From Mesorhizobium zhangyense (GTDB lineage Bacteria; Pseudomonadota; Alphaproteobacteria; Rhizobiales; Rhizobiaceae), in assembly GCF_011045115.1 (NCBI RefSeq), contig NZ_JAAKZG010000003.1:372001-436000 (forward strand): a DNA stretch of 64,000 nt, written 5' to 3'. Positions 1-64,000 of this stretch are shown one piece after another. The stretch's first letter is position 1. Every line of letters begins with the position of its first letter. The notes under the pieces were generated by a model that saw only the letters and a program-made list of their open reading frames with translations, did not search any database and was not told the origin of the DNA. Both the position numbers and the translations under genes were made by a program.

Positions 1-1429
1 CTTCCAGATTGCCCTGGATGACGGCGATGGGGTTGTTGATCTCATGGGCGACGCCGGCGGTGATCTCGCCGATCGCCGCCAGCTTTTCCGACATGATCAG
101 CTGCTTGGTCGTCGCTTCAAGCTGCTGGTTGGCGACGCGAAGCTCGCGCGTGCGCTCCTCGACGCGATTGTTCAATTCCTCGTTCCATTCGCGAAGCTCG
201 CGCTCGCGCTGCTGTACCCGGTCGAGCAGATCGTCGAGATGCAGCGCGACATGCCCGATCTCGTCGTTTACGCCGGTTATGCCCGTTCGCGCGCCGAGGT
301 CGCCGCCTTCCACCTCCGCAATCGTGTCGGTCATCCGCTCCAGCGGCTTGAAGATACCGCTGGCCCAGCGCAGGAAAATCGGCACGCTGGCCGCCGTTAT
401 CGCCAGAAAGGCCAGCACGATCGTGGCAAGTGTCTGGTATTTGGCGGCGGTGAACGGCTTTTCGAGGAAGCCAACATAGAGCATGCCGACGCGCTTGCCG
501 AAGCTGTCGGTGATCGGCTCATAAGCGGAAATGTACCAGTCATTGACGACAAAGGCGCTGTCGAGCCAGGTTTGCCCGCGCCCCAGCACAGCCGAACGCA
601 CGGCGGCCGACACGCGCGTGCCGAGTGCCCGCTTGTTTTCGAACAGGCGGACATTGGTGCTGATGCGGACGTCGTCGAGAAACAGCGTGGCCGTGCCCTG
701 ACTGCCTTCGGGAAGGCTCGCCTCGCGATAGACGAGGTCGTTGATCGTATCGATGAAGACGAGGTTCTGGTTGAGCAGCGTGCCGCCGACAAGGGCTGCC
801 GCACGACCGTCGCGCAACGCAACCGGGCTTGCCGAATGCACGACCATGCCCCGCGTCTCGGTGTTGCGCTCGGTGGGGACGGCGTTGGGCGTCGACACCA
901 ATTCCAGATTGGCCCGCTGGGCAAGCGCCGGCGAGATTGCCGCGAGATCCTCGTTCTGGAAGATATCGATCGCAGTGGAGTCCGCACCCGCCAGCGCCGC
1001 CTTCACGACCGGCCAATCCATTTTCAACGAAGCAGCGAGCGGCGGCGCGGAAGCGGAAACGTCGCTCGCGCCTTCGACAAGGAACAGAAAATCCAGCCCC
1101 AGCGCGGTTCGCTGCTCTTCGAGAAACTGCGACAGCGCCGTCCGGTCGTTCTCCCCGGCGATATCGCGAAACCGCGCAGAGGCACCCAGCGCATGAATTT
1201 GTTCGCCGGTATTTTCCAGGATGCGCGACAGATATTGATGGGCGATGGTCAGGTCGCCATTGACCTTGGAGATCAGCAGCGCATCGAACTTCGCGTTCCA
1301 ACGAATGATGGTGACGCCAAGCAGCAGCGGCAAGATGACCAGCGTCGGCAGAAGTGCGATCGCCAAAAGCCGGAAGCGGACCGAACGCCCCGGCCGCAAC
1401 CTTGCGAAGGCTCCTTCCGCCTCAGGCAT
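1..1429 (-). CDS. Sensor histidine kinase, 3' part cut by window edge
   Basis: Partial gene: about 476 residues are visible and the ATPase domain lies outside the window. The start ATG (1429) overlaps the stop of the response regulator by 8 bases, so the two are translationally coupled. The order is a membrane segment at about residues 20-40, a periplasmic sensor region of roughly 280 residues (Cache-like in size and position), a second membrane segment near 328-350, a HAMP-like linker, a coiled coil rich in Glu/Arg, and a HisKA box with VAHEINNPIAVIQ containing the phospho-accepting His. It probably senses a small extracellular molecule and phosphorylates the partner regulator. The ligand is unknown. 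A long open frame on the opposite strand is a shadow. Confidence 0.88.
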   Translation of the reverse strand, partial: MPEAEGAFARLRPGRSVRFRLLAIALLPTLVILPLLLGVTIIRWNAKFDALLISKVNGDLTIAHQYLSRILENTGEQIHALGASARFRDIAGENDRTALSQFLEEQRTALGLDFLFLVEGASDVSASAPPLAASLKMDWPVVKAALAGADSTAIDIFQNEDLAAISPALAQRANLELVSTPNAVPTERNTETRGMVVHSASPVALRDGRAAALVGGTLLNQNLVFIDTINDLVYREASLPEGSQGTATLFLDDVRISTNVRLFENKRALGTRVSAAVRSAVLGRGQTWLDSAFVVNDWYISAYEPITDSFGKRVGMLYVGFLEKPFTAAKYQTLATIVLAFLAITAASVPIFLRWASGIFKPLERMTDTIAEVEGGDLGARTGITGVNDEIGHVALHLDDLLDRVQQRERELREWNEELNNRVEERTRELRVANQQLEATTKQLIMSEKLAAIGEITAGVAHEINNPIAVIQGNLE

Positions 1430-2813
1430 TCCACAGCGCGCATTTGCGGTCGATGGTCTTGCGCGAGATGCCCAGCTTGCGCGCCGCCTCGTCGCGGTTG
1501 CCGCCGGTTTCCTCCAGCACGCCGAGGATATGACGCCGCTCGACCTCTTCCAGCGTCTCGTTCGATATTCCCGCATGGGCGCTTCGCTGGCCGCGGAAAT
1601 CCTGCGGAAAGCTGCCAAGGATCAGCGAGCGCTCGATCAGGTTGCGCAACTCGCGCACGTTTCCCGGCCAATCGTAGCGCCCGAGTGCCGTTCGCACCGA
1701 CGCATCGATCGGCACCGGCGGCATACCGAGTTGTTGCGAAAGCTTGCGCATGAACAGCGTCGCCAGATCCTGCACATCGTCGCCCCGGTCGCGCAGCGGC
1801 GGCAGATGCAGCTGCATCACATTGATGCGGTAGAACAGGTCGGGGCGGAAGCGGCCTTTCTCGACCTCTTTTTCAAGGTCGGCATTGGTCGCGAAGATGA
1901 AGCGCAGATCGACGGGCACCTCGCGCTCGGCGCCCACGGGGCGCACGCGGCGATCCTCGATCACGCGCAACAGCTTGCTTTGCGTGGCCAGCGGCATCTC
2001 GCCTATCTCATCGAGGAACAGCGTCCCGCCCTGCGCATGCATGAACAGGCCTTCGCGCGCCGTCTCCGCGCTGGTGAAGGCGCCCTTCAGGTGCCCGAAC
2101 AGTTCGCTCTCGATCATATCCGGGGCAATGGCTGCGCAATTCACCGGCACGAAAGGCTTGTCGGCCCGGTCGGAGAGCGAATGCAGCGAGCGCGCCGCAA
2201 CCTCCTTGCCGGTGCCGGACTGGCCGGTGAGCAGCACGGAGGTCGGCAGCGGCGCGACGCGGGCGATGGTGTCGCGCACCCGCGCGATTGCCGGCGACTC
2301 GCCGATCAGCTTGTCGCGCAGCAGCATGTGGTCGGAAGCCGAGCGCAGCTCATAGCGCAGCACGTTGTTTTCGCGCTGCAGCCGCACCCGGTCGAGGCAG
2401 CGCGCCACCGCATTGAGTATCTGGTTCGAGCGGAACGGCTTCAGCACGAAATCCACCGCGCCTGCCCGCAGCGCCTGGATAGCGGTTTCGAGATCGGCGA
2501 AGGCCGTCATCAGGATCGCATCGGCGAAGAAGCCGATAGCGCGTTGCTCGGCCAGCCAGTCGACGCCGTTCTTGCCCGGCATGATGTTGTCGAGGATGAC
2601 GACATCGAAATGATGCGCGTCGAGCTTTTTCGACGCCTCGTCAGTGTTGGCCGCCTCTTCCAGGCGCTTGCAGCGGGGGCCGATGGTGCGGGCCAGAAAG
2701 TTGCGCATGCCCGGCTCGTCATCGACGATCAGGATCGACGCCTGCGCCAGCCACGGCCCGAACTCCGGGTCGCGCTTCACATCCGACAGTTTTCGCGTTG
2801 CCTCTACGCTCAC
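1422..2813 (-). CDS. NtrC-family sigma-54-dependent response regulator
   Basis: 463 residues in three domains. An N-terminal receiver (about 25-140) has the phospho-acceptor Asp in VVILDNIMPG and the Lys in FVLKPF. The central AAA+ domain (about 165-390) has Walker A GQSGTGKE, the sigma-54 contact loop GAFTSAE and Walker B LFLDEIGEM. The C-terminal Fis-type helix-turn-helix ends in RDEAARKLGISRKTIDRK. Phosphorylated regulators of this type drive sigma-54 (RpoN) promoters by ATP hydrolysis. It is co-transcribed with the kinase that overlaps its end. No convincing -24/-12 promoter was found by eye in the nearby intergenic regions, so its target is unknown and may lie outside the window. Confidence 0.93.
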   Translation of the reverse strand: MSVEATRKLSDVKRDPEFGPWLAQASILIVDDEPGMRNFLARTIGPRCKRLEEAANTDEASKKLDAHHFDVVILDNIMPGKNGVDWLAEQRAIGFFADAILMTAFADLETAIQALRAGAVDFVLKPFRSNQILNAVARCLDRVRLQRENNVLRYELRSASDHMLLRDKLIGESPAIARVRDTIARVAPLPTSVLLTGQSGTGKEVAARSLHSLSDRADKPFVPVNCAAIAPDMIESELFGHLKGAFTSAETAREGLFMHAQGGTLFLDEIGEMPLATQSKLLRVIEDRRVRPVGAEREVPVDLRFIFATNADLEKEVEKGRFRPDLFYRINVMQLHLPPLRDRGDDVQDLATLFMRKLSQQLGMPPVPIDASVRTALGRYDWPGNVRELRNLIERSLILGSFPQDFRGQRSAHAGISNETLEEVERRHILGVLEETGGNRDEAARKLGISRKTIDRKCALWNA

Positions 2814-2981
2814 CGTTCACCTCCCGCAGGCATCCGCTGGAACGCCTGACGGAATGAATAGCTGACGAAGAGAGGAAAACAAACCTCTGCCCGCGCCTGT
2901 GGGCAACATTGGCCCTAGGGGTGCGAAATCAATATGCTCGACGAGAATCGCGGATTGGAACCGGCGCGCGCCCGAGCGCGG

Positions 2982-3323
2982 TCAGCCGGCCTCGATTTCA
3001 GCTTGCAGGGCGACCATATGCTGCTGGGCGGCAGCGGTTGCGGCGCGCTCGATGGCGCGGAAGCGGCTCACCACTGCAAGCCCGACAGGTGTCAGTTGCG
3101 CACCGCCGCCGCGTTTTCCGCCGGTCTGCGCCGAGACGACCGGCTTGCCGAACAGCTTGTTCATCTCCTCGACCAGATCCCAGGCGTGCTTGTAGGACAT
3201 CTTCATGCCGCGCGCGGCTGCCGAGATCGATCCGAAGGCGGCGATCTGTTCCAGCAGTTCGATCTTGCCGGGTCCGATACGGCCGTCGGGATCAAGGTTT
3301 ATCCGCAGGCTGAGCGATGGCAT
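2982..3323 (-). CDS. modE: ModE-type stand-alone winged-helix regulator
   Basis: 113 residues matching the N-terminal DNA-binding domain of ModE (LysR-type winged helix): IELLEQIAAFGSISAAARG, then MSYKHAWDLVEEMN, then the glycine-rich wing GGKRGGGAQLTPVG. Full ModE has about 260 residues with two C-terminal molybdate-binding Mop/TOBE domains, which are absent here, so molybdate sensing must be done elsewhere or differently. It follows modABC on the same strand, 103 bases after modC, and a ModE-box-like palindrome lies in that gap. The family role is repression of mod genes and control of molybdoenzymes. The family call is firm, the effector is not known. Confidence 0.85.
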   Translation of the reverse strand: MPSLSLRINLDPDGRIGPGKIELLEQIAAFGSISAAARGMKMSYKHAWDLVEEMNKLFGKPVVSAQTGGKRGGGAQLTPVGLAVVSRFRAIERAATAAAQQHMVALQAEIEAG

Positions 3324-3387
3324 GGTCTTCGTTCCTGATGCTCACGCGCGTCGCGCGCCGTCACTTGCAATGTTCTAGCCTGCCCGT

Positions 3388-3416
3388 ATCGCTATGTCAT
3401 TGCGAACATAGCCGAT
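3388..3416. promoter_or_regulatory. Candidate ModE box upstream of modE
   Basis: Inverted repeat ATCGCTATGT, 8-base spacer, ACATAGCCGAT. The left arm resembles the ATCGNTATAT half-site of the E. coli ModE box. The geometry (10-8-10) is the same as the site before modA. It suggests autoregulation of modE by an internal promoter. Confidence 0.55.
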
Positions 3417-3426
3417 TCCCAGAATT

Positions 3427-4530
3427 TCACCCGGGCTTGACACCGGACATCGTATTCGCCCGATCGAAACTGACCGTTTTCACCACGGCAAAGACCGGCT
3501 TGCCAGGCTCAAGCGCCAGAGCGTGACACGACTGCCGGGTGATGCGCGCCAGAATGATCTGGCCGCTGCAATCGATCAGCACATCCGCCAGCGTGCCGTT
3601 GCCCGAGCTTATACTGGCGATCTTGCCCGACAGGATGTTCAACGCGCTGAGACCGCGAGGCCGCTCGGTCGCGATGATCACGTCTCGCGCCCTTATCCGA
3701 ACCCGAACCGACGCGCCGACGGGCGTCCCGAGCCCCGAAACGCGAACCTCGCCCGCAGCCGAATGCAGCACCGACATGCCGAAGCTTTCATCATGGGCAG
3801 ACACGGTCATATCGACCACAGAGCCGCCCTCGCCGATCTCTTCCTCCGACAGCAGGTCGAGACGCTGCATGATTTCCGCAGTAGGACCGTGCGCTGCCAC
3901 CTTGCCGCCTGCCATGACGACGACATCGCTTGCCAGCCGTGCCACCTCGGCAATCGAGTGGGTAACATAGACGATCGGCGTTTTCGTCTCGTCGCGCAGC
4001 CGCTCGATATAGGGCATGATCTCGGCCTTGCGCGCGTCGTCGAGGGCGGCCAGCGGCTCGTCCATCAAAAGCAGCCTGGGGCTTGCCAGCAGCGCCCGTC
4101 CGATTGCAACGCGCTGCTTCTCGCCGCCCGAAAGATGGCTCGGTCGCCGGTCGAGCAGATGCCCGATGCCGAGCAATTCCACCACGCGGCCCATATCATC
4201 ATGCCGCTCGCCCTTTGGCGTGAACCAGCGGCCATAGGACAAATTGCTGCGTACATTGAGATGCGGAAAAAGCCGCGGCTCCTGAAAGACATAGCCGATG
4301 CGCCGCTTGTGCTTGGGCACGAACACGCCCGCCTGCGTATCGACGAAAACCCTCCCCTCGGCCGCAATGCGCCCCTGGTCGGGACGCAAAAGCCCGCCGA
4401 TCAGGTTCACGAGAGAGGTCTTGCCGGAGCCCGACGGTCCGAACAGCGCCGTCAATCGCCCGGCACTTTCGAAGCGCGCTTCCAGCGAGAAATCGCCAAG
4501 GCGATTCTTGATGTCGACCGCGACCGTCAT
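3427..4530 (-). CDS. modC: Molybdate ABC transporter ATP-binding protein
   Basis: 367 residues. The ABC ATPase has Walker A GPSGSGKTS (about 30-38), signature LSGGEKQRVAIGRALL and Walker B LLMDEPLAALD. A C-terminal Mop/TOBE-type domain (about 290-355) is the usual oxyanion regulatory module of ModC. It powers molybdate uptake with ModB and ModA. The start ATG overlaps the end of modB by 4 bases, so the genes form one operon modA-modB-modC on the minus strand, followed by modE. The length is normal for ModC. Sulfate/tungstate paralogues are less likely given the ModE neighbour and the ModE-like boxes. Confidence 0.94.
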   Translation of the reverse strand: MTVAVDIKNRLGDFSLEARFESAGRLTALFGPSGSGKTSLVNLIGGLLRPDQGRIAAEGRVFVDTQAGVFVPKHKRRIGYVFQEPRLFPHLNVRSNLSYGRWFTPKGERHDDMGRVVELLGIGHLLDRRPSHLSGGEKQRVAIGRALLASPRLLLMDEPLAALDDARKAEIMPYIERLRDETKTPIVYVTHSIAEVARLASDVVVMAGGKVAAHGPTAEIMQRLDLLSEEEIGEGGSVVDMTVSAHDESFGMSVLHSAAGEVRVSGLGTPVGASVRVRIRARDVIIATERPRGLSALNILSGKIASISSGNGTLADVLIDCSGQIILARITRQSCHALALEPGKPVFAVVKTVSFDRANTMSGVKPG

Positions 4531-5228
4531 TCGAGGTCCATCCTGCGGCCAAGCCGGCGCGACAACGCTTCGGAAGCGATCAGCGCGGCCATGGAGATAA
4601 CGATGGAAACCAGCGTCAGGCGCAGCGCGCCGGCATCGCCGCCAGGAACCTGTGTGAAGGTGTAGATTGCGGAAGGCAGCGTTTGCGTCTCGCCGGGAAT
4701 GTTGGAGACAAAGGTAATCGTCGCGCCGAACTCGCCCATTGCCTTGGCGAAGGAGAGGATCATGCCGGCGATAACCCCCGGCAGCGTCAACGGCAGCGTG
4801 ATCGTCAGGAAAACCCAGATTGGATTTGCGCCCAGCGTACCCGCCGCCGCCTCGAGCCTGCGATCGACCGCCTCGATCGAAAGACGAATGGCACGCACCA
4901 TCAGCGGAAAGCCCATGATGGCGCAGGCAAGTGCCGCACCTGTCCAGCGGAAGGAAAAGACGATGCCGAAATGCTCGGCCAGAAAGGCGCCAGCCGGGCC
5001 GCGGCGCCCGAAGGTCAAAAGCAGCAAATAGCCCGTGACCACCGGCGGCAGGATCAACGGCAGATGGACGATGCCGTTGACGATCGACTTGCCCCAGAAT
5101 TTACCGCGCGCCAGAAGCAGCGCGATCAGGAGCCCGGGTGGCAGGCTCGCCACCATGGCCCAGGTGGCGACCTTGATGGACAGCCGGACCGCATTCCATT
5201 CTTCGGGACTGAGGTCCAGCCATTCCAT
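4527..5228 (-). CDS. modB: Molybdate ABC transporter permease
   Basis: 233 residues with about five hydrophobic membrane segments and the binding-protein-dependent permease (EAA) loop GANPIWVFLTITLPLTLPG, which contacts the ATPase. It forms the inner-membrane channel of the ModABC importer. It lies 17 bases downstream of modA and overlaps modC by 4 bases, supporting one transcript. Length and motif fit ModB. The substrate is assigned from the whole operon rather than from this protein alone. Confidence 0.94.
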   Translation of the reverse strand: MEWLDLSPEEWNAVRLSIKVATWAMVASLPPGLLIALLLARGKFWGKSIVNGIVHLPLILPPVVTGYLLLLTFGRRGPAGAFLAEHFGIVFSFRWTGAALACAIMGFPLMVRAIRLSIEAVDRRLEAAAGTLGANPIWVFLTITLPLTLPGVIAGMILSFAKAMGEFGATITFVSNIPGETQTLPSAIYTFTQVPGGDAGALRLTLVSIVISMAALIASEALSRRLGRRMDLE

Positions 5229-5245
5229 GCTTTACGAAGAGCCCT

Positions 5246-6046
5246 TTAGTTCGATGCGACCGGTGCGAGGAAGGTAAAACCCTGCGCTTCGAACAGCTCC
5301 TTGGCCTTGGCCGACTGGAGATATTTCACGAAGCCCTCGGCGTCCGCATTCTTCGATTCCGCTATCAGCCCAACGGGATAGACGATCGGCGCGTGCGAGT
5401 CTTCCGGGAATGTTCCGACGACCTTCACGTCAGGCTCGGCAACGGCATCCGTTGCGTAGACGATGCCGAGTGCGGCCTCGCCGGTCGAGACCAGCTTGAG
5501 CGCTGCGCGCACATTTTCCGCCTGCGCGACCTTGCCTTCGACCGAGGCCCAGACGTCAAGCTTTTCAAGTGCGGCCTTGCCGTATTTGCCGGCAGGAACG
5601 GCCTTCACATCGCCCATGGCGAGCTTGCTATCGCCGAGGAGTGCGGCGAGATCGAAGTTCGGAGCGATGGTTGCCTCGGCAGTGGAATCTTTAGGCGCGA
5701 CCAGCACGATGCGGTTGCCGAGCAGTTTCAGCTCGGTGTCGGGCTTGGTCAGTTTCTTGTCGGAGAGATATTTCATCCAGTCGAGGTCGGCTGAGATGAA
5801 CACATCAGCCGGCGCGCCTTCCTCGATCTGCTTGGCCAGCGCCGAGCTCGATGCATAAGAAATGGTCGCCTGCTTGCCGGCATCAGCCTGCCAGGCGGTG
5901 TTGATGTTGTCGAGCGCGTTCTTGAGGCTCGCCGCGGCGAAAACCGTAACGTTGTCTGCAGCCTGCGCAGCGGGCGCCGCCGCGAAGAACATGGCGGCAA
6001 GGCCGCTGACGGCAAGCGCCAGTCCAAAACGTCTGCGTGTGAACAT
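5246..6046 (-). CDS. modA: Molybdate-binding periplasmic protein
   Basis: 266 residues from the ATG at 6046, chosen because it is preceded by a GGGAG ribosome-binding site and begins a signal peptide (MFTRRRFGLALAVSGLAAMF, cleavage near AAQA-AD). The upstream in-frame start at 6166 would add 40 residues with no secretion logic. ModA features include VFAAASLKNAL near the mature N-terminus, ISYASSSALAKQIEEGAP and ADVFISAD, the oxyanion pocket segments. It captures molybdate (possibly tungstate) in the periplasm and delivers it to ModBC. The upstream region carries a ModE-box-like palindrome, consistent with repression when molybdate is plentiful. Confidence 0.94.
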   Translation of the reverse strand: MFTRRRFGLALAVSGLAAMFFAAAPAAQAADNVTVFAAASLKNALDNINTAWQADAGKQATISYASSSALAKQIEEGAPADVFISADLDWMKYLSDKKLTKPDTELKLLGNRIVLVAPKDSTAEATIAPNFDLAALLGDSKLAMGDVKAVPAGKYGKAALEKLDVWASVEGKVAQAENVRAALKLVSTGEAALGIVYATDAVAEPDVKVVGTFPEDSHAPIVYPVGLIAESKNADAEGFVKYLQSAKAKELFEAQGFTFLAPVASN

Positions 6047-6108
6047 GATCTCTACTCCCGGTTCGGATTTGAATTCTATCATATCGCGGATGGCCGAACG
6101 GTCACCCA

Positions 6109-6136
6109 ATCGATATATCCACGCGGATATAACAAT
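6109..6136. promoter_or_regulatory. Candidate ModE box upstream of modABC
   Basis: Inverted repeat ATCGATATAT, 8-base spacer, ATATAACAAT; 8 of 10 positions are symmetrical. It closely resembles the E. coli ModE operator half-sites. It lies 63 bases before the modA start, where a repressor would cover the promoter. Confidence 0.7.
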
Positions 6137-6559
6137 GAATCGATAGCGAAAGTAAACCGCCCTCACGAGCTATTACCGGCTGTAAGAGAGATTATTTCGC
6201 CGGCGAGATCGTTGTTCCAGAAGGGAATAACGACCCCGGCAGATCAGTTGCCCGATGCACATAGAGAAACACCTCGACAATCGCCGTTGGTTCGTAGCGC
6301 GGGGGCGCTCATAGAGCGCCGTGCGCCGGAAGAAAATGAGCAACCCCAAATCGCGATCCGGGTACCAGGTCAAATCCGGTCGTTTCGACAAAACGGCCCC
6401 GTTACATCTAAAAGATAGTCTATTGACATATAGCCTTCCTCTGCATAGCTTGCCGCCGAGCTAAGACCGGTCGGCAAAGTTGAGGACACGCTGATGGTAG
6501 TTGCCGGCTGAAACAGCGGCGCAGCCGGCCTGGCTTGTTTGACCCAGTGGAGGAACCCC
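6137..6559. other. Intergenic region between modA and the cluster 1 importer
   Basis: No gene is supported here: the short open frames lack ribosome-binding sites and recognisable products. It should hold divergent promoters. Two things stand out: a perfect 7-bp hairpin (GGCGCTC, loop ATA, GAGCGCC, 6304-6320) without a T run, and the AT-rich motif at 6421-6433 described separately. Confidence 0.6.
6421..6433. promoter_or_regulatory. Shared AT-rich motif TATTGACATATAG (candidate GntR site)
   Basis: This 13-mer recurs with one mismatch at 19465-19477, before the aldo-keto reductase gene of the same cluster, and partly at 18638-18650 before gntR. It contains TTGACA, so it could instead be a promoter -35 element. 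It lies 126 bases before the binding-protein gene. Confidence 0.4.
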
Positions 6560-7798
6560 ATGAAATCCTTGCGCCTCGCGATCTCCGCGGCGGTATCAAC
6601 CCTTGCCCTAGGCATCGGTACAGTTGCCGCAGAGCCCGTGAAAATAGCCTTTCTGACGCCGAAGACCGGGCCGCTGGCCTTTATCGGCGCCATGTACGAT
6701 CCCACGATCAATTTCGTGCAGCAGCCCTTCAATGAAGCTGCCGGCGAGACCGGAAACAAGATCGACATCACCGTTTACGACGATTCCGGAACCACGCAAG
6801 GTGCGGCGGACCGGTTCAAGCAGGCTATTGCAGACGGCGCGCGCGTTTTCGTCGGCGCCGGCACCTCGCCGCTTGCGGCGCAGAACCTTGCCGACATCCA
6901 GCGCTGGAACCAGCGCAACGCCGAAGACCCGGCAATGCTTCTGATCGTTGGCGCCGAAGGCTCCAACTTCATCGGAGCCGATTGCAGCTTCTACTCCTTC
7001 CATTTCACGACCACGCCCTTCATCCGCCAGAACGCGCTGGCGAAAGTCATGAAGGAGGATGGCTCGCTGGGCGAAAAGGTCTACTCGCTCCAGCCCGACT
7101 ATACGATGGGCCGCGAGATGGAAGCAGCCACCACCCACAATGCCGAGACCTACGGCTACAAGGTGGCCGGCACCACGCGACACGACGTCTTCAAGATCAA
7201 GGACTTCTCGCCCTTCATCGAGAAGGCCCGCTCCGAGGCTCCCAACACCATCTTCACCGCCAGCAGCGGCAGCGATCTCCAGCTTATTCTCCAGGCGGCA
7301 TCGTCGTCGGGCCTGAAGGCGCGTTTTGCCGGCATGTTCCTCGACGAGCCGGGCAATCTTGCAGCCGCTGGTGAAGCCGCCCTTCACAATTACGACGCCC
7401 AGATATTCAACGCCGAAGCAGGCGGAGAGGCTGGTGAAAAATACCGCGCAGCCTTCAATGCCGCAGCCGGCCGTGACCCCGTTGCCTTCATGAACAACAG
7501 CGTTCTGACGCTGAACATGCTGGGCGCAGCCGTCGCAGCACTGCCCAAGGCTGACAAGGTCGCTGTCAACGATCTGGTCAAGTCGCTCGAGACCGTAAAG
7601 GTCGACTGGCCGCTCGGCACGCTCTCGATGCGCGCAGACGACCATCAGGTCCAGCTACCACTGGTCATCTCCATGGTGTCCAAGGATGCCAAGGACAAGA
7701 TCGACGGGACGGATATGGGCTTCAAGCCGGTCAAGGTGCTGAGCGCCGAGGAAACCTCGGTTCCCGTCAGCGCCGAGTGCAAGATGAAGCGGCCCTGA
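6560..7798 (+). CDS. HAAT-family ABC transporter substrate-binding protein (cluster 1)
   Basis: 412 residues from the ATG at 6560, which has a GGAGG site seven bases upstream. An in-frame ATG at 6539 lacks one. The signal peptide is MKSLRLAISAAVSTLALGIG with cleavage near VAAE. The mature protein starts VKIAFLTPKTGPLAFIGA, typical of periplasmic-binding protein type 1 (LivK/ABC branched-chain family). It heads an operon with two permeases and two ATPases. The family binds branched amino acids but also aromatic acids, amides and other carboxylates, so the real ligand is probably the substrate of the catabolic genes downstream. Confidence 0.9.
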   Translation: MKSLRLAISAAVSTLALGIGTVAAEPVKIAFLTPKTGPLAFIGAMYDPTINFVQQPFNEAAGETGNKIDITVYDDSGTTQGAADRFKQAIADGARVFVGAGTSPLAAQNLADIQRWNQRNAEDPAMLLIVGAEGSNFIGADCSFYSFHFTTTPFIRQNALAKVMKEDGSLGEKVYSLQPDYTMGREMEAATTHNAETYGYKVAGTTRHDVFKIKDFSPFIEKARSEAPNTIFTASSGSDLQLILQAASSSGLKARFAGMFLDEPGNLAAAGEAALHNYDAQIFNAEAGGEAGEKYRAAFNAAAGRDPVAFMNNSVLTLNMLGAAVAALPKADKVAVNDLVKSLETVKVDWPLGTLSMRADDHQVQLPLVISMVSKDAKDKIDGTDMGFKPVKVLSAEETSVPVSAECKMKRP

Positions 7799-7814
7799 TC
7801 CATCGCAAGAACCT

Positions 7815-7886
7815 GCGGATGGGAGCTCTCGTTCCCGTCCGCTTTGCGCTATAGGCACCCGTACGGGGCCTGAGCCCCTCTTATTT
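7815..7886 (+). terminator. Two hairpins between binding-protein gene and permease gene
   Basis: First hairpin: GCGGATGGGA (7815-7824) pairs with TCCCGTCCGC (7833-7842) with one G-U pair. Second: GGGGC-CTGA-GCCCC (7865-7878) followed by TCTTATTT. Such structures after a binding-protein gene commonly stabilise or partly terminate the message so that the binding protein is made in excess. Confidence 0.5.
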
Positions 7887-7903
7887 CACCCCGGACCATA
7901 TCC

Positions 7904-8845
7904 ATGGAAACGCTCCTTGTAGCCCTGCTGAACGGGCTGATCTACGGGCTCCTGCTCTTCATGATCAGCTCGGGCCTGACGCTCATCTTCGGCATGATGG
8001 GCATTCTGAACTTCGCCCATGCCTCTTTCTACATGCTCGGCGCCTATCTGGCGTTCACGGCCATCCATATGTTCGGCTTCTGGGGCGGCGTAGTCTTCGG
8101 CACGCTCGGCGTGGCGCTGATCGGCTTCGTTTGTGAACGTTACCTGCTTCGTCATGTCAGGCGCTTCGGCCATGTCCAGGAACTGTTGCTCACGTTCGGC
8201 CTGTTCTTCGCTTTCGAGGAAGTCGTCAAGCTGTTCTACGGACCTTATGCAGTGGCCTATTCCGTACCCGAGTCATTGCGTTTCACCGCCTTCCACATCG
8301 GCGAGGTGTCTTATCCGTTCTTCCGCGTCCTGATCGGCCTGACGGCCATCGTCATGTTCGCCGCCATTTTCTGCCTGCTCCGCTTCACCCGGATCGGGCT
8401 GGTGGTGCGTGCAGCCGTGCTCAATCCGACGATGGTGCAGGCGCTGGGCTACAACGTATCCGTCATCTTCTCGGCCATGTTCGCTGTTGGCGCCGGACTA
8501 GCAGGCCTCGCCGGCGCCATGGGCGGTGCCTACTACACGACAAATCCAAACATGGCGACGGAGCTGGGCGTGATCGTCTTTGTCGTCGTCGTTGTCGGTG
8601 GGTTGGGCTCGCTCGGCGGCGCGCTGATCGCCTCCCTGCTCATCGGAGTACTCGTCAGCGCCATCGTCTATGTCGACGTCACTTTCGGGCAAATTCTGTC
8701 CGCAGTGGGTCTCGTCTCCGACGAGGTCGCGCGATCGACGCTCGATGTGCCGCTGTCCAGCGCCGCGGGCGTGCTGCCGTTCCTGCTCATGCTTCTTGTG
8801 CTGATGTTCCGTCCCCAGGGTATCGCCGGCGACGAAAGGGCCTGA
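7904..8845 (+). CDS. HAAT ABC transporter permease, LivH type (cluster 1)
   Basis: 313 residues, very hydrophobic, about eight membrane segments. N-terminal LLNGLIYGLLLFMISSGLTL and the FGMMGILNFAHASFYMLGAY stretch are hallmarks of LivH permeases. It pairs with the LivM-type protein three bases downstream to form the membrane channel. It is separated from the binding-protein gene by 105 bases containing two hairpins, and probably belongs to the same operon with lower expression. Confidence 0.92.
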   Translation: METLLVALLNGLIYGLLLFMISSGLTLIFGMMGILNFAHASFYMLGAYLAFTAIHMFGFWGGVVFGTLGVALIGFVCERYLLRHVRRFGHVQELLLTFGLFFAFEEVVKLFYGPYAVAYSVPESLRFTAFHIGEVSYPFFRVLIGLTAIVMFAAIFCLLRFTRIGLVVRAAVLNPTMVQALGYNVSVIFSAMFAVGAGLAGLAGAMGGAYYTTNPNMATELGVIVFVVVVVGGLGSLGGALIASLLIGVLVSAIVYVDVTFGQILSAVGLVSDEVARSTLDVPLSSAAGVLPFLLMLLVLMFRPQGIAGDERA

Positions 8846-8848
8846 TCG

Positions 8849-10108
8849 ATGAAAACCGTTCTTTACATCGGCGCCGCCATTGCCGCTGCAGCCCTGCTGG
8901 CGCTGCCTATCTTCGGCGATCTCGGCACCATGAACCTGGTGATCAAGATCATGATCGCTGCGATTTTCGCGCTCGGCTTCAACCTGCTATGGGGCCAGGC
9001 CGGCCTGCCGTCCTTCGGCCATGCCGCCTATTACGGCATCGGCACTTTTGCGACGATCTACATGATGAACGCCATCGACCGTGGCGGCTGGTTTCCCACG
9101 CCGCTGCTGCCACTGGTTGGCGCCGGCGCCGGCTTCGCCTTCGGACTGGTCGCGGGCTGGTTCGCCACGATCCGCTCGGGCGTCTATTTCGCGATGATCA
9201 CGGTGGCGCTCGCCGAACTCGTCTCGGCCATCGCGCTGAAGTGGGAAGGATTGTTCGGCGGCGAGGCCGGCATTCGTTCGATCCGCACCGACTGGGGACC
9301 ATTCAGCTTCCAGTCCACGACCTCCGTCTACTGGCTGACGCTTATCTGGATGCTTCTGGTCATGGCCTTCCTGTTCGGCCTGCAGCGCAGCCCCTTCGGG
9401 CTGGTGGTGCGCGGCATCCGCGAGCGCGAGTTGCGCGTGCGGTTTCTAGGCTACGATACCCATCGCGTGAAAACGCTCGTCTTTGCGATTTCCGCAGCCG
9501 TTTCCGGGCTTGCCGGCGGCCTTCTGGCAATCTCCGACGAATCCGCCTCGATGGTACTGTTCCAGGGTTCCGGATCGGCATTCGTGGTGCTCAACACCGT
9601 GATCGGCGGTGCTGGCGTATTTCTCGGTCCGGTCATTGGTGCTGCACTCACAACCAGCTTCGCCTATTTCGGCGCAAACCTTTCCCATTTTTGGATGCTC
9701 TATCTCGGCATCGCCTTCGTGGTGACCGTCATGTACGCGCCACAGGGAATCGGCGGCGCGATCGCACAGCGCGCGCGCGCGGTGAAGGCTGGCGAGAAGG
9801 CAGCTTTCGGCACAGGCGACCTGATAGGAATCGTTGCTTTCGCCCTCACCTTCCTCGGCCTGATATTCCTGATCGAGATCACGGGAACGATCTGCTCGGA
9901 GCAGTATCGCGCCAGCATCGCGTCTGCGAAGGGCGTATGGCCGCCGGTCAGGCTGCTTGGTTACGATTTCAATCCGCTTTCGCCGCTGCCCTGGCTCATA
10001 GGCCTCCTGTCTCTCGGCGCAGGCATCGCGATCGTTGTTGCCCAACCGCATCTTAGACGCCCGCGGCTTCTCGATCTCGTCACTACAAAAGCCGAGGCAG
10101 GAAAATGA
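8849..10108 (+). CDS. HAAT ABC transporter permease, LivM type, with C-terminal extension
   Basis: 419 residues. The first ~310 are a normal LivM permease with FNLLWGQAGLPSFGHAAYYG and the conserved IRSGVYFAMITVALAEL segment. The last ~110 residues add a linker and two further hydrophobic segments (GIVAFALTFLGLIFLIEITG and a second near LPWLIGLLSLGAG) separated by a loop with one Cys. E. coli LivM reaches a similar length by an N-terminal addition instead. The stop overlaps the ATG of the LivG-type gene by 4 bases. The function of the extension is unknown. Confidence 0.9.
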   Translation: MKTVLYIGAAIAAAALLALPIFGDLGTMNLVIKIMIAAIFALGFNLLWGQAGLPSFGHAAYYGIGTFATIYMMNAIDRGGWFPTPLLPLVGAGAGFAFGLVAGWFATIRSGVYFAMITVALAELVSAIALKWEGLFGGEAGIRSIRTDWGPFSFQSTTSVYWLTLIWMLLVMAFLFGLQRSPFGLVVRGIRERELRVRFLGYDTHRVKTLVFAISAAVSGLAGGLLAISDESASMVLFQGSGSAFVVLNTVIGGAGVFLGPVIGAALTTSFAYFGANLSHFWMLYLGIAFVVTVMYAPQGIGGAIAQRARAVKAGEKAAFGTGDLIGIVAFALTFLGLIFLIEITGTICSEQYRASIASAKGVWPPVRLLGYDFNPLSPLPWLIGLLSLGAGIAIVVAQPHLRRPRLLDLVTTKAEAGK

Positions 10109-10857
10109 GCGCGACCACTCTCAGCCTTTCGTCCGTCCAGAAAAGCTTCGCCATGGTCCGCGTGCTTGAGGCGATCGACCTCGACATCGCCAAGGGCGAG
10201 CGGCATGCGCTGATCGGTCCGAACGGCGCGGGCAAATCGACCCTGTTCAACCTGATCTCGGGAGCTTTCGCACCAACCTCCGGCAGCATCCAGCTGAATG
10301 GCGCCTCTGTTGCCGGGCTGGTTCCGCACAAGCTCAACCGTGCGGGCCTTGGCCGCTCCTTCCAGATCACGCATGTGTTCGACAAGCTGACCGTACGCGA
10401 GAACATACGGCTCGCGGTCATGGGCCGCTTCGGCAAGCGCTGGAGCTTCCTGCGCCGCGGAGCTGTATGGGACGAGATCGATCGCGAGACGGACGCGCTG
10501 ATCGCCGGCGCCAATCTGTCGCCGCAGTCGGAAACCAACGCCGGCGACCTGGCATATTCCGAGCAGCGGGCCGTAGAAATCTGCATGACCGTCGGCACCG
10601 GTGCCGAGGTGATCCTGCTCGACGAGCCGACCGCCGGCATGTCCCGCGAGGAGACCGCGCACATCATCACCTTCATCCGCAGGATTACCGAAGGCCGCAC
10701 GCTGGTGATGGTCGAGCATGACATGGATGTCGTCTTCAACCTGGCCGACCGGGTTTCTGTTCTGGTCAACGGCCGCATCCTGGTCACGGGCACGCCTTCC
10801 GAAATCCGCTCCGACGCTCGCGTGCGTGAAGCCTATCTCGGTGACGGAGAGCACTGA
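10105..10857 (+). CDS. HAAT ABC transporter ATPase, LivG type (cluster 1)
   Basis: 250 residues. Walker A GPNGAGKSTLFN (about 34-45), a LivG-type signature region LAYSEQRAVEI replacing a strict LSGGQ, Walker B VILLDEPTAGMS, and switch His in MVEHDMDVVF. It hydrolyses ATP to drive the LivH/LivM-type permease, as a heterodimer with the LivF-type protein. It overlaps the preceding gene by 4 bases and the next by one base (TGATG), showing tight operon coupling. Confidence 0.92.
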   Translation: MSATTLSLSSVQKSFAMVRVLEAIDLDIAKGERHALIGPNGAGKSTLFNLISGAFAPTSGSIQLNGASVAGLVPHKLNRAGLGRSFQITHVFDKLTVRENIRLAVMGRFGKRWSFLRRGAVWDEIDRETDALIAGANLSPQSETNAGDLAYSEQRAVEICMTVGTGAEVILLDEPTAGMSREETAHIITFIRRITEGRTLVMVEHDMDVVFNLADRVSVLVNGRILVTGTPSEIRSDARVREAYLGDGEH

Positions 10858-11561
10858 TGCTGAATGTTACGGATCTGCACGCCGCCTACGGCAACATCAA
10901 GGTTCTGAACGGGGTGACGCTCTCCGTTCCCGGCGGTTCGATCGCCACGATCCTCGGTCGCAACGGCTCGGGACGCTCTTCCACCTGCAAGGCTGTGATG
11001 GGCTTGCTGCCGCCGATGAGAGGACAGGTAACCCTGAAGGGCAAGGAACTCGCAGGCCTGCCGGCGCACGAGATTTCGCGCGCCGGCATCGGCTATGTCC
11101 CGGAAGACCGGCAGGTGTTCAAGAACCTCAGCGTCGAGGAAAATTTCAAGATCGGCATTCAGCCGGCAAAGGCTGGCCGCGCCGCCTGGACCGTGGACGA
11201 ACTGCTCGACGTTTTTCCGCGCCTGCGCGAGCGGCGCCATATCAAGGCTGGCTTCCTTTCCGGCGGCGAGCAGCAGATGCTCACCTTGTTCCGCACCTTG
11301 CTGACCAATCCCGACGTGATGCTCATCGACGAGCCGACGGAAGGTCTTGCTCCGAAAGTGGTGGAAGCGCTCGCCGAAGTCATTCTCGAAATGAAGCGGC
11401 GCGGACTGGCCCTGCTGCTGCTTGAGCAGAAACTGGCAATGGTCATGCGCCTGACCGACCGTGTCTTTGTGATGGGGCGCGGCGAGATCGTGTTTTCCGG
11501 CAGCGTTGCCGACTTCCAGGCCGACGACGCGGTGCGCCGGACATGGCTGGAAGTCAGCTGA
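10857..11561 (+). CDS. HAAT ABC transporter ATPase, LivF type, Walker A Lys replaced by Arg
   Basis: 234 residues. LivF family: N-terminal VTDLHAAYGNIKVLNGV, signature FLSGGEQQMLTLFRTLL, Walker B VMLIDEPTEGLAP. The P-loop reads GRNGSGRSS: the invariant Lys that contacts ATP phosphates is Arg. The codon is CGC in a clean reading frame. The other motifs look intact, so the protein may hydrolyse ATP weakly or act as the less active half of the heterodimer. Last gene of the importer operon, ending 17 bases from the convergent hydrolase gene. Confidence 0.9.
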   Translation: MLNVTDLHAAYGNIKVLNGVTLSVPGGSIATILGRNGSGRSSTCKAVMGLLPPMRGQVTLKGKELAGLPAHEISRAGIGYVPEDRQVFKNLSVEENFKIGIQPAKAGRAAWTVDELLDVFPRLRERRHIKAGFLSGGEQQMLTLFRTLLTNPDVMLIDEPTEGLAPKVVEALAEVILEMKRRGLALLLLEQKLAMVMRLTDRVFVMGRGEIVFSGSVADFQADDAVRRTWLEVS

Positions 11562-11578
11562 ACGGCGTGGCGGCGATG

Positions 11579-12385
11579 TCAGCCCCCAGCCTTGAGACCG
11601 CCCCACCAGCGCGCGATTGTCGCGGCGGCCTCGCGTGGCTTTTCCGCCGGCATAGCATGGCTGGCATTGGGAATGGCTTCAGCCGTCACCCGGCCTGCGA
11701 ACTCGCGAACGAGTTCGTCCTCGCTCCCAGTCGGCCGGAACGGGTCAGCGCCGCCCATCAAATCCAGGATGGGCGCAGTTCCGGTTTCCCACCAGTCCGA
11801 TTGCGGCGTAAGCGCGCGCGCAGCACGCTGGCTCGCCACCACTTCAGGATGCCAGCCGCTAAGCCATTCGCCGGCATCGTTACCTTCGGCGAAGAAGCCC
11901 AGACGCAGGGCAGCGAGACGCTCGGCATCCGAGGTCTCCGCCGCATTGATGGCGGTGATCGCCGCACTCAGATGCTGCGGCCATTGCTTCGCGCCCGACG
12001 CAAGCAGAACGACGCCGGCGACGATATCCGGATGGTCCGCAGCAACCGTGCGAGCAACCCAGGTGCCATAGGCATGGCCGGCCACGATAGCGCGTTCGCC
12101 CTCTCCGAGTTCGGCGGAAAGCACAGTCACGAAATCCGTCGCGAAATCATGGAAGCTCACGTCCCGCATGGGTCCGCGGGACGGCAGAATGCCGCGCGGT
12201 TCGACGCGCGCGACGCGGAAACCATGCCCTTGCAGGGCTTTGGCCAATGGCCACAGTTCCGCGCAGCAGCGGCCAGTGGATGCGATCAGCAGCACCAGCG
12301 GCCCCTCACCGCCGATCCTGTAGCCGACCTGCCCATCGCGGGTCGGCAGGATTCGCAGGTCGTCGGTGTCGGCGTCGTCGGTCAT
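11579..12385 (-). CDS. Alpha/beta-hydrolase fold protein with Ala at the nucleophile
   Basis: 268 residues with the alpha/beta-hydrolase core: oxyanion region LVLLIASTGRCCAELWP, strand-turn VAGHAYGTWVA, and terminal His in NASHAMPAEKP. The nucleophile elbow would be GHSxG in an active esterase; here it is GHAYG, so the usual catalytic Ser is missing. It may be a non-hydrolytic member (lyase, chaperone or binding role) or use another residue. It is on the opposite strand to cluster 1, convergent with the importer and divergent from the fused hydratase/dehydrogenase gene. Confidence 0.85.
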   Translation of the reverse strand: MTDDADTDDLRILPTRDGQVGYRIGGEGPLVLLIASTGRCCAELWPLAKALQGHGFRVARVEPRGILPSRGPMRDVSFHDFATDFVTVLSAELGEGERAIVAGHAYGTWVARTVAADHPDIVAGVVLLASGAKQWPQHLSAAITAINAAETSDAERLAALRLGFFAEGNDAGEWLSGWHPEVVASQRAARALTPQSDWWETGTAPILDLMGGADPFRPTGSEDELVREFAGRVTAEAIPNASHAMPAEKPREAAATIARWWGGLKAGG

Positions 12386-12482
12386 GGCTGTTCCTCTGCA
12401 AAGCCATTCCGCCCAGCGATTGACAGGCGGAACATCAGTAAAATATATAAAACTAGCTTTTTAGCATAACAAGAGAATTATC

Positions 12483-14519
12483 GTGATCGGTTGGGCCAGA
12501 CATGCGGATATAGCGGTTGTCACCATAGACAACCCGCCGGTCAATGCCGGTTCGCATGCCGTGCGCTCCGGCCTCGTGGCCGCACTGGCCGAGATTGCCA
12601 CCCAACCCGAAATTAAAGGCGTGATTCTCATCGGCGCCGGCAAGACCTTTATCGGCGGGTCGGACATTCGCGAATTCGGCCAGCCGCTCGCCGATCCGCA
12701 ACTTCCGGCGGTGATCGACGCCATTGAAGCACTGCCCATACCTGTCGCCGCAGCCATTCGCGGCGCGGCCCTCGGCGGCGGTTATGAACTTGCGCTCGGG
12801 TGCGACCTGCGCGTGGCCGACGAGAAAGCGGTGGTGGGGCTTCCCGAAGTCAGCCTCGGGCTCGTTCCCGGCGCCGGCGGTACACAAAGGCTGCCGCGCC
12901 TGACGGGCGTGCCGGTAGCCATCGATCTCATCCTTTCCGCACGGCGGATTTCCGCCCCGGAAGCGCAGTCGCTCAGCATGATCGATGTGGTAAGCACGGA
13001 CGATCTGCTGGAAGACACGATATCAGCGCTTCGCCGACTAGCCGGCAAGCGCCGCATTGCCGACATGCCGGTTCCAGCTTTCGATCCCGCAGAAGCGAAA
13101 GCGGCGTATGACAAGGCCATTGCCCGCGCAAAAGGCCGACCCGCCGCGCAGCAGGCGGCACAATTAATCCTCAGCGCTTCCGAAAAGCCTTTCCGCGAAG
13201 CGCTGGCCGAGGAACGCGCCGTCTTCCAGGCGATCCGCATCTCGCCCGAGGCCTTCGCCTATCGCCATCTCTTCTTTGCCGAGCGCGACGCGGCGCGGCT
13301 GGACACTGCCGCGGCGAGCGGCTCGAAAATTTCGCGTATCGCGGTGATCGGCGCAGGCACGATGGGTGCCGGCATCGCGCATGCGTTTTTGTCTTCCGGC
13401 TACCATGTGATCCTGATCGAAAGGGATGAACCGTCGCTGACAGCCGGAGAAGCGCGCATCGCCGGCTTGCGCGAACAGGATTTCAAGCGCGGCCGCATCT
13501 CCGAAGCCGCCAGGCAGGCGCAGGCGCACGCCTTGACAGCAATCGCCGCTCTCGATGCGGCCAAGGACGCCGATCTGGTCATCGAGGCGGTATTCGAAGA
13601 CATGGCCGTCAAACGCGATCTGCTCGCGCGCCTCGGCTCCATCGTCAGCCGCGAAACCATCGTTGCGACCAACACCTCCTATCTCGATATCGACGCGATG
13701 GCCGAAGGTTTCCCGCAGCTCAAGCGGTTGCTCGGACTGCACTTTTTCTCGCCCGCCCATGTGATGAAGCTTCTGGAGATCGTGCGCGCCTCGGCAACCA
13801 GTGATGAGACATTGGCGACAGCCCTTTCGGTGGCAAAGCGGCTCGGCAAGCAGCCGGTGGTGGCCAAGAACGCCTACGGCTTCATCGGCAACCGCATCTA
13901 CGCCGCCTACCGCCGTCACGCGGAGTTCCTGATTCAGGACGGCGCGACGCCCGAAGCCGTCGACCGCGCGATGACCGGTTTTGGCATGGCCATGGGACCG
14001 TTTGCGGTTGCCGACCTTTCAGCACTCGATATTGCATGGCGTATGCGCAAGGCGCAGGCCGCAACGCGTGATCCCTCGGCACGCTATGTCGACATTCCCG
14101 ACCGCCTCTGCGAGGCAGGACGGCTCGGACGCAAGACAGGGGCCGGCTATTACGACTATTCCTCGGGGAAGGCTCAGGCCGATCCCGCTGTGGGAGCCTT
14201 CATCGCAGCATCGCGGCAGGCGGCAGGCATCACACCACGAACCATCGGCGATGAAGAGATTTGCGCACGCTGTCTGGGCGCCATGGTCAACGAAGTAGCC
14301 CTCCTGTTCGCGGAAGGCGTGGCCCGCAAGCCATCCGACATCGATGTTGCCATGGTGCACGGCTACGGCTTCCCGCGCTGGACCGGCGGACCGGTCTGGT
14401 GGTCCGCGAATCTTCCCGATGACGATCTCAAGAGCGTTCTGGCGCAGGTCGCTGCCGCCGAAGGCCCGCTATTCCGCGCCGGAGACGTCGACGCCCTGAT
14501 CTCCGCTCTCAAGCAATAA
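12483..14519 (+). CDS. Fused enoyl-CoA hydratase / 3-hydroxyacyl-CoA dehydrogenase
   Basis: 678 residues from a GTG start. Residues 1-190 are a crotonase domain with both catalytic glutamates (GGGYELALG and LPEVSLGLVPGAGGTQR). From about 284 comes the NAD-binding fold IAVIGAGTMGAGIAHAF, then the dehydrogenase catalytic His420 in LHFFSPAHVMKLLE, and two C-terminal 3HCDH domains. The order (hydratase first) matches FadJ/FadB and peroxisomal MFE1. It hydrates an enoyl-CoA and oxidises the 3-hydroxyacyl-CoA with NAD. No acyl-CoA dehydrogenase or thiolase is present in the cluster. It heads the catabolic operon of cluster 1. Confidence 0.92.
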   Translation: MIGWARHADIAVVTIDNPPVNAGSHAVRSGLVAALAEIATQPEIKGVILIGAGKTFIGGSDIREFGQPLADPQLPAVIDAIEALPIPVAAAIRGAALGGGYELALGCDLRVADEKAVVGLPEVSLGLVPGAGGTQRLPRLTGVPVAIDLILSARRISAPEAQSLSMIDVVSTDDLLEDTISALRRLAGKRRIADMPVPAFDPAEAKAAYDKAIARAKGRPAAQQAAQLILSASEKPFREALAEERAVFQAIRISPEAFAYRHLFFAERDAARLDTAAASGSKISRIAVIGAGTMGAGIAHAFLSSGYHVILIERDEPSLTAGEARIAGLREQDFKRGRISEAARQAQAHALTAIAALDAAKDADLVIEAVFEDMAVKRDLLARLGSIVSRETIVATNTSYLDIDAMAEGFPQLKRLLGLHFFSPAHVMKLLEIVRASATSDETLATALSVAKRLGKQPVVAKNAYGFIGNRIYAAYRRHAEFLIQDGATPEAVDRAMTGFGMAMGPFAVADLSALDIAWRMRKAQAATRDPSARYVDIPDRLCEAGRLGRKTGAGYYDYSSGKAQADPAVGAFIAASRQAAGITPRTIGDEEICARCLGAMVNEVALLFAEGVARKPSDIDVAMVHGYGFPRWTGGPVWWSANLPDDDLKSVLAQVAAAEGPLFRAGDVDALISALKQ

Positions 14520-14548
14520 CAACGCACGCCGAAACGAGGAACGCAGCC

Positions 14549-15310
14549 ATGGCAATCATCATCGAAAAGGCCGACATGATCGCGACGATCTCCATCGATT
14601 GTCCGCCGGTCAACGCGATTTCGATCGCCGACTATGCCGAGATTGCCGACACCTTCGAGGCGGCGAAGGACTGGGCCGACATCAACTGCATCATCTTCAC
14701 CGCCACGGGCAGCAAGGCGTTTTGCGCCGGGCTGGACCTCAACGAATTCCTCGCGGCTACACTGGACCAGGACCCCGCCCGGGCAAGGATCGTGCGCCGT
14801 TGCTTCGCCGCCGTGCGCCATGCCGCCGTCCCCGTCATCGGCGCCATCAACGGCCCGGCGCTCGGTGCAGGAACGGTGCTGGCCTCGGTCTGCGATATCC
14901 GCATCGCATCGGAAAACGCACGGTTCGGCATGCCCGAGATCAATGTCGGTCGCTGCGGCGGTGCTGCACACATGATGCGCCACCTGCCGCAAGGCCTGCT
15001 GCGTCAGATGTATTTCACCGGTCAGCCGATCAGCGCCGCCGAAGCGCTTCAGTGCGGTTTCATCCAGAAGGTCGTGCCCTTCGAAGACCTCGCCAAGTCC
15101 GCTCGCTCACTCGCCGAGGTCATCGCCGCCAAGGCGCCGATCGGCCTGCGCATGGCGAAAGAAGCCCTCAACAAGGTCGAATTCATGCAGACCGAGGACG
15201 GCTATCAGCTCGAACAGAGCTATTCCACCACATTGATGGCGACCGAAGACGCGCGCGAAGCCACGCGCGCCGTGGTCGAGAAGCGTCCGCCAGTATGGGT
15301 GGGCCGCTGA
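14549..15310 (+). CDS. Crotonase-superfamily protein (enoyl-CoA hydratase/isomerase-like)
   Basis: 253 residues, normal for the family. The CoA/oxyanion segments are visible: AFCAGLDLNEF and INGPALGAGTVLASVCD. The first of the two catalytic Glu residues of true enoyl-CoA hydratases (GGGCE-type) is replaced (GAGTV), while the second is kept in FGMPEINVG. That pattern argues for an isomerase, hydrolase or lyase variant rather than a standard hydratase. It is 29 bases after the fused hydratase/dehydrogenase gene and has a GAGGAACGCAGCC leader region as ribosome-binding site. Confidence 0.9.
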   Translation: MAIIIEKADMIATISIDCPPVNAISIADYAEIADTFEAAKDWADINCIIFTATGSKAFCAGLDLNEFLAATLDQDPARARIVRRCFAAVRHAAVPVIGAINGPALGAGTVLASVCDIRIASENARFGMPEINVGRCGGAAHMMRHLPQGLLRQMYFTGQPISAAEALQCGFIQKVVPFEDLAKSARSLAEVIAAKAPIGLRMAKEALNKVEFMQTEDGYQLEQSYSTTLMATEDAREATRAVVEKRPPVWVGR

Positions 15311-15312
15311 TC

Positions 15313-16095
15313 ATGGAAGGCACCTTCGTCCGCGACGGCGTGGCGCTGAACTACCGGATCGACAAGGCCGATCCGGCGGCGCCCTGGCTCGTGTTCGGCA
15401 ACTCGCTGATGACCGACCTGTCGATCTGGGACGAACAAGTGGCGGCGCTTGCGAGCGCATGGAACATCCTGCGTTACGACCAGCGCGGGCATGGCCAATC
15501 CGGCGTGCCGGTGGCGGCTCTCGATATCCCGACGCTGGCCGAGGATCTGCTGGCGCTGATCGACTTCGTCGGCATCGAGCGCTGCACCTATGTCGGACTC
15601 TCCATGGGCGTTCCGACCGGGCTTGCCGCCTTCGGTACGCGCCCCGAGCTTTTCGAACGCCTCGTTCTCGTCGACGGCCAGGCCCGCAGCGCGGCCACCG
15701 GACTCGCTTTCTGGGAAGAGCGGATCGCCTTTGCGCGCGAGCACGGCATGGCGGCACTTGCCGAGCAGACAATGAAGCGCTGGCTGCGGCCGAAGCGTTA
15801 CGACTCGCAGCAGGCTGAACGGCTCCAGGACATGATCGCCGCCACCCAGCTCGAAGGTTTTGTGGCCTGCGCCTCCGCCCTGCGGGAGTACGACCAGTCT
15901 GCGGTGTTGCCGCAGCTCGACATTCCCGTTCGGCTGATTGCCGGTGCCGAGGATGGCGCCATGCCGGCAACGATGAAAGCAATAGCCGGGCAGATTGCAG
16001 ACGCTGCGTTCGAAGCCCTACCGGATGCCGGCCACGTGCCCAATTTCGAGAAGCCGGCGGAGTTCAACGCCGCGCTCGCAGCGGCGCTGCGATGA
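15313..16095 (+). CDS. Alpha/beta hydrolase, 3-oxoadipate enol-lactonase (PcaD)-like
   Basis: 260 residues from the ATG two bases after the preceding stop; longer frames reading in from upstream overlap the crotonase and are artefacts. PcaD-like features: LVFGNSLMTDLSIWD, YDQRGHGQSG, nucleophile elbow YVGLSMGVPTG with Ser, and C-terminal LPDAGHVPNFEKP with His. PcaD opens 3-oxoadipate enol-lactone, but no other beta-ketoadipate genes are present except a CMD-like gene, so it may act on another lactone or ester or hydrolyse a ring-cleavage product. It is part of the cluster 1 operon. Confidence 0.88.
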   Translation: MEGTFVRDGVALNYRIDKADPAAPWLVFGNSLMTDLSIWDEQVAALASAWNILRYDQRGHGQSGVPVAALDIPTLAEDLLALIDFVGIERCTYVGLSMGVPTGLAAFGTRPELFERLVLVDGQARSAATGLAFWEERIAFAREHGMAALAEQTMKRWLRPKRYDSQQAERLQDMIAATQLEGFVACASALREYDQSAVLPQLDIPVRLIAGAEDGAMPATMKAIAGQIADAAFEALPDAGHVPNFEKPAEFNAALAAALR

Positions 16096-16105
16096 GGACG
16101 CCCGC

Positions 16106-16771
16106 ATGAAGCTTCTCTGGTCGCCGAAATCACCTTTCGTCCGCAAGGTCATGATCGTCATCCACGAACTCGGGCTGGCGGACAGGATCGAGCTGGTGCG
16201 CGCTGTCGCGGTGCCGCGCGGCGAGCCAAATCCCGTCATCCTGAAAGAAAATCCGCTCGGGAAGATTCCAACGCTTCTGGTGCCGGGCCTACCGCCGATC
16301 TTCGATTCCGCGGTCATCTGTGATTGGCTCTCGAATCTTTCCGCCGATGGCGAAAGCCTGATCCCGCGCGCGGGCAAACCGAGGCTCAGGCAACTGCGCT
16401 GGCAGGCACTGGGCGACGGTCTGACCGAAAACCTGCTGCTCTGGCGTATCGAATGCCTGGGAGCCGACGGCGGCGATGCAGAAGTGATCGCATCCTATCG
16501 CGCCAAGGTGCGGGCAGCGCTTGCCGGGCTCGAAGATGAAGCCGGCGAGCTCGCCTCCGCGCCATTCGGCATCGGCCAGATCGCCATCCTCTGCGCGCTC
16601 GGCCAGCTCGACTTCCGCTTTTCGCAGAGTGAGTGGCGACGCGCTCATCCCAAACTCACCGCGTGGAGCGAGTTGCAAGCCGACCGCCCGTCGGTCGCCG
16701 CCACCGTCATCGTCAACGACCAGGGGCCGGACGAAGGCCCAATCATGAATCTTACTTTCGGAGAGGACTGA
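16106..16771 (+). CDS. Glutathione S-transferase-like protein
   Basis: 221 residues from the ATG at 16106. Thioredoxin-fold N-terminal domain starts MKLLWSPKSPFVRKVMI with Ser at the position of the catalytic Ser/Cys; GKIPTLLV gives the cis-Pro that binds glutathione and FDSAVICDWL the Glu/Asp-Ser gamma-glutamyl contact. A helical C-terminal domain follows. It may conjugate or isomerise an intermediate, or remove a reactive one. Ten bases separate it from the hydrolase and three from the CoA-transferase, so it is in the operon. Confidence 0.87.
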   Translation: MKLLWSPKSPFVRKVMIVIHELGLADRIELVRAVAVPRGEPNPVILKENPLGKIPTLLVPGLPPIFDSAVICDWLSNLSADGESLIPRAGKPRLRQLRWQALGDGLTENLLLWRIECLGADGGDAEVIASYRAKVRAALAGLEDEAGELASAPFGIGQIAILCALGQLDFRFSQSEWRRAHPKLTAWSELQADRPSVAATVIVNDQGPDEGPIMNLTFGED

Positions 16772-16774
16772 CCT

Positions 16775-17971
16775 TTGGCCGGACCACTTTCACACATCCG
16801 CGTGCTCGATTTGAGCCGCATCATGGCAGGGCCCTGGTCTGGTCAGATCCTGGCCGACCTGGGTGCTGACGTCATCAAGGTGGAACGCACCGGCGAGGGC
16901 GACGACACCCGCAAATGGGGCCCGCCCTATCTGACCGGCAGCGATGGAAAGCCGACGAAGGAGTCGGGCTATTACCTGTCCGTCAATCGCGGCAAGCGCT
17001 CGGTCGAAGTGGATATCTCGACCGAACGGGGTCAGGCGGTCATCCGCGAAATCGCCAAGACCTCCGACATCGTCCTGGAGAATTTCAAGTCGGGCACGCT
17101 CGACCGCTACGGTCTGGGCCACGAGCATCTCAAGGCAGAGAACCCGCGCGTCATCTATGCCTCCATCACCGGTTTCGGCACGACCGGACCCAAGCGTGAG
17201 GACGTAGCCTACGACTTCATGATCCAGGCCATGGGCGGGTTGATGAGCGTGACCGGCGAGCGCGACGACCTGCCGGGCGGCGGCCCACAGAAGGTCGGCA
17301 TCCCGATCATCGACATCATGACCGGCATGTACACGACGATCGCCGTCCTGGCGGCACTCGCCAATCGCGACCAGACCGGCAAAGGTGACTATATCGACGT
17401 TTCCATGCTGGACGTCTCGGTGGCGATGCTGGCCAACCAGGCGATGAACTTCCTGGTTTCGGGCAAGACGCCAAAGCGCGGCGGAAACCGTCACCCCAAC
17501 ATCCAGCCGCAGGACGTCTTTGCGGTGGCCGACGGCCACATCGTGCTTGCGGTCGGCAATGACGAACAGTTCCGCCGCTTCGCCACCGTCCTTGGCGCAC
17601 CTGAATGGGCCGACGACGAACGCTTCTCGACTAACGCCGCCCGCGTGACCAACCTGTCGACCTTGCATCCGATGATCTGCGAGCGCTTCGCGCAGAAACC
17701 CCTGCAACACTGGCTGGCCGAGCTTGGCGCGGCGAAGGTTCCTTGTGGCCCCATCAACACCATCCCGATGGTTTTCGACGAGCCCCAGGTGCAGCACCGC
17801 GAAATGCTGAGGGAATTGCCCCACCCGCTGGCGGGCTCCGTCAAGCAGGTGGTGAGCCCGATGCGCTTCACCGAAGCACCCCTTTCCTTCGATCTGCCGC
17901 CCCCGCTTCTGGGGCAGCATACCGACGAAATCCTTGCCTCTTTGGGCCTGACCGACGGAGCAACGACCTGA
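16775..17971 (+). CDS. Class III (CaiB/BaiF) CoA-transferase
   Basis: 398 residues from a TTG start, chosen because GGAGAGG lies just upstream and the family N-terminus (LSHIRVLDLSRIMAGPWS) follows directly. Family landmarks: LADLGADVIKVE, NRGKRSVEVD, and the catalytic Asp180 in IPIIDIMTG that carries the acyl-CoA exchange. Enzymes of this family move CoA from a donor thioester to a carboxylic acid and would activate the cluster 1 acid for beta-oxidation-like steps. The stop overlaps the next start by one base (TGATG). Confidence 0.92.
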   Translation: MAGPLSHIRVLDLSRIMAGPWSGQILADLGADVIKVERTGEGDDTRKWGPPYLTGSDGKPTKESGYYLSVNRGKRSVEVDISTERGQAVIREIAKTSDIVLENFKSGTLDRYGLGHEHLKAENPRVIYASITGFGTTGPKREDVAYDFMIQAMGGLMSVTGERDDLPGGGPQKVGIPIIDIMTGMYTTIAVLAALANRDQTGKGDYIDVSMLDVSVAMLANQAMNFLVSGKTPKRGGNRHPNIQPQDVFAVADGHIVLAVGNDEQFRRFATVLGAPEWADDERFSTNAARVTNLSTLHPMICERFAQKPLQHWLAELGAAKVPCGPINTIPMVFDEPQVQHREMLRELPHPLAGSVKQVVSPMRFTEAPLSFDLPPPLLGQHTDEILASLGLTDGATT

Positions 17972-18600
17972 TGTCCCAGCATACCCAGAACACATCGGGC
18001 GCACGGATTTCCCTTCCCGACACCGACGGCATGACACCGGAGCAGCGCCGCGTCTTCGACGGCATCGTAACCGGACGCCGCGGCGAACTCGTGGGGCCCT
18101 TGCGCGCGGCACTCCACAATCCGGAGCTTGCCGAACGGTGGAGCAAGCTGGGCGAAACACTACGCTATTGCACGCGCCTCCCGCCTCGCCTCTCCGAATT
18201 GGCGGTGCTGGTCACTGCACGCGTCTGGAACAGCGAACTCGAATGGACGATCCATCGCCGTGCGGCAGAGGCGGCCGGACTGGAAGCCGACATCATCGAC
18301 GCCATACGCGACGGCAAGGCTCCGCGCCTGATCAAGGAAGAAGACCGCGAAGTCTATCGCTTCGCCGCGGACATGCTCACGACAGGCACCGTCTCCGACC
18401 GAGTCTATGAGGCGGTTCTGGCGCGTTGGGACGAGGCCGGCACGGTCGAGCTTACCGCATTGGTGGGCTACTATTGCATGGTGGCGCTGACGCTCAACGT
18501 GCACCGCATCCCTCTTCCCGCGTCGATACGGCCTGACCTGCTTGGCGGAGGCACCCCGCCCGACGGCCTAAGCCCGATCCCACAACTCGTGGATGCATGA
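17971..18600 (+). CDS. Carboxymuconolactone decarboxylase (CMD)-like protein
   Basis: 209 residues from the overlapping ATG. The CMD/AhpD helical core is seen around RLSELAVLVTARVWNSELEW followed by TIHRRAAEAAG, with the EWxxH motif and no CxxC, so it is not a peroxidase-type AhpD. Proteins of this subtype are frequent in aromatic and CoA-ester catabolic clusters, with few defined reactions. It is the last gene of the first half of cluster 1; gntR follows 92 bases on. Confidence 0.85.
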   Translation: MSQHTQNTSGARISLPDTDGMTPEQRRVFDGIVTGRRGELVGPLRAALHNPELAERWSKLGETLRYCTRLPPRLSELAVLVTARVWNSELEWTIHRRAAEAAGLEADIIDAIRDGKAPRLIKEEDREVYRFAADMLTTGTVSDRVYEAVLARWDEAGTVELTALVGYYCMVALTLNVHRIPLPASIRPDLLGGGTPPDGLSPIPQLVDA

Positions 18601-18634
18601 GGCTGAGCACTTGGAAACGCGGACAAAAACAGAC

Positions 18635-18650
18635 ATATGCTAGCATATAG
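18635..18650. promoter_or_regulatory. Palindrome upstream of gntR (candidate operator)
   Basis: ATATGCTAGCATAT (18635-18648) is a perfect 14-base palindrome, 45 bases before the regulator start. The overlapping string TGCTAGCATATAG (18638-18650) shares 9 of 13 positions with the motif at 6421, including CATATAG. Likely autoregulatory site. Confidence 0.5.
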
Positions 18651-18692
18651 CATTTTCACTCGGGCCAGATCGCCCAGCGAAGGAGAGCATCT

Positions 18693-19442
18693 TTGTCCGT
18701 TTCGACCCAGGGGAACACAGCTGAAGCGCTGAAAAAGAGTGCGATTTCGCGGTATATCCAGCTCGCTTCCCTGTTCAAGCGGCGTATCGAAACGGGTGAG
18801 TGGGCGGTTGGCGGGCAAATTCCAACCGTCGAGATGCTGGCAAAGGAGTGCGGCGTTGCCGCCATGACGATCCGCCATGCGCTCAATATCCTCGAAGCTG
18901 ACGGGATGATCGAGCGATATCGTGCCAAGGGCACGTTCGTGAAGCAGCGCCCCGTCAACGACATGTGGTGCCAGGTCCAGACCGACTGGAGCGGCATGCT
19001 GCTTGCGCGCGAAAACGCCCGGATCGAAGTGCTGTCCGACGAGCGCGACGTTTCGCTGCCGGCGCGCAGTTTCAAGATCGGCAAGCCGGCGCCTGCCTAC
19101 CGGCATCTCCAGCGTCGCCACACGCGCGACGGCGAGGCCTTCCTGCTCGCCGATGTCTATGTCGCCGAGCGCATTGCATCCCAGATTCCCGAAGACGACT
19201 ACAGCATCAAGACAGCCCTAAGGCTCGTTGCCGATGTGCCCGGGCTGGTCATCACCGACGCAACCCAGACGCTCACCATCGACAGTGCGGATCTCTATAT
19301 CTCCGAGAAGCTCGACATCCCCATCAGCAACCCGGTGGCACGGGTGGAGCGCTGTGCAGTGGACAGCAACGGGGAGCTGGTGCTCGTCGCCGACGGCACC
19401 TATCGAGGCGACCGGGTGCGCATCGATTTCAAGCTTCGGTGA
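18693..19442 (+). CDS. GntR-family regulator with UTRA ligand-binding domain
   Basis: 249 residues from a TTG start preceded by AGGAGAG. N-terminal GntR winged helix (about 20-85): RRIETGEWAVGGQIPTVEML, then VAAMTIRHALNILEADGMIE and the wing RYRAKGTFVK. The C-terminal part (about 100-245) has the UTRA (HutC-type) layout with LQRRHTRDGEAFLLADVYV and AERCAVDSNGELVLVADG-like strands. These regulators usually repress catabolic operons until a small ligand binds. It sits in the middle of cluster 1, same strand, so it is the probable regulator of both halves. Confidence 0.9.
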   Translation: MSVSTQGNTAEALKKSAISRYIQLASLFKRRIETGEWAVGGQIPTVEMLAKECGVAAMTIRHALNILEADGMIERYRAKGTFVKQRPVNDMWCQVQTDWSGMLLARENARIEVLSDERDVSLPARSFKIGKPAPAYRHLQRRHTRDGEAFLLADVYVAERIASQIPEDDYSIKTALRLVADVPGLVITDATQTLTIDSADLYISEKLDIPISNPVARVERCAVDSNGELVLVADGTYRGDRVRIDFKLR

Positions 19443-19464
19443 TGTAAAGTATAAAAACATATAT

Positions 19465-19477
19465 TATTGACTTATAG
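19465..19477. promoter_or_regulatory. Second copy of the TATTGACWTATAG motif
   Basis: TATTGACTTATAG, 12 of 13 identical to 6421-6433, in an AT-rich stretch 56 bases before the aldo-keto reductase start. Candidate GntR operator or promoter element for the second half of cluster 1. Confidence 0.4.
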
Positions 19478-19532
19478 GGTTTCGCATGCGATGCCGTCGT
19501 CGCCTGCGTATGGCCGGCGGGAGGAGAAGAGC

Positions 19533-20498
19533 TTGCAATACGTTCAGTTGGGCCGCACCGGTACGCGCGTCTCGAACATCTGCTTCGGCACGATGTCGTT
19601 CGGCTCCTACAGCGACGCATCCACAGCCAGGGCGATGTACGACCACTGCCGGGAACTCGGCATCAACTTCTTCGATTGCGCTAATTCCTATGCCGGAGGC
19701 GGCAAGGCAGAAGCCATTCTCGGCGACCTGCTAGGCTCCGATCGCGACCGCGTGGTCATCACCACCAAGGTCTGCCGGCCAATGTCGCAGGACACCAACG
19801 GGTCCGGCCTGTCGCGGCGTCACATCATGCAGGAGGTCGAAAACAGCCTGCGCCGCCTGAAGACCGACCGCATCGACGTCTATTTCGCTCATCACTATGA
19901 CCCTTACACACCGCCCGAAGAGACCCTGCGCGCCTTCGACGACCTGCAGCGCCAGGGCAAGATCATTTATGCCGGCGTTTCCAATTGGGCCGCCTGGCGC
20001 ATAGCCGACGCCATCGGCATCTCCCGGCGCGAGGCGCTGGCGCGGTTCGACGTCGTGCAGCCGATGTACAATCTGGTGAAGCGCCAGGCCGAGTTCGAGC
20101 TGTTTCCGCTCGCCCAGGTCATGGGCCTCTCCGTCATGGTGTTCTCGCCCCTCGCCTCCGGCCTTCTGACCCGCGCGAACGCCAATACATCCGGCCAGCG
20201 CAGCGGCCGGCTTGCCGAAGCCCGCTATCTCAAGCGCTACGAGGACCAGCGCAATTTCGAGATCGCCGCCGAATTCTGCGCGATCGCGGATGAGGTGGGG
20301 GTCGATCCCGCCATGCTGGCGGTCGCCTGGGCTGCCTCGCACCCGGCCGTCACCGTTCCCATTATCGGCGCCGAAAGCGTCGAGCAGGTCGGCAACTATG
20401 TCGAGGCGGTGAATTTTGCCATGACCCCGGAACTGCGGCAGAGGATTTCCGACCTCTCCCCGCTCCCGACCTACGAAATCGAACGCACCATCGACTGA
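19533..20498 (+). CDS. Aldo/keto reductase
   Basis: 321 residues from a TTG start with an excellent GGGAGGAG site; a longer frame from 19467 would start inside the candidate operator. (alpha/beta)8-barrel oxidoreductase with the catalytic tetrad visible: Asp and Tyr in FFDCANSYAGG, Lys in VVITTKV, His in VYFAHHYDPY. NADP-binding C-terminal residues follow in VPIIGAESVEQVGN. It interconverts an aldehyde or ketone with an alcohol and begins the second half of cluster 1. Stop and next start overlap by one base. Confidence 0.9.
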   Translation: MQYVQLGRTGTRVSNICFGTMSFGSYSDASTARAMYDHCRELGINFFDCANSYAGGGKAEAILGDLLGSDRDRVVITTKVCRPMSQDTNGSGLSRRHIMQEVENSLRRLKTDRIDVYFAHHYDPYTPPEETLRAFDDLQRQGKIIYAGVSNWAAWRIADAIGISRREALARFDVVQPMYNLVKRQAEFELFPLAQVMGLSVMVFSPLASGLLTRANANTSGQRSGRLAEARYLKRYEDQRNFEIAAEFCAIADEVGVDPAMLAVAWAASHPAVTVPIIGAESVEQVGNYVEAVNFAMTPELRQRISDLSPLPTYEIERTID

Positions 20499-21970
20499 TG
20501 GCGAAGGACGAGACGACCATGCAGACTTCCTCCCCAATCACCCTCGACCACCTGATCGGCAACAAGGATGTGACCTCGTCCTCCTATGCCGAACTGCGCG
20601 ACCCGGGACGGCTCACCGATATCGTCGGCCTGATCGCGCAGGGGGATGCGGCGACCGTCGACGCAGCCGTTCGCGCCGCGCACGAGGCCTTCCAGAGCTG
20701 GAAGAAGACGAGCTATGAGGAACGCGCCGCACTTCTGCGCGCCGCCGCCGACCTGCTTGAGGTAGAGGCTAACGCGGTCGTCGAGATCATGGCGCGCGAG
20801 TCCGGCATGCTGGTCGGCACCAACAAGGCCGAGATCGGCATGGCGGCGAATATCGTGCGCGACAATGCCGAGGCGGGTGAAGAATTTCTCAAGCCGATGG
20901 AAGTGTCGGACGCCGAAAGCTGGGTCAGCGTCGAGAAGCGTCCCATCGGCGTGATCGCCGACATCGTTCCCTGGAATGCACCGATCATCCTGACCATGCG
21001 CAAGGTTGCGCCGGCACTGGTCTGCGGCAACACGGTCGTGGTCAAGCCCGCGCCGACGGCTCCCATCGGCCTGACCCTGCTGCTCAAGAAAATGGCCGCG
21101 CTCTTCCCTGCCGGCGTGATCAACGTCGTGCATGGCGGCGGCGATGTCGGGCACGCGTTATCGGTCCATCCGCTGGTGCGCAAGGTTTCCTTCACCGGAG
21201 GTGGAACGGTCGCACGGCAGATCATGAAAGCGGCTGCCGATGGCCTCAAGGGCGTGCAGTTCGAGCTGGGAGGCAACGATCCGTCCATCCTGCTGCCGGA
21301 CGCAAATTTCGACGACGCCATTCCAAAGATCCTCGGCGGGGCATTCCGTCGTTCGGGACAGTTCTGCTTCGCAGTGAAGCGCGTCTACGTTCCTTCGGAG
21401 GCCTATGCCGATGTCGTCGCGCGCCTTGAGGCCGAAGCTGACAAGTTCCGTATTGGCCATCCGCTCGACAAGGGCGTGACCTTCGGCCCGATCAACAATC
21501 GCGGCCAGTTCGAATTCCTCAAGGGCCTGCTCGAACGCACGCGCGCCAGCGGCGCAACGGTTCGGGAACTCGGCACCGTTGCCGAGCCAGATGGCTGGGA
21601 CAACGGCTATTACATGCGACCAGTGATCGTCTCCGACATCGCCATGGATGCGGAACTGGTTCAGATCGAGCAGTTCGGTCCGATCCTGCCAGTGGTGAAA
21701 TACGATTCCCTCGACGAGGTCATCGAAAGCGTGAACGCAGGCGAACTGGGTCTCGGCTCCAGCCTGTGGACCAGCAATTTCGATGAAGCGCTGAAAATCG
21801 CACGCCGCATCGAAGCCGGCATGACCTTCATCAACAATGTCGGGACATCGCGGCTCGGCCAGAAGAACATCCCCTTCGGCGGCGTGAAGCAGAGTGGCAT
21901 CGGACGCGAAAGCTCGCCCATCGGGCTTCGCGAATATGTCGAATACCACGCCCTCAACTACCACAAGTGA
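20498..21970 (+). CDS. Aldehyde dehydrogenase (first of a tandem pair)
   Basis: 490 residues, full length. NAD-dependent ALDH fold with VPWNAPIILTMRKVAPAL, the catalytic Glu in FELGGNDPS and the catalytic Cys in RSGQFCFAVKR. The cofactor-binding turn reads FTGGGTVA where most relatives have FTGSTxxG. It would oxidise an aldehyde to the acid used by the CoA-transferase. An alternative ATG at 20519 would remove seven residues. The following gene is a clear paralogue ten bases downstream. Confidence 0.92.
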   Translation: MAKDETTMQTSSPITLDHLIGNKDVTSSSYAELRDPGRLTDIVGLIAQGDAATVDAAVRAAHEAFQSWKKTSYEERAALLRAAADLLEVEANAVVEIMARESGMLVGTNKAEIGMAANIVRDNAEAGEEFLKPMEVSDAESWVSVEKRPIGVIADIVPWNAPIILTMRKVAPALVCGNTVVVKPAPTAPIGLTLLLKKMAALFPAGVINVVHGGGDVGHALSVHPLVRKVSFTGGGTVARQIMKAAADGLKGVQFELGGNDPSILLPDANFDDAIPKILGGAFRRSGQFCFAVKRVYVPSEAYADVVARLEAEADKFRIGHPLDKGVTFGPINNRGQFEFLKGLLERTRASGATVRELGTVAEPDGWDNGYYMRPVIVSDIAMDAELVQIEQFGPILPVVKYDSLDEVIESVNAGELGLGSSLWTSNFDEALKIARRIEAGMTFINNVGTSRLGQKNIPFGGVKQSGIGRESSPIGLREYVEYHALNYHK

Positions 21971-21980
21971 GGACTCTGAG

Positions 21981-23447
21981 ATGACCTCTACGACCCCCCT
22001 CACCATAGACAACTTCATTGCCGGCAAATGGGAAGGCAGTGCCGAGCGCTTCGATGTCCGCGATCCGGGCCGCACCGCCGACATCGTGGCAACCGTTGCC
22101 GTTGCCGACGTAGGCGCGGTCGACCGTGCGGTGAACGCCGCACATGCCGCCCTCAAGCCTTGGTCCAACATTCCTGTCGCAGAGCGCGCGGAAGCCGTGC
22201 TGCGCGCCGCCGACCTGATCGAGTCCGAGGCCGACAAAGGCCTCGACGGTCTCGTTGGCGTCGTGGTGCGCGAAACCGGCATGCTGCCGGCAGAGATCGC
22301 GATGGAGTTCCGTGGCGCCGCTTTCGCATCCCGCGACAATGTCGAGGCCGCCAGGATCGCGCTCGAGCCCAGGATCATCGAGGACGAAGCCTCGATCGTG
22401 CGCATCGAGCACAAGCCCATCGGCGTGGTGGCTGCGATCGTGCCGTGGAATGCGCCGATCGTGCTGCTGATCCGCAAATTCGCGCCCGCATTGGTTGCCG
22501 GTGACACGCTGGTCATCAAGACGCCGCCGACCGCGCCAGCGGGCATCGCGCTGCTGATGGAAAAGCTCGCACCGCTCTTCCCCGAGGGTGTCATCAACGT
22601 GGTGCATGGTGGCGCGGAAACGGGTGCGGCACTGGCCGCCCATCCAAAGGTTCGCCTGGTGTCCTTCACCGGTGGCGGCGTGGCTGCCAAGGCCATCATG
22701 AAGACCGCGGCCGAGACGCTGAAGAACGTGCAGTTCGAACTGGGCGGCAACGACGCGGCAATCGTGCTCGACGATTTCGACCTGGACGGACAGATCCCGA
22801 CGCTCGCCGCCGGCGCATTCCACCGGTCGGGCCAGTTCTGCTTCGCGATCAAGCGGCTTTATGTGCCGGCTTCGATCTATGACGCGTTCTTCGACAAGCT
22901 CGCCGCTCATCTCGACAAGGTGCGCATCGGTCACCCGTTGCATCCCGAGACGACCTTCGGCCCGATCAACAATGGGGCTCAACTGAGCTACCTCAAGGGC
23001 CTCATCCAAAAGACGCGGGACGCGGGCGGCGAACTGATCGAGCTTGGCACGCCCGTCTCTCGTGAGACCTGGGACGAAGGCAACTATTTGCGTCCGGTGC
23101 TGGTCAAGGACCCCGGCCCCGATTTCGACATCGTTACCTGCGAGCAGTTCGGACCTGTCCTGCCGGTTATGCGCTACACGGACGAGGACGCCGTGGTGGA
23201 ACTGGCCAATGGCACCGACTACGGCCTCGGTTCTTCGGTGTGGACATCGAATTTCGAGCGCGGCGTCGCTTTTGGGCGGCGGCTTGAGGCCGGCATGACC
23301 TTCATCAACAAGAACGCTCAATCACGCCTCGGTCGTCGGCATATGCCGTTCGGCGGCATCAAGCAGAGCGGCATCGGTACCGAGAACTCGGAACTCGGCC
23401 TGGCCGAATTCACCGAGATCCATGCGATGAATTTTCACAAGGTGTGA
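21981..23447 (+). CDS. Aldehyde dehydrogenase (second of a tandem pair)
   Basis: 488 residues from the ATG at 21981; reading frame extends upstream into the previous gene but that part is not ALDH. Catalytic Glu in FELGGNDAA and Cys in RSGQFCFAIKR. It shares with its neighbour long similar stretches and the unusual FTGGGxxA turn, so the two arose by tandem duplication (roughly half identical by eye). The two copies may differ in chain length or stereochemistry of substrate, or form a heteromer. Same operon. Confidence 0.92.
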   Translation: MTSTTPLTIDNFIAGKWEGSAERFDVRDPGRTADIVATVAVADVGAVDRAVNAAHAALKPWSNIPVAERAEAVLRAADLIESEADKGLDGLVGVVVRETGMLPAEIAMEFRGAAFASRDNVEAARIALEPRIIEDEASIVRIEHKPIGVVAAIVPWNAPIVLLIRKFAPALVAGDTLVIKTPPTAPAGIALLMEKLAPLFPEGVINVVHGGAETGAALAAHPKVRLVSFTGGGVAAKAIMKTAAETLKNVQFELGGNDAAIVLDDFDLDGQIPTLAAGAFHRSGQFCFAIKRLYVPASIYDAFFDKLAAHLDKVRIGHPLHPETTFGPINNGAQLSYLKGLIQKTRDAGGELIELGTPVSRETWDEGNYLRPVLVKDPGPDFDIVTCEQFGPVLPVMRYTDEDAVVELANGTDYGLGSSVWTSNFERGVAFGRRLEAGMTFINKNAQSRLGRRHMPFGGIKQSGIGTENSELGLAEFTEIHAMNFHKV

Positions 23448-23449
23448 CG

Positions 23450-24229
23450 ATGGCTCTGCCTGATTTTCCGACCAACCTGACTCCATCCCTTCTCGCCGGC
23501 AAGACTGCCCTGGTCACCGGCGGAGTCTCCGGCATCGGCCAGGCCATCGGGTCGCTGTTTGCGGCAAGCGGCGCGAAGGTCATCATTGCTGATCTCTCCC
23601 TGCCCGAGCGCGAAGCGCCCGCCGATTGCGGAGTGGGTCCGGGCTGGCGCTGCGACGTCTCTGATGAAGCAAGCGTGGCGGTGCTGGCCGAGCGCATTGC
23701 GCGCGTGGAAAAGAAGCTCGACCTGCTGGTCAATTGCGCCGGCGTTCCGCAGTCAGCGACCCCGATCGACACGATGACGGTCGACGGCTGGGATCGCATC
23801 ATGAACGTCAATGTGCGTTCGCTTTTCCTCACCACGAAACATTTCCTGCCCTTGCTCAAGACGGGCGGAAACGCGGCGATCGTCAACATCTGCTCGGTCG
23901 TCGGCGTGCGGCCGAAGGCTGGCCTCGCGGCCTACAGCGCCTCGAAGGCCGCAGCCATCGCGACCACCCAGTCGCTTGCGCTCGAACTGGCCAAGGACGG
24001 CATCCGTGTGAACGGCATCAATCCCGGCGCCACCGAAACGCCGATGCTTTCGGGTTTCACCCATGGGCAGCAGGTGCATGAGGTCGTCGGCAGCTTCGCC
24101 AACCAGATCCCGATGGGCGAGATCATCCGGCCGAACGATGTGGCTGGTGCGGCACTCTACCTGGCATCGGACCTCGCCAGGCTCGTCACGGGTGCGGTCA
24201 TTAACGTCGATGGCGGCCGCTGCGTTTAA
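23450..24229 (+). CDS. Short-chain dehydrogenase/reductase (cluster 1)
   Basis: 259 residues from the ATG at 23450 (AAGGTG upstream); a GTG six bases earlier is possible. Classical SDR: cofactor motif TGGVSGIGQAIG, an acidic residue after strand two (IIADLS, favouring NAD), VNCAGV, catalytic Ser in ICSVVG and YSASK. C-terminal INVDGGRCV is typical. Likely oxidises a secondary alcohol. It is the last gene of the cluster 1 operon. Confidence 0.9.
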   Translation: MALPDFPTNLTPSLLAGKTALVTGGVSGIGQAIGSLFAASGAKVIIADLSLPEREAPADCGVGPGWRCDVSDEASVAVLAERIARVEKKLDLLVNCAGVPQSATPIDTMTVDGWDRIMNVNVRSLFLTTKHFLPLLKTGGNAAIVNICSVVGVRPKAGLAAYSASKAAAIATTQSLALELAKDGIRVNGINPGATETPMLSGFTHGQQVHEVVGSFANQIPMGEIIRPNDVAGAALYLASDLARLVTGAVINVDGGRCV

Positions 24230-24362
24230 CTGCCACGGCAACCACCCGCCGGCGCTGACCCTTGCGCAAAAAGCCCCGCCACCCTTTCGGCGTAGACGGC
24301 TGATCGATCAGGCTATGAGATCGGGCCTGTTGCGCGACTTTCCGCTACGGTATCCTTGGAGG

Positions 24363-25421
24363 ATGAAACTCAGCCAGAGCATACGGTTCTGCACCTCCGT
24401 CGACGGCACTCGGATTGCCGTCGCATCGTGCGGAGAGGGACCGGTGATCCTGCGGGCGGCGCACTGGCTGAGCCATGTCGATTACGACCTTGAAAGCCCG
24501 GTGTGGCGGCCATGGCTTCAGGCGCTTTCGGCCCGCAACCGGTTTGTGCGTTACGATCCACGCGGCTGCGGCCTGTCGGACAGGCATGTCGCCGATCTGA
24601 CGCTTGCGGCCTGGCATGCGGACCTGGACTGCGTCGCGGCGTCGATCGAAGAGCCACGTTTTGTCCTCCTCGGTCTTTCGCAGGGCGGCGCCCTCGGCAT
24701 CGCATATGCACTCAGGCATCCCGAGCGCGTGTCGCATCTGGTGCTGCTGAACGCCTACGGTCAGGGCGGGCGGGTTCGCGCGCAGACGGAAGCCGAGCGG
24801 CTGGAGGCCGAGACGCTTGTCAACTTCATTCGCATCGGCTGGGGGCGCGACAGTCCAGCGTTCTGCCAGTTCTTCACCAACCTCTTCATACCTGACGGGA
24901 CGCCCGAACAGCATCGCTGGTGGGGCGATCTCGAGCGTGTAACGGCAACGGCCGATGTCGCCGCGCAACTGCTTTCGCAGATGCAGGGGATCGACGTGCT
25001 CGACCTTGCGAAGAAGATACGCGTCCCGACATTGATCGCGCATAGCCGCGGCGACATGCGCGTGCCGTTCGACGAAGGTTGCAAGCTGGCTGCCGCGATC
25101 CCGGGCGCACGTTTCGTGCCGCTTGAGAGCAAGAACCATGTGCTCTTGCCGGACGAGCCGGCCTGGGCTGTGTTCCAAACCGAACTCGCGGCCTTCCTCG
25201 GCCAGGATCAGCCCAGGCAGCCGCGCGCAATCCGCGAGGCTGGTCTCACTCCCGCCGAAGCGGCACTTCTGGACCTTGTTGCAGAGGGGCTCGACAACCG
25301 TGCGATCGCAGAACGTCTCGGCAAGAGCGTGAAGACCGTGCGCAACCAGTTGTCGGTGATCTTCAGCAAACTTGGCGTGCACAGCCGCTCGCAAGCGATC
25401 GTCATGACGCTTTCCAAGTAG
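24363..25421 (+). CDS. Alpha/beta hydrolase fused to LuxR-type DNA-binding domain
   Basis: 352 residues from the ATG at 24363, where homologous proteins begin (SIRFCTSVDGTRIA). GGAGG abuts this ATG too closely, so the in-frame ATG at 24315 remains possible. Residues ~1-280 form a hydrolase with WLSHVDYD, YDPRGCGLSDR, nucleophile LLGLSQGGALG and His in SKNHVLLPD. Residues ~290-350 are a LuxR helix-turn-helix: LTPAEAALLDLVAEGLDNRA followed by KSVKTVRNQLSVIFSKLG. Such fusions are thought to use the hydrolase as ligand sensor. It follows cluster 1 by 133 bases and could regulate it. Confidence 0.88.
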   Translation: MKLSQSIRFCTSVDGTRIAVASCGEGPVILRAAHWLSHVDYDLESPVWRPWLQALSARNRFVRYDPRGCGLSDRHVADLTLAAWHADLDCVAASIEEPRFVLLGLSQGGALGIAYALRHPERVSHLVLLNAYGQGGRVRAQTEAERLEAETLVNFIRIGWGRDSPAFCQFFTNLFIPDGTPEQHRWWGDLERVTATADVAAQLLSQMQGIDVLDLAKKIRVPTLIAHSRGDMRVPFDEGCKLAAAIPGARFVPLESKNHVLLPDEPAWAVFQTELAAFLGQDQPRQPRAIREAGLTPAEAALLDLVAEGLDNRAIAERLGKSVKTVRNQLSVIFSKLGVHSRSQAIVMTLSK

Positions 25422-25594
25422 CCACACACGTCGCGACGGGCGGTTTACCGCCCCTGCCAGCGCTGATCGGGACATCTGCCCCTGATAAGGCCTGATTTCC
25501 TTGCCTGGGCGGGACGGTCGCCTCATGTCCATCGGCACGACTGGTCTCATCCTTGTGTCGACGGAATGGCAACATGCCGTCCGAAGGAGGAACC

Positions 25595-26644
25595 ATGACA
25601 CAACTCAACGAAACCACCCTCAATGAACTCGTGGGCCGCGTCCTTGGCGACCTTGGCGGCGCGGTCAGCGTGCCGCTGGTGAGAATCGGAGACGCGCTCG
25701 ACCTGTACAAGACCCTCAAGGAGATCGGTCCGGCCAATGCTGACGAGCTTGCAGATGCCGCGGGATGTGCGGCCCGCTACGTGCGCGAGTGGCTGGCAGC
25801 GCAGGCGGCCTCGGGCTATGTGCATTACGAGAACGGACGGTTCTCGCTGACGCCCGAGCAGTCGTTCGTGTTTGCAGAGCCCGACAGCCCGGTCAATCTT
25901 ATCGGCGCCTTCGATACCGCTGCTGCGATGGTCGAGAACCAGCGGAAGGTGCAGGCGGCCTTCAAGACCGGCCGCGGTATTGCCTGGGGTGATCAGGCCG
26001 GCTGCATGTTCTGCGCCGTGGCGCGGCTGTTCCGGCCCGGCTACGTGAATGCCCTGGTGCAGGAATGGCTGCCGGCGCTCGATGGAGTGATCGACAAGTT
26101 GAAGGCCGGTGCCACGGTGGCCGACGTAGGGTGTGGCCACGGACTGTCGACGGTCCTGATGGCGCAGGCGTTCCCAAATTCCCGGTTTACCGGCTACGAC
26201 TTCCATCCGGCGTCTATTGCCGCCGCGACCGCGCACGCCCGAGCGCACGGCATGACGAACCTGCACTTCGAGGTTGGCCGGGCGCAGGACTTCGCAGGGC
26301 GTGACTTCGATCTGATCACCTGCTTCGACTGCCTGCACGACATGGGCGATCCCAAGACCGCGGCAGCGCACATCAGAAAGGCGTTGAAACAGGGCGGCAC
26401 GTGGATGGTGGTCGAGCCCATGGCCGGCGATACACTGGAAGACAACATCAATCCGGTTGGAAGGCTCTATTACTCGGCATCCACGATGATCTGTGTTCCC
26501 ACCTCGCTGGCACAGGAGACGGGGCTCGCGCTTGGCGCGCAAGCGGGCGAAAAACGGCTGGCCGAGGTGATCCGTTCCGGTGGCTTCACGCATGTCCGGC
26601 GGGCGGCCCAGACCCCGCTCAACATGGTACTGGAAGCGACCTGA
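25595..26644 (+). CDS. Winged-helix plus class I SAM-dependent methyltransferase
   Basis: 349 residues from the ATG after AAGGAGGAACC. Residues ~1-90 form a winged-helix-like domain (VPLVRIGDALDLYKTL, GCAARYVREWLAAQAASGYV), as in small-molecule O-methyltransferases and Rv2258c-like proteins. The SAM domain has VADVGCGHGLSTVLMAQAFP, the Asp in FTGYDFHPASI, and FDLITCFDCLHDMGDP. It methylates an unknown substrate; the winged helix is normally a dimerisation and substrate-lid element. It is unlinked to an operon, with 173 bases upstream to the LuxR-fusion gene. Confidence 0.87.
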   Translation: MTQLNETTLNELVGRVLGDLGGAVSVPLVRIGDALDLYKTLKEIGPANADELADAAGCAARYVREWLAAQAASGYVHYENGRFSLTPEQSFVFAEPDSPVNLIGAFDTAAAMVENQRKVQAAFKTGRGIAWGDQAGCMFCAVARLFRPGYVNALVQEWLPALDGVIDKLKAGATVADVGCGHGLSTVLMAQAFPNSRFTGYDFHPASIAAATAHARAHGMTNLHFEVGRAQDFAGRDFDLITCFDCLHDMGDPKTAAAHIRKALKQGGTWMVVEPMAGDTLEDNINPVGRLYYSASTMICVPTSLAQETGLALGAQAGEKRLAEVIRSGGFTHVRRAAQTPLNMVLEAT

Positions 26645-26815
26645 CGGCAAATGGCGGCGCCCGTGCTCGACACGCGAGCGCCGCTATTTGACCGGATAGA
26701 AGCAATCGAATTTCGCGGCCTTGCATTGCAGGCTGTAACAAAGGTTGAGTGCCAAGGTCGCGGCACAGGACCGCACTTTAACCTTCGATTGACTCTTGGC
26801 CTTCATATCTCGTTC

Positions 26816-26998
26816 ATGGATGACGAGCAGAAAACAGCCTCTGACTGGCGCGCGACGATACTATGTCTGGTTCACGTCGCAATTTTGTTCGCTCCCATCG
26901 CGATCGCGCTGGGCGTTCTGGTGGGGCTGTCTACCAGCCAAGAGCGATTTGCCGGCAAACCGGACCCGATCGTCACGAGCACAATTCGGCAAAGATAG
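26816..26998 (+). CDS. Hypothetical small membrane protein
   Basis: 60 residues, starting MDDEQKTASDW, with one strongly hydrophobic segment (LVHVAILFAPIAIALGVLVG) and a short polar tail. The frame stays open upstream to 26651 but that part looks non-coding. No family recognised and no strong ribosome-binding site, so existence is uncertain. Confidence 0.3.
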   Translation: MDDEQKTASDWRATILCLVHVAILFAPIAIALGVLVGLSTSQERFAGKPDPIVTSTIRQR

Positions 26999-27097
26999 AG
27001 TCCACCCATCTGGGAGTTTCCGCGTCCAGAAGCAGGTACTAATATCGTGAGATGCTGCGCCCTGACCAAGTGAGCTGAAACCTTCAGGAGGAAGTCC

Positions 27098-27223
27098 GTG
27101 GACAAAACCTCTCTAATCGCCGAGTTGAGCTGGCTGGCAGCACTTCCGTTTCTGGTGATCGCAATCCGGCTTCACGAGTTGCTGGCCAGGACGGCCACTC
27201 CATCGCCGGTAATTCGCCGATAA
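27098..27223 (+). CDS. Hypothetical 41-residue membrane peptide
   Basis: GTG start preceded by a strong AGGAGGAAG site. The product begins MDKTSLIAELSWLAALPFLV and contains one hydrophobic helix followed by a basic tail ending in VIRR. Not recognised. The strong ribosome-binding site is the main support. Confidence 0.4.
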   Translation: MDKTSLIAELSWLAALPFLVIAIRLHELLARTATPSPVIRR

Positions 27224-27288
27224 AGCCACTCCATGAAAAAGGCGGCTCCTCAGAACCGCCCTTTGCTCGATTGACCTGCCGTCCGGTG

Positions 27289-27627
27289 TTAGCGGCCGGC
27301 GGCGATGCCTGCGATGATACCGGTCGCCATTGAGATCAGCAGATAGTCGTTGTCGACCTTCACCCACTGCTGACCCCTGCCAGGACGCTTCAGTCCGTAG
27401 CGGTGATAATCGCGAACATGCTGCTTTCGCTTCCAGTCGCTCATTCGGCTGCCTTTCGACCACCGATGGTCCTTCGCGAACGGCCTGCGCGCCTCATGCT
27501 TCTTGTTGAAATGCGACGGTCCGCTTTGCTGCTGCATGCCCTGCGGAGGCCGATGGTACTGCTGTGCTTGAGCCATCGGAACTGCAAGCATGGAAAGTGC
27601 CACTGCTGCGAGAACAATTCGTTTCAT
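27289..27627 (-). CDS. RcnB-like secreted protein
   Basis: 112 residues from the ATG at 27627, which has AGAAGGA eight bases upstream; an ATG at 27645 is poorer. Signal peptide MKRIVLAAVALSMLAVPMAQ with cleavage near AQAQ. The mature part is rich in His, Arg, Lys and Trp (RRPFAKDHRWSKGSRMSDWK) and ends with GQQWVKVDNDYLLISMATG, the pattern of RcnB-family periplasmic proteins linked to nickel/cobalt homeostasis in E. coli. The metal role is family inference only; no metal transporter is nearby. Confidence 0.75.
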   Translation of the reverse strand: MKRIVLAAVALSMLAVPMAQAQQYHRPPQGMQQQSGPSHFNKKHEARRPFAKDHRWSKGSRMSDWKRKQHVRDYHRYGLKRPGRGQQWVKVDNDYLLISMATGIIAGIAAGR

Positions 27628-27891
27628 TGGGAGGGTCCTTCTCATTCACGCCTGACTTCTACGTGTCGAAGGGTGAACCGGATATGAACACCAGCATTAA
27701 CAATCCGTAATGTTTTCAAATACTTGTCATATGATTTTAATACGTGCTCACTACAATTCAGCGGTGGCGCACGCTTTCCTCTCCGCAGTGAGTGCCGCCG
27801 CAGATATCGCCGGGCCCCGCGGCGGTTGCAGCGTCGTGAATTTGCATGACGGCGTTTCGGCGGTTACCTTGCCGCCCTCACGGAGTGAAGC

Positions 27892-28323
27892 ATGGATTAT
27901 CGAACAGCCACTACCGCCGACCTTACCGCGATCTTTCGAGACCTGGCCAATCGAATGGCTGACCAGTATGCGACGGCCGGCCTGAATATCGACGAGGTGA
28001 AGGACGAATTCATGATGGCCCTGAGAGAGGGCCGCGGCCATACCTTGATCGAGGACGGGAAACCAGTCGCAATAATCGCATGGCGGGAGATCAATCACGC
28101 AGCTCAAACGGCTTTTGCAGCCCATGAGAGCTTCTTTTCCCGGTCTTCAGTCCGCTTCTGCAAGAAACACATCAGGCGCATCCAGGCTCTCTGCGGGAAC
28201 CTTCCAATCCATTCCTACAGCTGGTCGCACCGGCCGGAAGTCGCGAAGTGGTTCCGCATTCTCGGCTTCAAGGAAGTGGAGCGCGGGAAAGGCTTCGTTA
28301 TCTTCGAACTCGACCCTGAATGA
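27892..28323 (+). CDS. Small GNAT-fold-like protein, phage-type
   Basis: 143 residues from ATG after ACGGAGTGAAGC. It starts MDYRTATTADLTAIFRDLAN and ends with WFRILGFKEVERGKGFVIFE, the layout of short GNAT-like proteins. The middle has KKHIRRIQALCGNLPIHSYS. The length and order resemble small GNAT-fold virion-associated proteins of podoviruses such as T7 gp13. No acetyl-CoA loop of the RxxGxG/A type is obvious, so enzymatic activity is doubtful. No other phage gene is adjacent, so it is probably a single captured gene. Confidence 0.6.
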   Translation: MDYRTATTADLTAIFRDLANRMADQYATAGLNIDEVKDEFMMALREGRGHTLIEDGKPVAIIAWREINHAAQTAFAAHESFFSRSSVRFCKKHIRRIQALCGNLPIHSYSWSHRPEVAKWFRILGFKEVERGKGFVIFELDPE

Positions 28324-28427
28324 TCGTTCTACGTCTCAGATCACCTACGCGCAACGCGAAGGAGATGCCCCAGATCATGCCGCCGAACTACTGGCTGCGC
28401 ACGAGCCGGGGATTGATGATGCTCTAG

Positions 28428-28598
28428 CTATCTCACCAGAGGCTCGAGCGGAGCAATCGAGCGTGCGGATCGGCATCCGCCAGATTCCACCGCCTTAATC
28501 GCACAAAATTGCCTGACGGTTTGCTCGGAAGAACTCGATTGGCAGCCAGAAACAAAGAAGCCAATTGCGAGCGTTGTGCAGATCGAAAGCCATTGCAT
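28428..28598 (-). CDS. Possible small lipoprotein
   Basis: 56 residues from the ATG at 28598 (GTGGAG about ten bases upstream). MQWLSICTTLAIGFFVSGCQ is a lipoprotein signal with the lipobox VSGC; the rest is polar with two more Cys. Not recognised. Short length makes chance possible. Confidence 0.4.
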   Translation of the reverse strand: MQWLSICTTLAIGFFVSGCQSSSSEQTVRQFCAIKAVESGGCRSARSIAPLEPLVR

Positions 28599-28679
28599 TT
28601 GCGATACTCCACGTATGTTCTGCGCGAAGTCTATCACCGAGTGCCGGCAAGTCTAGAAAACAACCTGTGATCGGCGCTC

Positions 28680-28928
28680 TCATCTTGTCGGTATTGGCTG
28701 TGGATCTGGCCCCGGATCGGGCATTGGTCCCGGTGGCGTAGGGGGCATCGGGTCAGGCACTGGCCGCGGCGGTGTTGCTGCTTGTCTCGGTGGCACCCTC
28801 ACCTCGTCGGGATTCGGTAGCGGCTCCTCGTCGGGCAACCTGTCTGGCTCCGGCTCCTCTATCGGGGGCTGTGCCGGCATCGGGTTCGGCAATTCTTCGT
28901 CGTCGTTTGGCCGTTTCGGTCCTGCCAT
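28680..28928 (-). CDS. Proline-rich hypothetical protein
   Basis: 82 residues from the ATG at 28928, preceded by TGGAG at suitable spacing. Nearly all Pro, Glu, Asp and Arg: EELPNPMPAQPPIEEPEPD near the start and PMPPTPPGPMPDPGPDPQP near the end. No signal peptide or membrane segment. Probably disordered and acidic. It belongs to the run of small orphan genes at 26.8-28.9 kb. Function unknown. Confidence 0.5.
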   Translation of the reverse strand: MAGPKRPNDDEELPNPMPAQPPIEEPEPDRLPDEEPLPNPDEVRVPPRQAATPPRPVPDPMPPTPPGPMPDPGPDPQPIPTR

Positions 28929-29066
28929 GGTTTTCTCCATTCATGTCGAAGGACAACCCGGCTGCAGGCGGCATTGTTCCATACGAGAGAACAGGAGTTC
29001 CGTGAAGTTCGGTCACTGATCGGGCGCGCGATGATCGACCGCCGATCTGGCGGGCGTGAGGTCGGC

Positions 29067-29843
29067 TTAAGCCGACGGGGCTGCAATCTGGCCGTAAAGC
29101 AGGCCGCCGGCATCCCTCGCCGCATGCTGAAGCCGCGCAAGCGCCAACTGCGTGATTTCGTCGGTCATGCGCGACGCCGGGCCGAAAACCGACAGCCCTG
29201 CGATCATGCGGCCACCCCGCGCCAGAATAGGCACTGCGACGGCGCGGATACCATCTTCGCGCTCACTGTCATTAAAGGCATGGCCAAGTTCGCGGACTTC
29301 CGCGATCTGGCGCTCCAGCGTGGCACGCTCGACAACGGTATTGCGCGTGAAACGGAGACGTTCCACCGTATCAAGATAATGCGCACGCTGGCGCTCGGAC
29401 ATGAATGCGAGCCAGGTCTTGCCATGGGCAGTGCAATAGGCTTCGAGCCTGCTGCCTACGCGAATATCCACCGACAATTGCCGGCGAGAGACCGCGCGGG
29501 CGATACATACGACCATGTCCGACTGGAAGACCGTCGCCATCGCGGCTTCCTGGAGGTCGGCGGTGATGGCATTGAGAAGCGGCTGCAAGGTCTGCCCAAG
29601 CAGGTCGCCGCCGGTGACCCGATCGCCAAGATCGACGAACACGTAGCTCAGCCGGTAACGGCCCTTCGCCACGGCAACCAGTGCGCCGACATGTTCCAGC
29701 GTCCGCAGGAAGCGATGCGCGGTGACGAAGTTCAGATCGAGCTCGGTCGCCACATCCGTCGTGGTGACCTCATTCCGGTCTTCGTCGAAGAGTTTCAGGA
29801 TGTCGAAGGCCTTGACCACGGAGCCGTTGATCTGGGTGACCAT
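29067..29843 (-). CDS. IclR-family transcriptional regulator (cluster 2)
   Basis: 258 residues from the ATG at 29843; upstream in-frame starts to 29897 are possible. The N-terminal winged helix (about 1-75) reads INGSVVKAFDILKLFDED, TTDVATELDLNFVTAHRFLR. The C-terminal effector domain has RLSYVFVDLGDR, RVGSRLEAYCTAHGKTWLAF and VPILARGGRMIAGLSVFGP. IclR proteins regulate aromatic and acid catabolism, as activator or repressor. It diverges from the TPP enzyme gene; two perfect palindromes lie between them, so it probably controls cluster 2 and itself. Confidence 0.92.
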   Translation of the reverse strand: MVTQINGSVVKAFDILKLFDEDRNEVTTTDVATELDLNFVTAHRFLRTLEHVGALVAVAKGRYRLSYVFVDLGDRVTGGDLLGQTLQPLLNAITADLQEAAMATVFQSDMVVCIARAVSRRQLSVDIRVGSRLEAYCTAHGKTWLAFMSERQRAHYLDTVERLRFTRNTVVERATLERQIAEVRELGHAFNDSEREDGIRAVAVPILARGGRMIAGLSVFGPASRMTDEITQLALARLQHAARDAGGLLYGQIAAPSA

Positions 29844-29901
29844 AGCTTGAGCCTCGCATAGGTGGAAAAGCTTGACCGTCTGCCCGGACATTGCCAAACT
29901 T

Positions 29902-29926
29902 TATTCGGAATAGATATTTCAAATAT
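29902..29926. promoter_or_regulatory. Two adjacent palindromes, candidate IclR operator
   Basis: TATTC-G-GAATA (29902-29912) and ATATTT-C-AAATAT (29914-29926) are both perfect palindromes with centres 13 bases apart, in the divergent region between iclR and the TPP enzyme gene. Confidence 0.55.
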
Positions 29927-29972
29927 AGCAATATATATCGAGGCTGTCGATGCAAACCGTCCAGCAAAGCCG

Positions 29973-31685
29973 ATGAACAAGCGCGAAACAGTCAAGACCG
30001 GAACGATGACAGCCGGCGGAGCCTTGCTGGCGCGGCTGAAAGCGGTCGGCGTGGACTACATCTTCGCCAATTCGGGCACGGATTTTCCGCCGATTATCGA
30101 GGGTCTGGCCGAGGCGGAGGCACGCGGCATTCCGCTACCGCAGGCGCTGGTCATGCCGCATGAATCTGCGGCGATGGGAATGGCGCATGGCTATTATTTG
30201 GCGACGGGCCGGCCGCAGGCTGTGATGGCGCATACAAATGTCGGTCTGGCGAATTGCGCCATCGGCGCGATCAACGCCGCCACCGAGCATATTCCAATGC
30301 TGCTGTTTTCCGGCCGCACGCCGACCACTGAGAAGGGTCATCTTGGATCCCGGACCGTGCCGATCGGCTGGGGCCAAGAAATGCGGGACCAGGCGGCACT
30401 GGTCCGCGAGGCCTGCAAATGGGACTATGAGCTGCGCTTTCCCGAACAGGTGCCCGAGATTGTCGACCGCGCCTATGCCATCGCCAGTTCGGAGCCGCGC
30501 GGGCCGGTCTATGTCAGCCTGCCGCGCGAGGTGCTGTGCGAGACCTGCCCGACGGAAGGGCTGGACAAACCGGCAACGATGGCGCCGGCGCGAGCAGGCG
30601 CCCGCCCCGCCGACATTGAGGCAGCGGCAGCCATTCTGGCTGCGGCGCGACACCCGGTCATCTTCGCGCAGCGCGGCGCTGGCGATGACGCCGGCTTCGA
30701 GGCGCTAAGCGCGCTGGCGCAAGAATGGGCTATTCCCGTTTGCCAATACTGGGCGGTGCAGCTTGCCATACCGACCGACCACCCAATGACTGCCGGTCCC
30801 GACCCCAAGCCGCTTCTCGAACAGGCCGACGCGATCCTGGTTATCGATGCGCTGGCGCCATGGTCGCCTGACATCCATCGACCAAGGGACGATTGCCGTA
30901 TCATCCATCTCGGCCAGGACCCGCTCTACAGCCGCTTTCCCGTCCGTAGCTTTCGCTCCGACATCAGCCTTGCCTGTGACGTTAGCGAAGGCATCCAGGC
31001 CCTGCGCGTGGCGATGGAGCCGTTGCGCGCCGAGGCAATCGCCGCCCGCCGCGATCTGATTGCAGGCGCAAATGCCCACACACGTGCCGCTGCAATAGCG
31101 ACGGCCGAGCGCGGCAACGGCGCGCCGATGAGCAAGGATTGGGTCAGCCTCTGCCTATCGCGCGCAATCGAAGGACGAGAGGCGACAGTGCTTTCCGAAC
31201 TCGGCTGCCCGATGGGGCCAATGACGCTCAAGCATCGCCGCGCCTGGTATCAGGAGCCGCATTCGGGCGGGCTCGGCTGGTCGTTTCCCGCTGGGCTCGG
31301 CATGCAGCTTGCCGACCGCGAGCGCCTTGTCATCGCGACGATGGGTGATGGCTCCTACATCTTTTCCAACCCGGTCGCCTGCCACCAGATCGCCGAGGCG
31401 CTGGAACTGCCGCTGCTGGTGATCATCGTCAACAACGCCGAATGGGGAGCGGTGCGCCAGTCGGTGCTCGGCATCTATCCCGACGGCCATGCCGCGCGCA
31501 CCAACCGCATGCCGTTGACCGGGCTTTCGCCCATACCGGATTTCACCAAGGTCGCCGCCGCAAGCCGCGCCTGGGCGCGAACGGTGACCGACGGCGCTGT
31601 GCTGGAGGAAGCGCTGTCGGATGCGATCCGTCACATCGAAACGCATAGGACGCTCGCCTTGCTGGACGTCCATGTGAGGCCGTGA
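29973..31685 (+). CDS. Thiamine-pyrophosphate-dependent enzyme (decarboxylase/lyase-like)
   Basis: 570 residues. Pyrimidine-binding N-terminal domain with the cofactor-activating Glu64 in MPHESAAMGMAHGY; central domain; C-terminal PP-binding domain with the GDGS...NN motif (MGDGSYIFSNPVACHQIAEA, IIVNNAEWG) near residue 457. It belongs to the acetolactate synthase/benzoylformate decarboxylase superfamily; no acetolactate-specific partner is present. In this context a decarboxylase or C-C lyase making an aldehyde is plausible, with the aldehyde dehydrogenase at 33.0 kb next. The start lacks a clear ribosome-binding site; 30006 is an alternative. Confidence 0.88.
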   Translation: MNKRETVKTGTMTAGGALLARLKAVGVDYIFANSGTDFPPIIEGLAEAEARGIPLPQALVMPHESAAMGMAHGYYLATGRPQAVMAHTNVGLANCAIGAINAATEHIPMLLFSGRTPTTEKGHLGSRTVPIGWGQEMRDQAALVREACKWDYELRFPEQVPEIVDRAYAIASSEPRGPVYVSLPREVLCETCPTEGLDKPATMAPARAGARPADIEAAAAILAAARHPVIFAQRGAGDDAGFEALSALAQEWAIPVCQYWAVQLAIPTDHPMTAGPDPKPLLEQADAILVIDALAPWSPDIHRPRDDCRIIHLGQDPLYSRFPVRSFRSDISLACDVSEGIQALRVAMEPLRAEAIAARRDLIAGANAHTRAAAIATAERGNGAPMSKDWVSLCLSRAIEGREATVLSELGCPMGPMTLKHRRAWYQEPHSGGLGWSFPAGLGMQLADRERLVIATMGDGSYIFSNPVACHQIAEALELPLLVIIVNNAEWGAVRQSVLGIYPDGHAARTNRMPLTGLSPIPDFTKVAAASRAWARTVTDGAVLEEALSDAIRHIETHRTLALLDVHVRP

Positions 31686-31717
31686 ACGCTTTTGCATGAA
31701 CCTGAGGAGGAACCCAC

Positions 31718-32414
31718 ATGCCCGAACTCGCCCGCTCCGAATTCTGGAAAGACCTGAAGCCAATCACCAAGGTGTTCCAGCCGGACGCGCTGCCGGAGGT
31801 CTACACCGAAAACGCAGCGACGGACGACGAGCGCTACTATGTACCCTTCACCGACCGTGTCCTCCCGGCCGCTGTGGATCTCGCCGTCACAGAACAAATG
31901 GTGCGACATACTCATGGCCAAGGGCGCGGGGTTGGTGAACCGGCATTATCACCCGCACGAGGTTTTCGCCTACACGATCTCCGGCAAATGGGGCTATCTC
32001 GAGCACGACTGGACAGCGACCGCCGGCGATTTCGTCTATGAGACCCCGGGCGAGGGTCACACGCTGGTCGCTTATGAGCACAAAGACCCGATGAAGGTGT
32101 TCTTCCAAGTCAAGGGGCCGCTGATCTGGCTCAAGGAGGACGGCGAACCGGATGGCTATTTCGACGTGCACAATTACATCGCGCTCTGCCGCGACCACTA
32201 CGAGAAGGTTGGTTTGGGCCGCGACTACATCGACAAGCTGTTCCGGTGGAGCCGGCTAAATATTCATGCCGCCGTCGACCATCAGCGTCGTGCCGGTGGT
32301 GAAGCTGCTTTGGTCGGACGCCAGATAGAGCACCGAGCGGGCAATCTCATCGGCCGTGCCATGACGGCCGAGCGGGATCATCCCGTTGAAGAAGGCCGCA
32401 CCATCCACGCCTAG
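31718..32414 (+). pseudogene. Frameshifted cupin, 2,4'-dihydroxyacetophenone dioxygenase-like
   Basis: The gene starts well (GAGGAGGAACCCAC then ATG) and encodes MPELARSEFWKDLKPITKVF through YYVPFTD. Near 31856 homology jumps by one base to the next frame, which gives SSRPLWISPSQNKWCDIL, NRHYHPHEVFAYTISGKWGY and the cupin HTLV segment with its metal-binding His residues. One extra base (for example a C in the ACCGACCGTG run) explains it. The second frame also lacks a stop at the expected end (about 32247) and runs 158 bases over the convergent SDR gene to 32414. Either a real mutation or a sequencing error. Relatives cleave aryl hydroxyketones to an aromatic acid and formate. Confidence 0.75.
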
Positions 32415-33017
32415 GGCCTGACCAAGCCCGCCTTCCACCGCATGCTGAAAACCGTTGTCAATCGGCCCGGGATGGATGGTGTTGACCCGGATGCGGCGCG
32501 GCGCAAGTTCCTTGGCGAGGCATCGCATCAGGCCGATCTGGGCGTGCTTGGCGGTGATATAGGCATAGACGCCGGGATCGCCGCGCATGCCGGCAACGCT
32601 CGAGGTGATGATGATGCTGCCACCATCGCGCATTTTCGGCACGGCATATTTTGCCGCCAGGAACGCGCCCCGAACATGCACCGCCTGGACGGCATCGAAA
32701 ACATCCTCGGGATAGGTTTCGATCGGGGCGACGACGCCGAAGTTGCCTGCATTTGAGAACAGCACGTCGATCGGGCCGAAGCGCTTCACTGCGTTTCCGA
32801 CATAGCGGCGGGTGCCTGCCGCATTGGATACGTCGGCGAGAACCGTCTCGACGCGCGCTGCAGGGAGACCGGTGGCTGCCTTTTCCAGCGCGGCCTGTTC
32901 CCGGTCGACGAGCACGACGTTGGCGCCCTCCCTAAGAAACAGGCGCGCTGCCGCTAGCCCCAGGCTGCCTGCACCTCCGGTAATGATGCAGTTCTTGCCT
33001 CCAAGCAGCGCGCCCAT
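32256..33017 (-). CDS. Short-chain dehydrogenase/reductase (cluster 2)
   Basis: 253 residues from the ATG at 33017; a TTG at 33035 is possible because the GGGGGGAGG stretch lies immediately before the ATG. Classical SDR: TGGAGSLGLAAARLF, acidic NAD-selecting residue in VVLVDREQ, FSNAGNFG, catalytic Ser in ITSSVAG and YITAK. Ends with MVDGGMNI. Likely oxidises a secondary alcohol or reduces a ketone in cluster 2. It is downstream of the aldehyde dehydrogenase on the minus strand and convergent with the cupin. Confidence 0.9.
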   Translation of the reverse strand: MGALLGGKNCIITGGAGSLGLAAARLFLREGANVVLVDREQAALEKAATGLPAARVETVLADVSNAAGTRRYVGNAVKRFGPIDVLFSNAGNFGVVAPIETYPEDVFDAVQAVHVRGAFLAAKYAVPKMRDGGSIIITSSVAGMRGDPGVYAYITAKHAQIGLMRCLAKELAPRRIRVNTIHPGPIDNGFQHAVEGGLGQALGVDGAAFFNGMIPLGRHGTADEIARSVLYLASDQSSFTTGTTLMVDGGMNI

Positions 33018-33031
33018 TCCTCCCCCCGGAT

Positions 33032-34483
33032 TCAAATCGGATAATGCAGTGGGCCGTCCTGGATCGTGATCCAGCGCAGCTCGGTGAATTCGGCGATGCC
33101 CGCCTTGCCGCCGAAGCGGCCATAGCCGGAATCCTTGACGCCGCCGAAGGGCATCTGCGCCTCGTCGTGAACGGTCGGGCCGTTGATATGGCAGATACCG
33201 GATTCAATGCGTCGCGCGACCGCCATGGCACGGTTGATGTCGCGTCCGAAGACCGCCGCTGACAGGCCATATTCAGTGTCGTTGGCGACACGCACCGCCT
33301 CATCGACGCTGCCGACACGCACGACGGTGACGACCGGGCCGAAGCTTTCCTCGCCATAGATGCGCATCGAGGGCGTTACCCGGTCGAGCAGCGTTGCCTG
33401 CACGATCGTGCGATCGATGCCGCCGCCGGCCGACAGAACCGCGCCTTTGGAAACGGCGTCGCGTATCAATTGGTCGATCCGGTTTGCCGCCCCGGCATCG
33501 ACGACCGAGCCAAGCGGCGTGTTGCCCTTGCGCGGATCGCCGGCCTCGAGCGAACGCGCCTTGGCGGCAAGTGCCGTCACGAACCGGTCGGCGACTTTCT
33601 CGTCGACGACGATGCGCTCGGTCGACATGCAGATCTGGCCCTGGTTCATATAGGCGCCGAAGGCTGCAGCTGCGACCGCTTCATCGATGTCGGCATCGTC
33701 CAGCACGACGAAAGGCGCCTTGCCGCCAAGTTCGAGCAGAACCGGCTTGAGATAGCGTCCCGCTGTCTCGGCGATGAGGCGGCCGACGCGCGTCGAGCCG
33801 GTAAAATTGACGCGGCGTACGGCTGGATGCGCAATCAGCGCCTCGACAATTTCAGAGGCATCATCGGGCGCATTGGAGATGGCGTTCAACACACCTTCCG
33901 GCAGACCGGCCTCATGCAGCGCATCGACGATCAGGCGATGGGTGCGCGGGCAGATTTCCGAGGTCTTCATAACCACCGTGTTGCCGCAGGCAAGGGGGGC
34001 GGCCAGCGAGCGCACGCCAAGGATGACCGGTGCGTTCCACGGTGCGATCGAAAGCACGACGCCTGCGGCCTGGCGGATGCCCATGGCAAGGCTGCCCGGA
34101 CGGTTCGACGGGATGATCTCGCCGGCAATCTGCGTGGTCAGCGATGCGGCCTCGCGCAGCATGTCGGCGGCGAGCCCGACATTGAACATCGCCCAGCCGG
34201 CGGTAGCACCAGTCTCGGCGGCCATCGCGGCGACGAACTCCGGCGCCTTGGCCTGAAGCTTGTCGGCTGCCGCCAGCAGAATCTTGCGCCGCGCTCCCGG
34301 CCCCGTTGCCGACCATGCGGGAAAGGCCTTGGCCGCGCGGTTGGCGGCGCGGCGCGCATCCTCGACGGTCGCAGCGGCAACCCGCGTGGCGACTTCGCCC
34401 GAAATCGGATTGGCGCGCTCGAAGGTGCGGCCGTCAGAGGCGTCCTGGTCTTCGTTTCCGATCGACAGTCCCAGCACTTCCAT
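33032..34483 (-). CDS. Aldehyde dehydrogenase (cluster 2)
   Basis: 483 residues. Normal ALDH motifs: APWNAPVILGVRSLA, FTGSTRVGRLIAE (unlike the cluster 1 pair, which have FTGGG), catalytic Glu in LELGGKAPFVV and Cys in NQGQICMSTER. It resembles vanillin/benzaldehyde-type dehydrogenases in general layout, but the substrate cannot be fixed. It could oxidise the aldehyde released by the TPP enzyme. It lies nine bases after the LivF-type gene, in the same operon as the second HAAT transporter. Confidence 0.92.
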   Translation of the reverse strand: MEVLGLSIGNEDQDASDGRTFERANPISGEVATRVAAATVEDARRAANRAAKAFPAWSATGPGARRKILLAAADKLQAKAPEFVAAMAAETGATAGWAMFNVGLAADMLREAASLTTQIAGEIIPSNRPGSLAMGIRQAAGVVLSIAPWNAPVILGVRSLAAPLACGNTVVMKTSEICPRTHRLIVDALHEAGLPEGVLNAISNAPDDASEIVEALIAHPAVRRVNFTGSTRVGRLIAETAGRYLKPVLLELGGKAPFVVLDDADIDEAVAAAAFGAYMNQGQICMSTERIVVDEKVADRFVTALAAKARSLEAGDPRKGNTPLGSVVDAGAANRIDQLIRDAVSKGAVLSAGGGIDRTIVQATLLDRVTPSMRIYGEESFGPVVTVVRVGSVDEAVRVANDTEYGLSAAVFGRDINRAMAVARRIESGICHINGPTVHDEAQMPFGGVKDSGYGRFGGKAGIAEFTELRWITIQDGPLHYPI

Positions 34484-34492
34484 TTCTTGTCC

Positions 34493-35218
34493 TCACTTAC
34501 TCGTTTCGGTGTTCATTCCGAGAAAGGCACGCTGCACGGCGGGATCGCGCAGCAGCGCCTCGGCAGTGTCCTCGCCAACGATGCGGCCTGCCTCCATCAG
34601 GTAGCCGCGATCGGCGATCGACAGGCTGACCTTGACGTTCTGCTCCACGATGATCAGCCCGACACCGGTTTCCCTGACGCGCCGCAACGTTGCAAAGAGT
34701 TCCGTCACGACGACAGGCGCGAGGCCGAGGCTCGGTTCGTCCAGCATCAGGAAATCCGGGGCCGACATCAGCGCGCGGCCTATCGCCACCATCTGCTGCT
34801 CGCCACCGGACATGGTGTTGGCATATTGCGCGCGGCGCTGGGCGAGCTTCGGGAAAAGCTCGTAGACGAAGGCGCGGCGCGAGGATTCACCGTTGCGGGC
34901 ACGCTTGGCATAAGCGCCGAGCAGCAGGTTTTCCTCGACCGTCAGATCGCCGAAGATGCCCCTGCCCTCCGGCACCAGCGCGACGCCCATTTCCACGATC
35001 TCATGCGCCGGACGCCCTGTCAGCACCCGACCTTCCAGCGCGATCGAGGAACCGGCGACCGGCTTGACCATGCCGGCAATCGACTTCAGCAGCGAGGATT
35101 TTCCGGCGCCATTGGCCCCGAGAATGACGACCGTCTCGCCCTTGGCTGCGCGCAGGTTCACCTGGTCCAGCGCCAGATGCTGGCCGTAGCGTAGGGAAAG
35201 ATCGCCGATCTCAAGCAT
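34493..35218 (-). CDS. HAAT ABC transporter ATPase, LivF type (cluster 2)
   Basis: 241 residues from the ATG at 35218, where LivF proteins start (MLEIGDLSLRYGQ) and which overlaps the LivG stop by 8 bases. Walker A GANGAGKSSLLK, signature TMSGGEQQMVAIGRALM, Walker B FLMLDEPSLGLAP, all intact, in contrast to the Arg-substituted P-loop of the cluster 1 protein. ATPase half of the second HAAT importer. Confidence 0.92.
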   Translation of the reverse strand: MLEIGDLSLRYGQHLALDQVNLRAAKGETVVILGANGAGKSSLLKSIAGMVKPVAGSSIALEGRVLTGRPAHEIVEMGVALVPEGRGIFGDLTVEENLLLGAYAKRARNGESSRRAFVYELFPKLAQRRAQYANTMSGGEQQMVAIGRALMSAPDFLMLDEPSLGLAPVVVTELFATLRRVRETGVGLIIVEQNVKVSLSIADRGYLMEAGRIVGEDTAEALLRDPAVQRAFLGMNTETSK

Positions 35219-35939
35219 GTTCGGCTCCAAGATAGGCGCGCACCACTTCCGCGTCGGCCAGCACATCGGCGGTACGGCCGTCGGCGATGGTTTTTCCCGC
35301 ATTCATGACGACGCAGCGTCCGCACAGCGCGCGCACGGCGTCCATGACGTGCTCGACCAGAAGCACGGTGACGCCGCGCTCGCCCAGCGATGCGACCAGA
35401 TCGATGCCGATGCGAAGCTCGGTCGGGTTCAAGCCCGCCAGCCACTCGTCAAGCAGCAGCACAGCCGGATCGGCGGCGAGCGCACGCGCCAGTTCCATGC
35501 GCTTCTGGTCGATATAGGTCAGGCGCTCGGCGGTTTCGTCGGCGCGATCGGCAAGCCCGACCTGTTCGAGACGAGCCAGCGCCTCGTCCCGGGCCACCGT
35601 GCCCCATAGCCGGCGACGCCCAAAAGCCAAAGCGGCGACGACGTTTTCCAGAACACTCAGCGACGGCAGGATGCGGACGAGCTGGAAGGTTCGCGCAACG
35701 CCTTTCAAGGCGATGCGATTGGGCGAAAGACCGGTCAGCGTCTCGCCATTCAGCATGACCGTGCCGCGCGTTGGCGGCAGCAGGCCGGAGACCATGTTTA
35801 GCACCGTGGTCTTGCCCGAACCGTTGGGGCCGAGAAGGCCGACGACCTCGCCCTTGTCCATCGAGAAGGTGACGCCATCAACCGCCGTCAGGCCGCCGAA
35901 CTGCTTGGTAAGGCCGGAAATCTCTAGAAGCGTCGTCAT
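35211..35939 (-). CDS. HAAT ABC transporter ATPase, LivG type (cluster 2)
   Basis: 242 residues. Walker A GPNGSGKTTVLN is intact. The signature region is LTYIDQKRMELARAL, a LivG-type degenerate signature. Walker B is VLLLDEWLAGLNP, with Trp where Pro is usual after the catalytic Glu. Switch His in LVEHVMDAVR. Paired with the LivF-type protein. It overlaps the permease gene by 4 bases. Confidence 0.92.
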   Translation of the reverse strand: MTTLLEISGLTKQFGGLTAVDGVTFSMDKGEVVGLLGPNGSGKTTVLNMVSGLLPPTRGTVMLNGETLTGLSPNRIALKGVARTFQLVRILPSLSVLENVVAALAFGRRRLWGTVARDEALARLEQVGLADRADETAERLTYIDQKRMELARALAADPAVLLLDEWLAGLNPTELRIGIDLVASLGERGVTVLLVEHVMDAVRALCGRCVVMNAGKTIADGRTADVLADAEVVRAYLGAEHA

Positions 35940-36859
35940 CGCGCACGCCCCCGCTTCCAGAGCTTTTCTGTGAACGCCAGAACGCCTTTGGGCAACACGA
36001 ATACAATGGCGATGAACAAAAGACCGAGAATGATCGAATAGTGATTAGGGAAATTGGCCGACAGCCATTCGAACAGTAGGAACAGCGGCACCGCACCCAG
36101 CAGCGGGCCCCACAGCCGGTTCGCACCACCGAGCAGCGCCATGATCAGCGTCAGGAACGAGATGGTCGGGTTGAAGACGATGGCCGGCTCAACATAGGTC
36201 CAGCGCGGCGCCTGGATGGCACCGACGAGTGTTATGATGACAGCGCTGAGCGCAAACAGCGCCAGCTTCACCCGGGCGATGTCGATGCCGCAATGCGCCG
36301 CAACCACCTCATCGTCGCCGATGACCTTCAGCGCCAGACCGATGCGGCTGCGGCCGATCCACCAGGCGAGCAGAAGGGTGACGGCTGCGAGCGCCAGAAG
36401 CTGCCAGTAGATATCTTCCGGCCCGAGATCGAGAAAGATGTAGCGGCCGAGCGTGCCGGTGACATTGACCTCGTACCAGGTGACGAGCTGGCGGATCAGT
36501 TCGGCCAGGCCGAAGGTGAAGATCACGAAATAGACACCCGCCAACCGAAGCGTCGACAGTCCGACCACCAGTGCGACGACCAGGCCGATCGCGGCTGCCG
36601 CTAGCAGAACCAGCGGATAGGGCAAGCTTTCGCTCAGCACCGCGACCGTATAGGCGCCGATGCCGAAGAAGGCGACGGTTGCCAGCGAAACATAGCGCGT
36701 CGGACCCGAAAACAGCGCCCATGCAGTCGCCAGCGTGACATAGCCGGCGATGCCGATCATCAGGCCGATGCCATAGGGGCCGAGATAGGACGGAGCGAAG
36801 GCCAGCGCGACAAGCACGGCGGCGGCAATCCCCCAGGCGGCAATTGCTTTTGCATTCAT
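35936..36859 (-). CDS. HAAT ABC transporter permease, LivM type (cluster 2)
   Basis: 307 residues from the ATG at 36859, which overlaps the LivH stop by 4 bases; a longer frame to 36895 would intrude into LivH. About eight to nine membrane segments, with LRLAGVYFVIFTFGLAELIR and GGANRLWGPLLGAVPLFLL. It lacks the long C-terminal extension of the cluster 1 LivM. Channel subunit of the second HAAT importer. Confidence 0.91.
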   Translation of the reverse strand: MNAKAIAAWGIAAAVLVALAFAPSYLGPYGIGLMIGIAGYVTLATAWALFSGPTRYVSLATVAFFGIGAYTVAVLSESLPYPLVLLAAAAIGLVVALVVGLSTLRLAGVYFVIFTFGLAELIRQLVTWYEVNVTGTLGRYIFLDLGPEDIYWQLLALAAVTLLLAWWIGRSRIGLALKVIGDDEVVAAHCGIDIARVKLALFALSAVIITLVGAIQAPRWTYVEPAIVFNPTISFLTLIMALLGGANRLWGPLLGAVPLFLLFEWLSANFPNHYSIILGLLFIAIVFVLPKGVLAFTEKLWKRGRAR

Positions 36860-37728
36860 CGCGCGCTCCTGCCGAACAGGCCGGAGGGACGCCACAGCAG
36901 GATGACGAGGAAGATGAGATAGGTGGCTGCCAGCGTCAGGCCGGGGTCGAGATAGGTGGCGACGAAGGTCTCGACCAGCCCGAGGATCAGCCCGGCGCTG
37001 AGCGCGCCGAGCACATTGCCGACACCGCCCATGATGACGACGATGAGCGCCTTCATGGTGAAGACGACGCCGGATGCAGCGGTGAAGGTCTGGTACATCG
37101 AAATTACCACGCCGCCGCAGGCCGCAAGCGCGCCGCCAAGCGCAAAGGCAAAGCGCGCCTGACGGTCGACATCTATCCCGACAAGAGCGGCGGAAGACGG
37201 CGACACGGCAACGGCGCGCAGCGCCGTGCCCCAGCGCGTGCGGGTCAAGGCGAGATAGAGCAGGCCTCCGATGACCACGGCCAGCACGAAGGCGAGCAGC
37301 CGGTTGGCGGCGATGTTGGTGCCGAGAATGGTCACCGGCACGTTGAGATAGGAATAGCTGGTGTAGTTACCGCCGAAGATGACGAAGAGCACGCCCTGTA
37401 TGACGAACAGGAGGCCGAAGGTGGCAAGGATGGAATCGGTTTCCAGGCTGACCCTGTCCTTCGCCCGCGCCACCAGCGGATGCATCATCAAGGCATAGAC
37501 GGCATAGCCGAGGATGAACCCGGCAGGCGCCGCGATCGCCAGGCCAATGAGCGGGTTGATGCCCGCGCCGCTATAAAGCGCGAAGGCGAGGAAGGCGGCG
37601 GTGATGATCATGTCGCCATAGGCGAGGTTCATGATGCGCGCGATGCCATATTGCAGCGTCAGTCCCATGGCGATGAGCGCATATGTGCCGCCGAGCACGA
37701 GCCCGGCCAGAATGGCCGTGACGATCAT
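36856..37728 (-). CDS. HAAT ABC transporter permease, LivH type (cluster 2)
   Basis: 290 residues, hydrophobic throughout. ALIAMGLTLQYGIARIMNLA YG-type start and GVVFTMKALIVVIMGGVGNV near the C-terminus are LivH hallmarks. It follows the binding-protein gene by 19 bases and overlaps the LivM gene, so the order on the minus strand is binding protein, H, M, G, F, aldehyde dehydrogenase, SDR. Confidence 0.92.
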   Translation of the reverse strand: MIVTAILAGLVLGGTYALIAMGLTLQYGIARIMNLAYGDMIITAAFLAFALYSGAGINPLIGLAIAAPAGFILGYAVYALMMHPLVARAKDRVSLETDSILATFGLLFVIQGVLFVIFGGNYTSYSYLNVPVTILGTNIAANRLLAFVLAVVIGGLLYLALTRTRWGTALRAVAVSPSSAALVGIDVDRQARFAFALGGALAACGGVVISMYQTFTAASGVVFTMKALIVVIMGGVGNVLGALSAGLILGLVETFVATYLDPGLTLAATYLIFLVILLWRPSGLFGRSAR

Positions 37729-37747
37729 TCGCCGCCTTCCCTAATTG

Positions 37748-38977
37748 TTACTGCGCTTTCCACGGCTGCCGGGGCAACACGACCTTGCTGGCGCCTGGCC
37801 GATTCGCAGGCGCCACGCCCACGAACTGTCCGTTCTGCCATTGGCCGGTCCACCACAGCTGGCGCAACTGGTTGTCCTCCAGCTTTGTCTCGCCGAGCAC
37901 GGTGTTGAACGTGCCGGTCGAAAGCTCCTCGGATACGGCTTCGCGGTCGAGACCCTTGCGCTTGATCGCCTCCTGCAGCATCTGCAGGCTGGCATAGGTG
38001 ATGACGCTGCCCCAATAGTCAGGGCCCTGCCCCGTCACTTCCTCGTGCCGCTTGCGATAGGCGGCGTTTTCCTGATTGTTCGGATCGATACCGCCCAGGC
38101 TCATGATGCCGGTGGCGTTTTCGCCATTGTTCTTGAAGTAGACGGGAAAACCGGTGCCGACGCCGAGATAGAGGACCTTCGGATTGAAGGCCGTAACCTG
38201 CGACTGCTGTGTCAGCGCGAAGGTGTCGGGCGGATAGGAGAAGGCAACGAAGGTGTCTGCGCCGCTCGCCTTGGCTTCGTTGATGAGCGGGGTGAAATCC
38301 GAGGTGCCGATCGGATAGGTCTTGTCATAGGCGACTTCCAGCCCCGCTTCCTTGAAAGCCGGACGCGCGGCGGTGACAAGATCGATGCCGAAGCCGTCGG
38401 CGATCGAGATCATCGCCACTTTGTTGTTGATCGTGCCGGCCTTGTTGGCTTCAACCAACACGGCGGCCAGTGCCCTGGCATAGTCATGCCCACCGCCGAG
38501 CAGCCAGAAACTCTTCTTCCAGCGCTTGACGAATTCCGGTGCCTTGTCGGTCACGGCGGAGACGGCAAGCTGAGGATAACCGAAACGGTCGAACAACGGT
38601 GCGACGGCGAGGTTGAAGCCGGTGCCCCAGGGCACGAGCATGAAATCGACCTTGTCCTGCGTCGCAAGGCGCTCGACGGCGCGCACGACCTCTTCGGCCG
38701 ACGAGCGATCGTCATACTCGACGACCTCGATCGGCAGCTTGCTGCCATCGGGCAGTTCGAGGCCGCCGGCGTCGTTCACGTCCTTTACCCAAAGCACGTA
38801 GTTCGGAATGGTGGTGATGCCGGCGCCGCCGGCATTGGGGCCGGTCTTGGAAACGGCGTAGCCGATGCGGACGGACTTTCGATCCTCGGCCGATGCGACC
38901 GTGAGACCGCAGGCAGCCAGCGTCGCGAGACCAAGCCCGAGCGTTTGCAGGACATGCCTGCGCTTGAAAAGCGTCAT
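37748..38977 (-). CDS. HAAT ABC transporter substrate-binding protein (cluster 2)
   Basis: 409 residues from the ATG at 38977, chosen for its GGGAGGAGG site and the secretion signal beginning MTLFKRRHVLQTLGLGLATL; the frame remains open to 39136 without purpose. Mature part begins near SAEDRKSVRIGYAVSKTGPN, a PBP type 1 fold. Segments such as EVVEYDDRSSAEEVVRAVER and KVLYLGVGTGFPVYF are family-like. It delivers the cluster 2 substrate to the permease. The group often binds aromatic or amide compounds, but no ligand can be named. Confidence 0.9.
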   Translation of the reverse strand: MTLFKRRHVLQTLGLGLATLAACGLTVASAEDRKSVRIGYAVSKTGPNAGGAGITTIPNYVLWVKDVNDAGGLELPDGSKLPIEVVEYDDRSSAEEVVRAVERLATQDKVDFMLVPWGTGFNLAVAPLFDRFGYPQLAVSAVTDKAPEFVKRWKKSFWLLGGGHDYARALAAVLVEANKAGTINNKVAMISIADGFGIDLVTAARPAFKEAGLEVAYDKTYPIGTSDFTPLINEAKASGADTFVAFSYPPDTFALTQQSQVTAFNPKVLYLGVGTGFPVYFKNNGENATGIMSLGGIDPNNQENAAYRKRHEEVTGQGPDYWGSVITYASLQMLQEAIKRKGLDREAVSEELSTGTFNTVLGETKLEDNQLRQLWWTGQWQNGQFVGVAPANRPGASKVVLPRQPWKAQ

Positions 38978-39158
38978 GAACTTTCCTCCTCCCAAATAGC
39001 GCCCGCGACGGGCGCCTACTCCGGCCGGTGCCAAGCGTGTTCCGTTCTCCTCCGAACACGCTTCTCCGACCGAATTCGATGAGGTTACGACCGGGTCGAA
39101 ACGATAGAAATAGACTTTTTCAAGAGAAAATTGCACTTTACACGGCGAGGAGTATTGG

Positions 39159-40064
39159 ATGAAAGACCAACCGCAGGATACGGGTCGGATTCAGCCAGTT
39201 TCGGCATCGATCCCGATCATGCCGGACACCGAAGCACGCATGTTCAAGGCTGCCCTGACCGCGTCCGAATGGATCCTGCACGGCCGTCGCCATCGGGCCT
39301 TCGTGCTGCTCTCCGGCAGCGGCCGCATAGTGCTGGAAAGAACCCACGCGCCGCTGGTGGGGCCGTGCATCGTCTGGTTGCCGGTGGGCAACTTGGCGAC
39401 GCTGAAGCTCGACGCGGGGTCCGAGGGTGCTTCGCTCACCGTTTCGGAACTCTCGCTCGGCCGCGCCATTCCGGCCGGCCCAGTCGGGGCCCAGATCCGC
39501 GAAGCGATGCTCGACCCCGCGCTCGGCACACGGGTCGCGCTTGAGACCGCGCGCAAACTTGGCGGCATGATCGAGGCCATCGAAATCGAGCTTCGGGAAG
39601 ATGCACCGGGCGCGCATGACGCAGTGCGCCAGCATATCGCGCTTCTGCTCATCGCGCTGTGGCGCCTGTCGAGCCCAAGCGCTGCAAAGCCGCAGCCCTC
39701 CCCCCGCGCCACCGTTCACGGTTTTCTGCATCTCGTGGAAATCCATGTCCGCGACCACTGGACCGTGGCCGATTATGCACGTCTGCTCGGCGTCACCGCC
39801 GACCGGCTGAATTCTGCCATCCGCCGCGCGACGGGACGCTCGCCGCTGGCGCTGATCCATGCGCGGCTGATCACCGAGGCGGAAATCCTGCTCGACAGTT
39901 CGACGCTGCAGGTCTCGGAAGTGGCCGAGGCGCTCGGCTTTCGTGATCCCGCCTATTTCAACCGCTTCTTCAAGCGTCTCACCGGCATCGCGCCGGGGCG
40001 GCGGCGCTTCCAGCCATTCCAGAAAATACCACGAGCTGACCAATCCTTCGCAGCATGGCCATGA
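39159..40064 (+). CDS. AraC-family transcriptional regulator (cluster 2)
   Basis: 301 residues from the ATG after GAGGAG. Residues ~1-190 form a cupin-like sensor half (RRHRAFVLLSGSGRIVLE, LVGPCIVWLPVGN). Residues ~200-300 are the double helix-turn-helix: TVADYARLLGVTADRLNSAI and VSEVAEALGFRDPAYFNRFF followed by KRLTGIAPGRRR. These regulators often activate aromatic catabolism. It diverges from the binding-protein gene with 181 bases between, so it probably activates the importer operon in response to the substrate. Confidence 0.92.
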   Translation: MKDQPQDTGRIQPVSASIPIMPDTEARMFKAALTASEWILHGRRHRAFVLLSGSGRIVLERTHAPLVGPCIVWLPVGNLATLKLDAGSEGASLTVSELSLGRAIPAGPVGAQIREAMLDPALGTRVALETARKLGGMIEAIEIELREDAPGAHDAVRQHIALLLIALWRLSSPSAAKPQPSPRATVHGFLHLVEIHVRDHWTVADYARLLGVTADRLNSAIRRATGRSPLALIHARLITEAEILLDSSTLQVSEVAEALGFRDPAYFNRFFKRLTGIAPGRRRFQPFQKIPRADQSFAAWP

Positions 40065-40181
40065 TTGCCGGGAAAACGATCAAGAACGAATTGAATTCAT
40101 TCAGCTATCGGAGAATGCATGCGGCGACGCGCGGAAGCTCGTGCAAATTCTGGCCACGCTACCAAAGCGCCTGGATTGCTC

Positions 40182-40955
40182 TCACCCTGAAACGATCACA
40201 TCGATACCGGCAGCGGAAAGAGCAGCCTGTATCGTCTCGCCTGGAGGCACATCAGTCACGAGAGTGTCTATGCGGGCAAGCGGCACGACCTCGAAGACTG
40301 CGCGGCGATCGAACTTGCTGTGGTCGGCAAGCACCGTCACACGGTCGGCCCGCTCGATCATGGCTTTTGCCACTTCGGCCTCCTGAAGGTCGAAATCCAT
40401 GACGCAGTTTGCGTCGATCGCGCCGATCGTGATGACTGCATGGCGGACACGGAACTTGCCGATCTGCTCAAGGGCGAGAGGGCCGAGACTTTCGCCGGCA
40501 TCCGAACCATAGGCGCCGCCGATCAGAAAGACCTTATGGCTGGGATTGCTTGCCACCGTCGCCGCGATCCGCGGTGAATTTGTGATGATGACGAGCGCCT
40601 CGAGCCCCACCAGCGCCTCGGCCATCGCAACCGTGGTGCTGCCCGTGTCGATAAAGAGCGAGTCATCCGCCTGGAAGAGACGGGCTGCTGCCTGAGCGAT
40701 CTTTCTCTTGGCTTCGGCATTCTGCGCCAGCCGCAGCGCGTATGGCCCCTCCATTTCCATGGCAGATGTGGATATGGTCATCACGCGCGCGCCGCCGTGA
40801 AATTTTCGGACCTTACCCCGTGCGTCGAGACGGGTAAGGTCGCGGCGGATCGTCTCCCGCGAAACCGCCAGCGCCTCCGCCAGTTCGTCCACCGTCATTT
40901 CACTTGCACGGCCAAGCATCGCAACGATTTGATCCTGGCGTTCGGATGGCTGCAT
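40182..40955 (-). CDS. DeoR-family transcriptional regulator (cluster 3)
   Basis: 257 residues from the ATG at 40955; starts at 41003 or 41051 would overlap the operator repeats. N-terminal HTH (about 5-57): QDQIVAMLGRASEMTVDELA, then LAVSRETIRRDLTRLDARGK. C-terminal DeoRC sensor (about 75-250) with FIDTGSTTVAMAEAL, the sugar-phosphate-binding type of loop, and VTVLADHSKFDRRAVFEV. DeoR proteins usually repress and respond to phosphorylated sugars or polyols, which fits the kinase in cluster 3. It diverges from the TRAP operon. Confidence 0.92.
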   Translation of the reverse strand: MQPSERQDQIVAMLGRASEMTVDELAEALAVSRETIRRDLTRLDARGKVRKFHGGARVMTISTSAMEMEGPYALRLAQNAEAKRKIAQAAARLFQADDSLFIDTGSTTVAMAEALVGLEALVIITNSPRIAATVASNPSHKVFLIGGAYGSDAGESLGPLALEQIGKFRVRHAVITIGAIDANCVMDFDLQEAEVAKAMIERADRVTVLADHSKFDRRAVFEVVPLARIDTLVTDVPPGETIQAALSAAGIDVIVSG

Positions 40956-41029
40956 TTTGGTGCCCTCTGTCAGCGCGAATCGAGGCGAAGCGCAATCTGC
41001 CATACAAACGCCGATATAGCGAAGAGACC

Positions 41030-41125
41030 GTTCGGTCAATATTTCCGACACAACGTGACTGTTCGGTCAAATTTGGAAGAAAATATCGATCGTTCGGTCA
41101 TATTTTTGAAAGTTTGGTCTTCACT
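41030..41125. repeat. Four phased repeats GTTCGGTCA, candidate DeoR operators
   Basis: GTTCGGTCAATATTT (41030), GTTCGGTCAAATTT (41061), GTTCGGTCATATTT (41092) and a weaker GTTTGGTCTTCACTT (41112). Start-to-start distances are 31, 31 and 20 bases, close to three, three and two helical turns, so all copies face the same side of the DNA. Located between the DeoR gene and the TRAP operon. Confidence 0.7.
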
Positions 41126-41216
41126 TCCCTCAAAAACCGGCTAGAGTGCTCGCAGATGCGAGAAAGAGGCAAACTCGCGCGCATCTGTCGTTGAGGGCGA
41201 TACAAGGGGAACAACA

Positions 41217-41252
41217 ATGACTGCTTTTCAGAAACGCTTCGTATTGCCGTAG
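41217..41252 (+). CDS. Possible 11-codon leader peptide
   Basis: ATG with a good AAGGGGA site at the right spacing, encoding MTAFQKRFVLP and then TAG, followed by a GC-rich region of about 240 bases before the first TRAP gene. It could be a translated leader, or the decayed start of a lost gene. Weak evidence. Confidence 0.3.
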   Translation: MTAFQKRFVLP

Positions 41253-41491
41253 CGGCGCTTAGCCGGCGGGATACTGCATCGCACCCAAGTGCGGCTGCAC
41301 GTTTGTCGGCAATCCATCGGTGAATTGAACGGACTCGGCATGGCCGGCTCCGAACGATTTTTTGCGCCCAGATCGATGGCTGGCTTCCGCCGATAGGGCC
41401 ATTGGCAAAGCCGACGGGGCAGCGTTCGCAAAGTGGGGAACGGAGTGGACATGAAACCAAAGAATATGAAACAGCCGATGGGAGAACGCCA
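41253..41491. other. Untranslated leader region of the TRAP operon
   Basis: No gene supported. A frame open through here from 41402 joins the TRAP gene but its N-terminal part does not look like protein of that family. The region may be an untranslated leader. Confidence 0.5.
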
Positions 41492-42004
41492 TTGCATCCG
41501 CTGATTGCCGGTTATGTCCGCTGGACGGATCGGATATCCGATTATGTCGGCTACCTCGCCGCGTCGCTCATCTTTTTCATGGGCGGCACGCTGATCTTCG
41601 ATGCGATCACCCGCAATCTCCTCAAGATGCCCGTTCACTGGGCGGTAGAACTCACGCAGTTCACCCTGGCTGCCTATTATTTCATGGGCGGCCCGCTCAC
41701 GCTCAAGAACAACGATCACGTCCGCATGGACCTCTGGTATTCGGGGCTCTCCGAACGCGGCAAGGCCAAGGTCGATCTCGCCACCATCGGCTGCATGATC
41801 TTCTATCTCGGCGTGTTGCTCGCGGGCTCCATCTCCAGCCTGCAATACGCGCTAACCACCAATGAACGGCGCTTCTCGATCTGGAATCCTTCGGTAATTC
41901 CCATCAAGTCGCTGATGGTGGCCTGTCTGGTCCTGATGCTGATGCAGGCGGTATCGCTCGTCTTCAAGCATATAGCCACCCTGCGCGGAGATCATCTGCG
42001 ATGA
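41492..42004 (+). CDS. TRAP transporter small permease (DctQ type)
   Basis: 170 residues from a TTG with GGGAG upstream; the frame is open further upstream but the DctQ family begins about here (LHPLIAGYVRWTDRISDYVG). Four membrane segments, with FMGGTLIFDAITRNLLKMPV and YYFMGGPLTLKNNDHVRMDL typical of DctQ. It bridges the large permease subunit in sodium-coupled TRAP uptake. The stop overlaps the large permease start by 4 bases. Confidence 0.85.
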   Translation: MHPLIAGYVRWTDRISDYVGYLAASLIFFMGGTLIFDAITRNLLKMPVHWAVELTQFTLAAYYFMGGPLTLKNNDHVRMDLWYSGLSERGKAKVDLATIGCMIFYLGVLLAGSISSLQYALTTNERRFSIWNPSVIPIKSLMVACLVLMLMQAVSLVFKHIATLRGDHLR

Positions 42005-43338
42005 GCTACGAGATGATCGCACTTCTCATGTTCGCTTCGATGGTGATCCTGCTCGTATCCGGGCAGCGTGTCTTTGCCGCCATCGGTTTCGTGGCGGCTG
42101 GCGCGGCGTTGCTGCTTTATGGTCCAGGTGCTGCCGACCTGCCGTTCAACCAGGTGTTCAAGCTGTTCAACTGGTACGCGATGCTGACGCTGCCCATGTT
42201 CATCTACATGGGCTACATCCTGTCGGAGTCCGGCATCGCCGAAGACCTCTACAAGATGCTGCACGTCTGGTTCGGGCGCTTGCGCGGCGGCTTGGCCATC
42301 GGCACGATCTTCCTGATGGTGATCATCTCGGCGATGAACGGGCTCTCGGTCGCCGGCATGGCAATCGGCGCCACGATCGCGCTGCCGGAGATGTTGCGGC
42401 GCGGCTACGACAAGGTGCTGATTTCCGGCGTCATACAGGGTGGGTCGTCCCTCGGCATCCTGATCCCGCCATCGGTCGTGATGGTGCTTTACGGCATGAT
42501 CGCCCGTCAGCCGGTGTCGAAGCTATGGTTCGCCGGGCTTATCCCGGGCCTGCTCATGGCCGGTCTTTTCGTTCTTTATGTTGTCATTCGCGCCAGGCTC
42601 AACCCGAAGCTTGCACCGACAGTCGCCGACGAAGAGCTGAACATGCCGCTTGGCGAGAAGCTCAAGCTGGCGCGGGCGGGCATCGTGCCCTTTGCCATCT
42701 TCTTCTTCATGACCGGGCTGTTCGTGTTCGGCTACACCAGCCTGGTCGAAAGCTCCGCGGTCGGCGCGTCGGCGGCCACGCTGGCGGCCATTCTCAAAGG
42801 CCGGTTCACCTGGCGGCTGGTGCGCGAGACGTCTATGAAGACCCTCGCCGTCTCCTGCATGTTCCTGTGGCTCATCCTCGCCGCCCTCGCCTTCGGCGCG
42901 GTGTTCGACGGTCTGGGCGCGGTGAAGGCGATCGAAAGCGTCTTCATTCACCAGTGGGACCTCAATCCCTGGACCATCATCATCATGATGCAGGTCAGCT
43001 TCATCATCATGGGGATGTTCCTCGACGACACAGCCATGCTGGTCATCGTGGCACCCCTCTATATCCCGCTGGTAAAGCTGCTCGACCTCGGCTTCGACAA
43101 CCAGCTGATCTGGTTCGGCGTGCTTTACACGATCACCTGCCAGATCGCCTACATCACCCCGCCCTTCGGGTACAATCTGTTCCTGATGCGCTCGCTGGCG
43201 CCGAAGGAAATCACCCTGATCGACATCTACAAGTCCATCTGGCCCTTCGCCCTGATCATGATGCTCACCATCGCACTGGTGATGATCTTCCCCGGTCTCG
43301 CGCTATGGCTTCCGGAACAAATGAGAGTGAAAGGCTGA
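42001..43338 (+). CDS. TRAP transporter large permease (DctM type)
   Basis: 445 residues with about twelve membrane segments. DctM hallmarks: AIGTIFLMVIISAMNGLSVA, VIQGGSSLGILIPPSVVMVL and FLDDTAMLVIVAPLYIPLV. It is the transmembrane secondary transporter subunit, driven by an ion gradient, fed by the periplasmic binding protein encoded 46 bases downstream. Order Q-M-P. Confidence 0.93.
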   Translation: MSYEMIALLMFASMVILLVSGQRVFAAIGFVAAGAALLLYGPGAADLPFNQVFKLFNWYAMLTLPMFIYMGYILSESGIAEDLYKMLHVWFGRLRGGLAIGTIFLMVIISAMNGLSVAGMAIGATIALPEMLRRGYDKVLISGVIQGGSSLGILIPPSVVMVLYGMIARQPVSKLWFAGLIPGLLMAGLFVLYVVIRARLNPKLAPTVADEELNMPLGEKLKLARAGIVPFAIFFFMTGLFVFGYTSLVESSAVGASAATLAAILKGRFTWRLVRETSMKTLAVSCMFLWLILAALAFGAVFDGLGAVKAIESVFIHQWDLNPWTIIIMMQVSFIIMGMFLDDTAMLVIVAPLYIPLVKLLDLGFDNQLIWFGVLYTITCQIAYITPPFGYNLFLMRSLAPKEITLIDIYKSIWPFALIMMLTIALVMIFPGLALWLPEQMRVKG

Positions 43339-43384
43339 TCGCCAGATCGGCCAGGAGTGTCCTTAAAAACCAGAGGAGAACAAA

Positions 43385-44479
43385 GTGACCGAAGAAACGA
43401 AAAAACAAAGTGCTTCCCAGAAGATACTTTCCACGCGCCGTCATTTCCTGACCAACGCAGGGCTGGGCGTAGGCGCTGCGGTGGCGGGCTCGACGCTTGC
43501 CGCGCCTTATGTCAACGCCCAGAGCGGTCCGATCAAGTGGCGGCTGCAAACCTATTCGGGAGCGCCGCTCGGCGCGCATGTTATCAAGCCGCAAATCGAT
43601 GCCTTCAACAAGGCGGCCAACGGCGAGATGGAAATCGAACTCTATTACGCCGATCAGCTCGTTCCTACCTCCGACCTCTTCCGCGCCCTTCAGAGCGGGA
43701 CGATCGACGCCGTGCAATCGGACGAGGCCACAATGGCCTCGCCGGTCGATATCGCCGTGTTCGGCGGCTACTTCCCCTTCGCCACGCGCTACAGTCTCGA
43801 TGTGCCGGCCCTGTTCCGCTACTACGGCCTGAAGGAGATCTGGGAAGAAGCCTATGCGGAAGTTCCCAACGTCACCTGGCTTTCCGCCGGCGCCTGGGAT
43901 CCGCTGCAGATCTTTACCGTGGACAAGCCGATCCGCAGCCTGGCCGACATGCAGGGCCTGCGCGTGTTCGGGGTGCCGACCGCCGGCAAGTTCCTCTCCC
44001 GTTACGGCCTCGTGCCGGTCACCATTCCGTGGGACAATGTCGAGGTGTCGCTGCAAACAGGCGAGCTCGACGGTGTCGCATGGTGCGGCTTTACCGAAGC
44101 CTACGAGGTGGGCTGGGCCGATGTCTGCAAATACGCGCTCACCAACTCCCTCACCGGCGCGTGGTTCGGCAGCTATTTCGCCAATACGGCAAGCTGGGAA
44201 AAGGTGCCGCCGCATCTGCAGGAACTCTTCCGCATCACCATCGACCAGTCGCACTATTACCGCGACGTCTGGTACTGGGGCGGCGAGGCGAAACTGCGCG
44301 TCGAGGGCGAAAAGATGGAACTGACCTCGCTGCCTGTCGACGAATGGAACCAGGTGGCCAAGGACGCGGAAAGCTTCTGGGACGAAACCGCCTCATCCAG
44401 CCCGCGCGCCGGCAAGGTCGTCGCGGCTTTCAAGAAGTACAGCGAGACAATGCAGAAGGCCGGGTACCCGTACCGCTGA
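43385..44479 (+). CDS. TRAP transporter substrate-binding protein (DctP type)
   Basis: 364 residues from a GTG preceded by AGAGGAG. The N-terminus carries a twin-arginine motif (STRRHFLTNAG), so export may be by Tat. DctP features: AFNKAANGEMEIELYYADQL, and MQGLRVFGVPTAGKF containing the Arg that usually binds a ligand carboxylate. That Arg suggests an acidic ligand such as a sugar acid or keto acid, although polyol-binding DctP proteins also exist. Third gene of the TRAP set; the oxidoreductase genes follow after 149 bases. Confidence 0.9.
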   Translation: MTEETKKQSASQKILSTRRHFLTNAGLGVGAAVAGSTLAAPYVNAQSGPIKWRLQTYSGAPLGAHVIKPQIDAFNKAANGEMEIELYYADQLVPTSDLFRALQSGTIDAVQSDEATMASPVDIAVFGGYFPFATRYSLDVPALFRYYGLKEIWEEAYAEVPNVTWLSAGAWDPLQIFTVDKPIRSLADMQGLRVFGVPTAGKFLSRYGLVPVTIPWDNVEVSLQTGELDGVAWCGFTEAYEVGWADVCKYALTNSLTGAWFGSYFANTASWEKVPPHLQELFRITIDQSHYYRDVWYWGGEAKLRVEGEKMELTSLPVDEWNQVAKDAESFWDETASSSPRAGKVVAAFKKYSETMQKAGYPYR

Positions 44480-44628
44480 TCGTCGCATCGTAGAACCCAG
44501 AACGCTCCGCCCTCAAAGGGGCGGAGCAGGTGGTCGCGGGTGCCAGCGCATCGCCCTCCAATTTGGGCGATCTCCCCTGCTACGCGCCGTTCCGGCCTCC
44601 AGACATGACGCATGAAAGGGAGCCGCCG

Positions 44629-46029
44629 ATGCTCCAAACCCCACACCCGGAATTGTACGACGTCGCCATCATTGGCGCAGGCGTCGTCGGTTGTGCTGTT
44701 GCACGGCGCTTCGCGCTCGCCGGAGCGAAAGTGGTGCTGATCGAAAAAGGTGCGGACATACTGTCCGGCGCGTCCAAGGCCAACAGCGCCATTCTTCACA
44801 CCGGTTTCGATGCGCCGCCGGACAGCCTCGAACTCGAACTCATCCGGGCGGGTCGCGAGGAATATCTTGAGATACACGAAAGCCTGAACCTCGCACTGAT
44901 GAAAACCGGTGCACTCATCTGCGCCTGGAGCGGCGAAGACGCGGAAAAGCTTGAAGAAATCGAGAAGCAAGGCCGGGCGAACGGCGTGGCCGAACTCCGG
45001 CTGCTTTCCGCATCCTCGGCGCGCGAGACCATGCCGGGACTGGCCGGCCGGCTCGTCGCCGCGCTGGAGGTGGAGGGAGAGCACATCATCGACCCATGGT
45101 CCGCCCCGCTCGCCTATCTTACCCAGGCCGTGGCCCTGGGTGCGCGTTTTCTGCGAGGAGCGGAACTTCTCAACGGCACGTTCGGTGGCGGCTGGACGCT
45201 CCAGACAACGAATGGCGCGGTCCGTGCCTCGGCCGTCGTCAACGCCGCCGGACTTTACGGGGACGTGGTGGATCAGCGCCTTGGCTTTACGGCCGAATTC
45301 CGGATCAAACCCCGGAAAGGTCAGTTCGTCGTGCTCGACAAGGCTGCCTGCCGCCATGTCCCACGCATCGTTCTGCCCGTTCCCACCGCAACCACCAAGG
45401 GCATCGTTGTCTGCCCCACGGCATTCGGCAACGTGCTGATCGGCCCTACGGCGGAGGAACAGGAGGACCGGGTTCGCGCGACCGTAGAAACCGGAACCTT
45501 ACGGACCCTGCTGCAGCGAGGCGCGGAAATCGTACCCGCACTTGCCGATATTCCTGTGACGGCCGTCTATGCCGGCCTGCGGCCAGCGACGGAAGAGAAG
45601 GCATATCGCATTTTTGCCAGGCCAGAAAAACGCGCCATCACGCTGGGCGGCATCCGCTCCACGGGTCTTAGCGCAGCGCTCGGACTTGCCCAGCACGCGA
45701 TGAAACTCCATGCAGCCTTCGGTGAAAAGTTCGATGCGCCGCCATTGATCCCGAAAGTATCCGTACCCAACCTTACGGAAACCCTGGAGCGCGACTGGCA
45801 GCGCCCAGACCATGGCGAAATCGTCTGTCATTGCGAACTGGTCACCAGGCGCGAGATCGAAGCAGCGATGGCGAGCCCGGTTCCACCCGGCGATTTCGGC
45901 GGCCTGCGGCGGCGTACACGTGCCGGAATGGGCCATTGCCAGGGCTTCTACTGCAATGCGCGTCTTGCGGCCATGACTAAAGGGCAGCTCGCGACCTCCC
46001 TGGCCGCTGGGGAGCAGGGCAAACAATGA
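44629..46029 (+). CDS. FAD-dependent oxidoreductase with BFD-type [2Fe-2S] domain (GlpA-like)
   Basis: 466 residues from the ATG at 44629 with AGGGAG upstream. FAD-binding DAO fold: YDVAIIGAGVVGCAVARRFA, SKANSAILHTGFDAPP, GGIRSTGLSAALGLAQHA. The C-terminal BFD-like iron-sulfur domain has Cys400, Cys402, Cys437 and Cys442 (CHC and CQGFYC). It is similar in layout to the anaerobic glycerol-3-phosphate dehydrogenase subunit GlpA and to the GlpA-like proteins found next to glycerol kinase in Thermotoga and clostridia. It probably oxidises a phosphorylated hydroxy substrate made by the kinase. Overlaps the next gene by 4 bases. Confidence 0.87.
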   Translation: MLQTPHPELYDVAIIGAGVVGCAVARRFALAGAKVVLIEKGADILSGASKANSAILHTGFDAPPDSLELELIRAGREEYLEIHESLNLALMKTGALICAWSGEDAEKLEEIEKQGRANGVAELRLLSASSARETMPGLAGRLVAALEVEGEHIIDPWSAPLAYLTQAVALGARFLRGAELLNGTFGGGWTLQTTNGAVRASAVVNAAGLYGDVVDQRLGFTAEFRIKPRKGQFVVLDKAACRHVPRIVLPVPTATTKGIVVCPTAFGNVLIGPTAEEQEDRVRATVETGTLRTLLQRGAEIVPALADIPVTAVYAGLRPATEEKAYRIFARPEKRAITLGGIRSTGLSAALGLAQHAMKLHAAFGEKFDAPPLIPKVSVPNLTETLERDWQRPDHGEIVCHCELVTRREIEAAMASPVPPGDFGGLRRRTRAGMGHCQGFYCNARLAAMTKGQLATSLAAGEQGKQ

Positions 46030-47252
46030 GCACCGTCGCGGATGTGATCGTTGTCGGCGGCGGGCCGGCGGGCGTTGCCGCAGCCGTCGAATTGCGCCGG
46101 CGTGGCGTGAAGCATGTCACCATTGTCGACCGGGAACCGCATCTCGGCGGGGCAACACGGCATTGCAGCCATTCGCCCTTCGGCATGCGGGAATTCGGAC
46201 GCCTCTATTTCGGCGCCGCCTATGGCCGCCGGCTTGAAAGAGCGGCCGCTGCGGCGGGTGTCGAAGTGTTGACGGGACATTCGGTCGTCTCCCTTGGAGA
46301 GCAAGGCGCGTTGACGGTCACCTCCCCGCGCGGCGTTGACATGATGAGCGCCAAGCGCGTGGTGATCGCCACCGGCGCGCGGGAAACGCCGCGTTCGGCC
46401 CGTTTCATCTCCGGCGACCGCCCGGTCGGGGTTATCACGACAGGAACGCTGCAATCCTATGCGGCTTTCCATGGCCTCATGCCTTTCCGCCGCCCGCTGA
46501 TCGTCGGCTCGGAGCTCGTCTCCTACTCGGCGCTCCTCACCTGCCTTGCGCATGGGGCAAGGCCGGTAGCGATGGTCGAGCCCAATCCTTACGCGCTGGC
46601 GCGGGCACCCTTCACCTGGCTTCCGCGTCTTGCGGGTATCCCGTTTCATTGCGGCGCAGAGCTGATCGATATCGTGGGCCAGAACCGTGTCGAGGCAGCA
46701 AAGATCAGGCTCGAAAACGGCACAGTGCAAACCCTTGCCTGCGACGGGGTCCTGCTGACCGGATGCTTTACGCCTGAATCGGCGCTCTTGCTGCGCTCTC
46801 TGCAGGGTGTCGCTCCAGGGAGCGCAGGACCAGCCATCGATCAGGACGGACGGATGCAGAACCCGGCCTACTTTGCCGGCGGCAATGTGCTGCGCGCCGT
46901 GGAGACGGCCGGCTGGTCTTTCCGCGAGGGGCGCAGGGTCGGCGCAGCTGTCGCAGAAGATCTCGCGCGCGGCACCGCTGGAGAAGCACCCGTGACGGTA
47001 GGCTTCGACAGCCCCATAAAACTGGTGGTTCCGGGCCTTCTGCGCCGGAATGGACTTGCCACCCCCGCTTTCCAGGATTTCCAGCTGCGTTTCGAACGCC
47101 GTGTCCGCGGTTGTCTTTCGCTCGAACTCAACGGACGGGAAGTGTGGAGCCGTAAAGCGCTCTGGTTGCCGGAACGGCGCATTCTCGTGCCGATCCCGCC
47201 CGCGGCATTCAAGGCGGGAAGCGTCCATTTCCGTTTCACGGAGGAAAGCTGA
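46026..47252 (+). CDS. FAD/NAD-dependent oxidoreductase (partner of GlpA-like protein)
   Basis: 408 residues. Nucleotide-binding motifs: ADVIVVGGGPAGVAAAVELR at the start, VIATGARETPRSARFISGDR and a second dinucleotide fold near PLIVGSELVSYSALL. It lacks the redox Cys pair of disulfide reductases. It resembles the NAD-linked flavoprotein that accompanies the GlpA-like protein in glycerol operons of several phyla, and is probably the electron-transferring half of one complex. Start overlaps the upstream stop; stop overlaps the kinase start (TGATG). Confidence 0.85.
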   Translation: MSTVADVIVVGGGPAGVAAAVELRRRGVKHVTIVDREPHLGGATRHCSHSPFGMREFGRLYFGAAYGRRLERAAAAAGVEVLTGHSVVSLGEQGALTVTSPRGVDMMSAKRVVIATGARETPRSARFISGDRPVGVITTGTLQSYAAFHGLMPFRRPLIVGSELVSYSALLTCLAHGARPVAMVEPNPYALARAPFTWLPRLAGIPFHCGAELIDIVGQNRVEAAKIRLENGTVQTLACDGVLLTGCFTPESALLLRSLQGVAPGSAGPAIDQDGRMQNPAYFAGGNVLRAVETAGWSFREGRRVGAAVAEDLARGTAGEAPVTVGFDSPIKLVVPGLLRRNGLATPAFQDFQLRFERRVRGCLSLELNGREVWSRKALWLPERRILVPIPPAAFKAGSVHFRFTEES

Positions 47253-48646
47253 TGCGCGTCGCCGCCGTCGATCAAGGAACGACCTCAACCCGCTGTCTGG
47301 TGGTCGAGGACGGCGGAAAGGCACGGGTCGCTGCAAGCATCCGCCATGCGCAGCATCACCCCGCACCGGGCCGGGTGGAGCACGATCCCGAAGAGCTTTT
47401 GCAAAATATCCGCTCCGTGCTCGATGCTGGCGGCCCGGTGGAGGCCATCGCCATTGCAAACCAGGGCGAAAGCTGCCTTGCCTGGGACGCCAAGACCGGC
47501 AAGGCGCTGCATCCGGTCATCGTCTGGCAGGATGCGCGCACGGCCAGGGAACTCGAGGCCCTTGGAGCGGCAGCCGAGGCACGCTCGAAAGCGGTTTGCG
47601 GGTTGCCGCTCGATCCTTATTTCTCCGCGAGCAAGATGGCATGGCTGCTGAAGAATGTGCCCGCCGTATCGGAGGCACACAGCCAGGGCCGCCTGCGTCT
47701 CGGAACGACCGACGCCTTCTTCCTCGACCGCCTGTGCGGCTCGTTCAGAACCGATCTCGCGACCGCATCGCGCACCGGCCTGCTCGATCTCGCAAAGGGA
47801 AGCTGGAGCACGGAGATGTGCGAGCTTCACGGCGTGCCGCTCGAATGCCTGCCGGAAATCGCTGCGGTCGATGGTGGGTTCGGCATGCTCGGCGGCGCGC
47901 CGGTCAAGGTTTCCATCGTCGACCAGCAGGCCGCTCTCTACGGCCACGGTTGCCGTATGCCCGGCGACTGCAAGATCACCTTCGGCACAGGCGCCTTCCT
48001 GCTGGCCGTGAGCGGCAATGAGCGACCGGCGATCGAAGGCCTCCTGCCCACGATCGCCTGGAAAGAGCAAGGAAAGCCGGCAGTTTTTGCGATCGAGGGC
48101 GGGGTTTACGACGCGGGAGCTGCACTTGAATGGGCGCGGTCAGCCGGCTTTTTCGCAGATGTCGGCGAGCTCGACGCCTTTGACGGGCCTTCCGCGCTCA
48201 GCCGGGGTATCGTCTTCGTGCCCGCGCTCTCCGGGCTCGCCGCTCCCTATTGGGACCGCGAGGCAGCGCCACTTCTCATCGGGATGGATCACGCAACGAG
48301 CAGGCGTGATCTCGCGCGAGCGGTGCTCGAAGGCATCGCAATGCTGACGGTCGGCCTTATCGACGAAGCCGCCCGGTCGGCTGGCGTCGGCAAAACCATC
48401 TCCATTGACGGCGGCATTTCGCAAAGCGCCTATTTCGCCCAGTTTCTGGCCTCGGCCAGCCGGCGCACCATCGTCGTGCCTGCAATGTTTGAACTCACCG
48501 CACTGGGCCTTGCCGAACTGGCCGGCGTCGACTGCGCCGCCGGCCGCGCCATCGCCAGGACTTTTCAGCCCGACAATAGCGTTTCCGACGCAGACCGCCG
48601 CCGTTTCACAAGGGCGGTCGAACGCGCACGCGGCTGGCGAGAATGA
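47252..48646 (+). CDS. FGGY-family carbohydrate kinase (glycerol-kinase-like, altered pocket)
   Basis: 464 residues, shorter than GlpK (about 500). N-terminal phosphate loop AVDQGTTSTRCLV; ADP-binding C-terminal domain with SIDGGISQSAYFAQFLASAS. The substrate region reads IANQGESCLAWD and VIVWQDARTARE. GlpK has NQRET, whose Arg contacts glycerol; here that Arg is Gly, while the Glu, the Trp and the Asp in IVDQQAALYG are kept. So it is a glycerol-kinase relative, but the substrate may be a different polyol or sugar. Last gene of cluster 3, coupled to the two flavoproteins. Confidence 0.88.
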   Translation: MRVAAVDQGTTSTRCLVVEDGGKARVAASIRHAQHHPAPGRVEHDPEELLQNIRSVLDAGGPVEAIAIANQGESCLAWDAKTGKALHPVIVWQDARTARELEALGAAAEARSKAVCGLPLDPYFSASKMAWLLKNVPAVSEAHSQGRLRLGTTDAFFLDRLCGSFRTDLATASRTGLLDLAKGSWSTEMCELHGVPLECLPEIAAVDGGFGMLGGAPVKVSIVDQQAALYGHGCRMPGDCKITFGTGAFLLAVSGNERPAIEGLLPTIAWKEQGKPAVFAIEGGVYDAGAALEWARSAGFFADVGELDAFDGPSALSRGIVFVPALSGLAAPYWDREAAPLLIGMDHATSRRDLARAVLEGIAMLTVGLIDEAARSAGVGKTISIDGGISQSAYFAQFLASASRRTIVVPAMFELTALGLAELAGVDCAAGRAIARTFQPDNSVSDADRRRFTRAVERARGWRE

Positions 48647-48850
48647 GTTGTTGGGGACTGGCCGCGCTCAAAAGCGAAACCTTTCTTTCGAAATTTTGCG
48701 CACCACTCATAAGGGTCTGATTTTTACCCTTCTCTTCGTCTGATCCACCATTGGCAGGGTTTTGCCGATTGTGCACGACGGAGGGAGTTCGAGTCCTAAT
48801 TTTGGACTCGATACGAAAAACCAAATAAAATCAAATTGTTATATATATTC

Positions 48851-48926
48851 TGGTGGGCCCGGAGGGACTCGAACCCCCAACCAAGCGGTTATGAGCCGCC
48901 GGCTCTAACCATTGAGCTACAGGCCC
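48851..48926 (-). tRNA. tRNA with anticodon CAT, probably tRNA-Ile2
   Basis: A full cloverleaf on the minus strand: acceptor GGGCCTG pairs with CGGGCCC, D-loop TAGCTCAATGGTTAGAGC, anticodon stem GGCGG/CCGCT with loop CTCATAA, T-arm GGGGGTTCGAGTCCCTC, and encoded CCA. The anticodon is CAT. The anticodon-arm context (TTAGAGC...CTCATAA...CGCTTGGT) matches bacterial tRNA-Ile2, whose C34 is changed to lysidine by TilS to read AUA, rather than elongator tRNA-Met. Confidence 0.9.
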
Positions 48927-49060
48927 CACGCGGGCTGGATAGTGTCTTTTTCACGCTGGCACAAGGCTTTCTCGGCAAACTCAACAAGGATGCCGCAATC
49001 AACTCATAATTGCGGCATAATCCGACTCGTCTAGGGACGACCGACATTGGAGATTTTTGA
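48927..49060. other. Gap between tRNA and SIMPL gene
   Basis: Contains a perfect 9-bp inverted repeat TGCCGCAAT/ATTGCGGCA (48991-48999 and 49009-49017) with a 9-base spacer and no T run. It is placed like an operator or a 5' leader hairpin of the SIMPL gene. Confidence 0.4.
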
Positions 49061-49777
49061 ATGACGAAAGCCTATCTACCCTTGGCGCTTGCCGCTGCCC
49101 TTGCCGTTCCTGCCGCTGCCGCATCCGCACAGTCCATGCCGCCGGCACCCCCGCGCATCATCGTGACCGGCGAAGGCGAAAAGGCTGTCGCGCCGGATCT
49201 GGCGCTGCTTTCGTTGAGCGTCATGCGCGAAGCAAAGACGGCGCGCGAGGCGCTCAGCGCCAACAACGACGCCATGGCCGCCGTGATTTCGGCAATGAAG
49301 GCCGCCGGTATCGAGGAGCGCGATCTCCAGACTTCCGGCATCCAGATTTCGCCGCGCTACAACTACACCAACAAGCCGGATGGCAGCCAGGACGCCGAAC
49401 TCGTCGCCTATCAGGTCACCAACACACTGTCGGTTCGCATCCGCGACCTCGACAAGGCCGGCGACATTCTCGACAAGTCGGTTTCGCTCGGCGTCAACCA
49501 GGGCGGCGGCATCACCTTCTCCAACAATGATTCGTCGGCCGCCCTCACCGAGGCGCGCAAGCTGGCGGTCAAGGATGCCATCGCCAAGGCCAAGGTGCTG
49601 AGCGAGGCAGCCGGCGTGCAGCTTGGCCGCGTGATTGAGATCGCCGACCAGAATTTTGCGCCGCCGCCGATGCCGATGGGCAAGGCGATGTCATTTGATC
49701 GCGCCGAAGCGGTGCCGGTGCAGGCCGGCGAGAACTCATACCGCGTGCAGGTCAGCGTCACTTTCGAGATCAAGTAA
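49061..49777 (+). CDS. SIMPL-domain (DUF541) secreted protein
   Basis: 238 residues. Signal peptide MTKAYLPLALAAALAVPAAA, cleavage near ASAQ. SIMPL domain: RIIVTGEGEKAVAPDLALLS at the start, YTNKPDGSQDAELVAYQVTN in the middle and AENSYRVQVSVTFEIK-type end. Family members (BP26/Omp28 in Brucella) are periplasmic or outer-membrane-associated and form oligomeric rings; the cellular role is not settled. Two strong terminators lie downstream. Confidence 0.9.
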   Translation: MTKAYLPLALAAALAVPAAAASAQSMPPAPPRIIVTGEGEKAVAPDLALLSLSVMREAKTAREALSANNDAMAAVISAMKAAGIEERDLQTSGIQISPRYNYTNKPDGSQDAELVAYQVTNTLSVRIRDLDKAGDILDKSVSLGVNQGGGITFSNNDSSAALTEARKLAVKDAIAKAKVLSEAAGVQLGRVIEIADQNFAPPPMPMGKAMSFDRAEAVPVQAGENSYRVQVSVTFEIK

Positions 49778-49789
49778 CGGCTCTCGCGC

Positions 49790-49828
49790 AAAAGAAGGCG
49801 CCTGCAGAAAAACCAGGCGCCTTCTTTT
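49790..49828 (+). terminator. Rho-independent terminator after SIMPL gene
   Basis: AAAAGAAGGCGCCTG (49790-49804) pairs perfectly with CAGGCGCCTTCTTTT (49814-49828), a 15-bp stem with a nine-base loop, ending in a T run. It is symmetrical and could work both ways. Confidence 0.85.
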
Positions 49829-49867
49829 CAGAACGCGGCCGCTTGAATGGGCCGCGCTTCGACAAAA

Positions 49868-49905
49868 GAAAAAGCACCGGAGGACCACCCCTCCGGTGCT
49901 TTTTC
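49868..49905. terminator. Bidirectional terminator between SIMPL and the convergent gene
   Basis: GAAAAAGCACCGGAGG pairs with CCTCCGGTGCTTTTTC (stem of about 16 bp, six-base loop), A-rich on one side and T-rich on the other. It suits termination of the convergent minus-strand gene that ends at 49921. Confidence 0.85.
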
Positions 49906-49920
49906 ATTCATGCACTGCGA

Positions 49921-50322
49921 TCAGCGCAGAACCGGGCAACTCGGCGAGCGGCCGAAGGTGATAGCCATGCGCTCACCCCACTTGCGGCCACCGACTGTGA
50001 TCGTGCGGCGGCTGACATCGACGACGCGGGCGCGGTGCAGGCCCATGCGCTCCGCCTTGTTTACGGCGCGATCCGGCGAGCAGGACGGGCGATCCCAACG
50101 GTCACGGCGATCCCAGCGATCGCGGCGTTCTTCACGGCGGTCCCAGCGGTCACGATGATGACGGCGGTATTCACCGTCGCGGACATAGACGCCGACCCGG
50201 CCGTCATCGCCGCCGCCGAAATTGAGATAGAGGCCATCGGCATGCGCCGCAGCCGGCATTGCAGAAATCGCGCCCAGCCCGATGAAGGCCGAAAGGGCGG
50301 CTGTCTTGAAAATGTTCAACAT
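49921..50322 (-). CDS. Secreted Arg/Asp/Trp repeat protein
   Basis: 133 residues from the ATG at 50322, with GAGGAG upstream and signal peptide MLNIFKTAALSAFIGLGAIS, cleavage near AAAHA. The middle holds a tandem repeat of the type RRDRWDRR; RDGEYRRHHRDRWDRREERR begins it. The C-terminal half has CSPDRAVNKAERMGLHRARV and ends GRSPSCPVLR, giving two Cys that could form a disulfide. Similar small proteins are common in rhizobia and annotated as hypothetical. No function known. Confidence 0.75.
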   Translation of the reverse strand: MLNIFKTAALSAFIGLGAISAMPAAAHADGLYLNFGGGDDGRVGVYVRDGEYRRHHRDRWDRREERRDRWDRRDRWDRPSCSPDRAVNKAERMGLHRARVVDVSRRTITVGGRKWGERMAITFGRSPSCPVLR

Positions 50323-50490
50323 CGTTTTCTCCTCGTAGGCTGAACTGTTCGCCTCTTGCTGAAGCGATATGGCGACAATGCGCCGTCGAGCCTGAACCGA
50401 TGTCGAACCGGCCATTCATTTCCGGTTCATGCGATAAATCATTGATATGGCTTGAAATAATCCGTGCTTACGAACTACCGACGTGGCCGC

Positions 50491-50946
50491 TCACGGCTCT
50501 TCCTCGAGCATGTAGTCGAAGTAGTCTTCAGGCTCCGAAAGGTCGCTTTCAAGAACCGGCACGCGCCCGCGCATGGAAATGCCCGCTTCGTGAACCGTCT
50601 CGGCGGAGCCGGAAAGCAGCGGATGCCACCAATAGAGATCATGGCCCTCGGCAACCAGCCGGTAGGCGCAGGTTTGCGGCAGCCAGGAAATGGTTCGCAC
50701 ATTCTGCGGCGTCAAGCCGACGCAGTCGGAGACCCGGGCGAGTCGGTTTGCATAGTCCGAGCAGCGGCACGTCTTGGCGTCGAACAGCCGGCAACCGACA
50801 TTTGTCCAGTAGATTTCGCCAGTATCCTCGTCCTCGAGCTTCGACAGGCAGCATTTGCCGCAGCCGTCGCAAAGCGATTCCCACTGGGTGGAGGTCATGT
50901 CCTCCAGCGCCGTGGTTTTCCAGAAAGCCTTTTCCATAAAGTGCAT
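50491..50946 (-). CDS. YcgN-family cysteine-cluster protein (UPF0260)
   Basis: 151 residues from the ATG at 50946 (GAGG eight bases upstream); a start three codons later is possible. The N-terminus [20 protein letters not shown] is the CxxC..CC cluster of the family, with further Cys in [20 protein letters not shown]. Close in order and length to E. coli YcgN. The Cys residues probably bind zinc or iron. Biochemical role unknown. Confidence 0.92.
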
Positions 50947-51132
50947 GTGGCCCGCCTCGCCCGGAAGGTCAAGCAGGCCGGCAAATCCGGCGCAAATCAC
51001 GAGAAAGCCGCGTTCTCGCCCGAAAGCTGACAGGCAATTGCCACTGCCCAGCCCAGTTGCAGGCCAGAGCGGAACAAATTCCCGTGATTGATGTTGGGGT
51101 CGGGACGGGACACAGTACAGGAGAATTCGAAG

Positions 51133-53304
51133 ATGAAACGCCAGTCACGGATTTTGGCGGGGACTGCCCTTGGCATATTGATGGCGTCCGCACCGTTGAG
51201 CGCGTTTGCGTTCCAGATGGATGCCGGTACCCAGCTTGATCCTCGCCCTCAGTCGCCTGCGATCGTGCAAGCTCCGGTCATTCTCGCGCAGGGAGAAGGC
51301 CAGCAGTCGGGCGAAGAACCGCAGGTCGTACCCAAGAAGCGCAAGCAGGCTCAGGAACAGCAGGCACCGGATGAACAGGCCGCACCCGAAAAGCCGCAAC
51401 GGCAAAAGCCCGAACGCGCCCAGAAGCGCCAGGCAGAGCCGGAACCGCAGGCTGAGGGCGGGGCCGCTTCCGGTGACGAGCCGGTGCGCAAGGTTCAGCG
51501 TAAGCAGCGCGAAGTCCAGGAGCAATCGGCCGAGCCTGCCCCCATGCAGGAGGAACAGCCACAGCGGCCGAAGAAATTGAAGAGGGCTTCGCAAGAGGCA
51601 CCTATGCAAGCCGAGGAGCCGCAGGCTGAACAGCCGACCAGGCCGAAAAAGCAGAGGAAAGCTTCCGAGGAAGCGCCGGTTCAGGCCGAGCAGCCGGCAG
51701 CCTCCGAGCCGCAGGCAGAGCAGCCGGCCAGACCGAAAAAGCTGAAGAAAGCCAGCGAAGAAGCTCCTGCACAGGCCGAGGAGCCAACGGCAAGGCCGCA
51801 ACCCAAACCGGCACAGTCCGATAATGCGCCGGTCAAAAAGGCCTCCGAGCCGGAGACTGAGGCACCGAAGAAAAGGGCGAAGACGGAAGCGCCTGCCTCC
51901 GGTGAAGCAGCACAGCCTTCAGGCGAGGCAGCCGCTCCCTCGGCTGAACCGCAGCCGGCCCAGCCCGACGGCAAGCCGGTGCAGGTGAAGCGGCCCGACA
52001 AGAAAGGCTCTGGCGAGACCGCGCCCGTCGAAGCACAGCAACCCGTCGCGCCCGGCGAGCCCGCCCCTTCGGGCGAAACCCAGGCGGAGGGCGCAAAGCC
52101 CGCACCGGGCAAGCGTCCCGTCGTGAACGACGGCAGCGCAGCCCCCGTGCTCGACAGCCAGAAGCAGAACCCGCAGGCCGCGACCGGAACAGACGGCCAG
52201 CGTCCGCGCAAGCGCCCGCAGGGTTCGTCGGACCAGCCGCAGCAGGGCGAGCAGCAGCAAGGCGAGCAGACACAGGGTCAGGCTCGGCCACGGCCGGCGC
52301 CGGTTGACGCTGGCCCCCCGCCCGCAGACGACCAGGCAGCCCAGCAGGACTTCCAGCGTGAAGACATCCAGCCGGTGCGGGAAGAAAAGGGCGTGCGCGT
52401 CAAGGAGCGCAAGTTCGACATTGCCAAGCGCGAGCGCCCGGAAGGATCGCAGATCGTCAAGCAGTTCGGCGACCGCATCATCCTGCAGTTCAACAACCAG
52501 ACCATGGTGGAAAGCAACGAGCGGCCGCGCATGCGCCAGGGTGCTCGCGACGTCTACTACGAGGATCTTCCCCGCGGACGTACCCGCGAGACGATTGAAC
52601 GGGACGACGGCACGCAGGTCGTAACCATCCGCAACTCCTATGGCGATGTCATTCGCCGCTCCCGCGTCATGCCGGACGGTCAGGAATATGTGCTGACCTA
52701 TGTCGACGAGCAGAATTACGATCGTGTTCGCGACTGGCGCGATCCGGGCGACGACCTGCCGCCTATGCAGCTGGATATACCCGAGGACGAGTACATCATG
52801 ACCTCCGACCAGGTCGAGGATCCTGATGCCTACTACACCTTCCTCGACCAGCCGCCGGTGGAACGCGTCGAGCGCCTCTACTCTATCGATGAGGTGAAGC
52901 GTTCGGCCCGTATCCGCGACAAGACCCGCCGCATCGATCTCGATACGATCACCTTCGAGTTCGGCGCGGACTCCATCGCCGAAAGCGAAGTCCCGCGTCT
53001 CGACGGCGTGGCCAAGGCAATGGAGCGCATCCTGAAGGACAATCCGGCCGAAACCTTCCTGATCGAGGGCCACACCGACGCGGTCGGCTCCGACCTCGCC
53101 AATCTGGCACTGTCGGACAAGCGTGCCGAGGCGGTCGCCGAAGCTCTCACCAACGTCTTCGGCATACCGCCGGAGAACCTGACGACTCAAGGCTATGGCG
53201 AGCAATATCTGAAGGTGAACACCGAAGCGCCCGAGCGCCAGAACCGCCGCGTCGCCATCCGCCGCATCACGCCGCTGGTGGCCCCGGTGGCAAGCGCCAA
53301 CTAG
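51133..53304 (+). CDS. OmpA-family protein with long Pro/Lys/Glu/Ala spacer
   Basis: 723 residues from the ATG at 51133 (CAGGAGAATTCGAAG upstream). Signal peptide starts [20 protein letters not shown]. Residues ~60-430 are low-complexity (Pro, Lys, Glu, Gln, Ala) with imperfect repeats, likely disordered. After a conserved middle domain ([16 protein letters not shown]), the C-terminus (~610-715) is an OmpA peptidoglycan-binding domain: [20 protein letters not shown] and [11 protein letters not shown], with the diaminopimelate-contacting Asp and Arg. It probably anchors the envelope to peptidoglycan. No beta-barrel is evident. Confidence 0.9.
51550..51786 (+). repeat. Imperfect coding repeats in OmpA-like spacer
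   Basis: Three units of the type QPxRPKKxxKASxEAPxQAE, about 70-90 bases each. The best pair is [20 protein letters not shown] and [20 protein letters not shown]. Likely variable in length between strains. Confidence 0.7.
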
Positions 53305-53469
53305 CTTCGGAAAGGATGACCCGTTTTGGACAAAATCTTGGACGATAATGGGTAATAATCACGGTTTCGCGAGTTTTACGCGCTTCCATTGACTCGCGAA
53401 GCCGCCCTCACCAGTTCTTTATGGTGAATGGTTCCCTGCCCCATCCCCCTTAGCCGGTGGACTGTGGCG

Positions 53470-53506
53470 AAAGCCCGGCCGGTCCCCCTCCCCGGCCGGG
53501 CTTTTC
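53470..53506 (+). terminator. Terminator downstream of OmpA-like gene
   Basis: AAGCCCGGCCGG (53471-53482) pairs with CCGGCCGGGCTT (53492-53503), followed by TTC. Strong GC stem and short T run. The rest of the 299-base gap shows no gene. Confidence 0.75.
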
Positions 53507-53603
53507 ATTGCGTCTCAAGGCTTGATGCTGCGGCGCAAAATTTCCCCTTGCAAACCAAACCTGCCTCGTTGAAAAACAGCCTCCCATCGACCGGAACCAC
53601 CTG

Positions 53604-54140
53604 ATGAAACGCCTCGAACACGCCATCGAATCCATCATTCTCGCCTCGCGCTGGCTGCTGGTCATTTTCTATCTCGGATTGGCCATAGCACTGGCGATCT
53701 ATGCCTTCTCCTTCGGCAAGAAGCTGTTCGAGTTCGTCTCCATGGTCATGGTGCTGGACGACACCGACACGATCCTGAAAATCCTCGGCCTGATCGACGC
53801 CGCCCTCGTGGCGAGCCTAGTCGTCATGGTCATCATCTCGGGCTACGAGAACTTCGTCAGCCGCTTCGACAATCATGACGGCGAAGTGCATTGGCTCGGC
53901 ACGATCGATGTCGGCTCGCTGAAGATCAAGGTCGCCTCGACCATCGTCGCGATCTCCTCGATCCATCTGCTGCAGATCTTCCTCAACCATTCGACCTACA
54001 CGGCAGAACAGCTGATGTGGCTGACCATCATGCACCTCGCCTTCGTCGTTTCGGCACTGATCCTCGCCTATATCGACCGCCTCACCGGCCTGACCAAGCT
54101 CGGCAAGAAGGGCGACGAGGCGGAAGGGCCGAGCCTGTAA
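53604..54140 (+). CDS. YqhA-family (UPF0114) membrane protein
   Basis: 178 residues with three to four membrane segments: LEHAIESIILASRWLLVIFY, LIDAALVASLVVMVIISGYE and IHLLQIFLNHSTYTAEQL are the UPF0114/TIGR00645 landmarks. A polar loop VSRFDNHDGEVHWLGTIDVG lies between. It is an inner-membrane protein of unknown function. Start ATG follows ACCACCTG; single gene before the permease. Confidence 0.9.
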   Translation: MKRLEHAIESIILASRWLLVIFYLGLAIALAIYAFSFGKKLFEFVSMVMVLDDTDTILKILGLIDAALVASLVVMVIISGYENFVSRFDNHDGEVHWLGTIDVGSLKIKVASTIVAISSIHLLQIFLNHSTYTAEQLMWLTIMHLAFVVSALILAYIDRLTGLTKLGKKGDEAEGPSL

Positions 54141-54238
54141 TCCTCCAAGCAGCCCTATCCGCAACATCGCTAATTTGACAGTCCGGCCAGCCGTTAATAC
54201 TCCTACGCATGGGGGTGGCTTTCCTGGAGGCCATTGCG

Positions 54239-55660
54239 ATGACTGACATTTCCACCAGTACAACTCACGGCTCGCCTCCGGTCGAGCCCAGTCTCCACCG
54301 CGTGATGGGCCCCTGGCTCCTTCTTCTCTTCATCGTCGGCGATATTCTCGGCACCGGCATCTATGCGCTGACCGGTCAGGTCGCCAAGCAGGTCGGCGGC
54401 GTTGTCTGGCTGCCCTTCCTGGTGGCCTTCGTCATCGCCGTGGTCACGGCCTTCAGCTATCTGGAGCTGGTGACGAAATATCCGAAAGCAGCCGGTGCCG
54501 CGCTCTACGCGCACAAGGCCTTCGGCATCCACTTCATCACCTTCATCGTCGCCTTCGCCGTCATGTGCTCGGGCATCACCTCGGCCTCGACCGCCTCGCG
54601 GGCCTTCGCCGCAAACATGTCGCATGCCTTCAATCTCGGCCTGGAAAGCGGCATGGGTATCACGCTGATCGGCCTCGCCTTCATGGCGATTGTCGCCGTG
54701 GTCAATTTCCGTGGCGTCGGCGAAAGCGTGAAGGCCAATGTCGTGCTTACCTGCGTCGAGTTGACTGGCCTGCTCATCATCATCTTCATCGGCCTGTGGG
54801 CGATCGGCGCTGGCGAAGGCGATGTTTCGCGCATCACCCAGTTCAGCACGGCACCGGATCGCACCGCCTTCTGGGCGGTGATCGGGGCGACCACGCTGGC
54901 CTTCTTCGCCATGGTCGGCTTCGAGGACTCCGTGAACATGGCGGAGGAAACCCAGGATCCGACTCGCATTTTTCCAAAAATCCTGCTGCTCGGCCTGCTC
55001 ATCACCGGCGTGATCTATGTGCTGGTGTCGATCTCGGCGATCACCCTTGTGCCGCCGGAACAGCTTGGCGAAGGCGAGACGCCACTGCTCAAGGTGGTGC
55101 AGGCCGGCGCGCCGAACTTCCCGCTCGAAATCTTCGGCTTCATCACAATGTTTGCTGTCGCCAACAGCGCGCTCATCAACATGCTGATGGCGAGCCGGCT
55201 GGTCTACGGCATGAGCCGCGAGCATGTGCTGCCCGCAGCGCTCGGCAAAGTCCACCACTCGCGCCGCACGCCCTATATCGCAATCGGCTTCACCACGCTG
55301 CTCGCCTTCGCGCTGATCACCTTCGTCGGTGAAGTGCCGGCTCTCGGCGGCACGACCGCGCTGCTGCTGCTCTGCGTCTTCACGGTAGTGAACATCGCCG
55401 TGCTGGTGCTGCGCAAGGATCCCGTCAAGCACGAGCATTTCCGCACGCCGACCTTCCTGCCTGTGGTCGGCGCACTCGCCTGCGCCTTCTTCGCCGGCCC
55501 ATGGACCGGCCGCGACCCCATCCAGTATACGATCGCGGGCGTTTTGATCGGCGTCGGCGTGTTGCTGTGGTTCGTGACCGTCGCCGTCAACCGCGCCACC
55601 GGCGTAAGGCCGGCAGAGCCGACGATGGAAGATCTCGGCGGTAGCGGTCCGGTTAACTAG
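54239..55660 (+). CDS. APC-family amino acid permease
   Basis: 473 residues from the ATG at 54239 (GGAGG about ten bases upstream); an ATG at 54209 would add ten residues. Twelve hydrophobic segments. The first has the unwound Gly motif FIVGDILGTGIYALTG that binds the amino-acid backbone. VGFEDSVNMAEETQDPTRIF is the APC Glu-Glu segment. Inner-membrane proton-coupled amino acid or polyamine transporter; specificity unknown. Convergent with the SDR gene, seven bases apart. Confidence 0.9.
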   Translation: MTDISTSTTHGSPPVEPSLHRVMGPWLLLLFIVGDILGTGIYALTGQVAKQVGGVVWLPFLVAFVIAVVTAFSYLELVTKYPKAAGAALYAHKAFGIHFITFIVAFAVMCSGITSASTASRAFAANMSHAFNLGLESGMGITLIGLAFMAIVAVVNFRGVGESVKANVVLTCVELTGLLIIIFIGLWAIGAGEGDVSRITQFSTAPDRTAFWAVIGATTLAFFAMVGFEDSVNMAEETQDPTRIFPKILLLGLLITGVIYVLVSISAITLVPPEQLGEGETPLLKVVQAGAPNFPLEIFGFITMFAVANSALINMLMASRLVYGMSREHVLPAALGKVHHSRRTPYIAIGFTTLLAFALITFVGEVPALGGTTALLLLCVFTVVNIAVLVLRKDPVKHEHFRTPTFLPVVGALACAFFAGPWTGRDPIQYTIAGVLIGVGVLLWFVTVAVNRATGVRPAEPTMEDLGGSGPVN

Positions 55661-55667
55661 GCGGAAG

Positions 55668-56537
55668 CTACCCGCCCAGCCCCACCACCTTCGTGTCGGT
55701 CTGCGCAAACACCGCGTCCGGCACGAAGAAATCGCCGGCCAGCGGACCTTTCGCTCCGGGCGCGTATTTGGAAAAGTCGCTCACGCCTGCCTCGCGCAGC
55801 AGAAGCTCGTCGATGAAAAAATTGCCGGTCGTCTCGCGCGACGGCCGGGTCAGGATGGCATGTGCTGCATCGGCCATGATCTCGGGCGATCGGCTCATCG
55901 ATGCGACCGCCTCGCCGCCGAGCAGATTGCGGATGGCCGCGGTGTCGATCGCCGTCAGCGGCCACAGCGAATTGACGGCAATGCCGTCTTTGGCGAACTC
56001 CGCGCTCATGCCCAGCGTGCACATCGACATGCCGAACTTCGCCATCGTGTAGGCGACATGGTTCTTGAACCATTTTGCTTCCATGTCGAGCGGCGGCGCC
56101 AGATTCAGAATGTGAGGGTTTTGTGCTAACTTCAGGTACGGAATGCACATTTTCGAAACCAGAAACGTGCCGCGCGTATTGATCTGGTGCATCAGGTCGT
56201 AGCGCTTCATGTCCGTTTCGAGCGTGCCGGTTAGCTGGATCGCGCTGGCATTGTTGATGCAGATGTCGATGCCGCCGAATTTTTCGACGGTCTTTGCAAC
56301 GGCTTCCGCCACCTGCGCCTCCTCGCGGATATCGCAGATCACCGGCAGCGCCTTGCCGCCCGCCTTCTCAATCTCTTCGGCCGAGGTGTAGATCGTGCCG
56401 GGCAGCTTTGGATGCGGCTCTGCGGTCTTGGCCGCGATGGTGACATTAGCGCCGTCGCGCGCAGCCCTCAGCGCAATCGCCAGCCCGATCCCGCGCGATC
56501 CACCCGAAATGAAAATCGTCTTGTTCTTCAGCGACAT
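55668..56537 (-). CDS. Short-chain dehydrogenase, HSDL2-like
   Basis: 289 residues. SDR motifs: ISGGSRGIGLAIALRAARDG, INNASAIQLTGTLE, and YTMAKFGMSM for the active-site Tyr and Lys. The catalytic Ser position in the LNLAPPLD segment is not Ser, as in hydroxysteroid dehydrogenase-like 2 proteins, so activity may differ. The order and C-terminus fit the HSDL2-type subfamily without its SCP2 domain. Probably a lipid or fatty-acid-linked reductase; not firm. Confidence 0.86.
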   Translation of the reverse strand: MSLKNKTIFISGGSRGIGLAIALRAARDGANVTIAAKTAEPHPKLPGTIYTSAEEIEKAGGKALPVICDIREEAQVAEAVAKTVEKFGGIDICINNASAIQLTGTLETDMKRYDLMHQINTRGTFLVSKMCIPYLKLAQNPHILNLAPPLDMEAKWFKNHVAYTMAKFGMSMCTLGMSAEFAKDGIAVNSLWPLTAIDTAAIRNLLGGEAVASMSRSPEIMADAAHAILTRPSRETTGNFFIDELLLREAGVSDFSKYAPGAKGPLAGDFFVPDAVFAQTDTKVVGLGG

Positions 56538-56565
56538 TTTTATCCCTCCCCTTATGCCTGCATGC

Positions 56566-56760
56566 CTAGTTGGTCGTCACGACGGTATCGGTCGACCCCG
56601 CCGTAACGCCGGACGTTCCCACGCCCACCGACCCGGTCTTGACCCGTGTCGTCGCAGTGCCGTCGGCGATCGTCGTGCCGAAGACCCCGCCGCCCATCGC
56701 GCAGCCCGACAGGACTATCGCCGTAAGGGCACAAGACAAAGCATTTCGAACCCAGCGCAT
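56566..56760 (-). CDS. Small lipoprotein
   Basis: 64 residues. MRWVRNALSCALTAIVLSGC is a lipoprotein signal with lipobox LSGC. The short mature part is rich in Gly, Thr and Val (GTTIADGTATTRVKTGSVGV). Conserved-looking small envelope lipoprotein, function unknown. An AGGTGATGTC segment upstream can serve as ribosome-binding site. Confidence 0.7.
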   Translation of the reverse strand: MRWVRNALSCALTAIVLSGCAMGGGVFGTTIADGTATTRVKTGSVGVGTSGVTAGSTDTVVTTN

Positions 56761-56848
56761 GACATCACCTCTCTACCATTCTTTTTTCGAAACGGCAGAA
56801 GGGATCAAGAATTCGTCGTTTTCGCGGATTTTACCGATCGACCCGATC

Positions 56849-57274
56849 TCAACCAACAGCACCCTCCAGATACTGCGCAGCGAATTCCTCGCTCGGCGGG
56901 ATCGGCTTGATCACATCGATCAACACGCCGTTCGGATCGGCGATGATGAAGTGGCGCTGGCCGAAAGGCTCATCCCGCAGCGTCCGCAGGATCGGCAGGC
57001 CGGCCGCCTGGATGCGCTCATAGATCGCGTCCGGGTCCTTCACCTCGAAATTGATCAGCAGGCCGGCAGCGCTCCGGCCCCGCGCTGGCTCGGGGATAGT
57101 CTCGTGATCGGCCTCGACGATGCCGAGATTGACGCGCTTGTCCTCGGATGACTGGAGATGGACATACCAGTCGCTCTCGAACAGCGGCGCAAAACGCAGA
57201 TGTGTCGTATAGAAAGCGGCGGTGCCGGCGACATCGTCCGTCATGATGACTGGATAATAGCTGGTGGTTTTCAT
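56849..57274 (-). CDS. VOC-family (glyoxalase/bleomycin-resistance) protein
   Basis: 141 residues from the ATG at 57274, with CAGAGGAGATTG upstream; the frame is open much further but would cross the tetR operators. VOC fold: [40 protein letters not shown], and [16 protein letters not shown], typical of metal-dependent lyases/dioxygenases or drug-binding members. It is divergent from tetR with two palindromic operators between, so it is probably the main target of that repressor. Confidence 0.88.
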
Positions 57275-57297
57275 GGGCTTCCAATCTCCTCTGAAAA

Positions 57298-57316
57298 TAC
57301 ATACAGTCTGCATGTA
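57298..57316. promoter_or_regulatory. TetR operator 1
   Basis: TACATACAG-T-CTGCATGTA, a near-perfect palindrome (8 of 9 pairs), located 24 bases before the VOC gene start. Confidence 0.72.
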
Positions 57317-57326
57317 ACTTTGAAAT

Positions 57327-57345
57327 AACATACAGGCTGCATGTA
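57327..57345. promoter_or_regulatory. TetR operator 2, overlapping the tetR start
   Basis: AACATACAG-G-CTGCATGTA, 29 bases from operator 1, matching it in 17 of 19 positions. Its last base is the A of the tetR ATG, indicating autorepression. Confidence 0.72.
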
Positions 57346-57959
57346 TGCAACAAGAAACCGGCCGCCGCTCCAACCGCGAGCGCACCGAGGCAACGCGTGC
57401 GGACCTGCTCGCCGCCGCGCGCAAGCTTTTCATCGAAAAATCCTACGCCGAGACCGGAACGCCGGAGATCGTCGCCGCCGCCGGCGTCACGCGCGGCGCG
57501 CTCTATCATCATTTCTCCGACAAGCAGGCGCTGTTCCGGGCCGTGGTGGAACAGGAGGCGCAAGCTGTGGCCGAAGAAATAGAGCGCGCCTCCCCCGAAA
57601 CACTGTCCGCCCGCGAAGCCCTGGTAAAGGGCGGCGAGGCCTTTCTGGTCGCCATGAGTGCACCCGGCCGAACGCGACTGCTGCTACTCGACGGGCCGGC
57701 CGTGCTTGGCCGTGCAGCCATGAACGCCATCGACGGCGAGAACGGCACCCGCACCCTGCGCGCCGGCCTTGCGATCGCCATGCGCGAGGGTGCGATGAGG
57801 AAACTTCCGCTCGACGCCATAACCTCGCTGCTATCGGCAGCCTTCGATCGCGCAGCCCTCGCCATCGAGACCGGCGCATCGAGGCAGGATCACACGGTCG
57901 CCCTTGCCGCAATGATCGATGGCCTTATGACCGACGGCTTCACGCCACGAAACACGTGA
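57345..57959 (+). CDS. TetR-family transcriptional regulator
   Basis: 204 residues. N-terminal HTH (about 12-58): [20 protein letters not shown], then [20 protein letters not shown]. The C-terminal helical domain is variable and binds an unknown ligand. It diverges from the VOC gene; two copies of a 19-base palindrome lie between, one touching its own start codon. Likely a repressor released by a toxic small molecule that the VOC protein handles. The message may be nearly leaderless, since no ribosome-binding site is clear. Confidence 0.92.
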
Positions 57960-58055
57960 ACTGGACGCAACTGGTGGTTTTGTTCGCGCCTTGCGGCATG
58001 TACAAAGAACAAGCACGTGCGTTCGGGAATCGGACGAGAATGACCGGAGAATGAA

Positions 58056-58700
58056 ATGGCCCGCGAAGCGCTGAATACGCCTGCCGAAATCCCTGCCGAA
58101 CTCGATCGCTGGAACTGGGGCGCGTTTTTCCTCAACTGGATCTGGGGCATCGGCAACAGCACCTTCATTGCGCTGCTCGCCCTGATCCCGGGGGTCAACA
58201 TCGTCATGATCATCGTGCTCGGGCTGCGGGGCAGCCGCTGGGCCTGGCGCAACCGCTATTGGCGCGACGCCGAGCATTTCCGCAGCACCCAGCGCAAATG
58301 GGCGATCGCCGGCCTGATCATCTGGGTACTCGGCATCCTCGCCGCAGCAGCCATGATCGTCGCAGTTCCCATGACGATGAAGAACAGCGACGCCTATCGC
58401 ATCAGCATGGATGCCGTGCGCGCCAACCCCGAGGTCCAGAATGCACTCGGCAACAACATCACGGGCACGTTCTGGACAAGCGGCAGCATCGACATCCAGG
58501 CCGGCGGAACCGGATCGGCCCAGCTGAGCATTCCCGTTCAGGGCGACAAAAACACCGGCACGGTAATCTCAAAGGCCATTCGCACCGGCGGCCAGTGGGA
58601 CGTTCGCCTTCTGGTCGTGATGACCGAGGGCGCCGATGGCCCAATCGTCCTGATCAACAAGGACAACCAGTCCATCCCGAAAACAACGATCGGGATTTAG
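58056..58700 (+). CDS. Coa1-family membrane protein (cytochrome c oxidase assembly factor-like)
   Basis: 214 residues. A WNWGAFFLNWIWGIGNSTFI segment is followed by a second membrane stretch (ALIPGVNIVMIIVLGLRG) and a third near residue 90-110 (LIIWVLGILAAAAMIVAV). The C-terminal region has the Coa1/Tim21-type pattern SDAYRISMDAVRANPEVQNA, LGNNITGTFWTSGSIDIQAG and SAQLSIPVQGDKNTGTVISK. In mitochondria Coa1 helps assemble cytochrome oxidase; in bacteria the role of such proteins is unproven. Starts after CCGGAGAATGAA. Confidence 0.78.
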   Translation: MAREALNTPAEIPAELDRWNWGAFFLNWIWGIGNSTFIALLALIPGVNIVMIIVLGLRGSRWAWRNRYWRDAEHFRSTQRKWAIAGLIIWVLGILAAAAMIVAVPMTMKNSDAYRISMDAVRANPEVQNALGNNITGTFWTSGSIDIQAGGTGSAQLSIPVQGDKNTGTVISKAIRTGGQWDVRLLVVMTEGADGPIVLINKDNQSIPKTTIGI

Positions 58701-58704
58701 AGCC

Positions 58705-58995
58705 TTACCCGAAGATCTTGTCGCCCTGCTCCTCGATCAGCTGCTTGCCCTTCTTGAAGGCGACGTCGATGGCATCGTCCAGAGACGCAAAACGGTCCGC
58801 ACGAATGAAGCGGTGTTCCTTGACGACGCCGTCGATCTCCTTGGAGACGACGCCGCAGGTCTGGAACTGCCCGCCTTCCTTGAAAGGCGTTGCCTGGATA
58901 CGAAATCCGTTGTGCTCGATCTCCTTGCCGGCGACCGGCGCCGCTTGACCGGTCTCACCACCGCCACCACCGAAAAGACGCTTCAGAAAAGACAT
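58705..58995 (-). CDS. HlyU-family protein
   Basis: 96 residues from the ATG at 58995 (GAGG upstream). MSFLKRLFGGGGGETGQ precedes the HlyU domain: IEHNGFRIQATPFKEGGQFQ, IDGVVKEHRFIRADRFASLD. The family is named for a Vibrio regulator but this short form lacks the wHTH-like region of the classical HlyU, and most alphaproteobacterial members are uncharacterised. Convergent with the Coa1-like gene, four bases apart. Confidence 0.85.
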   Translation of the reverse strand: MSFLKRLFGGGGGETGQAAPVAGKEIEHNGFRIQATPFKEGGQFQTCGVVSKEIDGVVKEHRFIRADRFASLDDAIDVAFKKGKQLIEEQGDKIFG

Positions 58996-59069
58996 GCACA
59001 CCTCGTTTCTTGCCTGGCGGTCAGGTTAACCCGTTCGGGCAAAGCAGTCGAGACGGTGAAGCGATGCTC

Positions 59070-59363
59070 CTATCCCAGCGAGGCGATGATCTCGCGATAG
59101 GCAGCTTCCGGAAACGCCTTGAGCGTGCAGCTGCGCACATTGCCGCCCATGCCGAGCTGCAACGCGAAACGCGCCGCGACCGCATCATCGGGTGCCTCGC
59201 AGACCGCAACCATGTCGTGCTCGCCCATGGTCATGTAGAATGCCTTGAAGGAGCCGCCCATGTCGGCGAGCTGCTTTCTTGCGGCATCGAGCCGACGTGG
59301 CGATTCGCGCACGTTCTTCACGCCCGTTTCCGTCCAGTTCAGAAGCATTATGTAGGTCGTCAC
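59070..59363 (-). CDS. GYD-domain protein
   Basis: 97 residues, the usual length: MTTYIMLLNWTETGVKNVRE, LADMGGSFKAFYMTMGEHDM and CEAPDDAVAARFALQLGMGG show the GYD ferredoxin-like fold. Often a small dimer of unknown function. Start with AGGGAGGTGT upstream. Confidence 0.88.
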   Translation of the reverse strand: MTTYIMLLNWTETGVKNVRESPRRLDAARKQLADMGGSFKAFYMTMGEHDMVAVCEAPDDAVAARFALQLGMGGNVRSCTLKAFPEAAYREIIASLG

Positions 59364-59500
59364 GGTACACCTCCCTCCGGTGCCGTGACTCGGGTCAACG
59401 CCGTGTCAGGCGGCCGGGTTTACAGCCCTCCGCTTCTGCCACCCATATTATGAGCCGATGCTAAAATACGGCAAGCTAGCTCAACGGTGGATGCCAACGA

Positions 59501-59526
59501 AAAAGGGCGGCCTGAGCCGCCCTTTT
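59501..59526 (-). terminator. Rho-independent terminator of rpoD
   Basis: AAAAGGGCGGC (59501-59511) pairs perfectly with GCCGCCCTTTT (59516-59526), 11-bp stem and CTGA loop, 24 bases beyond the rpoD stop. It ends the dnaG-rpoD transcript. Confidence 0.88.
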
Positions 59527-59549
59527 CATGTCGTACATTATTGCGCGAT

Positions 59550-61583
<2,034 letters not shown>

Positions 61584-61958
61584 TCTTTTGCTTTCTCCAA
61601 GCCGGATGTTGCGAAGCCTTCGAGACTCCGATAACCCGGGCAAATCAACACACGCTTTACTGCGATTCACGAGCCAGTAGCAGCGCGTGTCTTAAGTCCT
61701 GATTAACCCTGATAACTGGGGCGGGTTGCCTGCGCCGTCCAGATCAGTACTTCGTTTTGTCATGTTTGGGTGCGGACGTGCCCGCGCATTAACGTTTCGA
61801 ATCGTTCTGATTCCGCCAATCCGACGGAAGGTCAAGCGCCTGTCGCATGATTCGCGTTAAAAAAGCGAATCAATTGAAGGATTGCGACCTTCCTGCCTCA
61901 CCGGCTTCCACACAGCTTTGCCAACCACGCCGGCAAAATAGTGCATCAAACCAATTCA
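61584..61958. other. Intergenic region between dnaG and rpoD
   Basis: 375 bases. No gene or RNA is supported. It probably contains an rpoD promoter, since the distance is large for a read-through operon, but no clear -35/-10 pair could be fixed by eye. Confidence 0.5.
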
Positions 61959-63902
61959 TCAAGCACGGCCGGCACGACCCGACGATATACCAAAGCCTTC
62001 GATCAGCGCTTCGGTCGCCTGCACGTCACGAAATTGCGCCTGGATTTCCACCAGGTGGCGGTAGTTTTCGTCTGTGGGGTCAGTCGCGAGAGCCGTCTCA
62101 GCTACTTTCAGCTCCTTATGTAGAGTGCGCGCGCTGCGGTGCAAGTGCAGCACCTGGACAAAGGCGTCGCGGGCATCCTCGATCGCGGCGTCTTCCAGCG
62201 CCGGCCATTGCCTCGCGCGCTTGGTAAGCGTCACCGCACGCTCCCACACATCGATGCACCCGGCGCGGCCGATCGTCTCGATCACCGCGTCCCTGCTATT
62301 GCCCGCGCCATGCGCCAGCGCGTCGATCAGCGCGGTATGGACTTTGCGCAGGTCGGCATTGGCAAGATCGAGCCGCTCGACATGATCGAAATGCTCCTCG
62401 ACCAGTGCGGGGTGGTTGACCAGCGCCACGATCAGCACCGCCTCGCGAACCGACATCACCTCGCCTGCCCGCTTGACCAGGGACGACCGGCCCAGGCTCT
62501 CCGAAATCGCGGTGCGCCCGTTGACGGCGGCACCACCGCGCGACCATTGGCCGCCCTGGCCGCCGCCGAAGCGCCCCTTGTCGCGGTCGCCCGGTCGCTG
62601 CTGTCTGTTGCCGCGCTGCGAGCCGAAGAAACTCAGCACGCGCTCGCGCATGTTCTGCGCATAGTGGTAACGCACGCTCTCGTCCTGAATACGCGACGTC
62701 AGCTCCCGCAGCGTCTTTTCAAGATCGGCGCGGCGCTCGGGCGTGTCGAAGACGCCGCCCGAGGTCTCGCGCATCCACAAAAGCTCTGCCAGCGGGCGCG
62801 CCTCCGACAGCACCGCCTTGAACGCCTCCGGCCCCTCGGCCTTGACCAGATCGTCGGGATCCTTGCCTTCCGGCAGAAGCGCGAACCGCGCGGTGCGCCC
62901 CGCCTGCACCATGGGCAGCACCATGTCGGCGGCGCGCCAGGCAGCGCGCAGGCCGGCCTGGTCGCCGTCGAAGCACAGCACCGGCTCGCCGGTCATGCGC
63001 CAAAGCAGATCGAGCTGGTTTTCGGTCAGCGCCGTGCCGAGCGGTGCCACCGCATTCTCGAAACCGGCCTGCGCCAGCGCGATCACGTCCATATAGCCTT
63101 CGACGGCGATCACCGTGCCGTCCTTGCCCATCGCCTTGCGGGCACGGGCGAAATTGTAGAGCACGTTGCCCTTGTGGAAGAGCTCGGTGTCGGGCGAGTT
63201 CATGTATTTGGCGAGTGCATCAGGCGCCAGCGCCCGGCCGCCAAAGGCGATGATACGGCCCCGCGAGTCCGCGATTGGAAACATGATGCGGTCGCGGAAC
63301 CAGTCATAGGAGACGGGAATATCGTCGCCGTGCCGGACAAGGCCGCAGGCCTCGATCTGCGCCTTCTCGACGCCCTTGCTGGCCAGATGCTCCTTCAGCG
63401 CGTTGCGGCTGTCCGGCGCAAAGCCCAGCCGGAAAGCCTGCTGCGTCGCCGGCGTCAGGCCGCGGTCGCGCAGATAGGCTCGCGCCTTGGCGCCATCGGC
63501 GCTTTGCAGCCGCTCCTCGAAAAACTTCGTCGCCATTTCCATGACGTCGTGCAACGACGCCCGCTCGCGCTCGCGCCGCTCCTCATTGGCGTCGCGCGCC
63601 GGCATCGGCACACCGGCCATGTCGGCGATGCGCTCGACGGCCTCGGGAAAGCTCATGCCGTCGAGTTCGGTCAGGAACTTGAAATGATCGCCCGAAACGC
63701 CGCAGCCGAAACAGTGATAGCGGCCCTTCTTGTCCTCGCAGTGGAAGCTCGGCGACTTTTCGCCATGGAACGGACAGCAGGCCCAGAAATCGCCGCGCGA
63801 CGCGTTGGTCTTCTTCCTCTCCCACGACACGCGCATACCGATCACGGACGAAATCGGCACGCGATCGCGTATCTCGTCAAGGAATGAGGGCGGGAAGCGC
63901 AT
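61959..63902 (-). CDS. dnaG: DNA primase DnaG
   Basis: 647 residues. N-terminal zinc finger CCPFHGEKSPSFHC and YHCFGCG (CHC2 type) binds template DNA. The catalytic Toprim core has IAVEGYMDVIALAQAGFENA with the acidic metal-binding Glu and VLCFDGDQAGLRAAW with the Asp-x-Asp. The C-terminal helicase-interaction domain is about residues 460-620. It makes RNA primers for replication with DnaB. The gene lies upstream of rpoD on the same strand. Start ATG at 63902 precedes MRFPPSFLDEIRDRVPISSV. Confidence 0.96.
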   Translation of the reverse strand: MRFPPSFLDEIRDRVPISSVIGMRVSWERKKTNASRGDFWACCPFHGEKSPSFHCEDKKGRYHCFGCGVSGDHFKFLTELDGMSFPEAVERIADMAGVPMPARDANEERRERERASLHDVMEMATKFFEERLQSADGAKARAYLRDRGLTPATQQAFRLGFAPDSRNALKEHLASKGVEKAQIEACGLVRHGDDIPVSYDWFRDRIMFPIADSRGRIIAFGGRALAPDALAKYMNSPDTELFHKGNVLYNFARARKAMGKDGTVIAVEGYMDVIALAQAGFENAVAPLGTALTENQLDLLWRMTGEPVLCFDGDQAGLRAAWRAADMVLPMVQAGRTARFALLPEGKDPDDLVKAEGPEAFKAVLSEARPLAELLWMRETSGGVFDTPERRADLEKTLRELTSRIQDESVRYHYAQNMRERVLSFFGSQRGNRQQRPGDRDKGRFGGGQGGQWSRGGAAVNGRTAISESLGRSSLVKRAGEVMSVREAVLIVALVNHPALVEEHFDHVERLDLANADLRKVHTALIDALAHGAGNSRDAVIETIGRAGCIDVWERAVTLTKRARQWPALEDAAIEDARDAFVQVLHLHRSARTLHKELKVAETALATDPTDENYRHLVEIQAQFRDVQATEALIEGFGISSGRAGRA

Positions 63903-64000
63903 GGTTCTGGCTCACTTTCCATTTCATATAACCATGAGCGCGGCGCGATGCGACTGCCGACTTGACCAATACCCGCTTTTCACAGGGCAAATCAGGCCGA
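63903..64000. other. Upstream region of dnaG at window edge
   Basis: 98 bases without a supported gene. It should contain the dnaG promoter. Confidence 0.5.

Follow-up and report, generated by a model that had tools for sequence, protein, structure and literature searches.

In the window (the whole 64,000-nucleotide stretch of Mesorhizobium zhangyense DNA analysed here), a compact group of genes most likely serves to import plant-derived aromatics and to trim their two-carbon side chains by means of a thiamine pyrophosphate (TPP) enzyme. Gene content and related loci suggest, with somewhat better than even confidence, a catabolic cluster for aryl-C2 compounds in which two joined routes would feed 4-hydroxybenzoate and then protocatechuate. 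Two modules, each having a regulator of its own, are fused in it; in two related genomes they are found separately. The routes would be variations on the 4-hydroxybenzoylformate and 2,4'-dihydroxyacetophenone pathways already described.

The original prediction had placed a TPP lyase, a cupin, a short-chain dehydrogenase (SDR), an aldehyde dehydrogenase (ALDH) and a dedicated importer at 29973-39136, with IclR and AraC regulators at opposite ends. The TPP enzyme, cupin, SDR, ALDH, LivFGMH and binding protein are present where they had been placed, and both regulators do flank the cluster, just beyond these limits (Table 1). However, the reading frame of the cupin is interrupted, and the prediction, which is partly supported overall, had missed both this break and the fusion of two modules. 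The importer is of the Liv type (HAAT), with two ATPases and two permeases, together spanning 34493-37728 on the minus strand, and a Peripla_BP_6 binding protein. The latter matches solved relatives weakly (best E 7e-10), and the attempt to read the ligand from these matches was dropped for that reason. By best match, the ALDH appears to be an aromatic aldehyde dehydrogenase of the vanillin/salicylaldehyde type: salicylaldehyde dehydrogenase 6qhn (E 2e-191), vanillin dehydrogenase 9ihb (E 5e-187) and NahF (4jz6) are the top three of 261 sequences matched, and as its nearest solved relatives all score E 1e-161 or better.

Table 1. Genes of the cluster and the regulators that flank it (positions in the window).
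Feature	Coordinates	Strand	Remarks
IclR-family regulator	29067..29897	-	top NCBIfam score PcaR/PcaU/PobR, under model cut-off
ThDP-dependent enzyme, NCBIfam PRK08327 (TPP enzyme)	29973..31685	+	proposed (4-hydroxy)benzoylformate-type decarboxylase
Cupin, 2,4'-dihydroxyacetophenone dioxygenase family	31718..32246	+	frame broken near 31,850, usual stop missing
Short-chain dehydrogenase (SDR)	32256..33035	-	proposed aryl-1,2-diol / alpha-hydroxyketone dehydrogenase
ALDH	33032..34483	-	nearest salicylaldehyde, vanillin dehydrogenases; proposed 4-hydroxybenzaldehyde-type dehydrogenase
LivF-type ABC ATPase	34493..35218	-	likely start ~35218; longest frame to 35302
LivG-type ABC ATPase	35211..35939	-	
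LivM-type permease	35936..36895	-	
LivH-type permease	36856..37728	-	
Periplasmic substrate-binding protein, Peripla_BP_6	37748..38977	-	likely start ~38977; longest frame to 39136
AraC-family regulator	39159..40064	+	top NCBIfam score HpaA, under cut-off

The co-location of TPP enzyme, cupin, SDR, ALDH and importer genes is a real cluster and not chance. Related loci came from among the best 80 of 215 candidates plus annotated records; the tally covers L038 to L124 minus L124, whose TPP match falls under the identity threshold (86 loci, the short loci L001-L037 being excluded), gene presence being called at identity thresholds of our own choosing and the pob/pca and transporter queries being drawn from loci inside the tallied set. 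A cupin lies near the TPP gene in 25 of these 86 loci, accompanied by SDR in 22, ALDH in 24, LivF in 24, the binding protein in 22 and AraC in 23. The AraC gene tracks the cupin module (23/25 loci with a cupin versus 0/61 without), and IclR accompanies the TPP gene whether or not a cupin is present (10/25 versus 26/61). Moreover, the dioxygenase, SDR, ALDH, Liv and AraC genes occur without the TPP gene in L151 and L152, and genome G034 has the dioxygenase and the SDR with a different Liv importer. Cleavage had originally been ascribed to "cupin or TPP enzyme"; both fit the theme, but since the two modules occur apart, each with its own regulator, they are better seen as a pair of enzymes, each dealing with side chains at a different oxidation state.

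Co-occurrence across 201 genomes, at cut-offs of roughly 58% (TPP), 60% (cupin), 65% (SDR) and 76% (ALDH) identity and with kinship ignored in all p values, agrees in showing that cupin and SDR, with nine carriers each, share six (p 8e-8) and that the TPP gene is present in 7/8 ALDH carriers (p 8e-7) and in 7/9 SDR genomes (p 3e-6). These associations have exceptions: G034 and G085 carry the cupin without a PRK08327-family TPP gene at E <= 1e-100, and G125, G085 and G110 carry it without the SDR at the chosen cut-off. In G056 and G067, AraC and Liv genes accompany the ALDH gene, which has neither TPP nor cupin gene beside it, so the ALDH may have another partner. Finally, G022 and G065 keep the SDR without the cupin, surrounded by genes for a GMC alcohol oxidoreductase, an ALDH and a TPP enzyme, the one in G065 being a different TPP enzyme (33% identity).

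For relatives of the TPP enzyme at 57% identity or more, pobA, pca genes or the gene for an ALDH of aromatic type recur in the neighbourhood. Of 80 genome loci, 18 carry a pob or pca gene in the flanks, which reach at most about 10 kb a side; 12 of these 18 come from Thalassospira or its close kin, pobA lying 7 to 11 kb away from the start of the TPP gene, and are for this reason not independent. In Roseivivax, IclR, TPP, BKACE, TRAP, pobA and pcaGHC form a single contiguous block, the TPP gene lying on the strand opposite to the pob/pca genes; pca also adjoins the TPP gene in G048, and G039 has pca, pobA, TRAP, TPP, an IclR-family gene and pcaF together. Some relatives have an alpha-hydroxy-acid oxidase of the FMN type adjacent to or near the TPP gene, and TRAP or tripartite carboxylate importers are further neighbours. 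The window itself contains a TRAP transporter at 41402-44479, which was rejected as the counterpart of these TPP-linked importers (identity 28-30% for DctM, 23-26% for DctP). No aromatic neighbour accompanies the TPP gene in several of the annotated records, and more distant relatives adjoin HMG-CoA lyase, MmgE/PrpD or AEC transporter genes.

The TPP enzyme belongs to NCBIfam PRK08327 (687 bits, cut-off 456; next family 162 bits), which carries the general name "thiamine pyrophosphate-requiring protein", and its three ThDP-enzyme domains (PF02776, PF00205, PF02775) all score above cut-off. Its E64 and H87 are invariant in 27/27 aligned sequences and align with the catalytic Glu47 and His70 of benzoylformate decarboxylase (BFD). 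Thr36 aligns with BFD Ser26; the BFD His281 region aligns with Pro/Trp, and a nearly invariant His stands at 302. With about 22-25% identity to known benzoylformate decarboxylases and 144.6 bits against the 493 of model NF005485, the protein lies outside that sequence family and is only proposed to work alike. The fold by itself does not tell it apart from glyoxylate carboligase or acetolactate synthase: Foldseek ranks glyoxylate carboligase 1-4 and the 4-hydroxybenzoylformate decarboxylases 6qsi and 7orx 5 and 8, and VIA lists BFD structures first (Z 33.7), with acetolactate synthase and others within about 1. Neither ranking being decisive, fold was dropped as a test of decarboxylase versus carboligase. 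Against L038, dN/dS is low: 0.10 for the TPP gene, 0.12 for the SDR and 0.05 for the ALDH.

Other activities could be envisaged for this enzyme. A role in decarboxylating or ligating some non-aromatic 2-oxo acid, with its place beside aromatic genes due to something other than a shared pathway, is in our estimate unlikely. The absence of an assigned function for PRK08327, the neighbours of its distant relatives and the glyoxylate carboligases heading the Foldseek ranking would suit such a role, but the recurrent pobA, pca and aromatic-type ALDH genes near relatives of at least 57% identity argue against it, as does the retained E64: glyoxylate carboligase is not known to have the catalytic Glu. 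Membership of the general ThDP-enzyme family is what would recommend an acetolactate synthase or a sulfoacetaldehyde acetyltransferase unconnected to the cluster, which the original prediction had named as the outcome that would overturn it. Both assignments were rejected and we consider them barely conceivable, given scores far under the curated cut-offs (acolac_lg, 141 bits versus 538; sulphoacet_xsc, 122 versus 676) and the cupin linkage in 25/86 loci.

A C-C lyase of the benzaldehyde-lyase type also deserves mention. Its substrate would be an aryl alpha-hydroxyketone (ketol or benzoin) supplied by the SDR, and the aldehydes released on splitting would be oxidised by the ALDH, while the cupin would cleave the same ketol oxidatively; SDR, TPP enzyme, ALDH and cupin would then all be accounted for by one ketol and two cuts. 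The SDR-TPP co-occurrence given above is in keeping with this idea, as are the benzaldehyde lyases that the TPP enzyme matches among solved structures. It is nevertheless quite improbable, as the alpha-hydroxy-acid oxidases and TRAP or tripartite carboxylate importers found with the TPP gene elsewhere suit 2-oxo acids rather than ketols, and the His at BFD position 70 is retained. In addition, the 4-hydroxybenzoylformate decarboxylase of P. fluorescens is reportedly inactive on aryl C3 fragments, namely guaiacylglycerol derivatives (PMC7760541, reporting Wei et al. 2019).

The intact copies of the cupin in related loci are, by their sequence, 2,4'-dihydroxyacetophenone dioxygenases (DAD). The L038 protein matches the solved dioxygenase 4p9g over its whole length (residues 5-177, E 6e-96), and 23/23 active-site and substrate residues named in PMC4219425 are identical, with the iron-binding histidines 76, 78 and 114 and the substrate-pocket residues all conserved; acetylacetone dioxygenase (Dke1-like), an earlier candidate, was dropped after this match. 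The cupin forms one open frame in 23/23 other distinct related contigs and ends at exactly 177 residues in 22 of them, L044 (= L009) extending to 192. In the window, the reading frame changes between the N-terminal part (from 31718) and the C-terminal 133 residues, and no stop codon stands where the gene usually ends, which makes the protein probably non-functional as sequenced. A second intact copy elsewhere in the genome was rejected (a search with the intact cupin gave nothing further at E <= 0.001), and the cupin step has probably been lost. It is a serious possibility, if somewhat short of even, that the break arose as an error of sequencing or assembly and that the living strain has an intact cluster, which would be compatible with the main explanation and concern one gene only. 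The C-terminal frame is still under strong constraint (dN/dS 0.065 versus L038), as would be expected if the gene were intact or had been broken very recently, the assembly is a draft in 64 contigs, and the missing stop is not telling alone, as 1/23 other contigs also overruns the usual end. Against this, break and missing stop are found together, and cupin loss does happen, since the L042 (= L011) cluster is altogether without one (about 260 bases between TPP and SDR, in which no remnant was found).

In the preferred reading, two-carbon side chains would be removed in two ways. The first module, comprising IclR and the TPP enzyme with the ALDH, would handle arylglyoxylates: the TPP enzyme would decarboxylate, for example, 4-hydroxybenzoylformate to the benzaldehyde, and the ALDH would oxidise the latter to 4-hydroxybenzoate. 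The second module (AraC, LivFGMH with the binding protein, SDR, ALDH and cupin) would handle aryl diols or ketols, the SDR bringing the imported compound to the level of 2,4'-dihydroxyacetophenone and the cupin cleaving this with O2, which would yield formate and 4-hydroxybenzoate. Degradation of the latter would be completed by PobA and the products of the pca genes; pobA, pcaC, pcaH, pcaG and pcaB are grouped on contig C45 of the same genome. The TPP/ALDH arm would remain in this genome, the cupin step being probably lost. What the sequence itself establishes is the identity and conservation of the genes, the module structure, the frame break and the pobA and pca genes of this genome; all substrates, the reaction of the TPP enzyme, the direction in which the SDR works and the cargo of the importer are inferred, and the 4-hydroxyphenyl substitution is proposed solely from the cupin and the pob/pca neighbours. 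The uptake of an aromatic ketone or keto acid, side-chain C-C cleavage and aldehyde oxidation originally put forward agree with the DAD identity of the cupin, the relatives of the ALDH and the neighbours of the TPP gene.

A bolder and rather doubtful proposal is that the cluster offers two interchangeable side-chain removal routes for one aryl ketol, the O2-dependent dioxygenase and an O2-independent SDR/ALDH/PRK08327 route, with PRK08327 as a new, widespread arylglyoxylate decarboxylase family. On the latter, the ketol would be brought up to the arylglyoxylate by SDR and ALDH and decarboxylated by the PRK08327 enzyme, and the ALDH would finish. A dispensable dioxygenase would explain its breakage here, its absence from the Rhizobium alarense cluster, SDR, ALDH and TPP genes being kept in both, and the SDR of G022 and G065 beside GMC alcohol oxidoreductase, ALDH and TPP enzyme.

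The 4-hydroxybenzoylformate pathway has been called absent from lignin degraders other than R. jostii (PMC9811514) and is reported in Pseudomonas (PMC7760541). In searches that left most subscription papers outside their scope, and so give no proof of absence, no literature was found that joins the dioxygenase with benzoylformate decarboxylase or ties a thiamine pyrophosphate-requiring protein to mandelate and decarboxylase; dihydroxyacetophenone, dioxygenase and Rhizobium returned nothing beyond a tree-phytotoxicity review. If the preferred reading is true, the widely held ThDP family PRK08327 gains a testable function, and many rhizobia, roseobacters and Thalassospira an aryl-C2 route from lignin and plant phenolics. 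It would also provide a physiological setting for DAD, whose structure paper cites the suggestion of a further, unknown role for the enzyme (PMC4219425).

Among known systems, Alcaligenes sp. 4HAP DAD (PMC4219425; 4p9g, 5bpx) shares all its named active-site residues with the intact relative; in contrast to it, the window gene is broken, and the relatives' gene belongs to a larger SDR/ALDH/Liv cluster, with no 4-hydroxyacetophenone monooxygenase among the annotated neighbours in two plasmid relatives. Cluster G-II of Novosphingobium sp. MBES04 also has a DAD-like gene, induced by lignin fragments, but comprises four genes, the other three products being hypothetical, and "thiamine" is absent from the main text on it (PMC10866074). 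The bzf-type clusters of Rhodococcus jostii RHA1, Pseudomonas fluorescens Pf-5 and Pseudomonas LLC-1 and the mdl pathway of P. putida likewise combine a ThDP enzyme, an aromatic aldehyde dehydrogenase and a transporter (PMC9811514, PMC7760541). The catalytic Glu and His positions are common to both sides, as is, in some of our relatives, the FMN alpha-hydroxy-acid oxidase. The present system differs in its PRK08327 enzyme, in its ABC or TRAP importers where bzf has an MFS transporter and a porin, and in the added dioxygenase and SDR; the close relatives recovered belong mostly to the Alphaproteobacteria.

Taken as a whole, the cluster, which links a ThDP-dependent (TPP) enzyme to a cupin of the 2,4'-dihydroxyacetophenone dioxygenase (DAD) family, a short-chain dehydrogenase (SDR), an aldehyde dehydrogenase (ALDH), a LivFGMH-type (Liv) ABC importer and two regulators, is read here, with moderate confidence, as serving catabolism of an aromatic compound with a two-carbon (C2) side chain. 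It lies in a draft genome of 6.36 Mb in 64 contigs (window, G000:C23:372001-436000). What the tools give directly is which genes these are and how they are linked; the reactions and substrates assigned to this genome are all ones that we infer.

Layout of the cluster (window positions)
Feature	Position	Strand	Remark
IclR regulator	29067-29897	-	leftmost gene of cluster
TPP enzyme	29973-31685	+	
cupin	31718-32246	+	begins 32 bases past TPP enzyme gene
SDR	32256-33035	-	
ALDH	33032-34483	-	four-base overlap with SDR
LivF, LivG, LivM, LivH	34493-37728	-	
Peripla_BP_6 binding protein	37748 to about 38977	-	
AraC regulator	39159-40064	+	rightmost gene of cluster

In the proposed pathway, the Liv importer would bring in the C2 compound. 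The TPP enzyme would convert an arylglyoxylate to the aryl aldehyde, which would be turned into 4-hydroxybenzoate by the ALDH, whose nearest solved relatives are salicylaldehyde and vanillin dehydrogenases. In the other arm, the SDR, whose closest solved relatives come no nearer than E about 1e-41, would convert an aryl diol to a ketol, and the cupin would cleave the latter to 4-hydroxybenzoate and formate. Breakdown of 4-hydroxybenzoate would be completed by PobA and the pca products; pobA and pcaC-H-G-B are found on another contig of the same genome (C45).

The TPP/ALDH arm would operate like the 4-hydroxybenzoylformate pathway described in R. jostii RHA1 and Pseudomonas (PMC9811514, PMC7760541), but the decarboxylase proposed here is from another family and the transporters are different. 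The dioxygenase arm is already known in Alcaligenes and Burkholderia (PMC4219425). A literature search, with subscription journals mostly outside its scope, found no published description of both arms together in a cluster that also has a Liv importer and a pair of regulators.

Among the 25 best NCBIfam models, the TPP enzyme, whose best named match is from Aminobacter sp. HY435 (83% identity), exceeds the cut-off of PRK08327 only (687 bits, cut-off 456). This model is named 'thiamine pyrophosphate-requiring protein', without an assigned function, and the cluster offers a candidate one. Scores are far under the cut-offs of the models for acetolactate synthase, sulfoacetaldehyde acetyltransferase and benzoylformate decarboxylase. 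In a HMMER alignment, along which residue numbers were obtained by counting, E64 and H87 stand opposite the catalytic Glu47 and His70 of P. putida benzoylformate decarboxylase. Both residues are invariant in 27/27 aligned sequences (the window's and 26 picked from the best 80 of 215 loci), and a Thr occupies the His position in the alignment to carboxyethylarginine synthase. With the AlphaFold model of the enzyme (mean pLDDT 85.8), Foldseek returned glyoxylate carboligase as hits 1-4; two 4-hydroxybenzoylformate decarboxylases come fifth (6qsi) and eighth (7orx). VIA-align placed benzoylformate decarboxylases on top (Z 33.7), and since acetolactate synthases trail them by only about one unit or less, the modelled fold is not decisive for function.

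The identity of the cupin comes from intact copies. That of L038, a related locus, matches the solved DAD 4p9g at E 6e-96 and shares all 23 residues that PMC4219425 names in treating the active site and the substrate model. The introduction of that paper describes the enzyme as converting 2,4'-dihydroxyacetophenone to 4-hydroxybenzoate and formate; two plasmid relatives carry the record label '2,4'-dihydroxyacetophenone dioxygenase family protein'. The window's own copy is split over two frames. The break is near 31,850, around codon 45, and the second frame encodes the C-terminal 133 residues. The usual stop codon is missing, and this frame therefore extends to 32414, opposite the SDR gene. 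The cupin is one open frame in all 26 other rows compared (23 distinct contigs), with a length of exactly 177 residues in 22 of these contigs and 192 in one. The readable 3' part gives a dN/dS of 0.065 against L038 and looks to be under constraint, so that the break would be either recent or a draft-genome error. In the related cluster L042 (Rhizobium alarense, same contig as L011), the cupin is absent, no remnant was found by relaxed tblastn, and the TPP-to-SDR spacing is about 260 bases. The dioxygenase appears broken in one cluster and missing from another, with the remaining genes kept. Another DAD-like cupin, more distantly related (40-46% identity to the intact one), occurs throughout the order (25 among the 34 matches listed), including a genome of the same genus (G001).

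The cluster is best read as two modules, IclR-TPP (acting with the ALDH) and AraC-Liv-SDR-ALDH-cupin, parts of which lie apart in two related genomes within the same family. In G048, cupin-SDR-ALDH-Liv-AraC (L152) is some 40 kb from a TPP gene adjoining pcaB-G-H-C (L153); in G039, the cupin module is on one contig (L151), and a separate one (L154) carries TPP, TRAP, pobA, pcaBGHC, pcaF and an IclR-family gene (33%). In G034, the Liv importer beside cupin and SDR is a different one, and the genome has no TPP enzyme of this family at E <= 1e-100. Across 201 genomes, there are nine cupin carriers and nine SDR carriers, six being common to both, and TPP is present in 7/9 cupin carriers and 7/8 ALDH carriers. 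Two sets of genomes count against a strict two-module scheme: in G056 and G067, AraC-Liv-ALDH adjoins neither TPP nor cupin, and G125, G085 and G110 have a cupin without SDR at the cut-off (G085 has a 52% SDR match on another contig). A second SDR-ThDP pairing occurs in G065 (L163, 3931-16610). Here the same SDR (73%) and a TRAP importer of the TPP-linked type are neighbours of another ThDP enzyme, of 33% identity, and the region also holds a ketopantoate-reductase-like gene, a GMC oxidoreductase and two ALDHs.

Gene presence was also tallied by author-set identity thresholds in 86 related loci (L038-L123), 25 of which have a cupin near the TPP gene. These 25 include SDR in 22, ALDH in 24, LivF in 24, the binding protein in 22 and AraC in 23; the corresponding counts in the 61 cupin-free loci, at the same thresholds, are AraC 0, SDR 1 and ALDH 18, with the TRAP large permease in 19 and an alpha-hydroxy-acid oxidase (match to either of two queries) in nine. 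AraC is tied to the cupin across loci (p 6e-19, kinship not corrected), and IclR is equally common with (10/25) and without it (26/61; p 1.0). On annotated plasmids, TPP is accompanied by ALDH, alpha-hydroxy-acid oxidase and a TRAP importer in Neorhizobium and also in Sagittula (the TPP enzyme of the latter at 49% identity), by these two enzymes, a tripartite importer and a mandelate racemase/muconate lactonizing family protein in Ponticoccus, by ALDH and a TRAP permease in Neorhizobium EC2-8, by pca genes, ALDH and TRAP in Chelatococcus, and by IclR, TRAP, pobA and pcaGHC in Roseivivax. Sulfitobacter has the complete cupin cluster, with pcaG, pcaH, pcaC and pobA a few kb further. Aminobacter, Shinella and Ensifer also include strains in which the cluster is intact. 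Several other annotated records gave no aromatic hint among the TPP neighbours. At author-set thresholds, any pob/pca gene is present in 18/80 genome-contig loci (the best 80 of 215 candidates), 12 of them from Thalassospira or close kin. In 9/86 loci (L060, L063, L085, L090, L091, L096, L104, L106 and L120), TPP is preceded at a distance of 1 to 6 kb by a ketopantoate-reductase-like gene (ApbA/PanE).

As to the neighbouring regions, 40182-48646 encodes a DeoR regulator, a TRAP transporter (DctM, DctP and, at 41402-42004, a likely DctQ), a DAO-type oxidoreductase, a pyridine-nucleotide oxidoreductase and an FGGY kinase. This set has the look of a cluster in its own right, of polyol or glycerol type; its transporter was rejected as the TPP-linked TRAP, the DctM identity being 28-30%. 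A methyltransferase with an Rv2258c-like winged HTH domain (25553-26644) lies to the left of the cluster. Further left, the frames scanned in 6539-25421 include a second Liv-type importer (binding protein and permease), an enoyl-CoA hydratase/3-hydroxyacyl-CoA dehydrogenase fusion, a class III CoA transferase, two aldehyde dehydrogenases and a hydrolase-LuxR fusion.
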